Assembly: GCA_008080765.1 (NCBI GenBank)
Contig: SHMU01000012.1
Coordinates: 1-39,250, forward strand
Source of the DNA: Promethearchaeota archaeon
Lineage (GTDB): Archaea; Asgardarchaeota; Lokiarchaeia; Sigyniarchaeales; SOKP01
Direction: 5' to 3'
Length of the DNA: 39,250 bases
The notes under the pieces are model-generated. The model ran no database searches. It had not been told where the DNA came from and saw nothing but the letters and a program-made list of their open reading frames with translations. Both the position numbers and the translations under genes were made by a program. This document shows positions 1 through 39,250 of this stretch, piece after piece; the stretch's first letter is position 1; the number at the start of each line of letters is the position of its first letter.

Positions 1-95
1 ATTATTGTGGAACTGCGGGGAACGTATCGGCGGATATCATTCGACAATATATTAAGAATCAAAAAACAAAGAGTGGCGTCTCATCCACCGACTAA
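1..95 (+). pseudogene. 3' end of a TnpB-like (IS200/IS605 OrfB) gene, partial
   Basis: An open frame enters from the left edge (codons from position 3) and stops with TAA at 93-95. The readable tail holds YCGTAGNVSADIIRQYI, which resembles the end of the TnpB zinc ribbon and the following ADxNxAxNI-type RuvC motif, but is degenerate. A neighbouring frame reads WNCGERIGG, so a frameshift inside the ribbon is possible. The stop codon falls in the loop of the hairpin at 85-104, as is common where TnpB genes run into the right end of their element. Only about 30 residues are visible. The call leans on the hairpin as much as on the protein. Confidence 0.45.
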
Positions 96-104
96 AGTCG
101 GTGG
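85..104 (+). mobile_element. IS200/IS605-type right-end hairpin
   Basis: CCACCGAC-TAAA-GTCGGTGG is a perfect 8-bp stem with a 4-base loop, preceded by TCAT and followed by TTTCCACGCTTGC. This is the usual look of the subterminal hairpin of IS200/IS605-family elements, and of the end of the TnpB-associated guide RNA, directly after a tnpB stop. The element body lies to the left of the window. Sequence after about 110 would be flanking DNA. No target-site duplication is expected for this family. Confidence 0.65.
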
Positions 105-190
105 TTTCCACGCTTGCATAATTTATGAAGTATTCAGTGTTTTAAAAATGTTTTTTTGATGATAAAAGATTTTATTCCTAAATGATAAAC

Positions 191-205
191 CTTATTATAT
201 ATAAT
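191..205 (+). promoter_or_regulatory. probable archaeal TATA box for aroE
   Basis: CTTATTATATATAAT lies about 15 to 29 bases before the ATG at 220, with purines just upstream. At the usual archaeal spacing of about 26 bases from TATA centre to transcription start, the mRNA would begin at or next to the start codon, so the transcript is probably leaderless. No Shine-Dalgarno sequence is visible before this ATG. Confidence 0.4.
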
Positions 206-219
206 AATTCGAATGAATA

Positions 220-1077
220 ATGACGTTTACAGGTAAGACCAAAACCTTTTGTTTGATCGGGCATCCCGTGGAGCATAGCATGAGTCCGACTATGTGGAAT
301 CCTGCTTTGGAAGATTTAGGATTGGATTACGTATATATTGCTTATGATGTTTATCCAAATCAGTTGGAGAGGGCGGTGGATGGGTTTCGTGCGCTTGGTA
401 TTAGGGGAATAAATGTTACTATTCCGCATAAAGAGGAGGTAATAAAATTTTTGGATGAGATTGAACCATTTGCTCAGAAATTAGGAGCAATTAATACAAT
501 TAAAAACGAGGGGGGATATCTTAAGGCTCGAAATACTGATGCGGAAGGGGCAAAAAAGTCATTAGTTGATGCGGGATGCGATCTTTCCGGCAAAGAAGTA
601 CTTTTGATGGGTGCGGGAGGTGCAGCCAGAGCGATATGCTTTGTATTATCTATGGAGGTAAAAAGAATTGTGGTAGTAGATATTGTTGAGCAGAAAGCAA
701 TTGAATTGGCAAATGAGGTAAAAGAAAAAATGGGTGCACAAATTATGGGAATGAGAAGTAATGAATCCATAATCAAGGAAAAGCTCCAATCTGCCGATAT
801 TTTGATTAATGCCACACCTATTGGGATGTATCCAAAAATAGATAACACTCCCATTGCTAAAAGCATGCTTCATCCGGATTTATTTGTATTTGATGCTGTA
901 TATAATCCATTGGAGACAAAGCTTTTGAGAGAGGCAGCCGAAATCGGGTGCAAAACCTTAGGAGGGTTAGATATGTTAGTAAATCAAGGAGTACTCGCAT
1001 TTGAATGGTGGACGGGAGAAACACCTAATTCCGAGCTGATGAAAGATAAAATAATTGAATTTCTTGGGAAAAAATAA
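220..1077 (+). CDS. aroE: shikimate dehydrogenase
   Basis: Reduces 3-dehydroshikimate to shikimate with NADPH in the aromatic amino-acid pathway. The 285 residues match the usual family length. The substrate-binding start reads IGHPVEHSMSPTMWN (residues 14-28). It is followed by NVTIPHKEEV with the catalytic lysine, GAINTI, and NTDAEGAKKSL with the conserved aspartate. The Rossmann loop LMGAGGAARA is near residue 130, and INATPIGMYP and GLDMLVNQGVLAFEWWTG close the protein. The ATG at 220 leaves only a few residues before the first motif. The next gene starts inside the stop codon (TAATG), so the two are almost certainly co-transcribed. No other shikimate-pathway gene is in the window. Confidence 0.95.
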   Translation: MTFTGKTKTFCLIGHPVEHSMSPTMWNPALEDLGLDYVYIAYDVYPNQLERAVDGFRALGIRGINVTIPHKEEVIKFLDEIEPFAQKLGAINTIKNEGGYLKARNTDAEGAKKSLVDAGCDLSGKEVLLMGAGGAARAICFVLSMEVKRIVVVDIVEQKAIELANEVKEKMGAQIMGMRSNESIIKEKLQSADILINATPIGMYPKIDNTPIAKSMLHPDLFVFDAVYNPLETKLLREAAEIGCKTLGGLDMLVNQGVLAFEWWTGETPNSELMKDKIIEFLGKK

Positions 1078-2303
1078 TGAGCGAGAAAAAAGCACTTGTA
1101 TCCCTTGCCCGACACCACAATATTTCGAAAGCGATAATAGAATCTCTCAATCACCTTAAGCTTCCAGATCTCACAGGAAAGACTATTTTATTAAAACCAA
1201 ATGTAGGAAGAGAAAGTGATTCCTCTTTTGGAATAAATACGAATCCAGAAGTGGTCAGCGCTATTTATGAATATCTTTCTGACCGCTTTGATGCCCGCTT
1301 CTTTATCGGAGACTCTCCTATAATTAATACAGATACCCACAAAGCTTTCAAGCAATCGGGATATACACAATTACTGGCAAAAAAAGAGCTGCAATTCATC
1401 GATTTGGATGAAAAAAAACCGATTGAATTGTCTATCCCTCAAGGAAAGATAATTAAAAAAATAAAAGTTACGGGATATTGGGATGAATTTGATTATATTA
1501 TTTCTATTCCCGTTCTAAAAATGCATATGCATTGCGGGGCATCATTGAGTTTTAAAAATCTAAAAGGAATAATCTACAAGCGGGAAAAAATTCGGCTCCA
1601 CCATAAACAAGCTCCCGAACTCATTAAGCACTACAAAGAGCAATTGTCCAAGATAAAGGAGTTAGATATTGCTATTGCAGATTTAGTGCATGCATTTCGC
1701 CCCAATCTTTCGATTATTGATGCGTCCTATGCACAAGGAGGGATGGGCCCCTCCTCGGGAGAGATTATAAAGCTAGATACCATCATTAGTTCCACCAATT
1801 TTTTCGCTGCAGATGTCATTGCATTGGCAATTACCCAACCAGCGTGGACCCTCAAGGATGTTCCACATCTGTATCTTATTTCTCATTATCTTCCTAAGAT
1901 GCCTAGCTCTATGGAACAGATTCAAACGATTCCAGACGATATTAGTGCTTTTATTCATCCGTTGGCTGCTCCTCCCGAAACAATTTCTATAAAGTATAAA
2001 AATGTGCACTTAATTGATATAGATTCTTGCTCTGCGTGTCTTTCTACAATTTTTAATTTATTAAAAAACAATAAGCAATTTATTGATAAGCATTTCACTG
2101 AAGAAAAACCTCTTAATCTTGCCATTGGTAAAGGTGTGTCTCAGTCCGATCTCTATGGGGATACCTACTTAATAGGCAATTGCATTTCAAAGCTAAAAAC
2201 TGATGGGATTTTTATACAAGGCTGCACTCCCGTAGAATCCAAGATATTAGCGCGAATTAAACAGCAATTAGGACTTGAAACAGAGGAAACTACTTCTAAC
2301 TAA
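1077..2303 (+). CDS. DUF362 family protein
   Basis: A 408-residue protein recognisable as DUF362. LLKPNVGRESDSSFGINTNP is near residue 38, GDSPI follows, and YIISIPVLKMHMHCGASLSF then FKNLKGIIY lie around 140-165. Many DUF362 proteins carry a C-terminal 2x[4Fe-4S] ferredoxin domain. That cysteine pattern is absent here; only an isolated CSACLS remains near residue 315. The function of the family is not established, and a link to metal or Fe-S chemistry is inference from relatives. Its ATG overlaps the aroE stop by one base, which suggests translational coupling and one operon. The functional reason for pairing with aroE is not apparent. Confidence 0.8.
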   Translation: MSEKKALVSLARHHNISKAIIESLNHLKLPDLTGKTILLKPNVGRESDSSFGINTNPEVVSAIYEYLSDRFDARFFIGDSPIINTDTHKAFKQSGYTQLLAKKELQFIDLDEKKPIELSIPQGKIIKKIKVTGYWDEFDYIISIPVLKMHMHCGASLSFKNLKGIIYKREKIRLHHKQAPELIKHYKEQLSKIKELDIAIADLVHAFRPNLSIIDASYAQGGMGPSSGEIIKLDTIISSTNFFAADVIALAITQPAWTLKDVPHLYLISHYLPKMPSSMEQIQTIPDDISAFIHPLAAPPETISIKYKNVHLIDIDSCSACLSTIFNLLKNNKQFIDKHFTEEKPLNLAIGKGVSQSDLYGDTYLIGNCISKLKTDGIFIQGCTPVESKILARIKQQLGLETEETTSN

Positions 2304-2389
2304 AGGAGAGGGTTATGAACCGCCTTTGCAAATAAAAACTCAATCCGTAAGATACTAAGCAGGTAAAATCCTGAGAAAACAAAATGAAA

Positions 2390-2451
2390 ATGAGAAGAAA
2401 ATGAAAAGAAAACGAAAAAAAAACAAAAAAGAAAATAAAAAAGAAAAATGT
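2390..2451 (-). terminator. U-rich transcription terminator of the minus-strand gene
   Basis: Directly past the stop of the minus-strand gene at 2452 the minus strand reads as a long run of T with scattered C and G (A-rich on the plus strand, with runs of up to nine A). Archaeal RNA polymerase terminates on oligo-U tracts, so this fits a terminator. The DUF362 gene converges on it from the other side. A weak CAGG/CCTG hairpin sits nearby at about 2359-2372. Confidence 0.45.
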
Positions 2452-2844
2452 CTAATGTAACTGAAATCCGCAATAGGCACAGAAATTAAGCTTCCCTCTA
2501 TCATCAATTTCCAAGCCGCAATTAGTACAATATTTTAATTCTTTGCGTGATTGTGAATCATCCTCTTTCAAGGCTGTTTTTTTGATGGTTGTGAGGACTT
2601 GTCCCGACGATCCAGCTGCAGGGATTGTTTCACTATTTCTGAGTTTGTTAGACGCAAGGGCATTGAAAGTTGAATAGCAAAGACTATTGCAATGAATACA
2701 GCGATTCATAGGCTTTCTGAAGTATACTGAAAGGTAAATGAGGACTCCTATACCTGCAGTAAATATAGTTAAAAGCACTAGAATAGCCCAATTAATATCT
2801 TCACGTTTTACTTGTACTTCTTTATTACAATTTGAACAATACAT
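2452..2844 (-). CDS. zinc-ribbon membrane protein, paralogue A
   Basis: About 130 residues of unknown function. It begins MYCSNC, then has a hydrophobic stretch containing IFTAGIGV (residues 18-42), a second pair CIHC, a polar linker of about 55 residues, and a C-terminal zinc ribbon made of CTNC and CAYC pairs. I chose the ATG at 2844 over the upstream one at 2892 because it starts right at the first CxxC, as in the paralogues. The same order of parts is found in the next two minus-strand genes. If the hydrophobic stretch is a re-entrant hairpin, the two flanking CxxC pairs would face each other and bind one zinc. Membrane location is inferred from hydrophobicity. Confidence 0.75.
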   Translation of the reverse strand: MYCSNCNKEVQVKREDINWAILVLLTIFTAGIGVLIYLSVYFRKPMNRCIHCNSLCYSTFNALASNKLRNSETIPAAGSSGQVLTTIKKTALKEDDSQSRKELKYCTNCGLEIDDRGKLNFCAYCGFQLH

Positions 2845-3085
2845 ATAATTAATCACCTTATCTTTAATAAAATAATTGTAGTAAGTTATCAAAAGTAATT
2901 AAGATATTAAAAAGATATTTAGACCAATTCTTAAAAAGGGATCATTAAAATCAATTATTAAAATAAATTGTTTTAATTTTGAGTGAAGTAACTATAAATA
3001 ATAAAAGAATAGGGCGTTTAATTCTTTTGAATCAGTATTTAAAGCGAAGAATGTGTATGAAGAGTAATAAAAAAGTAATACTAAG

Positions 3086-3433
3086 TTACCTATCTATTGT
3101 GCTCTGACAATTTGGGCAAACATCCATATCCTTCTCCATTTTTTGACCGCAATAGGGACATAGTTCCAATTGAGAACCAACAAGAAATGAATCCTCTTTA
3201 GAAATAGGCTGTTCTAAGCTAAGTTTATAAGGATTTTCTAAAGGTTGAAACTGCTTTTTAAGCGACACCTCATCCCCGGTAATAGGTTTAAGTTTATAAT
3301 TGCATTCCACGCAAATAGTTTTCTCATGTTTCGAGTAATAAATCGCTAAGTAGATCGCCACTCCAATGCCTGCTGTGAAAATGGCTAAAAGTACAATCAA
3401 CCATATATCGGGAGGGACACGTTTTGCTCTCAT
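3086..3433 (-). CDS. zinc-ribbon membrane protein, paralogue B (start unclear)
   Basis: 115 residues from the first ATG: a hydrophobic segment with IFTAGIGVAIYL almost identical to paralogue A, then CVEC, a linker, and the ribbon pairs CPYC and CPNC. In the same frame upstream of the ATG the codons read YCQHCGRI, exactly the N-terminal CxxC expected from paralogues A and C. That frame has no ATG, GTG or TTG before a TGA at 3473-3475. A TTG sits one base out of frame across a run of five A (minus strand; T run at 3469-3473). The true protein probably starts near 3475 and the annotated ATG is likely too short, unless the gene has lost its first metal pair. Function unknown. Confidence 0.7.
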   Translation of the reverse strand: MRAKRVPPDIWLIVLLAIFTAGIGVAIYLAIYYSKHEKTICVECNYKLKPITGDEVSLKKQFQPLENPYKLSLEQPISKEDSFLVGSQLELCPYCGQKMEKDMDVCPNCQSTIDR

Positions 3434-3754
3434 TATCCTTCCACAATGCTGACAATATCCGCGTTCCGTTTTTCAATTCACCTTTTATAGAATAATAATG
3501 CGATATAAAATCTAAGACTTATGGATAATTAATTTTCACTCATATTAAAATAATATTTGGACCAGTTCTTTTTTGATGAAAGGCGTCATGGTCGTAAGAA
3601 GAACAAAATTTCTTACAATCTTATTAAAACTCTACAAACCTCTTATAAGAACTTTCTTATAATAAAGTAATTTTTCATTAGAATTGGTTAAAGAATAAAA
3701 ATGAGAGTGCTTATTTCTTGGTTTCTCCTTTCAATTAGGTTTTAGATATGTCTC

Positions 3755-4180
3755 TTATTGTACTTTTCCACAGAACGGACACACATCAATGTCTTCTTCA
3801 ATATTTTCACCACAATAAGAACATTTGACATAATTTGGTTCTATGAGAAATTCATCTTCGTCTTGTTCTTGAACAATGACCACTCGTTGTTCTTTCATTT
3901 TTTCCAGTTCCAGACGTTCCTCAAGATGTTTAACAGCAACCTTGGTAGGAAACTCTTCTTTTGTTCTATAAAATTTCACAATTTGGCGGCATTCTGGACA
4001 ATATTTTTTTTTTTGAAAACACAATCGATAAAGAATAAATGCTAAAAGACCAATTCCCAAAGTGGCAATAGTTGCGATAACTAAAATCTGATAATGGTAG
4101 GAGGTTAATTTTTTTCTTTTCGGTTTTTTTACATGCCGTCTGCAAGTGATACAATAAGCATACTTTTTTTTACGCGCCAT
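3755..4180 (-). CDS. zinc-ribbon membrane protein, paralogue C
   Basis: 141 residues: a basic start (MARKKK), CITC at residues 10-13, a strongly basic stretch (HVKKPKRKK), a hydrophobic segment around 31-54 (VIATIATLGIGLLAFILY), CPEC near 61, a charged linker, and the C-terminal ribbon pairs CSYC and CPFC. It shares the layout of the two minus-strand genes downstream (A and B), although the linker is not similar. The positive-inside rule places the basic N-terminus in the cytosol. No catalytic motif is seen. It could be a membrane adaptor that presents a zinc ribbon to cytosolic partners, but that is a guess. Confidence 0.75.
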   Translation of the reverse strand: MARKKKYAYCITCRRHVKKPKRKKLTSYHYQILVIATIATLGIGLLAFILYRLCFQKKKYCPECRQIVKFYRTKEEFPTKVAVKHLEERLELEKMKEQRVVIVQEQDEDEFLIEPNYVKCSYCGENIEEDIDVCPFCGKVQ

Positions 4181-4457
4181 TTTCGGGGAGATTATCGAGC
4201 TATTTAATTTAAAAATTCAAGATTAAAATGTAATGCCCAAATTGAAATGTTTAGGTAGTAATTAATTATCTATGATTATCTATAATATAAATCTTAATCA
4301 ATCTTAATTAAATTTATTTAATTTATTTAAACCTTTTCAGATAATAGCCCCCATTATAGAAAATTTTAATTTCTACGTTTGCTTCACTACATTGGAAACT
4401 AAATTAAATTAGTGAGACTAACATTCTGGCATAAATAAGAAGAGGCGTGGGAATACT

Positions 4458-5048
4458 TTGCATATCTGTTTGGAAGGAATTGATGGATCTGGAACAACTA
4501 CTCATAGTAAACTACTTTCCGAATTCTTAGAAACAAAGGGATATAAAACACATCTCACTAAGGAGCCCTCTTCGGGTGAGATCGGACTTCTATTACGAAA
4601 GTTTTTAAAGCGCGCCCAAATTCACCCCTCTACAGATGCCCTTCTCTTTGCGGCAGATAGGTCTCATCATTTCTTTACAGAAATTGAGAGCAAACTGACT
4701 CAAAATTATGTAGTTATTTCGGATAGATTTTTAGAATCCTCAATCGTCTATCAGTCCGCACAATCTCAACTGATTAGCGTGCAATGGATTAAGACTTTAA
4801 ATAAATTCATAAAAGAACCCGATATGACGATGATCCTTGATCTTCCCCCAAAAAAGGCGCTGGAAAGAAAAGAAGTACCGATTACGGACAAATTTGAGAA
4901 CATTGAGTTTCTAAAAAAAGTGCGAAAGCTATATCTTGAGAGAGCCCAAGAAAATAATTATTATATTATCAATTCCAACGATTTGATTGAAGTGGTGCAA
5001 AAGCACATCCAAAAACTTTGTTTAGAAGAATTGGATAAAATAAGTTAA
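4458..5048 (+). CDS. tmk: thymidylate kinase (dTMP kinase)
   Basis: Phosphorylates dTMP to dTDP. The 196 residues fit the family. The N-terminus carries LEGIDGSGTTTHSKLL (residues 5-20), the KEPSSGEIG region follows with the substrate arginine nearby, then LLFAADRSHH and VISDRFLESSIVYQ with the DR motif, and a base of hydrophobic strand MILDLPPKKALER. The start is TTG at 4458: the P-loop begins only six codons later and no ATG or GTG fits. The Walker A motif reads GSGTTT, so threonine stands where the usual lysine (GSGKTT) is expected. A gene for a membrane M28 peptidase follows 54 bases downstream. Confidence 0.9.
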   Translation: MHICLEGIDGSGTTTHSKLLSEFLETKGYKTHLTKEPSSGEIGLLLRKFLKRAQIHPSTDALLFAADRSHHFFTEIESKLTQNYVVISDRFLESSIVYQSAQSQLISVQWIKTLNKFIKEPDMTMILDLPPKKALERKEVPITDKFENIEFLKKVRKLYLERAQENNYYIINSNDLIEVVQKHIQKLCLEELDKIS

Positions 5049-5102
5049 AAATGAATATAATAAAATATATCAAAATTAGGATATAATTTCCTATCATATT
5101 CG

Positions 5103-6431
5103 ATGACAATCGAGAAAAGTATAAATTCCCTTCAAGAAGAACCCTTTACTGAAGAAAGTGTATTCCAATATGTAGAGGATTTTAGCTTTCCCCGATTAGC
5201 AGGAACGGAGGGCGAGAGGAAAGCCGTGGCTCTTACCATACAAAGATTTAACGAAATTGGTTTTAAGCAAGAGGAGATCATACAAGAACCATTTGAGTTT
5301 TCCGATTTTTATTCCACAACTTTGATTAAACTAGTTGGGATGATAACATGTATTTTTTTATTAGCATTTTTACTATTTAGTTATATTGAGATTTATATCT
5401 CGCTTCTTATTTTGGCAGTTCTCGGTGCTATCGTGGTTATGATTATGAGAGGGCTTAAATCTCCGGAAGATCCGGGATTTTGGGGAAAATATTATGGAGA
5501 AATTTTTGAGGCGACTAATGTGTATGTGAAGGTACCTTCCAAAAAGCTACCAGAACAAGAGGCGGGCAATATTGTGATATCGGCTCATTTAGATTCAAAG
5601 TCTCAAAATTTTAAAACTGCCATAAGAGTTAATGTATATCGTCTTTTTGTGATCGGTGGATTTTCATTTTGTATATTTATACTCATAAAAACCATTTGGT
5701 ATTTCTTATTTATGGGATTTTATTTTGCTATTAAGTTACGTACGTGGATTTTGGTTGGTCTACTCTTGGATTATGGTTTATGGATTTCAGCGGGATGCAT
5801 AATTATTGCCAATCTTTTCTTAATGTTTCTAAATACCCATAATAAATCTCCGGGTGCTCTTGATAATGCTTCAGGAATGGCTATTGTATTTGAATTAAGT
5901 TCATATTTCAGAACAAATCCCTTAAAAAATTATAATGTCTGGTTCTGTCAATTTTCCGCAGAAGAGCTCGGAACTATGGGATCCAGAATCTTTCTTAACA
6001 ATCAAAAGGAGGAGTTTGAACAGGGGAAAATCTTTCAATATAATATTGATATGATTTCGTGTAAAGGCTGCTCGAAACATAACAGAATTGAATATATCGA
6101 ATCCTATGGTATTATCCCTAAGAAAAAGTTTACCACATTATGTAGTAAATATTTAGAAAGGGCGGCATTAAAAAACAATATTGACATATTTGGGGTACAT
6201 TTTCTAACGGGTGCACATACAGACTCGCTTCCCTTCCATGCAAAAGAGTTTGATGCCCTCGATTTAGGTTCAATCTCAGCGTCAAAATGGGGGCATACTG
6301 CGGAAGATACCCCAGATAAGGTTGATTCTAAAATCTTAAAAGAAACTTGTGTCCTATTGAAGAATGCTTTACTTGAAATTGATTCTGATTATTATAAATT
6401 AGATAATAGAATTGAATACTCAAAAAAATGA
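5103..6431 (+). CDS. membrane-embedded M28 family metallopeptidase
   Basis: 442 residues. An N-terminal segment typical of M28 proteins (FSFPRLAGTEGERKA) is followed by two membrane helices at about 73-115. The five M28 zinc ligands are all visible: H162 (with D164, in AHLDSK), D254 (ALDNASG), E287/E288 (AEELG), D316 (NIDMIS) and H398 (GHTAEDTPDKVD). In ordinary M28 enzymes the first two ligands lie about 20 residues apart. Here they are 92 apart, separated by an inserted hydrophobic block of two or three helices. The active site is therefore held at the membrane surface; which side is not certain. leuC follows after 18 bases, suggesting one transcript. Substrate unknown. A paralogue lies at 19827-21002. 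Confidence 0.88.
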   Translation: MTIEKSINSLQEEPFTEESVFQYVEDFSFPRLAGTEGERKAVALTIQRFNEIGFKQEEIIQEPFEFSDFYSTTLIKLVGMITCIFLLAFLLFSYIEIYISLLILAVLGAIVVMIMRGLKSPEDPGFWGKYYGEIFEATNVYVKVPSKKLPEQEAGNIVISAHLDSKSQNFKTAIRVNVYRLFVIGGFSFCIFILIKTIWYFLFMGFYFAIKLRTWILVGLLLDYGLWISAGCIIIANLFLMFLNTHNKSPGALDNASGMAIVFELSSYFRTNPLKNYNVWFCQFSAEELGTMGSRIFLNNQKEEFEQGKIFQYNIDMISCKGCSKHNRIEYIESYGIIPKKKFTTLCSKYLERAALKNNIDIFGVHFLTGAHTDSLPFHAKEFDALDLGSISASKWGHTAEDTPDKVDSKILKETCVLLKNALLEIDSDYYKLDNRIEYSKK

Positions 6432-6449
6432 GGGAGCAAAATCGGATCA

Positions 6450-7718
6450 ATGAGCTATACAATTAGTGAAAAGGTGCTTTTAGAACATTCGGAGAAAGAG
6501 GACATATCTTCGGGTGAATTTATAGAATGTTCGATAGATATGGTAATGGTACATGAACAATTGGGCGGAAGAATTCATCAAGAATATGAAAAATTACATC
6601 TAAATCGTGTATGGGATCCATCTAAAATATTTTTCATATTAGATCATTGGGTTCCGGCGCCCACGGTCTCTGCAGCTCAGATGCACCAAGATTGCAGAAG
6701 ATTTGCTCAAAAATATCAATTTATCCATAATATGGGGATTAATGAGGGAATATGCCATCAAGTATTCCCCGAAAAAGGATTCGCAAGACCCGGAATGCTC
6801 ATAGTTGGATCAGACAGCCATACTACCACTTACGGCGCATTTAATTGTTTAGCTACAGGGATTGGTGCTACAGATGTATGTGTGGTATTTGCAACGGGAA
6901 AATTATGGTTTAAGGTTCCCAGCTCTTATAGAATTCATCTTTCAGGGAATCTTCCGGAGGGGGTAATGGCTAAGGATTTTATCCTCAAATTTATTGGAGA
7001 CATTTCTACCAAAGGAGCAATTTATAAGTCTTTAGAGTTTTATGGAGATGGTGTGCAATCACTCTCAATGGATGGAAGAATGACGATATCAAATATGGTG
7101 GTGGAAGCAGGAGCTAAATTTGGCATTTTTTTAGCAGACGAGAAAACAAGAAGATGGGTCAAGCGCGTTTCACATGCTCCCTTTAAAGCCGTCTTTCCCG
7201 ATGAAGAGGCATCTTATGAGAAAAAATTTAACTATGATCTTTCTGACTTGGAGCCAGTAGTTGCAAAGCCTCATAGTCCTGAAAATATCGCTTCTATTAG
7301 CAAAGTAGAAGGAATTCAGATCGATCAAGCTTTTCTTGGAAGTTGTACAAACGGAAGATTAGAAGATCTCAGGATTGCCGCACACATTATGAAGGGAAAA
7401 CGGGTAAATGATAAAACACGGTGTATTGTAATCCCTGCATCTAAAAAAATTTATATGGAAGCGCTTACCGAAGGTTTGATTGAAATTTTTATTAAAGCGG
7501 GAGCAGTAGTTGGAAATAGCACTTGTGGTCCTTGTATTGGAGGTCATCTAGGGGTCCTAGGAAAGGATGAGGTGTGCATCAGTACCACTAACAGGAATTT
7601 TATAGGAAGGATGGGAGCCCCCTCATCTCAAGTATATCTAGCCTCTCCTGCAACTGTTGCTGCTTCAGCTATTAAAGGATATATTACAGATCCGAGAGAG
7701 AGAGTGAAGAATAAATGA
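6450..7718 (+). CDS. leuC: 3-isopropylmalate dehydratase / homoaconitase-type large subunit
   Basis: Large [4Fe-4S] subunit of a two-part aconitase-family hydro-lyase, 422 residues as in archaeal LeuC/HacA. Cluster ligands are in FLGSCTNGR and STCGPCIGG (CxxC). GSDSHTTTYGAFNCLATGIGATD is the substrate/cluster loop, and DHWVPAP and HNMGINEGICHQVFPEKG lie before it. The stop codon overlaps the small-subunit start by four bases (ATGA), as expected for subunits made together. Leucine synthesis (isomerising 2- to 3-isopropylmalate) is the default role; homoaconitate or another hydroxy acid is possible because the family changes specificity easily. The presence of ilvD in the window favours the branched-chain pathway. 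Confidence 0.9.
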   Translation: MSYTISEKVLLEHSEKEDISSGEFIECSIDMVMVHEQLGGRIHQEYEKLHLNRVWDPSKIFFILDHWVPAPTVSAAQMHQDCRRFAQKYQFIHNMGINEGICHQVFPEKGFARPGMLIVGSDSHTTTYGAFNCLATGIGATDVCVVFATGKLWFKVPSSYRIHLSGNLPEGVMAKDFILKFIGDISTKGAIYKSLEFYGDGVQSLSMDGRMTISNMVVEAGAKFGIFLADEKTRRWVKRVSHAPFKAVFPDEEASYEKKFNYDLSDLEPVVAKPHSPENIASISKVEGIQIDQAFLGSCTNGRLEDLRIAAHIMKGKRVNDKTRCIVIPASKKIYMEALTEGLIEIFIKAGAVVGNSTCGPCIGGHLGVLGKDEVCISTTNRNFIGRMGAPSSQVYLASPATVAASAIKGYITDPRERVKNK

Positions 7719-8206
7719 AAAAAGTGGAAGGATATGTATACATTATGGGGGACAATATTAGTACGGACGACATTGTTCCAAGTCATTGTTTAACGTTGAG
7801 AGATTCCATGGAAATGGCACAGTATACTTGTGAAGCAATAGAGGCTAATTTCACTCAAAAAGCTAAGAATCTTAATATTATCGTAGCAGGAGATAATTTT
7901 GGCTGCGGAAGTTCTCGAGAAGAGGCGGTAAATGTATTTAAAGTGCTGGGCATTAAAGCGATCATCGCAAACTCATTCGCACGCATCTATTTTAGGAATC
8001 TCATAAATCAAGGCATCCCGGGCATCACATATCAATGGGATCCAAGAGATTTTACCGAAGGAGATCAGATAGCAATATTTTTAGAAAAGGGAATAATTCA
8101 AAATAAAACCAACAATACAGAGTTTAGCTTTATACAGCTTCCCCCCTTTTTATTAGCGATTTTGGAAAAGGGGGGGATTTTAAACCAGTTGCGCGAAAAA
8201 ATTTAA
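7715..8206 (+). CDS. leuD: 3-isopropylmalate dehydratase / homoaconitase-type small subunit
   Basis: Swivelling small subunit of the LeuCD hydro-lyase, 163 residues. It starts with GDNISTDDIVPSHCLTL, then GDNFGCGSSREEAVNVFKVL with the catalytic GSSRE, and ANSFARIYFRNLINQGIP. The loop after DIVP decides substrate in this family: archaeal homoaconitase usually has YLRT. Here the loop reads HCLT, so neither classical signature is present and the substrate cannot be assigned from this loop. The gene is translationally coupled to leuC. It converges with the HD gene, with five bases between the two stops. Confidence 0.9.
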   Translation: MKKVEGYVYIMGDNISTDDIVPSHCLTLRDSMEMAQYTCEAIEANFTQKAKNLNIIVAGDNFGCGSSREEAVNVFKVLGIKAIIANSFARIYFRNLINQGIPGITYQWDPRDFTEGDQIAIFLEKGIIQNKTNNTEFSFIQLPPFLLAILEKGGILNQLREKI

Positions 8207-8211
8207 CTCTG

Positions 8212-8748
8212 TTATAATAAGGATTCAATTTCCTTTTTAATTTTTTCAATTCGCTTTTTAGATTTTACTAAAATCCTGCTCTTTCCATATTTCTCAAACC
8301 ATTGTTTGAATCGCTCCTCGATGGAGACATGTTTTTTCCCCATCGTCATTTTATCGGCAAGACATACAATCTTTTCTTCTAAAGTTTCTGGAAGATAATC
8401 TCTTTCAGGAAGACCCACATTTTTCGCATCCGATTTATCTAAGCCTCCAAGGATATGAGTTTCACAAATTCTTGCGTATTTCTCAGGGAAGCCCTCTTCG
8501 CGTAAAATCTGTCCCCCCAGAAGAGCATGATCAAATCCATGAGTTTCTGCTCTTCCAATATCATGGAGTAGTCCACCAATCAATACTAATTCCTTATCAG
8601 CATCCTTTTTAGTAATTCGAGAAGCTATTTTGTAGGCTGTTTCAGCCACTTTAATGGAATGACGACGTACTGAGAGGGGTACCTTTTTCTCTCTCAATAA
8701 ATCTAAGGCTTTTTCCTTTGAAACCACAATGTCCTCTTCAATATCCAT
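8212..8748 (-). CDS. HD-domain phosphohydrolase (TIGR00295-like)
   Basis: 178 residues with a full HD metal site: H30 (RRHSIKVAE), H62-D63 (GGLLHDIGR), downstream histidines in DHALLGG and ETHILGG, and the late aspartate in CLADKM near residue 132. Length and motif spacing fit the archaeal TIGR00295/HDIG group, small predicted metal-dependent phosphohydrolases whose substrate is unknown (nucleotides or RNA ends have been suggested for HD relatives in general). The C-terminus is lysine-rich and helical. It is a single gene on the minus strand with about 190 bases of free DNA upstream, so it probably has its own promoter. Confidence 0.85.
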   Translation of the reverse strand: MDIEEDIVVSKEKALDLLREKKVPLSVRRHSIKVAETAYKIASRITKKDADKELVLIGGLLHDIGRAETHGFDHALLGGQILREEGFPEKYARICETHILGGLDKSDAKNVGLPERDYLPETLEEKIVCLADKMTMGKKHVSIEERFKQWFEKYGKSRILVKSKKRIEKIKKEIESLL

Positions 8749-8939
8749 TATCCTAAGAAATTTTATAACTGAAATTAAATTAATGATTAATGCTCTTTAG
8801 AAATATGTTTATATGAATAGACTTGATTTTATCCCTCAGATTGTATTTAAACTTCATGTTAAGAATTATAAAAAACACCCTAACTGCTTACATTTGAGTT
8901 TGTTAGATATTTAATAAAAAAGGATGATATATGATTTAG

Positions 8940-9425
8940 TTATTCTTTGGAATATGTAGGACTCGTAGCAGAGCCTCCCGCTATTCCACCCAAAACCCCT
9001 CCCGAAAGCGCCCCTAAAATACCACCGATTGTATCTAGTAATTGTGCTCCTTGAAATAAGGCAATCAAATCTTGACCACTAAAAATGCTTAAGCAAATCC
9101 AAATTAATAATGAAATTATGATCACTAAGGTGCCCGCAATAAAACCCCTTTTTAATCCTCCCGAAATAGCTCCAGACACAAATCCCATTAACAAGCAAGC
9201 CAAAAATGCCGGTTGAAAGAAATTGGTTATTGTATATGGCCCCACGGAGAAGAAATTGATAATATCAAATTCAAATAGGTCTTCAACTAACGTGCCAATT
9301 CCTTGTAAGATATCATATTCGGAAAATAATATTGCTGTGCGAAACGTTTGCCATTGATTAAATAAAGAGACGCTAAAAAAACTTAAGGCGATACCTATTC
9401 CAATACCAATACCCAATCTAACCAT
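8940..9425 (-). CDS. glycine-rich multi-pass membrane protein, unknown
   Basis: 161 residues with about four hydrophobic segments: an N-terminal one beginning LGIGIGIGIALSFF, one near 70-90 (FLACLLMGFVSGAISGGL), one near 95-115 (LVIIISLLIWICLSIF) and a C-terminal glycine-rich one (GGILGALSGGVLGGIAGG). The many small residues would allow tight helix packing. No known family is recognised and no catalytic residues stand out. Its start faces the uS2 gene across a 347-bp gap, so the two are divergent. Confidence 0.6.
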   Translation of the reverse strand: MVRLGIGIGIGIALSFFSVSLFNQWQTFRTAILFSEYDILQGIGTLVEDLFEFDIINFFSVGPYTITNFFQPAFLACLLMGFVSGAISGGLKRGFIAGTLVIIISLLIWICLSIFSGQDLIALFQGAQLLDTIGGILGALSGGVLGGIAGGSATSPTYSKE

Positions 9426-9772
9426 ACTATTAACCTTAAATTTAAAAATACCTTATTGATTTTTTAAAAGAAATAATAGAATATTAATTTTTACTATTCT
9501 TTTTTAACAATAGAACATGGGAAGTCTGGAATAGTTCATTTATCTCTAAACGATAAAATTACATAGGTGTGTAATAAAATCGCTTAAATGTCTCTTTTCA
9601 TTCATTAAGGTTTGTATTATAGTAATTTGAACGCGCTGGAGGTTTTTATACGTGCAAATTAGGGAGAATTTCCATCTTAGACAAAGATGTACAATAAAAT
9701 ATTAAAATTATGCTGTATTCCTTTTATTAATAAGCAATAATAACAATTTTTAATAAATTCTAGGTTTGTAAC
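9426..9772. other. 347-bp divergent intergenic region upstream of uS2
   Basis: AT-rich DNA between the divergent membrane-protein and uS2 genes. It holds an AGAATA...TATTCT inverted repeat (about 9478-9500) and, at 9638-9705, a GGAGGT followed eight bases later by a GTG that opens a 17-codon reading frame ending in TAA. That short frame could be a leader peptide or chance. No tRNA or other RNA gene is recognisable. Confidence 0.4.
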
Positions 9773-10588
9773 GTGGCTAAAAAGAAAAAAAAGTCTGAAG
9801 AGAACGATAAGGAGAAAGAGGATGATCTATTGGATCTTGAAGAAGATCCCATCTTAGATTTTGATGAAGATTTTGAAGAAGATTTAGATCTCGAAGAAGA
9901 ACTAGATTTACTTGATACTGAAGATATTAGCGTGCTTGAGGAAGAAGAGACTATAATAGATAAGGATGAGGAAAAAAAACAATTATATTTGAGTTCAGGG
10001 ATTCATATCGGGACAAAATTATTAACGGGAGATGCGAGAAGATTTATCTATCGTCAAACCAATTACGGTTTATACGTAATTGATCTTACCCAGACAGAAG
10101 AACGCATCGCTATTGCAGCAAAGTTTCTTAGCAAATATATAGAAGAGGGGAGCGATAAGGTTATTGTATCCTCCGTACGAAGATATGGCAAAGAACCAGT
10201 ACGAAAGTTTTGTGAAGCTCTCAGCTGCCGAGCCGTGGTTGATAGATTCATCCCGGGTTCGCTTACTAACCCAAATATCGCAACATATATTAAAGATGCA
10301 AGTGTGGTATTTATTGTAGATCCTCATGCAGATAAAGTAATTCTCGAAGAAGCGAGACTAGCCCGAATTCCCGTGGTAGCTTTATTTGATACGGACGATA
10401 CGCTCAATGGAATTGATTTAGCCGTTCCTGCTAACAATCGTGGTAAGAAAGCCTTGGGATTGGCGTTTTGGTTGCTTGCCCGAGACATCTCATTGGAACT
10501 GGGAAAAATTGCCAGTGAAGATGATTTTCCCTACACGTTAGAAGACTTTACCTCCAATATTATTCCATTGTACAAGCAGCAACAATAA
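9773..10588 (+). CDS. rpsB: small ribosomal subunit protein uS2
   Basis: uS2 of the archaeal/eukaryal type, 271 residues. The conserved core starts near residue 69 (LYLSSGIHIGTKLLTGDARRFIYR), then LYVIDLTQTEERIAIAAKFL, FIPGSLTNPN, VVFIVDPHADKVILEEA and the C-terminal ARIPVVALFDTDD. Ahead of the core is an unusual extension of about 65 residues: a lysine stretch (MAKKKKK), then a long Asp/Glu tract. Archaeal uS2 is often about 200-230 residues, so the extension explains the extra length. The start is GTG at 9773. In many archaea the gene sits with rpsI, rpoN, rpoK and eno; none is present here. Confidence 0.95.
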   Translation: MAKKKKKSEENDKEKEDDLLDLEEDPILDFDEDFEEDLDLEEELDLLDTEDISVLEEEETIIDKDEEKKQLYLSSGIHIGTKLLTGDARRFIYRQTNYGLYVIDLTQTEERIAIAAKFLSKYIEEGSDKVIVSSVRRYGKEPVRKFCEALSCRAVVDRFIPGSLTNPNIATYIKDASVVFIVDPHADKVILEEARLARIPVVALFDTDDTLNGIDLAVPANNRGKKALGLAFWLLARDISLELGKIASEDDFPYTLEDFTSNIIPLYKQQQ

Positions 10589-10618
10589 TACTATTCTGCT
10601 AATTTTTTATTAATTAAA

Positions 10619-10636
10619 TCAATGGAATACCATTGA
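10619..10636. promoter_or_regulatory. hairpin between uS2 and cooC-like genes
   Basis: TCAATGG-AATA-CCATTGA is a perfect 7-bp stem with a 4-base loop, 31 bases after the uS2 stop. A run of six T (about 10603-10608) precedes it. It may be an mRNA 3'-end structure or a processing site; it lacks a T run on its 3' side, so it is not a classical intrinsic terminator. Confidence 0.35.
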
Positions 10637-10739
10637 AATCCTTATTCTTATTTTATGATATTTTTAAAAAATCACTAATAAACTTTTAACGAGTTGTCCA
10701 TTTTATCAACTAGAATATAAGGAGGTTATTTTACATAAA

Positions 10740-11513
10740 ATGAAAAAAGTTATAGCCTTCGCGGGCAAAGGTGGAGTTGGAAAGACCACATCTTTAGCAT
10801 TGTTCCTTAAATTCCTTACTGAGAGAAACTCCTCGGACATCTTGGTTATAGATTCCGATCCAGATGCCAATATCGGAGATGTAATTGGCAAAGAAATACA
10901 ATTCTCTGATACTCTAGCATCAAAGATGCAAGAATTAAAAAAAAAAATTGAAAGTCGTAGCCTTCCGCTTGATATGCCCAAAAATCAAATCATTGAAGGA
11001 GATGTATTTCGGGCATTAATTGAATTAGAAAAGTTTGATATTCTCGAGATGGGCAGGCAAGAAGGGAAAGGCTGTTATTGCTTCATCAATAACGTATTAA
11101 AAAACGTCATAGATACATTGTCCAAGAATTATGATATCACTTTAGTCGATTCGCCTGCGGGTTTGGAACATTTTTCTCGAAAGACGGGAAGAGACGTCAC
11201 AGACTTAGTGATTGTAACAGATCCTTCTAAGATGGGCATTCATACCATGAAACGCATTATTGAATTGATATCCGAAGTGGGGTTAACATTTAAGAATATT
11301 TGGGTTTTGGGAAATCGCTTTCCCGATGAATTGAAAGATGCCCTCAAAAAAGAAGTAGAAAACACAAAAGAACATAAGGTTTCTTTATTAGGATTCTTTC
11401 CTAATGATACTCAAATACTTGAATATAATTTTAACGGGAGGAGTCTTTTAGAATTACCGGAGTCAAACCCAACATATCAAATTGCTAAGCAAATCTTTGA
11501 TCAAATTCTTTAA
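10740..11513 (+). CDS. CooC-like P-loop ATPase (CODH nickel-insertion accessory type)
   Basis: 257 residues of the SIMIBI/MinD class. AFAGKGGVGKTTSLALFL is the deviant Walker A with the signature lysine (residues 7-24), DSDPDANIGDVIG is switch I, and LVDSPAGLEHFSRK corresponds to the Walker B/switch II strand. A CxC motif in GKGCYCFINNVLK, near residue 107, matches the metal-binding cysteines of CooC dimers, which load nickel into carbon monoxide dehydrogenase. No CODH gene is in the window, so the client is inferred. A strong Shine-Dalgarno AAGGAGGT at 10719-10726 supports this ATG. The methanopterin genes further along fit the same Wood-Ljungdahl context. Confidence 0.85.
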   Translation: MKKVIAFAGKGGVGKTTSLALFLKFLTERNSSDILVIDSDPDANIGDVIGKEIQFSDTLASKMQELKKKIESRSLPLDMPKNQIIEGDVFRALIELEKFDILEMGRQEGKGCYCFINNVLKNVIDTLSKNYDITLVDSPAGLEHFSRKTGRDVTDLVIVTDPSKMGIHTMKRIIELISEVGLTFKNIWVLGNRFPDELKDALKKEVENTKEHKVSLLGFFPNDTQILEYNFNGRSLLELPESNPTYQIAKQIFDQIL

Positions 11514-11559
11514 TTTCTTTTTGAAAGTGGCGCGCTTAAGATATTGAGTTTTCACCAGA

Positions 11560-12222
11560 TTAGATTAAAAAGGGTAAGCAGGTTGTAAATCCCGCTAAGA
11601 TTCCTGCCATTACGCCCCCTATAAACACGCTAAAGGATCCTTTAGGATGATTAAGCATATCTCCTCCTTTAGAGAGAAACCATATACTTACTGTGATTGT
11701 AATCAAAGAGATTAGCGATATATATGCAAGACAGAGGTAAATTGTTTTTTCATGGGGAGCAATTGCAAAATCATAAATGGAAATTCTTAGGATGTATTGA
11801 GGCTCAATAAATCCTCCGATATCGATAAATTGGAAAAAAAGCTTATCGGGAAGGGGTTCTAGGACCCATATTAAGATATAAATGAGATAATTGAAGATAA
11901 GTCCAAAGCCCATAAACATATATGCCATTCCTAAAATCACATGTGTTTTCTTAATTTTATCCTTAAAAGATTCATTTTCATCAAATTTTGATTTATTTCG
12001 TAGCCGTTCCATAAGATATACTCCTCTAACCTTGAGAAGCGTCATTCCTCCAAGGATCATCAATAACAAAGCAAATAGGTATTTTAGATATCCAAAAAGG
12101 AGGAGTAAAAACTCATTGATTTCAATACATAATTCTTCTAATCCGTTAACTACATCAGGAATAATTGTGGAAAAAGAGGAATTTGTAAAAGATAATAGGT
12201 GTTGAAGAACAATGGCAAGCAT
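11560..12222 (-). CDS. multi-pass membrane protein, unknown
   Basis: 220 residues with about five hydrophobic segments: 37-60 (FLLLLFGYLKYLFALLLMILGG), 93-118 (HVILGMAYMFMGFGLIFNYLIYIL), 160-185 (IYLCLAYISLISLITITVSIWFL) and a C-terminal one (FIGGVMAGILAGFTTCLPFLI), with a less certain one at the N-terminus. A basic cytosolic loop (RLRNKSKFDE) follows the first helix. No family is recognised. It is divergent from the HerA-like ATPase gene with 101 bases between the starts, so the two could share a control region and perhaps a membrane complex. Confidence 0.6.
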   Translation of the reverse strand: MLAIVLQHLLSFTNSSFSTIIPDVVNGLEELCIEINEFLLLLFGYLKYLFALLLMILGGMTLLKVRGVYLMERLRNKSKFDENESFKDKIKKTHVILGMAYMFMGFGLIFNYLIYILIWVLEPLPDKLFFQFIDIGGFIEPQYILRISIYDFAIAPHEKTIYLCLAYISLISLITITVSIWFLSKGGDMLNHPKGSFSVFIGGVMAGILAGFTTCLPFLI

Positions 12223-12299
12223 AATCTATTAGTAAATTCGCACCTAATTATTTAAACTCATTATAAAAGTATTAAATCAAAATATTGGTGGAGTTTAAA

Positions 12300-12321
12300 A
12301 TGATAGGATAGAATCTATCAT
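12300..12321 (+). promoter_or_regulatory. inverted repeat abutting the start codon of the HerA-like gene
   Basis: ATGATAG and CTATCAT form a perfect 7-bp inverted repeat with an 8-base spacer, ending two bases before the ATG at 12324. In the mRNA it could fold into a hairpin over the ribosome-binding region; in DNA it could be an operator between the two divergent genes. Confidence 0.35.
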
Positions 12322-12323
12322 AA

Positions 12324-14117
12324 ATGTATTTCATTCAACTTCATCTCATTTTCAACATATTATTAACAGGAATGGCACTTTTTTATTATCTCTCTCGAAT
12401 AAAAGAAATAAATGCCAATTATTTAAAGTATATTATCCTAATAGGGATTGTGGCATTATTTATAGACTTTTTTATCAATTTTACAAGATATGTACCCGCT
12501 GAACTTCCTTCAGAAGTCGGGAATACGCTAATGATTTTTACCGCTCAATTACTTCTCTTCTCTACTGTGGCAATCTTTATTGTTTCGGTAAATTATTCCC
12601 ACGAGGATATCATCGACTTGAAATATCCCTCGAAATTCAAGGCACGAAAGGGAAGGGTTCATATCGGTAAAGTAATGAGTCAAAATGCAAAAAAACACAA
12701 GTTTTTTCTCTCTCTTGATGATCTTGAGAAACATATGTTTGTATGTGGATCAACGGGGATGGGAAAAAGCAATTTTATCCAAAATTTATTAATCAATTTT
12801 AAAAACAAGTATGAAATACCTTTCTTACTGATTGAATTCAAAGCAGAATATCTTTTTTTACAAAATCTAATAGAAAATGTCGTGATCTTTCGTCCCGGAG
12901 AGAATTTTTCTATTAATATCTTTGATCCAGAAGGTGCTCATCCCGAAATTCATGCCGAAAGAATTTTTGATATCCTTAAAAGTGGCCAATTTTTAGATGA
13001 AAGCTCAGAATACTCACCGCAAATGCAAAAAGTATTAATAGATATTCTTACCGAAATATGTAAAAATAAGGATCTGCAGAATTGGGAGGGTTTTTATAAA
13101 CAATGCGCAACTTATTTGAAAAAAGAGCGCAATAGAATACCGATGCTTGCTCAAACATTAATTAGTATCAGAAATAGGGTAAGAAGATTTTCTATCGGCC
13201 CTTTAAAAGCGATTTTCGGCTCAAAAACGCAATTCAAAGTTAAGGAACTATTTCGCAGAAATGTTATTATTGATCTCAGCTCTATTATACGGCTGGGGGG
13301 TGAAAAAGAAGATGCCTTGTTTTTCCTCAATATGATTTTAAAATATCTATGGGACGAAAATCTGACCAAGGGTGGGAAGGATTATAAGGGGATTAAGCAT
13401 ATTACAATTGTCGAAGATGCCCAATATTTTGTTCCACAAGATTTAACAAAACAGACTAAATTATCTACATATTTAGAAGATATTGCCTTGTTGCAAAGGG
13501 GTACGGGAGAATGCCTAATTTCTATTGCCACACGTCCCCAAGTAAGTGAAGAAATTTTAGCAAATTGTGGGGTGTTAGTGATTTTTAAAAATCACATGGA
13601 AAAAGAATTTCAATGTAAGCTCCTAAATTTAAACGAAATGGATGAGCATTATCTCTCGATTTTGGAAAAAGGCAGATGTATCATTCGTGTAAATTCTGTC
13701 AAGAGACCTTTTTTGCTTACCAATCCTTATATTCCACGAAAATGGTTAAGCAATATTGAAATAGAGAGAAATAACGAGCAAGTTTTCAATAAAAATGGGT
13801 TTAACATTGAAAGCTCATACAATTTTATCGAAGAGGCATATTCAATAGAGAGAGATAATGACAATTCTTCCCGTAAGAATAATGAGGGACAAGAGATTAC
13901 TGTACAAAATAAAGAGCCAGAAGATCAAATTGATGATGATATATCTGTAGAAAATGATTCTAATTTTAATATTCAAGAAGATTTAATATTATTTAATAAT
14001 GAAGAGGACCAAATGCCTGAAGAATATCCACTACTTGAAAAAGAAGCTTCTGATTTGGAGGAATTTGAGGACTTCATCTCTAAAATGATTTTAAAAGAAA
14101 AAAAAGAAATAAATTAA
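12324..14117 (+). CDS. membrane-anchored HerA/VirB4-like ATPase
   Basis: 597 residues. Two or three membrane helices fill residues 1-90. The cytosolic ATPase follows: Walker A CGSTGMGKSNF at 142-149, LLIEFKAEY as the next core strand, Walker B HITIVEDAQYF at about 359-369, and SIATRPQVSEEILANCGVLVIF, the sensor-like strand seen in HerA, VirB4 and TraG/TrwB ATPases. The last 110 residues are strongly acidic and low-complexity. Such hexameric pumps move DNA or protein. Lack of NurA, Mre11 or Rad50 neighbours and the N-terminal anchor argue against the soluble end-resection HerA and for a transport or conjugation-type pump. The substrate is unknown. It is divergent from the 11560 gene and converges on the giant surface protein. 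Confidence 0.82.
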   Translation: MYFIQLHLIFNILLTGMALFYYLSRIKEINANYLKYIILIGIVALFIDFFINFTRYVPAELPSEVGNTLMIFTAQLLLFSTVAIFIVSVNYSHEDIIDLKYPSKFKARKGRVHIGKVMSQNAKKHKFFLSLDDLEKHMFVCGSTGMGKSNFIQNLLINFKNKYEIPFLLIEFKAEYLFLQNLIENVVIFRPGENFSINIFDPEGAHPEIHAERIFDILKSGQFLDESSEYSPQMQKVLIDILTEICKNKDLQNWEGFYKQCATYLKKERNRIPMLAQTLISIRNRVRRFSIGPLKAIFGSKTQFKVKELFRRNVIIDLSSIIRLGGEKEDALFFLNMILKYLWDENLTKGGKDYKGIKHITIVEDAQYFVPQDLTKQTKLSTYLEDIALLQRGTGECLISIATRPQVSEEILANCGVLVIFKNHMEKEFQCKLLNLNEMDEHYLSILEKGRCIIRVNSVKRPFLLTNPYIPRKWLSNIEIERNNEQVFNKNGFNIESSYNFIEEAYSIERDNDNSSRKNNEGQEITVQNKEPEDQIDDDISVENDSNFNIQEDLILFNNEEDQMPEEYPLLEKEASDLEEFEDFISKMILKEKKEIN

Positions 14118-14147
14118 AAAGGGAAGGAAAGAAAAAAAAAATGTGAA
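14118..14147 (-). terminator. U-rich terminator after the giant surface protein gene
   Basis: The 30 bases between two convergent stops include a run of ten A on the plus strand (T on the minus strand) next to further T-rich sequence. This fits an oligo-U archaeal terminator for the minus-strand transcript. Confidence 0.4.
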
Positions 14148-17100
14148 TTATAGCTTATAACCGCATTTCGTGCAATATTTCGCCCTTTCATAGTACATTT
14201 CGTCACAATTCGGACAATTCGCTTTATACACGCCCATTTTATTCTCAAAAATTAATTGTTCACCGCAATTATTGCAATATCTATCTTGTAAGTATGTCTC
14301 TTCACCGCATTTGCTACAATATTTTTTTGAATCTACAAAAGGAATGTCAATTTCTCTAAGATCCTTTCTTCTAAGAGTTTTGATGATATAAGGGCGTAAG
14401 AAAAGTGATAAAATTGCCGTTATTGCAAATGGACCCGCTACTACTGCTAAAAGAATTGCCGTCTCAGTGTTAAGTAAATTTGTAGTCGAAATTACTGCTA
14501 TCAGCACCGAAATCAAAAATACCACCGTTTTATACCCCATTCGGGTAATTAATCGAGAGGATTCCTCATCTTTTGCATATAGCACTAAGTTATCAGATAT
14601 GCCCTTTTCTCTCTGTTGATGAATATTTTTAACTGTTTTACTAAGTTGTATATATGTTGTGATGATGACCAAAATTAAGGATGTCAAGAAAACACCAATT
14701 ATTGATATATATAATTTGGGTATTTCTAACCCTCCTATATTATATGTAGATTCTAACAAATAATAATTAAACCAAGGAATCCAACTTCCAACAATAATCA
14801 TTAGAATGATGTTCGCAAGAATCAAAGTAATTTGAAAAATCTCTAACACAGCATTTTTAGGATTCATCTTTTCGAAGAAAATATTGGAAGAGATATCTCT
14901 GCTCATTAATATCATATAACCAAAGATGGACATTAATAAACTTCCGATAATCATTAGTATACCAATTGAGGCGTATGAAAAAGAAATTAATAGTCCAATA
15001 ATGAATACTGAAAGTGTTGCAATAAGGGTAGCATAATAGACAATGGAATAGGGAGTATAACTTTCTTTTTTCGCGTCTTTTTTTGGTGTTTCTTCTTCTT
15101 TTTTTAATCCGTTTTTATCTACTTTCAAATTCTTCTTCATTTCTTTGCTTTCCGCTAACAAAGCTTCAATCTGTTGTTTATTCATAATCTCATGACTAAT
15201 ATTCTTTAATCTGCTATATCCAGTAGCTAATATGACACCCACAACAGCAGAAATTATGAATGTGATTATATATTGGTAATTCTCTAGTGAAAAATCGGGC
15301 AATTCAGGAAAGAATGAAATGGCTCTGGTATTAATCAAAATATGTTCTTGATTGTTCTGATCGATAACAACTACTTGATAATATAATGTGCGGGTATCCC
15401 CCGAGAGGGGAGGAAGAAATGCAGTATATGTTGGGCTATTAGATTGCAGCGGAATGGGTATCCATGGCGGTGTTCCTTCTTCAGTTGAATAGCGGAAAAT
15501 AATATCTTTCACAAATTCATTATCATTATCAATTGTAATTGAAATTAAATGATATTCATCAGAAGAATATTCTGTAAATTCATTAAATACAAAATTGCTA
15601 GTAAATTCAAACCTTGGAATGTGATATTCATAATATAACCCATCATTATCATTTTTTAGCACATTTCCCGCAAGATCTGTTGCTACAACATAGTAATTAA
15701 CTTGTGTAGAAGTGTAGTTGGCATCTATTGTGGCAATATACTTGTTTCCATCATTTAACATTTCTATTTTCTGCCAGCCTTGTGAATCAGTGCCGTCTCT
15801 TTGATAATAAAGCATCACAGTCATATTGATATTATCAGTCGCATTCACTTGGATTTGCACAGCATCACTCGGAAGGGGATATGCCTCATCAGTTGCAATA
15901 CTCATTATCTGGGGAATATCATAGTCCACATAAAACCATCCCGTTTTATTGGCCATATTAAACGCATTATCTATTAATCTCAATATGAATGAATAGTTTC
16001 CTTCGGGTAAATATTCATCAAAATCATTCAATCCATCATAAGTAATTCTTGATGTTGTGCTTGAAGAGATTGATTTTTTCTGAAATTTCACTAAATTAGT
16101 TTCCCGAGCAGAAAAAAGTTCAAAGTCAGCATCATCATCGATTGGCGTGGTATAAAAGGTTTCAAAGCCATCAAATGAGGTAAATGAAGAACGATTTAAT
16201 GGATCAATGTCAAATGGACCGTTCCAATTATCACCAGAATCATAGGTTTGAAATTCTTTATATGTAGGTATACCTACTTGAAATCCTTGGATATATATGG
16301 ATCTTATACCAACATGAGCCGTTTTATTGCGAGATAAGAGAAATTTTGGGCTATTGTTTTCAGGAGCATCAACTTCATAATCAATATCATAAGGTCCCTT
16401 TTGAATGGGATTATCAATATAACTAAAAAATGGATTTAAATTAAATTTTTGAAAATAAACCTTTATTTTATTAGTTGTTTGATTACCTAACGGCATAGAG
16501 AGATATAATTCTTGATTCACGGGTTCATAGATTATATCTGGATTTAGCTTATCCTTCAAATCTTTATCATCATTAGTCTCAAATAATTTCCAATATTTTT
16601 GGGTCCAATGTAGTCCCAAATCATTCGAAGAATACAGATAGAATTTGTTTTGATTTAAGAGTTTTAATGTTAGAAACATGTTACTACTATTTGTAAATAC
16701 AATTTTTGAAACATACTCATAGGCTGAAGTTGGATTAATCCCAAGTAGGCGTGTAGGAGATAAAAATGTTTCTGCTTCATCAAAACTTCTATAGATCACT
16801 TCAGTAGAATCAGCCGCTCTATATACACAAACAATATCATCCCATGCCGCTCCAGTATAATATCCTATGTCTTGGGAGCTTTCGAAAACAATTGTAGGTT
16901 GACTCCATGTAACCCCTCTATCGGTGGATTTTATAATGCTTAATACATTTCGTCCGAATTCTTCTGTTTTATAAATGATATATAATTGTCCTGCAGGGGA
17001 ACTAAAAATCTTGGGATTTAAATCTGCCCAATTGTTATCAGTAATTTGTTGCCAAGAACTAAGACTATTATTTTCTTTGTATATTTCTAAAAGAGATTCA

Positions 17101-18677
17101 CAACTTTCTGAAGGAAGCAAATCCCATTGAATCTCCGAGAGGGTGATATTGGTGTGTTGTGGATTGAAATAATTTTTTTCTTGATTGTAATCTTCAAATG
17201 AGGGATCTTCATTATCTAAAATGATAAATAATGATTCTGGTCCAATAATTGTTGTATTTTCTACAGTTAATTCTGCTTTTACCATTGTAGTGTTTATCTG
17301 TTGTTGTAGGAGTGTTTTTCCATTCCAAAAAATATGTTCTACCGTAAACTCAATACAAAACCCTTGAGAAGAGAAGTAGATATTATCAAGAAAATGATAA
17401 TATTGATACACTTCATAAGCATTCTCTCCGAGATAATTATTTGAAAAAAAGAATTGATAATCTTGTCCATTATAAATTGCATTGAAAAAGTGATATACCC
17501 CTCCAAGAGGATAACTGCTACCTAGAGGGACAGGGAGCAAAAAATTTGATATAAAACTTGTACAATTGCGTACAATTATATCAGCATAATCACCATAGTC
17601 AATCTTCTCTATCATATAAATTAAATCCACATCTGAATCATAGAAAAAGTCATATTCATCCATATTCATATTATGAGAAGATGATACAATTTTTGTAGGG
17701 ACGCTTATATTTAACGATTGGCTTACATTAAATTCTGCCCATGAAATATATTGCGAGGCTCCTTGTACTGCTTCCCACATTAACCATTTGGATCCGCTTG
17801 TATTGTTTACCTGCATTCTTGGGTTTTTAACTCTGTCTAATCCTTTTATACATGTAATATTATGGGGGCCTATCCAACTCGAGCCATTATTATAACTTTC
17901 AAAATAGCAAACTTTCGTCAAGGATGTCGAATTAGTTTCAGCTAGTGCATATATCATTCCATTACTTTGAATTGAAAGTTCCAGAGTATGATTATCGTCA
18001 TTTCTCAGTTCAGTCCAGCCCAGATCAGTTTTATCTGCGATAGTTGAAGTTATTGTCCAGCTTGTTCCATTATCTGTAGAACCGAAATAATTTAAGGAAG
18101 TCTGATTTATCCATGAAATAACACCAATTTTTTTATTGTTTGGTTGAGCATCTATACCGGTGCCAATAAAGAAATTAAATAGATCATCAGAATTAACTCC
18201 ACTTGGTTCATACGATTTTATAATCTGAGTGTTCCATGTTTTTCCTTTATCAATACTAGTTAATAATTTAATACTGGCATTGTCAAATCTGTTTAAATTT
18301 ATTTCTGTATATGAAAGATAAAACAAATCAGATCCGCTCGGATTAACGAAAGCTACATTATATTCTAGTTCTGATGTATATGTCAGAAATGTAGGGTAAT
18401 TAATGATTTCTAGCGTGTAATTTCCATTTTTATTTAGCATAAATGAAAAGAAAAGGTCATCATTCTCTCCGGGTGAGGATTCTGGAGAGATGTAATATCG
18501 GGACGCTTTAAATTCTTCAATAAATTGAAAAGACTGAGATGAGTAGATCCTATCATTTGTTTCCGGGAGGAATCTTAAGTTGCTGGTTTTAGGTATTAAA
18601 TTACCGATTAAAGTAGCAATCACTGCAATGGATAGTGTAATTATCAGCGCATATTTTATATTTGATTTTGTTTTCAT
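14148..18677 (-). CDS. giant surface protein with Asp-box repeats, membrane helices and zinc ribbons
   Basis: 1509 residues. An N-terminal signal anchor (7-28) leads into about 1100 extracellular residues rich in N-x-S/T sequons. At least six Asp-box (BNR, sialidase-like) motifs are visible: DKGKTWN near 143, DNGTSW 200, NNGSSW 261, DRGVTWS 585, DLGLHW 685 and DSGDNW 813. These imply one or two beta-propellers. Two Ig-like modules follow (for example VNYYVVATDLAGN). A helix at 1132-1153 crosses the membrane, then comes a charged coiled-coil-like linker, five or six more helices, and a cytosolic end with four CxxC pairs (CSKC, CNNC, CPNC, CTKC) from about 1452. It could sense or bind an external ligand and signal inside. 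Catalytic sialidase residues were not identified, so an enzyme role is not claimed. Confidence 0.8.
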   Translation of the reverse strand: MKTKSNIKYALIITLSIAVIATLIGNLIPKTSNLRFLPETNDRIYSSQSFQFIEEFKASRYYISPESSPGENDDLFFSFMLNKNGNYTLEIINYPTFLTYTSELEYNVAFVNPSGSDLFYLSYTEINLNRFDNASIKLLTSIDKGKTWNTQIIKSYEPSGVNSDDLFNFFIGTGIDAQPNNKKIGVISWINQTSLNYFGSTDNGTSWTITSTIADKTDLGWTELRNDDNHTLELSIQSNGMIYALAETNSTSLTKVCYFESYNNGSSWIGPHNITCIKGLDRVKNPRMQVNNTSGSKWLMWEAVQGASQYISWAEFNVSQSLNISVPTKIVSSSHNMNMDEYDFFYDSDVDLIYMIEKIDYGDYADIIVRNCTSFISNFLLPVPLGSSYPLGGVYHFFNAIYNGQDYQFFFSNNYLGENAYEVYQYYHFLDNIYFSSQGFCIEFTVEHIFWNGKTLLQQQINTTMVKAELTVENTTIIGPESLFIILDNEDPSFEDYNQEKNYFNPQHTNITLSEIQWDLLPSESCESLLEIYKENNSLSSWQQITDNNWADLNPKIFSSPAGQLYIIYKTEEFGRNVLSIIKSTDRGVTWSQPTIVFESSQDIGYYTGAAWDDIVCVYRAADSTEVIYRSFDEAETFLSPTRLLGINPTSAYEYVSKIVFTNSSNMFLTLKLLNQNKFYLYSSNDLGLHWTQKYWKLFETNDDKDLKDKLNPDIIYEPVNQELYLSMPLGNQTTNKIKVYFQKFNLNPFFSYIDNPIQKGPYDIDYEVDAPENNSPKFLLSRNKTAHVGIRSIYIQGFQVGIPTYKEFQTYDSGDNWNGPFDIDPLNRSSFTSFDGFETFYTTPIDDDADFELFSARETNLVKFQKKSISSSTTSRITYDGLNDFDEYLPEGNYSFILRLIDNAFNMANKTGWFYVDYDIPQIMSIATDEAYPLPSDAVQIQVNATDNINMTVMLYYQRDGTDSQGWQKIEMLNDGNKYIATIDANYTSTQVNYYVVATDLAGNVLKNDNDGLYYEYHIPRFEFTSNFVFNEFTEYSSDEYHLISITIDNDNEFVKDIIFRYSTEEGTPPWIPIPLQSNSPTYTAFLPPLSGDTRTLYYQVVVIDQNNQEHILINTRAISFFPELPDFSLENYQYIITFIISAVVGVILATGYSRLKNISHEIMNKQQIEALLAESKEMKKNLKVDKNGLKKEEETPKKDAKKESYTPYSIVYYATLIATLSVFIIGLLISFSYASIGILMIIGSLLMSIFGYMILMSRDISSNIFFEKMNPKNAVLEIFQITLILANIILMIIVGSWIPWFNYYLLESTYNIGGLEIPKLYISIIGVFLTSLILVIITTYIQLSKTVKNIHQQREKGISDNLVLYAKDEESSRLITRMGYKTVVFLISVLIAVISTTNLLNTETAILLAVVAGPFAITAILSLFLRPYIIKTLRRKDLREIDIPFVDSKKYCSKCGEETYLQDRYCNNCGEQLIFENKMGVYKANCPNCDEMYYERAKYCTKCGYKL

Positions 18678-18762
18678 GGTTTTTCTATTTTTTTAATTTT
18701 TTAATATACGATTAAATATAAAATACCTAATGAAATTATTAAAATCTTTCCAAGTTTAAAGT

Positions 18763-18822
18763 ATGAAAGATAAAGAAGATGAAAAGAGAGATGTTTTAAA
18801 AGCATTATATGGCTATAGATAA
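18763..18822 (+). pseudogene. truncated first copy of a small ORF
   Basis: ATG at 18763 opens MKDKEDEKRDVLKALYGY, then hits TAA at 18820-18822 because a 49-bp tandem duplication shifts the frame. Without the duplication the frame would run on to the stop at 18968 as a protein of about 52 residues. The intact version is now read from the second copy (18809-18970). Confidence 0.5.
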
Positions 18823-18865
18823 AGAAGATGAAAAGAGAGATGTTTTAAAAGCATTATATGGCTAT
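18768..18865 (+). repeat. perfect 49-bp tandem duplication
   Basis: 18768-18816 and 18817-18865 are identical, each starting AGATAAAGAAGATGAAAAGA and ending TATATGGCTAT. The identity over the full unit suggests a very recent event, or a collapse/expansion error in assembly. The unit length is not a multiple of three, so it breaks the reading frame that crosses it. Confidence 0.9.
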
Positions 18866-18970
18866 GATGAAATATACAGAAAAGCTGATATCAATCTTGA
18901 AATAATTGCAAAATATGGAAAAGTTTCTAAAAAAATTGAGGAGCATATCCAATCAATGAAAAAAAAATAA
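18809..18970 (+). CDS. small charged protein restarted by the duplication
   Basis: 53 residues from the ATG at 18809: MAIDKEDEKRDVLKALYGYD, continuing to a lysine-rich end (QSMKKK). The ATG is formed by the last bases of the first repeat copy, so the duplication itself supplies a new in-frame start. The sequence is charged and helical, without cysteine or a membrane segment. No family is recognised. It lies on the plus strand between two minus-strand genes, after an AT-rich stretch that could hold a TATA box. Whether it is expressed is unknown. Confidence 0.5.
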   Translation: MAIDKEDEKRDVLKALYGYDEIYRKADINLEIIAKYGKVSKKIEEHIQSMKKK

Positions 18971-18984
18971 GAAATGAGGAAGAT

Positions 18985-19746
18985 TCAAACCTCTTGTAGT
19001 TGTTGATGAGAAGATGGTTCTGTTTTTGCCGACTTCTTTTTTGCTTTTCTTCGTTCTTCTAACATTATCAGAGAAAATCTAAAATTTGAAAATAAAAAGG
19101 TTAGGTATACAATCCATTCCAGAAAATAATTGGGAAAGACGGGAAATAATTCTCCTGTGAGTGCCGTATATATTTTTGCCATATTAAATATGAACACCGT
19201 AAGAGAGCAAATTCCGCATAAGATAAGTTTTTCACCACCTTCCCCTTTTACAATAATATAAAGATATACAAGCCCTGAATAGAATAGCCAAGAACCAAAG
19301 AAATACATCTCTCCAACAAATCCATGGAGTTTATTTAAATTGAGTGGAAATATACCTGCCATAAAACTTCCAAGAGATTGAATTGAAGTGGTAATATAGA
19401 GAAAAAGTAGAATATTTATTTTATTTGTTTTATAATAAAAGGAATTTACCAAAGAGTAATGAAATAGAAGCATAAAAGGGCTTGCAATCGTCATTCCTAA
19501 AAAGAAGAAGATATTTGAGCCATTGGGTCCAATAGAGAGATTAGAGATCCATTTTTCAAAAATACTAAAGGTGGGATCTTCTACAATATATAAGATGAGA
19601 GCAACTGCGATAAAAATACCTAATGACCCATAACCTATTAATCCAAAATATGGAGCGGGAATCTTCTTGAATAATCGGTTATAAAACCCGATAGGTTTCA
19701 AAATTAATGTTTCTTCTAATTCATCACTTATTTTTTTGATCCACAA
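18985..19746 (-). CDS. multi-pass membrane protein (DUF998-like)
   Basis: 253 residues with six or seven hydrophobic helices. WISNLSIGPNGSNIFFFLGMTIASP after the first core helix has the layout of DUF998 proteins (a helix, then ISxLG...NxxF, then a helix). SLGSFMAGIFPLNLNKLHGFVGEMYFFGSWLFYSGL gives the conserved G-x-FP...H...F pattern. The N-terminal 30 residues and the C-terminal lysine-rich tail are probably cytosolic. A relative of the same class lies at 27357-28094. The family has no established function. It sits downstream of the M28/ilvD genes on the same strand, about 80 bases apart. Confidence 0.65.
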   Translation of the reverse strand: MWIKKISDELEETLILKPIGFYNRLFKKIPAPYFGLIGYGSLGIFIAVALILYIVEDPTFSIFEKWISNLSIGPNGSNIFFFLGMTIASPFMLLFHYSLVNSFYYKTNKINILLFLYITTSIQSLGSFMAGIFPLNLNKLHGFVGEMYFFGSWLFYSGLVYLYIIVKGEGGEKLILCGICSLTVFIFNMAKIYTALTGELFPVFPNYFLEWIVYLTFLFSNFRFSLIMLEERRKAKKKSAKTEPSSHQQLQEV

Positions 19747-19826
19747 TCACCTATAAAGTAATTTTATTAAAATAACGTTATAAAAATTTCTTTCCAATCT
19801 AAGTTTTGGGATATGATACATTATTG

Positions 19827-21002
19827 TTAACTATACGGTTTAGATATCTTTTTATCATATTCTTCTAAAAGAGTGATGAGAACTCTTCCAAACTGTGCAA
19901 GAAAAGAGTGGTCTACTTTATCTACGGTATCTTTGGGGGAATGAATATATTTATAAGCTTTTTTATCGGCAAATCCAATTCCCTTGTAATTTTTATTCTT
20001 TAAATAATAGCCATCGCTTCTATTAAGAGCAAAAATAAAATATTTTATATAATAGGAGGGGTCCAATTCCTCGGAAAGATCAGCAAATAGTTTAAACAAG
20101 GAGGTATGTTCTCCTTTATTTTTTACTGCAAATACATCTAAATGGGTTCCAATAGAGTCAAAATTTAAATATCTTGTTGTTTGATGATGCCACTCTTGTT
20201 TATGTTTCCTATAAAGATAGCGTATCCCCATAGTACCATTTTCTTCTGCCCCCGTAAATATAAACCAGAGATCAATTGATGTGAGTCTATTTTCTATCTT
20301 ATTAAAATGATGTAAAAGCTCTAAAACAAGTGAGACTCCAGAACCATTATCAATTGCTCCCGGGGATTTATTATTGGTAGTATTTACCAAAATCAAAACA
20401 GTACTAATTAGATTGAGTAAAAGAATACACGCTATGATTAAATTGAAGATGATATTTGAGATGAAGAAATATTTAAGTATCAACAAAGCAACGATTATTA
20501 TAAATGAATATATCCATACTTTTGTGTTAATACTTCGAAAAGTTATGGTCAGTTTCTGGCATTTAGAGTCTTTATGGCTTAATAATAAGAATTGGATTTT
20601 ATTGGATTTTTCAGCAGTATGATTGGGAACTTTTGCATCAAGTTTTATGCATACATTCTCTGATTGATATTTCTCACCCAGTGAAATATCTTCGGGATGG
20701 CGCGTAATTATAATAAGAGGCACAAAAATAATGCTCAAAATTACAATATTAATTAAGATAAATATAATATTGATATAAAGAAAGAATACAACAAGTAACC
20801 ACCAGATGGAGCAAAAGGCTAGCTTTTTATAGACTCTAGGATAAAAAGTCGTAAAAGAAAATTTTTGAATTTCGGGGTTTAATCCTAATTCTTCAATTTT
20901 TTGGATAATCAACTTTGATGCTTGCTGTTCATGTTCCGTCCCCGAAAGTCGCGGGAAGGAAATACCCTCCAAGTTTTTCTCAATCCTTTCTGCGTCTATC
21001 AT
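19827..21002 (-). CDS. membrane-embedded M28 family metallopeptidase, second copy
   Basis: 391 residues with the same plan as the protein at 5103-6431: [15 protein letters not shown], a membrane helix pair at about 58-95, then the M28 domain. Ligands seen: H143 (SHKDSK, with D145), D218 (AIDNGSG), a Glu pair in GAEENGTMG, an Asp in NFDSIGTHL, and the last His in [14 protein letters not shown]143 and D218 are 75 residues apart, separated by two membrane helices, where about 20 residues is normal for M28. All metal ligands are kept, so activity is expected. The start overlaps the ilvD stop by four bases, so both are made from one transcript. Substrate and side of the membrane are unknown. Confidence 0.88.
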
Positions 21003-22672
21003 TTTAAATATGCCCCCTCTTTTGCGGAACTCACAGTTTGCCGATAAATATTAAGATAACCTGTTCTAATTTTAGGTTCTAAAGGTTTCCAATTGTTAAA
21101 TCTTTTTTCAATCTCTTGTTTAGAAAGCAATAAATTAAGCCTGCGATTCTCAATATCGATTTCAATCATATCTCCATTTTTAACTATCGCAATGGGACCT
21201 CCTTCATATGCTTCTGGGCAGACATGGCCTATACAAGGACCTCTGGTTGCTCCAGAATATCTCCCATCCGTTATCATAGCCACTGATTCCCCTAATCCCA
21301 TCCCCACTAACATGGCTGCGGGAATAGATAATTCACGCATTCCAGGAGAGCCTTTGGGACCCTCATAACGAATGACCAATATATCTCCACGCTTCACTTC
21401 TTTCGAATATAATGCTTCTTTCACTTCCTCTTCGGAATTAAAGACGACGGCAGGTCCCGTATGGGTTTTCATTCGGGAACTAATAGCGCTCTGTTTGACG
21501 ATAGCTCCTTCTGGTGCTAATGTTCCTCGCAATACGGCAATTCCCCCTTCATTTTCCAGAGGATGTTTGAGGGTTCTAATAACGGATGATTCTTTAGATT
21601 CAATCTTGCTAAGAACATGCTTTAGTGGCTTTCCCTCGACAGTAATAGGAGATAGGTCTAACAATGAAGAAAGACGTTTCATAATTCTCTTTACACCACC
21701 CGCTTTATGAAAATCTGTTAGATTATATTGTGAAGCTGGTTTAAATCTTGCTAATAATGGAACAGAACGGCTTAACATATCAAAATCAAAATGAGTTAAA
21801 TCCACTCCTATTTCGTGCGACAGAGCACACATGTGTAATACCATGTTAGAGGAGCCTCCAAAGGATAATGCGGTTTTAATCGAATTTATGAGTGATTCGG
21901 AAGTAATAATTTTTCGGGCGTTAAGTCCCTTTTCTATTAATCTTAATATTGTCTTACCCGTTTCAAGGGAGAGGAGTTCCCTTTCCTTGCTAAGAGCACC
22001 CGCAGTGGCACATCCAGAAAGTGAAAGTCCCATTGCCTCTACAATACACGCCATAGTATTTGCTGTACCCATCATATTGCATGCTCCAGCAGATGTACAA
22101 GTTTGCGATTCGATTTGAAGAAATTCTTCTGGAGTGATCTCTCCTGCTCTCACTAAGCCGATAGCCTCTTTTATATCGCATGTTACATAGGTTTTTCCCT
22201 TTAATGGACCTTCCATAAAAGTTTTCGCTTCCATTATTCCTCCAGTCAAAAAAATGGTGGGGATATCGCATCTTGCAGCGGCAAGCAACATTCCCGGAAT
22301 AATTTTATCGCAAGAACAGATCATCACCATTCCATCATAATTATAGGCTTTTATCATGCATTCTATTGAGTTTGCAATTACTTCTCGTGAAGGTAACACA
22401 TATTTTGAAAAGTTTCCAGAATTTGCAATCCCATCGCATATTGCTATTGTGTTAAATTCCATCGCGGTCCCTCCACCTTCCTTAATAGCTTCATTTACTA
22501 TCTTACTTAACTTCCTTAGGTGTATATGTCCGGGATTCATTTCATTCCAAGAGTTGACAATTGCTATTCTCGGCTTTTGAAGATCTTCATTAGAAAACCC
22601 ACATGCGTGATATAGGGCTCTTTCATATGCTTTTCGTGGATCTAATTCTGTTTGGGTTTTTTTTTCATTCAT
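20999..22672 (-). CDS. ilvD: dihydroxy-acid dehydratase
   Basis: 557 residues, the standard length of IlvD. It removes water from dihydroxy acids to give the 2-keto precursors of valine, leucine and isoleucine, using an Fe-S cluster. Cluster cysteines are in CSCDKIIPG and [60 protein letters not shown] and [13 protein letters not shown] are further family motifs, and [19 protein letters not shown] is near the C-terminus. IlvD and Edd/sugar-acid dehydratases are hard to separate by eye, but the spacing and the LeuCD pair in the window favour IlvD. The M28 peptidase gene overlaps its stop. Confidence 0.9.
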
Positions 22673-22987
22673 ATCTTGGATGTTATTAGATCAGTTTATC
22701 TTGAATTATATGATTCTAAAAGTTAAAAATCATTAGGTTTATTCTATATATGCTTTACTACCTATAGAATATATTTTTTTTGATGAATTTATTTTTACTA
22801 TCAAGCTTTTATTTAGCTGTGCTAACTATTTGAAACCCCTTAGAAATCTTGAAAATGTTTGAAAACTAAAGAAAATTTCGTTAGATTTTAATTCAGTATG
22901 ACTTTCTTCCAAATATATTATTTTGTATCTTAAGCATAAAAATTAATAGAATAGTTTAATGCTGAATTATCACAAAGGGTTTTTAAA
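22673..22987. other. 315-bp divergent region between ilvD and the dolichol-kinase-like gene
   Basis: Very AT-rich. Several TATA-like stretches occur (for example TCTATATATGC near 22745 and AGAATATATTTTTTTT near 22766), enough for promoters in both directions, but none can be assigned with confidence. No ORF of note, hairpin or RNA gene is seen. Confidence 0.4.
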
Positions 22988-23779
22988 ATGGAGTTATTTC
23001 CTTCGAATTATGATGTAATCGCGCTTATTGTTGATTTAATGTTAGTGCTTGTAGCTTTTCTTTACGTGGGGATTTCTATTTTTACCCCCATGATTCTGTA
23101 TAAAAAAGAGAAGATAAACAAATTTCAAGCCAGAAAAATGGTGCATTTATTTGCCGGACTGGCAGTCCTTGTCACCCCCTTTTTCACGTGGAAATTATTT
23201 GGCACGATTATAGCGGGATTATTAACTGTGGTTACGCTGCTAAGTTCTAAAAAAAGTAAAGTAAAAAAGCTTCAAGAGTTATATGAAACTATTGGAGAAG
23301 AAGCGGAAGAAAGCCTTGAAAGGCCTTATCTTCAAGGTCCTTTTCATTACTGCCTAGCAATTACCTTAATTGTGACTATTGCTGCCATCTTTTTCCCAAA
23401 TCAGATTTATTTTGCCATTGCTGGAATCTTGATTATGATTATTTCCGACACTCTCGCATCTCTATTTGGCAAAAAATATGGAAAACATCCCATTAACATC
23501 TCGTGGACAAAGACCACCAGAAGTCTGGAGGGATCGATTATGATGTTTCTCTCTGCATTTATCTTATGCTTCGGAGCATTTTTAATTTATGGATTTTTTA
23601 ATATTGGAGGTACCCAACAAGCCTTAAATTTTTTTGATGTCTTAATCCTTTCTCTAATTACTTCACTGGTTGCAACATTTATAGAATTAATCAGTCCCAG
23701 CACTTGGGACGATCTGACAATACCCATAGGTACAACACTTAGCATTTTTCTGATCGTATATCTTGCTTCATTGATTTAA
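22988..23779 (+). CDS. dolichol/phytol kinase-like CTP-dependent lipid kinase
   Basis: 263 residues with about seven membrane helices, of the SEC59/DGK1/VTE5 family. KFQARKMVHLFAGLAVLVTP is the conserved N-terminal RKxxH...G segment, and ISDTLASLFGKKYGKHPI is the family's signature D-x-x-A-x-x-x-G-K-x-x-G motif, followed by TRSLEGSIMMF (the K/R-T/S-x-EGS motif). Relatives use CTP to phosphorylate dolichol, phytol or diacylglycerol. Next to an archaeal isoprenoid-lipid operon, a geranylgeraniol or dolichol kinase role is likely. The operon starts 247 bases downstream, so separate promoters are probable. Confidence 0.82.
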   Translation: MELFPSNYDVIALIVDLMLVLVAFLYVGISIFTPMILYKKEKINKFQARKMVHLFAGLAVLVTPFFTWKLFGTIIAGLLTVVTLLSSKKSKVKKLQELYETIGEEAEESLERPYLQGPFHYCLAITLIVTIAAIFFPNQIYFAIAGILIMIISDTLASLFGKKYGKHPINISWTKTTRSLEGSIMMFLSAFILCFGAFLIYGFFNIGGTQQALNFFDVLILSLITSLVATFIELISPSTWDDLTIPIGTTLSIFLIVYLASLI

Positions 23780-23858
23780 TTTATAAAATTTTTGCCCTAT
23801 TCTTTTTCTTTATTTTTCAATCCTCGATAAAAACGTTTTAAGACCTCGCAGAGATGAT

Positions 23859-23909
23859 TTTGTCGCATACCGACAAATTGGAGATCAGCAAGTCTAAGTA
23901 TTTTTGTCG
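23859..23909 (+). promoter_or_regulatory. TTTGTCG operator-like repeats before the lipid operon
   Basis: TTTGTCG (23859-23865) and CGACAAA (23871-23877) form a perfect 7-bp inverted repeat with a 5-base spacer. A third copy, TTTGTCG, lies at 23903-23909 in direct orientation. They stand 118 to 168 bases before the geranylgeranyl-reductase start. The cluster looks like a binding site for a dimeric regulator, or a hairpin in a long leader. Confidence 0.4.
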
Positions 23910-24026
23910 ATGAAGGTAAATTAAATATTATCCAATTAACTATAATATTACTTATTTTAACGAAAAAATTTAAGATATAAAAAATAACATAAGGTAAGTT
24001 ACAGATTGTTAATTTAGAATATTTAA

Positions 24027-25424
24027 ATGGAGTCTTTAGATAAGGTCTTTGATGTTATTGTGGTTGGAGCGGGAACCGGCGGTGCTACAGCAGCACGTTT
24101 TGCCGCACAAAATGGTTTAGATGTCTGCCTATTGGACCGAAAACCTAGAAACGAAATTGGTTCGAAAATATGTGGTGATGCTGTCGGTAAAGAGATCTTC
24201 ACTTTACTAAATATTAAACCTCCACGCGGGGAGGAATTATCTTGTCCCATTATCGGAGCTAAATTGTATCCCCCGAATAGAGAGAAATGTATTGAGATGA
24301 AGGATCCCAAACAGACAGGTTATATTATTGATCGTATAAAATTTGGACAAAGACTTTTAAAAGAAGCTCTTGAGGCGGGAGTAAATACTTTTCTGGATAA
24401 CACCATGGCGCTTGATCTTGTATATACCAATAAAATAGTGTCAGGTGTTAAAATCAAGTTAGAAAATGGAGAAAAAGTAGATCTTAAATCAAAGATTGTA
24501 ATAGATGCAAGCGGACTCTATTCTCCCTTACGAAAAAAAATAGAAAGCGATATTATCGAGAAAGAGATTTCTGATACGGACGCTATCTTATGCTATCGAG
24601 AAATTGTGACTTTTCCCAAACAAGATCAAGAGGTACAAGATCCTCAATACATCTCAATTATTTTGGATCAAGAAAAAGCCCCGGGAGGATATATTTGGTA
24701 TTTTCCCAAAGATGATCATTCTCTTAATATTGGATTAGGGGTATATATGAATTATGGCGGGAAAGTGAAAGATCTCTATAAAAAACACGTCTATAATGAG
24801 TTTATCAATGCGTCTGAAGTAAAGATTCTCTCTTCCGGTGGAGGTGTAGCCCCTGTGCGGCGTCCTTTATGGTCTTGTGTCGATAATGGAATAATGTTTG
24901 TGGGGGACGCTGCCTTTCAAGTAAATCCCTTACATGGAGGAGGAATTGATCCCTCCATGAGAGGGGGATATTATGCCGCCTTGACTGCAGCCAGTGCAAT
25001 AGAAAGCGGAGATTATTCAATGGAGAAGTTATGGGATTATAACTGCAAAGTAATGATCAATTTCGGAGCAGAATTTGCTGCTTTAGATTTACTACGAAGG
25101 GTGCTGCAATCCTTATCCAATTCCGATTTGAACTTTGGGTTGCAAAAAGATTTATTAACTGCTTCTGAGATTTTACAAATTGCTGAAACAGGAGATCTCA
25201 CCTTATCCTTATGGGATATGGCTTTTAAAGCCTTTAAGGGGATTATGCGCCCGGATCTACTCCTTGATCTTAATTATTTACGACTTCGAATGAATGAAAT
25301 TGCTAAAATCTACAAACATTTCCCAAAAACATCAAAAACGTTCCCTCAATGGAAGGAAAGAGTACGGGAACAATATAAGAAGATAGAAAAGATGATTATT
25401 GATCTTAAATCTAATAGAAAGTAA
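24027..25424 (+). CDS. geranylgeranyl reductase family flavoprotein
   Basis: 465 residues. It saturates the double bonds of geranylgeranyl chains in archaeal ether lipids or their precursors. The FAD-binding GxGxxG reads VVGAGTGGATAARFAA (residues 12-27), followed by GSKICGDAVGKE with the conserved cysteine, and RIKFGQRLLKEA. GGYIWYFPKDDHSLNIGLGVY is the GGR substrate-cavity motif (YxWxFP), and GIMFVGDAAFQVNPLHGGGI is the second FAD motif. It is the first gene of a three-gene set with 28-base gaps to GGGP synthase and DGGGP synthase, which makes the lipid role strong. Confidence 0.93.
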   Translation: MESLDKVFDVIVVGAGTGGATAARFAAQNGLDVCLLDRKPRNEIGSKICGDAVGKEIFTLLNIKPPRGEELSCPIIGAKLYPPNREKCIEMKDPKQTGYIIDRIKFGQRLLKEALEAGVNTFLDNTMALDLVYTNKIVSGVKIKLENGEKVDLKSKIVIDASGLYSPLRKKIESDIIEKEISDTDAILCYREIVTFPKQDQEVQDPQYISIILDQEKAPGGYIWYFPKDDHSLNIGLGVYMNYGGKVKDLYKKHVYNEFINASEVKILSSGGGVAPVRRPLWSCVDNGIMFVGDAAFQVNPLHGGGIDPSMRGGYYAALTAASAIESGDYSMEKLWDYNCKVMINFGAEFAALDLLRRVLQSLSNSDLNFGLQKDLLTASEILQIAETGDLTLSLWDMAFKAFKGIMRPDLLLDLNYLRLRMNEIAKIYKHFPKTSKTFPQWKERVREQYKKIEKMIIDLKSNRK

Positions 25425-25452
25425 ATAATAGATAATCCTACAGAAGAAAAAT

Positions 25453-26271
25453 ATGAACAATCCTATTACAAGTAAGACTAAAAAAACACCTGTTTATCAA
25501 TTTTTAATAGATAAAATTAACAAAGAAGGTGCTTTGCATTTCTCATTGGTCGATCCTGACCCCCTCAATCAAAGCCCCGACATCGCAGCCCAGATTGCGA
25601 AATATGCTGTGGAGGCAGGTACAGACGCTATTTTAGTTGGAGGAAGCACTATTTTTGATCAAACTTTTGTCACGGAAACAATTTGCAATATCAAAGAACA
25701 TGTTGATGTACCCGTTATTATCTTTCCTGGAGGCATTTCGAATTGTTCATTCGAGGCAGATGCGATTCTATTTATGTCCTTGCTCAATTCCGAGGATCCT
25801 TATTTTATCGTCGGCCAGCAGGCTTTGGCTTCATATCCTATTAAGATTTCTGGGCTTGAGCATATTTCCATGGCATATTTAATTATTGAGCCAGGAGCGA
25901 CAGCAGGATGGATTGGAAAAGCGAAACTTCTCCCCAGAAATAAACCAAAGCTTACTGCAGCATACGCTTTAGCTGCGGAAATGTTTGGATTTCGCATGAT
26001 ATATTTAGAAGCTGGCTCCGGCGGAGATCGCATTCCCCCGAAGCATATTTCCCTCTGTTCCCGAGTATTATCAATTCCAATTATTGCGGGAGGAGGAGTG
26101 ACTAATAAAGAAGATGCAAAGAATTTTGTCAAAGCGGGTGCAGACATAATCGTGATGGGAACCTTTTTGGAAGAAAATGTATTAAAAGATAACGGGACTT
26201 CTCTAAAAGAAATCATAGATACCATCAAAGAAACGGGGAAACGAAAGAGAAAGAATTATACGGTTAAATAA
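25453..26271 (+). CDS. geranylgeranylglyceryl phosphate synthase
   Basis: 272 residues, TIM barrel. It makes the first ether bond of archaeal lipids between sn-glycerol-1-phosphate and geranylgeranyl diphosphate. HFSLVDPDPLNQS (strand 1), DAILVGGST, IIFPGGISNCSFEADAILFMSLLNS, YLIIEPGATAGWIG, YLEAGSGGDRIP and IIAGGGVTNKEDAKNFVKAGAD are the ordered barrel-end motifs, the last ones holding phosphate. This pattern fits the large (group II) archaeal/Bacteroidetes-type GGGPS. The preceding reductase and following UbiA gene form one operon. Confidence 0.95.
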   Translation: MNNPITSKTKKTPVYQFLIDKINKEGALHFSLVDPDPLNQSPDIAAQIAKYAVEAGTDAILVGGSTIFDQTFVTETICNIKEHVDVPVIIFPGGISNCSFEADAILFMSLLNSEDPYFIVGQQALASYPIKISGLEHISMAYLIIEPGATAGWIGKAKLLPRNKPKLTAAYALAAEMFGFRMIYLEAGSGGDRIPPKHISLCSRVLSIPIIAGGGVTNKEDAKNFVKAGADIIVMGTFLEENVLKDNGTSLKEIIDTIKETGKRKRKNYTVK

Positions 26272-26299
26272 AAAAACTTATTTATAGTAGTGAAACTAT

Positions 26300-27172
26300 A
26301 TGAAGCCAAAAGCAGCTATTGAGATAATGCGCCCCATAAATGATTTAATGGGATGTTTGACGGTAATTATTGGGATTTTAAATACGCGCACGGGCATCTC
26401 TACTAATGAGCTCATTCTAAATATTATATTGGGCATTTTAACCTACTTCTTTATTGCAGCCTCGGGAATGATCATAAATGATATTTATGATGTAGAAATT
26501 GATCGTATTAATCGACCAGAACGCCCCATACCCCGAGGAGATATCTCATTGCAAGAAGCGAAAGTTTTATTTGGGCTCACATTAAGTGTGGGAATTGCTA
26601 TATCTTTTATTCATAGCATTATTATGGAATTAATGTTTATAAACGTGATAATTGCTGTATTCTTTGGATTTATTGGATTTGTGTATGCAAAATGGGGTAA
26701 AAAAAGTGGGTTTTTAGGTAATATCATTGTATCTGTATCTTTTTCTATTGGATTGATCTATGGAGGGATTTTAAATGGAATTAATATTCCTCTTTACATA
26801 TACTTTTTCTTCTTTACATCTTTTTTTCTTTTACTTGCCCGAGAGGTAGTAAAAGGGTGCGAAGATGTTGAAGGAGATACACGAGAAGGGGTGAAAACAT
26901 TAGCAATTACACTTGGAGTGAGAAATGCACTGATTTTTTCCATTTTCTTTCAGGTTCTCGCTGTCGGGTTTTTTATTTCACCTTTGTTTACTAATATAAT
27001 TAACCCTTGGGCATTTCTCATCTCTATGATATTTGGATTATTTGTAGTACTTGTTGCTATAATATTATCTATCATAAGTAAATTGGAATTAAAGGAATTC
27101 AAAAGAATCAGTTTGCTGCTAAAATTAGGGGCTTTTTTAGGGTTAATCGCCTTCGTTTTTGCCAGTATTTAA
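26300..27172 (+). CDS. digeranylgeranylglyceryl phosphate synthase (UbiA family)
   Basis: 290 residues with about eight membrane helices. It adds the second geranylgeranyl chain to GGGP. The first Asp-rich motif is NDIYDVEIDRINRPERPIP (residues 61-79), the second is DVEGDTREGVKTLAITLG (about 191-208). Both are the Mg-diphosphate sites of UbiA prenyltransferases. It follows GGGP synthase by 28 bases and completes the lipid-precursor set. Other UbiA products (heme O, menaquinone) are less likely given the neighbours. Confidence 0.93.
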   Translation: MKPKAAIEIMRPINDLMGCLTVIIGILNTRTGISTNELILNIILGILTYFFIAASGMIINDIYDVEIDRINRPERPIPRGDISLQEAKVLFGLTLSVGIAISFIHSIIMELMFINVIIAVFFGFIGFVYAKWGKKSGFLGNIIVSVSFSIGLIYGGILNGINIPLYIYFFFFTSFFLLLAREVVKGCEDVEGDTREGVKTLAITLGVRNALIFSIFFQVLAVGFFISPLFTNIINPWAFLISMIFGLFVVLVAIILSIISKLELKEFKRISLLLKLGAFLGLIAFVFASI

Positions 27173-27356
27173 CAGAAATCCGTTATATTCAGCATAGAAT
27201 GCCAAATCTATGTAAATAGGTATGAAAGGGGTGATTGATCTATGCCCTTCCAAAATCTTTTTATTTGTAATATTTGATATTAATATTAATTAAATTTGTA
27301 ATTTTCTAATGCAGAATTAACAAAGTAATAATAATTACTAAATAATTTAAAAAAAA

Positions 27357-28094
27357 ATGTCTCAAAATACTTCAGACAACAAATTAAACCCCGACCAAAA
27401 TAAAATTCATGCGATAATTGCAAAATTGACTCAACCAGAGCTCATAAATATATGTATTATATTATCCTTCATAATATTCATTAGTGGGTTAGCAATAGCA
27501 ACTTTGATAGCATTCTTTACGAGAGGGTTCAATATTTGGGAGAATTATATCTCTGATTTAGGATCCATCCGCTATACACCAACACCCTTCATCTTAGATA
27601 TCATCGCAATAATCACATCCGTCTTGCTTGTACCGGTAAGTATATACTTCTCCTGGTCTCTTTATAAAGAGACTAAGACCGATGTGGAAGGAAAAAGCAA
27701 GGGTTTTTTCATATTTTTGAAAGTCTTCATCATAATCGGATTTATCTTCTTGCTTTCATCCTCAGTAGGGTTCTTTGGAATTGGAGTCTTCTCAGAGGAT
27801 AGAACTACATCATTAGGACTTCATAATTTTTTCTCTTATATAGTATTTGGCTCCTTTGCATTCTCTTCAATGTTCAATGGAATTGTGCTTCTTTCACAAA
27901 ATGAGAATTTTCAAGTAATGTACCCTCGTATAATCGGAGCTATAATGCTTTTTGTGAATGTCCCCATAAGCATTCTGTTTTTGGTACTTCCTCCTCTTTT
28001 ACCGCGAGAGTTTTTGGAATGGATAATGTTGTTTTCCGTGTTTGCATGGATTATGCCCACCACCTTGATAATTAGAAAAAGTTTAAAGTTATAG
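27357..28094 (+). CDS. DUF998-like membrane protein
   Basis: 245 residues with six helices. NIWENYISDLGSIRYTPTPFILDI is the DUF998 signature after the first helix, and the next helices include SVLLVPVSIYFSWSLY and FLLSSSVGFFGIGVF. LGLHNFFSYIVFGSFAFSSMFNG carries the family histidine. Function is unknown; related proteins are widespread membrane proteins in archaea and actinobacteria. It stands alone after the lipid operon, separated by 184 bases. Confidence 0.72.
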   Translation: MSQNTSDNKLNPDQNKIHAIIAKLTQPELINICIILSFIIFISGLAIATLIAFFTRGFNIWENYISDLGSIRYTPTPFILDIIAIITSVLLVPVSIYFSWSLYKETKTDVEGKSKGFFIFLKVFIIIGFIFLLSSSVGFFGIGVFSEDRTTSLGLHNFFSYIVFGSFAFSSMFNGIVLLSQNENFQVMYPRIIGAIMLFVNVPISILFLVLPPLLPREFLEWIMLFSVFAWIMPTTLIIRKSLKL

Positions 28095-28215
28095 ATTAGA
28101 CTCACCTTTAATCTAGAGTCTATTTAAAAGATCTATTTCCTTTTCTTTCTTTCAATTTCCTTTTAGTTCCTTTTATTTTTTTTATTTCCTTCTATTATCT
28201 TTTATTTTTCCCTCT
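28092..28215 (+). terminator. hairpin and long T-rich terminator region
   Basis: Two nested inverted repeats (TAGATTA/TAATCTA at 28092-28115 and TAGACTC/GAGTCTA at 28097-28122) overlap each other, so two alternative hairpins are possible. They are followed by about 85 bases of almost pure T/C on the plus strand (28128-28213). This fits termination of the DUF998-like transcript on oligo-U. The alternative folds might allow regulation, but nothing in the sequence shows a ligand. Confidence 0.55.
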
Positions 28216-28258
28216 TGAATTATTTATTACCTAGCAATTATTACTTAAGTTGAGACAG

Positions 28259-29077
28259 ATGAAACTAACTGCTAAATTAAAAGGAAAACTCGAAAAGATT
28301 GAGTCCTTATTGAAAAATAAACGCGTTATAGTAGCATTTTCGGGAGGGATAGATAGCACATTACTAGCTTTTCTTTCGGATTTATATGCAAAAGAAACTT
28401 TATTAATTACTGCCTCATCTTCACTGTTTTCTGATGAAGATCTGCAAGATGCCGCTCAATTTTCTAAAACTCATAATATTTCACATAAAATTTTAGAGAT
28501 AGATCCTTTAATGGTGCAAGAGTTCTGTGATAATCCGAAAGATCGTTGTTATATCTGTAAAAATGTAATCTTCTCGCAATTTGTAGATCTTCAAAGGGAG
28601 CTGGGATATGATATGATTATTGAAGGGTCAAACATCTCGGATTTGGGTGATTATCGTCCCGGGTATGAAGCCATCAAAGAATTAGGTGTAAAAACACCAT
28701 ATATTGAAGCAAGAATAAATAAAGAGAATATTATTAAATTGAGTAGATATTTTGATTTGGAAGCACAAGATAAACCTGCAAATGCGTGTTTCGCATCACG
28801 GATTACTTACGGAATTAGTATCAATGAAACCTTACTACAGAAAATAAAAGAGGCAGAAAACTTCCTTAAAACGCAATTTAAGACCGAGCAAGTAAGAGTA
28901 CGTTTTCATGAGGATGACTTGGTGCGGATTGAATTTATTGAAAAGGATCTCTTTCGAATTTTGACCAAACCGAATATAAAATGTATTATTGAGAAATTTA
29001 AAAAAATAGGATTTAAATTTATAACAATTGACCTTGAAGGATATCGAAAGAGCGGCTTAATATTTATGGAGAAATAG
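28259..29077 (+). CDS. larE: LarE-type ATP-dependent sulfur transferase
   Basis: 272 residues of the PP-loop family. LarE sulfurates pyridinium carboxylic acid in the synthesis of the nickel-pincer cofactor of lactate racemase and related LarA enzymes. The AMPylation P-loop AFSGGIDSTLLAF starts near residue 26. C97 and C100 lie in DRCYICK, and C177 is in NACFASRITYG, the region of the sulfur-donor cysteine. IIEGSNISDLGDYRPG is another family motif. I prefer the ATG at 28259 over a TTG at 28250. No larA, larB or larC is present, so LarE is an orphan here; a role in other sulfur transfer is possible. Its stop is TAG, five bases from a convergent stop. Confidence 0.88.
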   Translation: MKLTAKLKGKLEKIESLLKNKRVIVAFSGGIDSTLLAFLSDLYAKETLLITASSSLFSDEDLQDAAQFSKTHNISHKILEIDPLMVQEFCDNPKDRCYICKNVIFSQFVDLQRELGYDMIIEGSNISDLGDYRPGYEAIKELGVKTPYIEARINKENIIKLSRYFDLEAQDKPANACFASRITYGISINETLLQKIKEAENFLKTQFKTEQVRVRFHEDDLVRIEFIEKDLFRILTKPNIKCIIEKFKKIGFKFITIDLEGYRKSGLIFMEK

Positions 29078-29082
29078 TTATT

Positions 29083-29496
29083 TTATTCTATTGATTCCCC
29101 ACAATAACTACATTCTTTGGCGTTAGAACTAATCATTTGACCACAATAAGGACATACTACCTCTTTTTTCTCTGGTGGAGGGGCTGAAGTTTGAGAAGAT
29201 GCTCGATATACATTAGAATCATATCTACTTGGTGAGTAGTCAGCCATATCATCAATATGAATGTAGATAGAACTGAATATTGTTATAAAAATGCCCCCAG
29301 GAATCATAAAACCTCCAGCAGTCATGAGTCCCAAATTTGGGGCAAATGTTCCAAAACCCGGCATAGAATAGGGAGACATACTGAAAAAACTACCATAAAG
29401 AGTTGAAAATCCAATAATTAAAAAAGCGACACCCACACCTATTAATGCAATTCCAGTGCCTTGGATAAGCCTTTTTACAGATTTTTTCACAGCCAT
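29083..29496 (-). CDS. two-helix membrane protein with C-terminal zinc ribbon
   Basis: 137 residues: a basic N-terminus, two hydrophobic segments (about 13-38, ALIGVGVAFLIIGFSTLYG; and 53-78, LMTAGGFMIPGGIFITIFSSIY), a polar proline/serine linker, and CPYC...CSYC at the end, separated by nine residues. Both ends are probably cytosolic. This resembles many archaeal membrane proteins that carry a short zinc ribbon, the function of which is not known. It converges on larE and precedes the intergenic region of the next minus gene. Confidence 0.68.
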   Translation of the reverse strand: MAVKKSVKRLIQGTGIALIGVGVAFLIIGFSTLYGSFFSMSPYSMPGFGTFAPNLGLMTAGGFMIPGGIFITIFSSIYIHIDDMADYSPSRYDSNVYRASSQTSAPPPEKKEVVCPYCGQMISSNAKECSYCGESIE

Positions 29497-29676
29497 GTGT
29501 ATTTCACTATCATCTTATTATTTTTTATTTGTTAATAGAATAGTACTATAACTCTATATTAATTGTATATATCTTTGTAGGTTTAAAACATTTTCAATAA
29601 TCTTGTAGACTCTATTCCGTAATGTATGGAATTTAATTTTTTGTTTTCTAAGAATCCAATACAAGTATACAGAACT

Positions 29677-30339
29677 CTATTCTTGAAAGAAGTGAGTCAA
29701 ATAAATACAGATAAAACTTCCTAATAAGAGAAGTCTATTGATTTTATCATCATAAACCTGTAAAAAATAGATATGATTCGGTTTAGTATATGAAAAATCC
29801 AATATAATATCTTGTAATTGAGTTATGTTTCCAAATTCACCTACAACGCGATCCGTGGAAAAGCTCTTAATTTTATAATTAGAACGTCTTGATTTAATGA
29901 TACTGAACCAATTCTCGTTCGAGGGAGAAATAATATAGAAATTCTTAATCATGGGAGAAAACACCACTTTTTTGACATGGGCAATTTCATTATGACGTGA
30001 ATCCTCGATTTTAAAAGTTGTTTTGAAAGATAAAAATGTGGGAGATACAGAAAGGATTAATTCCTCATTTGTATCGTATAATTCTGCGATAATTTTTAGA
30101 ATTTTGTTCTTAATTGTAATCGTTCCTAGTCTTTCATTTTGCGAGCTATAGAGGTTGAAATTCTCTAAATTAAACAGATATAAGCTATGAGCATTTAGCT
30201 CCTCATAGACAGTTGGAAATGTTAACTGCGTTTCTGAAGGTATTTCTATCGCATTTCCACCTTTTATAATCCGTTGTCCACAATTCGGACAAAATGGAAT
30301 CCCTGAGGGTATTTCTCTTCCACAATTTTTACATTTCAT
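29677..30339 (-). CDS. zinc ribbon plus tubby/LOR-like domain protein
   Basis: 220 residues. The first 25 hold a classic zinc ribbon (CKNC...CPNC). The rest, from about 45 to 180, has the strand pattern of the LURP-one-related / tubby C-terminal / phospholipid-scramblase fold: repeated blocks such as NLYSSQNERLGTITIKNKIL and KIEDSRHNEIAHVKKVVF, each a hairpin with a D/S-x-x-G-like turn. A hydrophobic helix near the C-terminus (LLLLGSFICIYLTHFF) resembles the C-terminal helix of that fold, which packs in the barrel or the membrane. The assignment is by pattern only. A lipid-binding role would be inference. Confidence 0.55.
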   Translation of the reverse strand: MKCKNCGREIPSGIPFCPNCGQRIIKGGNAIEIPSETQLTFPTVYEELNAHSLYLFNLENFNLYSSQNERLGTITIKNKILKIIAELYDTNEELILSVSPTFLSFKTTFKIEDSRHNEIAHVKKVVFSPMIKNFYIISPSNENWFSIIKSRRSNYKIKSFSTDRVVGEFGNITQLQDIILDFSYTKPNHIYFLQVYDDKINRLLLLGSFICIYLTHFFQE

Positions 30340-30418
30340 AACATATGCTTTTAAATTTATCCTAAACTACGTTCTTTTATTTCGAACTTATAAAAGAATT
30401 ACTGACTAAAATCTTTTA

Positions 30419-31810
30419 TTATTCTCGATTTCTAATCTGATGAATGATTTTTTTCCTTTTTTTGAGAGCTTTTAGGGCGGTCTCTTCTATTTTTTGTTCC
30501 ATCTTCTCCCTATTAGTAGGGTCTTCTTCTCCTATTAATTGTTTGACTTTCGTATAGGCGGATTCCCTGAATTTTGGCAAAATGGTTTTAGATTCATTCT
30601 CTTCAAAAACCATGGAGATCTCTTTTGAATCATCTACGTATCCGATCTCTGCACAGCTAATGTTTTGTCGTGCCAAATCTTCGATTATTTTATGCGCAGC
30701 ATTTTTGGAACAATAAATTAAGAGAGCATCCAGAGATACACCGAGATAATCCACGCCAACTCTTTCAAGCAGTTCAAATACTCTTGGATTGACTAATTGT
30801 CTGATCTTCTTCTCAAATACCGTGACTCCACAATTTGCCTCATAGTTTATCTCATATAAATCTCCTCGCAGACCTCCATTGGTCACATCACACATTGCAT
30901 GAATTTCATCTTGATAAGTGGAGTTTAAAATAACTTCACAGGCATCCAAAAATTTTATATTCATTGTCTCTTCGACAACATCGTGATTCCCTGAGTAGAT
31001 TGCTGTAGTGGAGATAGTACCGCCTCCAGCGCCTTCAGTCATTAGTATTTTATCTTTAGGCTGAATATTTCTTCGAGCAAATAAATTCTTACTTGCAACT
31101 CCAACCCCTCCAATACCCCCAACTAAACGGTTTCCAATCACCATATCCCCTCCGATTCGCAATGTAGAGCCCGCAGTAAGAGGGACCATCGCGAGCTCGC
31201 ACACTGTAGAAATACCCGCCATAAAATCAAATAATTTTCCCACATCGCTATCATCACCTAAATGCACATCCACCATAATGGAAATGGGGCGTGCACCTTT
31301 GACGTACAAATCTCTCAGCGCCGCGCGGGTGACATGAAAACCACAAATGAAAGGAAAGTCGCTTAATCGGGAATGAATACCTTCCATTTTGGAGACAATA
31401 ATAAGATCTTCTTCCTTTAATGCTGTTGTGAGCGTCTTAAAATCGCTTAGTCTTACAGCTCCCGCATCATCCAATGATTTTGGAGATAAATATACTTCTG
31501 CATCGGTCTCGCAGAACTCGCTAATTAATTTATGAACAAAAAAGTCTCCCGCACCTCGACAACCCACTCCTTGTTTGCCTATTGTAATTCGAGCCCTTTT
31601 AAAATCCAGCAGTTCTTTTATGAAAGGAGTGTTCACCTTCGCGAGATCACTTTTTTTACATTCTTCAAGGACACCTTTAGCGAGCTTAAATGCTAATTCT
31701 TTTTTGATATTCTTATAATCCAAATATTCCTGAACAAGACGCTCAATGATCTCTTCATCCGGCACTTCTTTCTTTAATAAATTTCTCGTGAGACCTTCCA
31801 GATCACTCAT
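30419..31810 (-). CDS. AIR-synthase-related (PurM superfamily) protein
   Basis: 463 residues. An N-terminal helical segment of about 70 residues precedes a PurM/HypE/SelD-type ATP-binding fold. VSKMEGIHSRLSDFPFICG is equivalent to the metal/ATP loop, ARPISIMVDVHLGDDSDV holds the acidic cluster, GSTLRIGGDMVIGNRLVGGIGG is the glycine-rich phosphate loop, and DVTNGGLRGDLYEI is the signature D-x-x-x-GGLxGDL motif. This layout fits the archaeal AIR-synthase-related group often annotated as hydrogenase expression/formation-like. The substrate is unknown; relatives activate formyl, carbamoyl or selenium groups by phosphorylation. The C-terminus is basic. Confidence 0.82.
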   Translation of the reverse strand: MSDLEGLTRNLLKKEVPDEEIIERLVQEYLDYKNIKKELAFKLAKGVLEECKKSDLAKVNTPFIKELLDFKRARITIGKQGVGCRGAGDFFVHKLISEFCETDAEVYLSPKSLDDAGAVRLSDFKTLTTALKEEDLIIVSKMEGIHSRLSDFPFICGFHVTRAALRDLYVKGARPISIMVDVHLGDDSDVGKLFDFMAGISTVCELAMVPLTAGSTLRIGGDMVIGNRLVGGIGGVGVASKNLFARRNIQPKDKILMTEGAGGGTISTTAIYSGNHDVVEETMNIKFLDACEVILNSTYQDEIHAMCDVTNGGLRGDLYEINYEANCGVTVFEKKIRQLVNPRVFELLERVGVDYLGVSLDALLIYCSKNAAHKIIEDLARQNISCAEIGYVDDSKEISMVFEENESKTILPKFRESAYTKVKQLIGEEDPTNREKMEQKIEETALKALKKRKKIIHQIRNRE

Positions 31811-32184
31811 ATTTTATCACATTGATAATAATTCATCATATTATTTTTTATAAAGCATAGAATCCATTTGAATTCTTATTATATAATACACATTTTCTGT
31901 TGAAACATTTCTTCCATCTACTTTGAGCTATGAATAGTCGTTTCCAAAAAGGAGTTAAGATTTATTTTTAAAAGGAGGAAAATAAATGGAACTTATAATT
32001 TGGATTATTATATCAGATAGATCTTCTATCTTAGCCATAGAATGAACTATTATCATTAAGAATTTAGGTAAGAATAAATATTAAATAGCCTAATGAATTA
32101 CTTAAAATAGGAATAAATGCGAAGGTTGTATTTGAATACCTATTCATTATTTTTAGAGAGCATTTATAGAAACAGAGGAAAAGT
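31811..32184. other. 374-bp region upstream of the first feoA
   Basis: AT-rich divergent region. It contains a strong Shine-Dalgarno (AGGAGG, 31973-31978) followed by a 19-codon ORF at 31986-32045. A 7-bp hairpin (AGATAGA/TCTATCT around 32015-32031) lies inside that ORF. TTAGG (32064-32068) and CCTAA (32089-32093) flank a TATA-like stretch (AATAAATATTAAAT). These parts would suit a regulated feo promoter and leader. Confidence 0.45.
31986..32045 (+). CDS. short leader ORF before feoA
   Basis: 19 residues, MELIIWIIISDRSSILAIE, with AGGAGG seven bases before the ATG. A perfect hairpin (7-bp stem, TCT loop) lies in its second half, so ribosome movement over it could melt the structure. The hydrophobic isoleucine-rich start could also be a micro-membrane peptide. 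It ends 140 bases before feoA. No homologue can be recognised at this length; it may be chance despite the good ribosome-binding site. Confidence 0.3.
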   Translation: MELIIWIIISDRSSILAIE

Positions 32185-32475
32185 ATGACTCTAAACGCAG
32201 AAAGTAATATGGATGACCATTTTCAAAAAACAAGTTCTCTTTTATCGTGTTTGAGCGATTGCCCCCATAAAACCGATGTTGAAGTGGTATCAGTGAATGC
32301 TGGTTTAGGGGCGAAAAAACGACTCTGTGACCTCGGAATCGTTCCGGGAACAAAGATTACAAAGACACGTTCGGGAATCTTGAGAGGACCCGTCCAAGTC
32401 GATGTGAAAGGTTCAAAAATTGTACTGGGACGTGGATTGGCCGCAAAGGTTATAGTAAAATGTAATAATTCATAG
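32185..32475 (+). CDS. feoA: FeoA-domain protein 1
   Basis: 96 residues. The SH3-like FeoA domain spans about 28-95: VVSVNAGLGAKKRLCDLGIV, PGTKITKTRS, LRGPVQVDVKGSKIVLGRGLAAKVIVK. FeoA is a small cytosolic partner of the ferrous-iron transporter FeoB. The N-terminal 27 residues (LSCLSDCPHKTDV) hold two cysteines and are similar in position to the start of the second FeoA, which reads IKCLTECEKDEI. It is separated from the second feoA by 385 bases, so it probably has its own promoter. Confidence 0.93.
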   Translation: MTLNAESNMDDHFQKTSSLLSCLSDCPHKTDVEVVSVNAGLGAKKRLCDLGIVPGTKITKTRSGILRGPVQVDVKGSKIVLGRGLAAKVIVKCNNS

Positions 32476-32860
32476 TTTTATGTTTTTTGGATATGGTTTT
32501 CTCTCAATTTCACTTTTAATTTTTTATTACAATGAGAAAAAATTTAGTTTTAACACTTTCTAAATTATAATTTAATTAATGTAAATTACTGATTATTCTA
32601 TTTTAAGGTATTTATTATTCAATATAATATTAAATTGAGATCTATTTGTTAGACTTTTAATTTTAAAACCCTCTATGCATAGTAATACCTTCATACTCTT
32701 ATTTAAGATTAGATATTGCTGTTCAGATTCATTTATATTAATATTTTTTTCTTTTAATAATTAAAATCGTTTTAAGCTGCATTATATTTAGGTATAGCTA
32801 GATTTATAAATAATGATTAACTAAAAAAATTAAGAAATAAAAAAATTTTGGTTAAAATTA
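32476..32860. other. 385-bp region between the two feoA genes
   Basis: Very AT-rich. T-rich stretches right after the first feoA (32478-32535) could end its transcript. ATTTAGGTA at 32786-32794, followed by TTTATAAA near 32801, precedes the second feoA and repeats the 9-mer found before the first one (32062-32070). No ORF or RNA gene is recognised. Confidence 0.4.
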
Positions 32861-33166
32861 ATGATTGAAAGTATCTTAAAGAATATACAAGGTAAGGATC
32901 AAAGAGGAAGCTCATTAATAAAATGTCTAACAGAATGCGAAAAAGATGAAATCATTTCTGTGATCAAAGTAGATACGGGAAAGAAAGCAAAACAGAGACT
33001 TTCGAACTTAGGGATAGTCCCGGGAGCCAAGTTGGTGAAGTGTAGATCTGCACCCCTAAAAGGTCCTCTAGAAGTCAAGATAAAGGGCTCTAGCTTAGTC
33101 CTGGGTCGAGGGATTGCATCCAAAATTTTTGTAAAATGTAGTGAAGAGCAATGCCAATATATATAA
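32861..33166 (+). CDS. feoA: FeoA-domain protein 2
   Basis: 101 residues with the same layout as the first FeoA: LIKCLTECEKDEIISVIKVD, then GKKAKQRLSNLGIVPGAKLVK, LKGPLEVKIKGSSLVLGRGIASKIFVK. A cysteine-containing end (CSEEQC) is added. The two proteins are clearly paralogues; most feo operons have one or two FeoA domains, so two is not rare. feoB starts 143 bases downstream on the same strand. Confidence 0.92.
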   Translation: MIESILKNIQGKDQRGSSLIKCLTECEKDEIISVIKVDTGKKAKQRLSNLGIVPGAKLVKCRSAPLKGPLEVKIKGSSLVLGRGIASKIFVKCSEEQCQYI

Positions 33167-33309
33167 TCATATAATTCCATTCATTAGGACAAATTATTAA
33201 ATTATTAAATTATAAATTATTAAGCTAAAAGGTATTATAAAATTATATATTCTTGCTTAGTTGGGTTCTTGTTATATTTTTATCTTAAATAACGATTCAA
33301 AGCCTATTA

Positions 33310-35496
33310 GTGATAATTAAAATGAGACAGCGTCATAGAAAAGGGTATGTTCAAAAACATAACTTAGAGGATAAGCCATTAAAAGGGTCGAGTCAAGCAA
33401 ATACAATAAATATTGCACTTGCGGGAAACCCCAATGTAGGTAAATCAGTAATTTTTAATCAGCTTACGGGTTTATCGCAGACCATCGGGAATTGGCCGGG
33501 GAAAACGGTTGAGCGAAAGGAGGGTCAATTAGAGTTTTTAGGTTTTCATTTTAACATTGTGGATCTTCCAGGAATCTATAGTTTATCTACTTATTCTTTA
33601 GAAGAGATAGTGAGCAGAGAGTACATTGTTTCTGAAGAAGTGGATGTAATCATCAATGTAATTGATGCTACGAACTTAGAAAGGAACCTTTTCTTCACAT
33701 TTCAATTACTTGAATTAGAAGTTCCCGTAATTTTAGCAATTAACCAATGTGATATCTTAGATAAAAGAAATCGGAGTATAGATTTCAAGAGGATGGAAGA
33801 GATTTTTAAGCTTCCGGTAATTCCTTGTGTTGCAATTCATGGAAAAGGCGTTCATCAGCTATTAGAGGAAGCAATTGAATTATCAGTTTATCACCATCCA
33901 CACCAACATTATTTAAAGAAAGGAAAACGAATGCATGAACACCTATCACATGCTCATCGAACCCAAGAGCTCTATACTAAGGAATGGACCATGCATTTAA
34001 GACCAAAAAAGTCCTTTCAATTTCCTGATCTTAGCTCCCTTTTAAAATTTGGAAAAGAAGTAGAGGGTAAGATTGAGTATCTTATAAGTGAAATTTCTCA
34101 ATTTGAGTCCTATTTTTCTCAATTTAATTATCCCGGGAGATTCTTAGCGATAAAGTTATTGGAAGATGATAATGTGGTCAACTCCTTCTTTAAAAAAAAT
34201 GAGAGCACCAGATATCTTCTCAATATTGCCGAAGATTTTAGGAAAGAATTAGAAGAGTTTCATGGTGAAGATATACATACCATAATCTCCTCAGAAATTT
34301 ATAATAAAATTCATAAAATCATTCGTCTTGTATTAATTAGTGAGAAAAAGGAAGAAAGGAAAAAATCGCTTTCGGATAAATTAGATCAGATAACGACCCA
34401 CCCTTTTTGGGGATATGTAATTCTGATTTTAATTCTAGTTGGTACCTATTTTTTTACCTTTGAAATTGGCAATCTTTTAGGAGGGTATTTGGAGGAGGTA
34501 TATGGGATGTGGAGTGTTGAAATCTATGGAATGTATGGAGCAGATCCTTTATGGGTAAAATTATTGTGGGATGGAGTCGTCGGGGGAGTTTTTGGAGCTA
34601 TTGGAGGTGTATTAGTCTATGTGATTCCTTTCTTTTTAATCATGGAGATTCTCCAAGATTCGGGCTATCTGCCTCGTGCTGCATTTTTACTGGATAAATT
34701 CATGCATTTTTTAGGTGTTCACGGAAAAACCATTATTCCAATGATCTTGGGGTTTGGATGCAATGTCCCAGCGTGTGCGGGATGTAGAATTATGGAAACA
34801 CGTAGAGAGAAGAAGATATCAGTTGCCTTAACGTCTCTTATTCCTTGTTCTGCAGTTTTAACTGTGGTAATGGGATTGGTGGGAAGATTTTTAGGACCTA
34901 TCTATGTGGGATTATTATTTCTGATTAATTTTGTAGTGATAATTATTTTCGGAAAAGTCTTGAATAAAACGATGCCGGGAAAGTGTACTGAGTTGATCAT
35001 GGAGATGCATGAATATCGGGCGCCTAATACCAAGGTAATTTTAAAGCAGACTTGGAACAGAAGCAAGGAATTTATTTTCAAAGCAATGCCCATCATTATA
35101 ATTCTTGGAATTGTATTGGAACTGCTTTTAATGTTTAATCTTCTAGAACCAATCAACTTGTTCCTCTCACCAATTACATTCATATTAGGACTTCCTCTGA
35201 TTTGCGGGATTTTTTTAATCTATGGAATCATTCGTAAGGAATTAACACTTGTATTACTCCAAGATCTCGCCCAATCATTAGGTATGACGTTACCCATGCT
35301 CTTAACGCCTTTACAAATGTTTGTATTCAGCTTGGTAACGATGCTCTATATCCCTTGCTTTGCTACAATCATCATTATTGCCAGAGAAACAAACTGGAAG
35401 TATGCAATTAAAATTGCATTATTAGAAGTAGGAGTTGCAATAGTGATTGGAGCATTGGTATATTGGGGCGGGACTTTCCTCTTATCCCTTCTCTAA
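33310..35496 (+). CDS. feoB: ferrous iron transporter FeoB
   Basis: 728 residues. The cytosolic G domain carries GNPNVGKSVIFN (G1, 39-50), the switch-I stretch NWPGKTVERKEG, DLPGIYSLS (G3) and NQCD (G4). It is followed by a linker with eight histidines between residues 195 and 216 and then the helical S domain. The membrane part holds both gate motifs: NVPACAGCRIMETRREKK with cysteines, and RKELTLVLLQDLAQ...MLYIPCFATI. About eight helices are visible. The start is GTG at 33310; an ATG at 33322 would remove only four residues. With two FeoA genes upstream it forms a complete Feo iron-uptake system driven by GTP/NTP hydrolysis. Confidence 0.95.
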   Translation: MIIKMRQRHRKGYVQKHNLEDKPLKGSSQANTINIALAGNPNVGKSVIFNQLTGLSQTIGNWPGKTVERKEGQLEFLGFHFNIVDLPGIYSLSTYSLEEIVSREYIVSEEVDVIINVIDATNLERNLFFTFQLLELEVPVILAINQCDILDKRNRSIDFKRMEEIFKLPVIPCVAIHGKGVHQLLEEAIELSVYHHPHQHYLKKGKRMHEHLSHAHRTQELYTKEWTMHLRPKKSFQFPDLSSLLKFGKEVEGKIEYLISEISQFESYFSQFNYPGRFLAIKLLEDDNVVNSFFKKNESTRYLLNIAEDFRKELEEFHGEDIHTIISSEIYNKIHKIIRLVLISEKKEERKKSLSDKLDQITTHPFWGYVILILILVGTYFFTFEIGNLLGGYLEEVYGMWSVEIYGMYGADPLWVKLLWDGVVGGVFGAIGGVLVYVIPFFLIMEILQDSGYLPRAAFLLDKFMHFLGVHGKTIIPMILGFGCNVPACAGCRIMETRREKKISVALTSLIPCSAVLTVVMGLVGRFLGPIYVGLLFLINFVVIIIFGKVLNKTMPGKCTELIMEMHEYRAPNTKVILKQTWNRSKEFIFKAMPIIIILGIVLELLLMFNLLEPINLFLSPITFILGLPLICGIFLIYGIIRKELTLVLLQDLAQSLGMTLPMLLTPLQMFVFSLVTMLYIPCFATIIIIARETNWKYAIKIALLEVGVAIVIGALVYWGGTFLLSLL

Positions 35497-35670
35497 TTTT
35501 CTCGTAATGTTTCTGAATTTCTATGTTCTTCTCTACATTTCACAAATTAATTACAGATTATTAAGATTAATATATTTAATTAATACAATATATGTTTTTG
35601 ATACAAAACTGTGTGTTATATACGATCTTTATGTAATTCCTTAAATGGAATGTTCAGAAGGAATTAAAAT

Positions 35671-35726
35671 TTAAGATTGAAGAATTAAGATTGAAGAATT
35701 AAGATTGAAGAATTAAGATTGAAGAA
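35671..35726 (+). repeat. four perfect 14-bp tandem repeats
   Basis: TTAAGATTGAAGAA occurs four times without a gap, with a partial fifth unit (TTAAGAA) at 35727. The array ends exactly at the stop codon (TTA, read TAA on the minus strand) of the gene at 35727-36056, in the space between it and the convergent feoB. Each unit gives another in-frame or shifted TAA on the minus strand. Confidence 0.9.
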
Positions 35727-36056
35727 TTAAGAATTAGATGAAGTTCTAAATTCATCTTTCAACAGAGAGATTAATTTGTTCTTTTCATCGGTATTTAAAT
35801 TTTTACGTTTATTTCCTCTGGTATTATAAATATCAGGGGGAATATTCTCTCCAAATAACATCAATAATAAAATGATTGAATTTCTAACTTTTTGTTTATT
35901 TTGAGTTTTTTTCAGCACTTTCATAAGCTCTATATATGTTTGATGTTTCCATATCTCTACTTCTGATTGTTTATGAGGCGCTCTGTTGAAAAATTTCAAT
36001 ATCTCATCATAGAAATCCTTCTCAACTAACCCATTATTATTCATTCTTATCATCAC
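35727..36056 (-). CDS. small helical protein, unknown
   Basis: 109 residues (MMIRMNNN...; the ATG at 36044, MNNNG, is an alternative start). It is predicted mostly helical and charged, with an aliphatic stretch in the middle (NSIILLLMLFG) too short for a confident membrane helix. The C-terminal half is lysine- and asparagine-rich. No family is recognised. The four tandem repeats begin right at its stop codon. Base composition does not differ visibly from its neighbours. Confidence 0.55.
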   Translation of the reverse strand: MMIRMNNNGLVEKDFYDEILKFFNRAPHKQSEVEIWKHQTYIELMKVLKKTQNKQKVRNSIILLLMLFGENIPPDIYNTRGNKRKNLNTDEKNKLISLLKDEFRTSSNS

Positions 36057-36256
36057 TCATAGATAATTATTTTTTTTTCATATTTAAATTAAATGGAATC
36101 CAATTTATACTCTTATTACTAACAAGATAATTGTTTCTCTTAAAAAATGGCATAATAAATTATTAGAAATGCATTCTTATGTTTTCACAATTATAATGTG
36201 ATACGAATAAAAGTATTTAAAATAAAATGTAAAAATCATCTAATGGGTTGAATAAA

Positions 36257-36928
36257 ATGGAAAATCAAAAATATTTAGCGATTGTAATCTTGATTGGAGG
36301 GAAAAGTATCCGATTTGGATATGAGAAAGGGACGATTGAAATTTATAATAAACCTTTATTACTCTATCAAATTGAGACGTTAGCAAAATTTGATGAAGAT
36401 ATCTTTATATCCGCAAATTCAGAGGAGCAGGCTATAAAAGTACAAACAAAAATTGACTTTCCAAAAAAAGTAAACTTTATTGTGGACGAGAGAACCCAAT
36501 CTCATTTGAAAGAGATATATACTCCTCTTTTGGGCATATATTCAGCTTTTAAAGAACTGAAAAGATTGGGTTTTCAAAAAGCCTTTACACTTTCAGGGGA
36601 TGCCCCTCTCATTAAATCAGAAGTGATTAAATACATGATTCAACAAGCAAAAGGTTATGATTGTGTTATTCCTCGATGGGAAAATGATTTTTTAGAACCT
36701 TTGTTTGCAATTTATCCTGTAGATTCTACATATCACCGGGCAGAACAAATTGTTAAAGAGAAAAAACATTTTGGATTAAATAAACTCATCCAATCCGCAT
36801 GGAAGATAAATTATCTTTCAGTAGAGAAGGAATTGAAACCTATGGATCCAAGTCTAACCTCATTAATTAATATTAATGGTCCAATTGACATCCAGAAAGT
36901 CAAAAATATCTTAAAAAAAGAAAATTAA
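36257..36928 (+). CDS. mobA: MobA-like nucleotidyltransferase (molybdenum cofactor)
   Basis: 223 residues. MobA attaches GMP to molybdopterin to give the dinucleotide cofactor used by Mo/W enzymes. The N-terminal signature reads VILIGGKSIRFGYEKG (the LxGGxSxRxGxxK motif with Ile for Ala), and the metal-binding strand TLSGDAPLI has the expected aspartate (LxGDxP). ENDFLEPLFAIYP is the later conserved block, and LINING closes the fold. The ATG at 36257 is preferred to the upstream TTG at 36248. Formylmethanofuran or formate dehydrogenases would be typical clients in an archaeon with methanopterin, but none is present here. Confidence 0.85.
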   Translation: MENQKYLAIVILIGGKSIRFGYEKGTIEIYNKPLLLYQIETLAKFDEDIFISANSEEQAIKVQTKIDFPKKVNFIVDERTQSHLKEIYTPLLGIYSAFKELKRLGFQKAFTLSGDAPLIKSEVIKYMIQQAKGYDCVIPRWENDFLEPLFAIYPVDSTYHRAEQIVKEKKHFGLNKLIQSAWKINYLSVEKELKPMDPSLTSLININGPIDIQKVKNILKKEN

Positions 36929-37050
36929 GACTTGTAGCTTTTTTTATCTCTCACAATTTCTAAAACTTAATTCTTTTATGTTTATTTGCTTCTGTTCACA
37001 TAAAGCTTTTCTTTACCAAAATCTTGCAATGGATTTTATTAATTAAAAGG

Positions 37051-37065
37051 AATAGTTTAACTATT
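37051..37065. promoter_or_regulatory. palindrome upstream of mptG
   Basis: AATAGTTTAACTATT is a perfect 7-bp inverted repeat around one central T, 128 bases before the mptG start. It could be an operator; it has no T run after it that would make it a clear terminator for mobA, whose own T run (36940-36946) is closer. Confidence 0.3.
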
Positions 37066-37192
37066 TAAATAAGAGTTATTTAGTTTTTTTGAGGATTTTC
37101 GTAAAGGTTTTAAAACTATATGAATCTTTTTTATACATACTTCATACATCAAAGTGTAATTGAAAACAATCGTAAATATGGAGTAGAATAGT

Positions 37193-38197
37193 GTGAAGAT
37201 ACGAGTAACAACACCTTGTAGGATTCATCTCTCTCTGATTGACGAAAATGGGTATACTGGAAGAGTAGATGGGGGGATAGGATTAATGCTAGATCGCCCG
37301 AATGTTGTGTTTGAAGCATCTAATTCAGCAGAAGAGTTTAAAATAGAGGCTCATAGATATTATCGGGAATCAATTGACGTAATTAACGAGAAAGCCTCCA
37401 AAGTGTTCAAAGCATTCAAGATTGATAATAAGAATTTTCATTTCCATCTTAAGCAATACTATCCCTCGCATGTCGGTCTTGGATCTAAAACACAGCTAAG
37501 TCTTGCAATTGCCACATCCATTGCCAAATTAAAAAACTTAGATGTATCACACAAAACGTTAACAAAACTCGTGGAGCGAGGGGGTACATCAGGAATAGGA
37601 TGGCGAGGCTTTGAAACGGGTGGTTTTATCTTAGATGGAGGACATGATTTTGGAAAGGGGAGAGAGAAAGAAACCTTTCTTCCTTCTTCTGCGGCAAATG
37701 CAGCAGATCCTGCACTTACCATCTTAAGATATAATATTCCAGAACATTGGAGGTTTGTACTGGTAATTCCAAGTGTAAAAAAAGGAGCGTATGGTGATGA
37801 GGAAGTATCCATATTTCAATCACATACCCCTATTCCGAGAAAAGAAGTAAACGAGGTTTCTCATCAAATTTTAATGAAAATAATTCCTGGAATTCTAAAA
37901 GGCGATTTAGGATGCTTCGGAGAGGGTTTGAGGAACATACAATCAATTGGCTTTAAAAAAATAGAGATCGAACTGCAGCATAACATCGTGAAGAATCTGC
38001 TTCAATTTATGAAGGATCATGGGGTAAAAGCTTATGGGATGAGCTCTTTTGGTCCCAGTGTTATAGGTATTACAGAATCTCAAAATGAGGCAAAAAAGTT
38101 GCTTCGTACTGTGAAAAATCATCTTAAGCATACGGGAGGGCACTTTTATCTATGCAAACCAAACAATACAGGAGCAAAATTTGAAATCCTCGATTAG
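37193..38197 (+). CDS. mptG: beta-ribofuranosylaminobenzene 5'-phosphate synthase (GHMP-like)
   Basis: 334 residues. It joins PRPP and 4-hydroxy- or 4-aminobenzoate in the first dedicated step toward the arylamine part of tetrahydromethanopterin. The N-terminus TTPCRIHLSLID with GRVDGGIGLML is the family start, SHVGLGSKTQLSLAIATSIA is the GHMP phosphate loop, and GTSGIGWRGFETGGFILDGG is the MptG-specific loop. The C-terminal GMSSFGPSVIG is GHMP motif 3. The start is GTG at 37193 with GGAG a few bases upstream. It ends with TAG 12 bases before mptD, in the same reading frame. Confidence 0.92.
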   Translation: MKIRVTTPCRIHLSLIDENGYTGRVDGGIGLMLDRPNVVFEASNSAEEFKIEAHRYYRESIDVINEKASKVFKAFKIDNKNFHFHLKQYYPSHVGLGSKTQLSLAIATSIAKLKNLDVSHKTLTKLVERGGTSGIGWRGFETGGFILDGGHDFGKGREKETFLPSSAANAADPALTILRYNIPEHWRFVLVIPSVKKGAYGDEEVSIFQSHTPIPRKEVNEVSHQILMKIIPGILKGDLGCFGEGLRNIQSIGFKKIEIELQHNIVKNLLQFMKDHGVKAYGMSSFGPSVIGITESQNEAKKLLRTVKNHLKHTGGHFYLCKPNNTGAKFEILD

Positions 38198-38209
38198 AGT
38201 CAAAGAATC

Positions 38210-38599
38210 ATGGATAATATAGATAAGATCTATTTTTCACCCGGTGTGACTAAAAGGGAAAGAGCCTGTTTTGAGGCGGGAATTAAACTCGGGGCTCTTT
38301 ATCATATTTTATGTGGAATCCCCATCTCATCCGATGAAACGGTTCTTTCTTCTATCGAAAAAGGAATTGAAGCATCAATTTCATGTCAACCCTATGTGAA
38401 AAAGGTTGTTATAAAATTAAATAGGGAAAAAGTAGCCGGAGAGAAAACACATGAATATGATTATGATGAAATAACAGGTAAAATTATTCGTGCAGAATTA
38501 ATACTTGAATTCTTTAATGTGAGAATATTTGCCAAAATAGATTGGGTGACTGAACTTAATTATCCTCTGATGTATGTTGAAAAAATTATAGAATTTTAA
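38210..38599 (+). CDS. mptD: archaeal dihydroneopterin aldolase (MptD type)
   Basis: 129 residues, matching the archaeal MptD family (DUF372), which cleaves dihydroneopterin in tetrahydromethanopterin synthesis and is unrelated in sequence to bacterial FolB. Conserved blocks are RERACFEAGIKLGALYHILCGIPIS near the N-terminus, SIEKGIEASISCQPYV in the middle, and RAELILEFFNVRIFAKIDWVTELNYPLMYVEKI at the end (with the YPLMYV signature). It follows mptG directly, so the two form a methanopterin operon. Together with mptG it supports a C1 pathway that uses this cofactor. Confidence 0.88.
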   Translation: MDNIDKIYFSPGVTKRERACFEAGIKLGALYHILCGIPISSDETVLSSIEKGIEASISCQPYVKKVVIKLNREKVAGEKTHEYDYDEITGKIIRAELILEFFNVRIFAKIDWVTELNYPLMYVEKIIEF

Positions 38600-39076
38600 T
38601 TGATTATTTTAATCTGCACTATAAATTGTCTTTTTTTCTATAAAAGCAGATCTACAAGAAAAATATCTAAAAAAGCTAAAGAGATAGCTCAGTATATGGG
38701 CAAGAAATTTGAAGATTATATTATCTTTCCTGTTGGCTCAAACATTAGCCAAGATGTTGTTTAGCCAAGAAATGGCTGGTATAGAGCCTTGCTTGAATAT
38801 TATGCAGAAAGATTTACATATTTTGACTATATGATTAATCCAGATATCACGATTGAAGTGAATACGGATGAATCGAGCAAAAAAACCATATTTCAAATAT
38901 TAAATATCACATATTTGAAGCTTTATGAACCTTTCTCGCTTCATATTGATCTGATTACAGGAGTTTTGGAATCTGTGTTCGAAAGAATAACGAAACAAAA
39001 AGTAATATGCAAGATAGTTAATATTCTCGAAGAAGAGGCAATTATATCCATTGAAATCCTAGAAGAATCAATTTAA
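38600..39076 (+). pseudogene. ORF with one internal amber codon, unknown
   Basis: One reading frame runs from a TTG at 38600 (directly after the mptD stop, same frame) to TAA at 39074-39076, broken only by TAG at 38762-38764. Before it the frame reads AKEIAQYMGKKFEDYIIFPVG; after it PRNGWYRALLEYYAERFTYF, and the last 60 residues contain SLHIDLITGVLESVFERITK and a strand-rich end. Both sides look like real protein sequence. A TTG at 38789 could start a 95-residue downstream piece. The tail is faintly similar in layout to V4R/small-ligand domains, but I would not assign it. It may be a recent pseudogene, or the TAG may be read through. Confidence 0.5.
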
Positions 39077-39093
39077 ATGGATATAATAAGGAG

Positions 39094-39250
39094 TCAATTA
39101 CCCCGCCTTGAAAGGCGGGGCTTGTGGCTCAAATCCCCATCAATTCTCCTAAAGGCTTCTGGTTCATCATCGCCCACATCTAAGGGGCTAATTGACACAT
39201 AGCCCGTGTCCTTCGGATATACCGAGGGACAACTGCCCGATCTCTGATAT
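39094..39250 (-). CDS. TnpB (IS200/IS605 OrfB) C-terminal end, partial
   Basis: The minus strand holds an open frame from the right edge to TGA at 39094-39096, about 51 residues: a tail with SVYPKDTGYVSISPLDVGD, EPEAFRR and a basic end SHKPRLSRRGN. This is the typical low-conservation tail of archaeal TnpB proteins, past the catalytic domain. The coding sequence runs into the element-end hairpin at 39101-39120, as expected where the tnpB 3' end and the guide-RNA scaffold overlap. The catalytic part lies beyond the window, so activity cannot be judged. Confidence 0.6.
   Translation of the reverse strand, partial: YQRSGSCPSVYPKDTGYVSISPLDVGDDEPEAFRRIDGDLSHKPRLSRRGN
39101..39120 (-). mobile_element. 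IS200/IS605-type right-end hairpin
   Basis: CCCCGCCT-TGAA-AGGCGGGG is a perfect 8-bp GC stem with a 4-base loop. Its flanks (AATTA on one side and CTTGTGGCTC on the other) are those seen at the right end of IS200/IS605 elements with a tnpB gene. The stem differs from the one at 85-104, so the two ends come from different elements. The element lies on the minus strand, so the cargo boundary and any guide segment would be at lower coordinates, just left of about 39095. Confidence 0.7.

Follow-up and report, generated by a model that had tools for sequence, protein, structure and literature searches.

We have analyzed two genes of the M28 peptidase family located in the same stretch of Asgard (Lokiarchaeal) DNA (39,250 nucleotides, hereafter the window), which derives from a 3.9-Mb metagenome-assembled genome. 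The first, M28a (P0001, 5103–6431, plus strand), codes for a protein of 442 amino acids and the second, M28b (P0002, 19827–21002, minus strand), for a paralogue of 391 amino acids with the same architecture, the two being 28% identical. Both matched the Pfam profile Peptidase_M28 (PF04389), with E = 1.8e-20 and 73.9 bits for M28a and E = 9.9e-24 and 84.6 bits for M28b (cut-off 21.3), as did all 70 members of the group that we aligned (E ≤ 0.001). In the two window proteins the match begins only near D254 (M28a) or D218 (M28b), because an insert cuts off the strand carrying the first histidine.

The metal ligands H, D, E, D/E and H and the catalytic Glu are all present, and in order, in both proteins. 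In M28a the first ligand, H162, opens the motif H162-x-D164-S-K166-S-Q168-x6-R175 (5586–5627), followed by the bridging ligand D254 (5862–5864), the general base E287 with the ligand E288 (5961–5966), D316 (6048–6050; D in 61 of the 70 aligned members and E in the other 9) and H398 (6294–6296). The M28b counterparts, on the minus strand, are H143-x-D145-S-K147-C-Q149-x6-R156 (20535–20576), D218 as bridging ligand (20349–20351), E253/E254 (20241–20246), D282 (20157–20159) and H354 (19941–19943). An earlier note on this DNA had reported the five M28 ligands in M28a and the same arrangement in the paralogue, from H143 to D218, and the residues and codons that we checked agree with it in both genes. 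M28a and M28b are thus M28 members by profile, ligands and predicted fold. The wide spacing described below leaves this membership intact, a short spacing being typical of the family and not a curated requirement.

Two hairpins inserted in active-site loops

The first His and the bridging Asp are 92 residues apart in M28a and 75 in M28b. This gap is 12 in an unsplit M28 that the same genome encodes, and 10–25 in five other unsplit enzymes, two of them from plasmids, two from viral contigs and one from a bacterium, in line with the contrast of 92 against a usual value near 20 that had been pointed out before. Each protein has four transmembrane (TM) helices forming two membrane hairpins, as seen in the AlphaFold2 models read with DSSP and, for M28a, also by hydropathy. 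Hairpin 1, absent from the earlier note and found in both models, separates strand beta1 from beta2; hairpin 2 interrupts the short loop that joins His to Asp. In M28a the first comprises TM1 (residues 69–95, 5307–5387) and TM2 (97–118, 5391–5456), and the second TM3 (172–206, 5616–5720) and TM4 (212–241, 5736–5825). The corresponding helices of M28b are TM1 (53–75, 20778–20846), TM2 (79–100, 20703–20768), TM3 (153–179, 20466–20546) and TM4 (184–206, 20385–20453), all on the minus strand. Two or three helices had been proposed between H162 and D254; the helices are there, but both models show exactly two. We discarded a count of three, since an odd number in this loop would put the ligands on opposite sides.

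The models were confident (pLDDT 93.6 for M28a and 92.8 for M28b, pTM 0.91 for both) and had the same order of elements, helix for helix. In both of them a strand ends with the first His, the bridging Asp belongs to the opening turn of a helix, the EE pair starts three residues past a strand and the second Asp comes immediately after one, so that each model has its ligands at the strand ends expected of M28. High-scoring Foldseek matches included soluble M28 aminopeptidases and glutaminyl cyclases, with TM-scores over the target of up to 0.76 for the Streptomyces griseus aminopeptidase (1tf9) and of 0.69–0.73 for the Vibrio proteolyticus (Aeromonas) enzyme (1amp). Since the models are confident and match soluble M28 aminopeptidases, the M28 alpha/beta fold is predicted to survive both insertions, and from the fold match and the register we infer that the ligands converge. 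The alignment of the 70-member profile with the AM-1 aminopeptidase (2ek8) places both inserts. It consists of three blocks, with profile positions 4–54 on chain residues 12–63, 115–152 on 194–231 and 222–393 on 234–396. At the position of hairpin 1 the 2ek8 chain has 130 residues, and at that of hairpin 2 only two. The middle block, which holds the His motif, is weak when taken alone (independent E of about 1) and is correctly ordered between two strong blocks.

In the sheet order of zinc exopeptidases beta1 and the His strand both end at the active-site edge, and therefore all four helices would leave from the catalytic face. The earlier note had suggested structure prediction as a check, and had placed the active site at the membrane surface. 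Both proteins were modelled and their predicted fold matches known M28 structures, with TM helices leaving the loops of the active-site edge, which supports that placement as a prediction. Of the two outcomes that the same note had regarded as fatal to its claim, a fold in which the ligands do not come together and a long-described subfamily, the first is at odds with the match of the models to M28 structures, and no description of the second was found in the literature searched.

An artefact has also to be considered, as the sequence derives from a metagenome-assembled genome and a gene fusion, a frame error or a misassembly could have put hydrophobic sequence into an M28 gene. The same insertion appears in the two window genes, at three more loci of the genome and in many independent assemblies. 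This conservation rules out a frame error or a fusion as the source of the split and reduces the chances of an artefact to practically nothing. We regard the four-TM split architecture as very probable.

Known relatives and distribution of the split family

The best matches in both sequence and fold were AM-1 (2ek8) and the Bacillus subtilis YwaD/BSAP enzyme (6hc6), which have the same ligands and the same EE pair as the split M28s. They also carry an insertion at the beta1-beta2 site of hairpin 1, but it is soluble, of about 130 residues, and corresponds to their PA domain. Such a domain of the YwaD type was not found between beta1 and beta2 in the window proteins, which have the TM hairpin there instead. 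In AM-1 and YwaD a loop of a few residues joins His and Asp in a domain without TM helices, whereas the split M28s have hairpin 2. The enzymes 1amp and 1tf9 share the dizinc M28 core, but they are soluble, secreted and without TM helices in either loop.

Membrane-bound relatives are also known. ERMP1/Fxna, an M28 of the endoplasmic reticulum with nine TM helices, has these helices outside the M28 domain, which is lumenal. It resembles the split M28s in being multi-TM, but its H-to-D segment is unsplit. In the Schizosaccharomyces pombe Ermp1 the ligands H161 and D173 are 12 residues apart (PMC11120530). This layout, with an uninterrupted M28 domain, is not that of the window proteins, whose helices interrupt the domain at two loops. 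Nicalin, GCPII and the transferrin receptor have M28-related domains on membrane proteins and gave weak matches to the split-M28 profile; their membrane helices are at the chain ends and not within the fold. S2P (M50) and Ste24 (M48) have a zinc site accessed from the membrane, as proposed here for the split M28s, and the likeness ends there, their folds and motifs (HExxH) being unrelated to M28. The open-access literature that we searched held no description of a helix-split M28 with TM helices between its ligands, although this is not proof of novelty.

By similarity to M28a the genome has five copies, the window pair included; one of the five has a frame that is broken or partial. In a first survey of 114 relatives the gap was 74–93 residues wherever the script recognised both motifs, a few sequences with no D motif or with a partial ORF being left uncounted, and hydropathy peaks appeared before and inside the gap. 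Three low values given by the script (37–38) were motif mispicks, the alignment giving 78 for L136 and L138 and 90 for L154. Overall, the gaps of the split relatives are 74–109 residues. A match was present in 56 of the 58 genomes searched (the one studied here included), and in many Lokiarchaeal genomes the split M28 is multi-copy. Over the Asgard phylum, 136 of 228 genomes matched the family profile at E ≤ 1e-25; among the matches listed, those below 1e-100 were confined to the class of the window. As weaker matches could be unsplit enzymes, we checked 12 genomes from other Asgard families in detail. They contained 18 proteins, and the 17 with a measurable H-to-D spacing were all split (gaps 83–109); in the eighteenth, whose motif was missed by the script, the hydrophobic peaks were at the same places.

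Outside the Asgard archaea, 25 of the 297 Actinomycetota genomes sampled had a match at E ≤ 1e-20. In the phylum of the Saganbacteria, one genome out of 74 has a split member, and a second match (L163) was unsplit. Other phyla were reached by a pattern scan only (best 79 loci). A viral origin was considered and rejected, since all five of the M28 relatives examined, out of nine found by the scan of viral contigs, were unsplit. The same applies to a plasmid origin, as the plasmid enzymes found were unsplit in two cases, the remaining one being a distant split member. The latter, on a Mycobacterium riyadhense plasmid (L175:826-2031), has weak hydrophobic segments and is annotated as an M28 family peptidase.

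In a tree built with the insert columns left out, and with an unsplit sample that was small (six) and had long branches, 64 split proteins formed one group against the six unsplit ones (support 99/97), which is compatible with a single origin of the split. Within it, 45 proteins with the signature K-x-Q-x6-R formed a subgroup of their own (92/95), among them M28a, M28b, the Saganbacteria protein and nine proteins from Actinomycetota. The complete signature of the subfamily is H-x-D-S/T-K-x-Q-x6-R. In the 70 aligned members H162, D164, K166, Q168, R175, N247, S249, G251, D254, E287, E288, G293 and D374 are invariant, position 165 is occupied by S or T, and the metal ligands are near-invariant; K166 and Q168 are absent from the other split subfamilies. 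Three actinobacterial split members (L132, L144 and L151) have apparently lost metal ligands and may be inactive, possibly pseudoenzymes.

The earlier note had taken the split for a shared family trait and proposed a search for other M28 proteins with helices between the motifs. The trait is indeed shared by both window proteins and the three further copies in the genome, by members from each of the Asgard families sampled and, among bacteria, by some Actinomycetota and one Saganbacterium. The split M28s are a large and apparently undescribed family of Asgard archaea and some bacteria. Present annotation conceals them, as the Pfam match is confined to the half that follows the insert and one distant member is simply labelled 'M28 family peptidase'.

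Sidedness, gene neighbours and possible role

The density of K+R was 0.124 in the flanks on the domain side against 0.029 in the loops of the far side, which are short and confound this positive-inside comparison, and the domain side was the higher one in 70 of 70 members. There was no signal peptide and no hydrophobic segment before TM1 by sequence and hydropathy, and the flank that precedes TM1 is net negative. The richer K/R on the domain side, together with the lack of a hydrophobic segment before TM1, suggests that the catalytic domain is quite likely on the cytosolic face. Most of the M28 enzymes known, including ERMP1 and GCPII, are secreted or lumenal, and by that precedent the same enzyme could have its domain outside the cell and act on exported or environmental peptides. 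The two features just mentioned argue against it, and we consider an outside location quite unlikely.

Upstream of M28a is a thymidylate kinase gene (Tmk, 4458–5048, plus strand), found there in 38 of 47 orthologous loci, and downstream a LeuC/LeuD-type dehydratase pair (isopropylmalate/homoaconitate; 6450–8206, plus strand). A gene of the LeuC/HacA family is directly downstream in 23 of the 47 (limit 80 bp). In a further group of loci the LeuCD pair is absent and Tmk and an HD-domain gene remain. The start of M28b overlaps the end of the dihydroxy-acid dehydratase gene ilvD (20999–22672, minus strand), and in 7 of 21 related loci M28b comes directly after ilvD, at a distance of -3 to +21 bp. 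As enzymes that make branched-chain or related amino acids, LeuCD and IlvD would fit the recovery of amino acids from hydrophobic peptides, which is suggestive. As M28a persists where LeuCD is missing, the LeuCD neighbourhood is weak evidence for function and we have not kept it as functional proof. Neither is branched-chain synthesis certain, because the subfamily of the LeuC homologue also covers homoaconitases. On its other side M28b has a DUF998-like membrane protein (18985–19746, minus strand; weak match below the cut-off), and a second one is located in a lipid-synthesis cluster (27357–28094, plus strand).

The reading that we favour, by a rather narrow balance, is that of a membrane-interface exopeptidase with four TM helices, probably cytosolic, and probably an aminopeptidase for hydrophobic peptides of the inner leaflet. 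Its base would be the co-catalytic dizinc fold of M28, with two hydrophobic hairpins replacing two loops of the active-site edge. As both insertions consist of a pair of helices, the chain would return to the same side, and the ligands could assemble as usual with the catalytic face at the membrane interface; a membrane-facing active site is, on the predicted structures, likely. With the domain probably facing the cytosol, the exopeptidase would trim hydrophobic peptides that are in the inner leaflet or next to it, for example remnants of signal peptides or TM segments, and the invariant K-x-Q-x6-R, at the junction of the active site and TM3, may contact substrate or lipid headgroup. As an aminopeptidase acting on membrane peptides the enzyme is put forward tentatively, at somewhat under even chances.

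The helices could also be an anchor only, keeping an ordinary M28 aminopeptidase at the membrane, where it would cleave soluble peptides and have no privileged access to substrates in the membrane. The fold and ligands match those of soluble aminopeptidases, and other split subfamilies do without K166 and Q168, so the hairpins are not tied to one substrate motif. A simple anchor, however, needs a single terminal helix, and here there are two hairpins in active-site loops, kept in the split relatives measured, which makes this explanation rather unlikely.

M28 also includes glutaminyl cyclases, so that aminopeptidase activity is not assured. A related amide-bond enzyme, be it a cyclase or a hydrolase acting on N-acyl or lipid-linked amino acids, would agree with the M28 cyclases among the fold matches and with K166, Q168 and R175, the basic or polar residues that one subfamily keeps invariant next to the site. 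The EE pair of general base and ligand and both His ligands are nonetheless kept as in aminopeptidases, which are also the best matches in fold and sequence, and we judge such an enzyme unlikely, a little more so than the simple anchor.

If the membrane-interface exopeptidase is correct, the hairpins inserted between ligands would turn a dizinc exopeptidase fold into an enzyme of the membrane interface without breaking the site, providing a route to exopeptidases acting on membrane peptides. Since split M28s were found in every other Asgard genome examined in detail, this would bear on the handling of membrane peptides by the relatives of eukaryotes. More speculatively, they could represent a new class of interfacial dizinc exopeptidases, ancient in Asgard archaea and shared with some Actinomycetota, in which the inter-ligand hairpins press the fold to the cytosolic leaflet and hydrophobic peptides enter laterally from the bilayer.

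As for the remainder of the window, a search for Rfam elements found none. Three consecutive small proteins (2452–4180, minus strand) are likely paralogues; all of them have Cys pairs of zinc-ribbon type and a single hydrophobic segment bearing a similar motif. A homologue of ribosomal protein uS2 (9773–10588, plus strand) has a charged, acidic N-terminal extension of about 65 residues. A protein of 1509 residues (14148–18677, minus strand) is hydrophobic at its N terminus and zinc-ribbon-like at its C terminus, and also has several TM segments and a large part that is presumably extracellular. Finally, two small FeoA-like proteins are followed by FeoB (32185–35496, plus strand).
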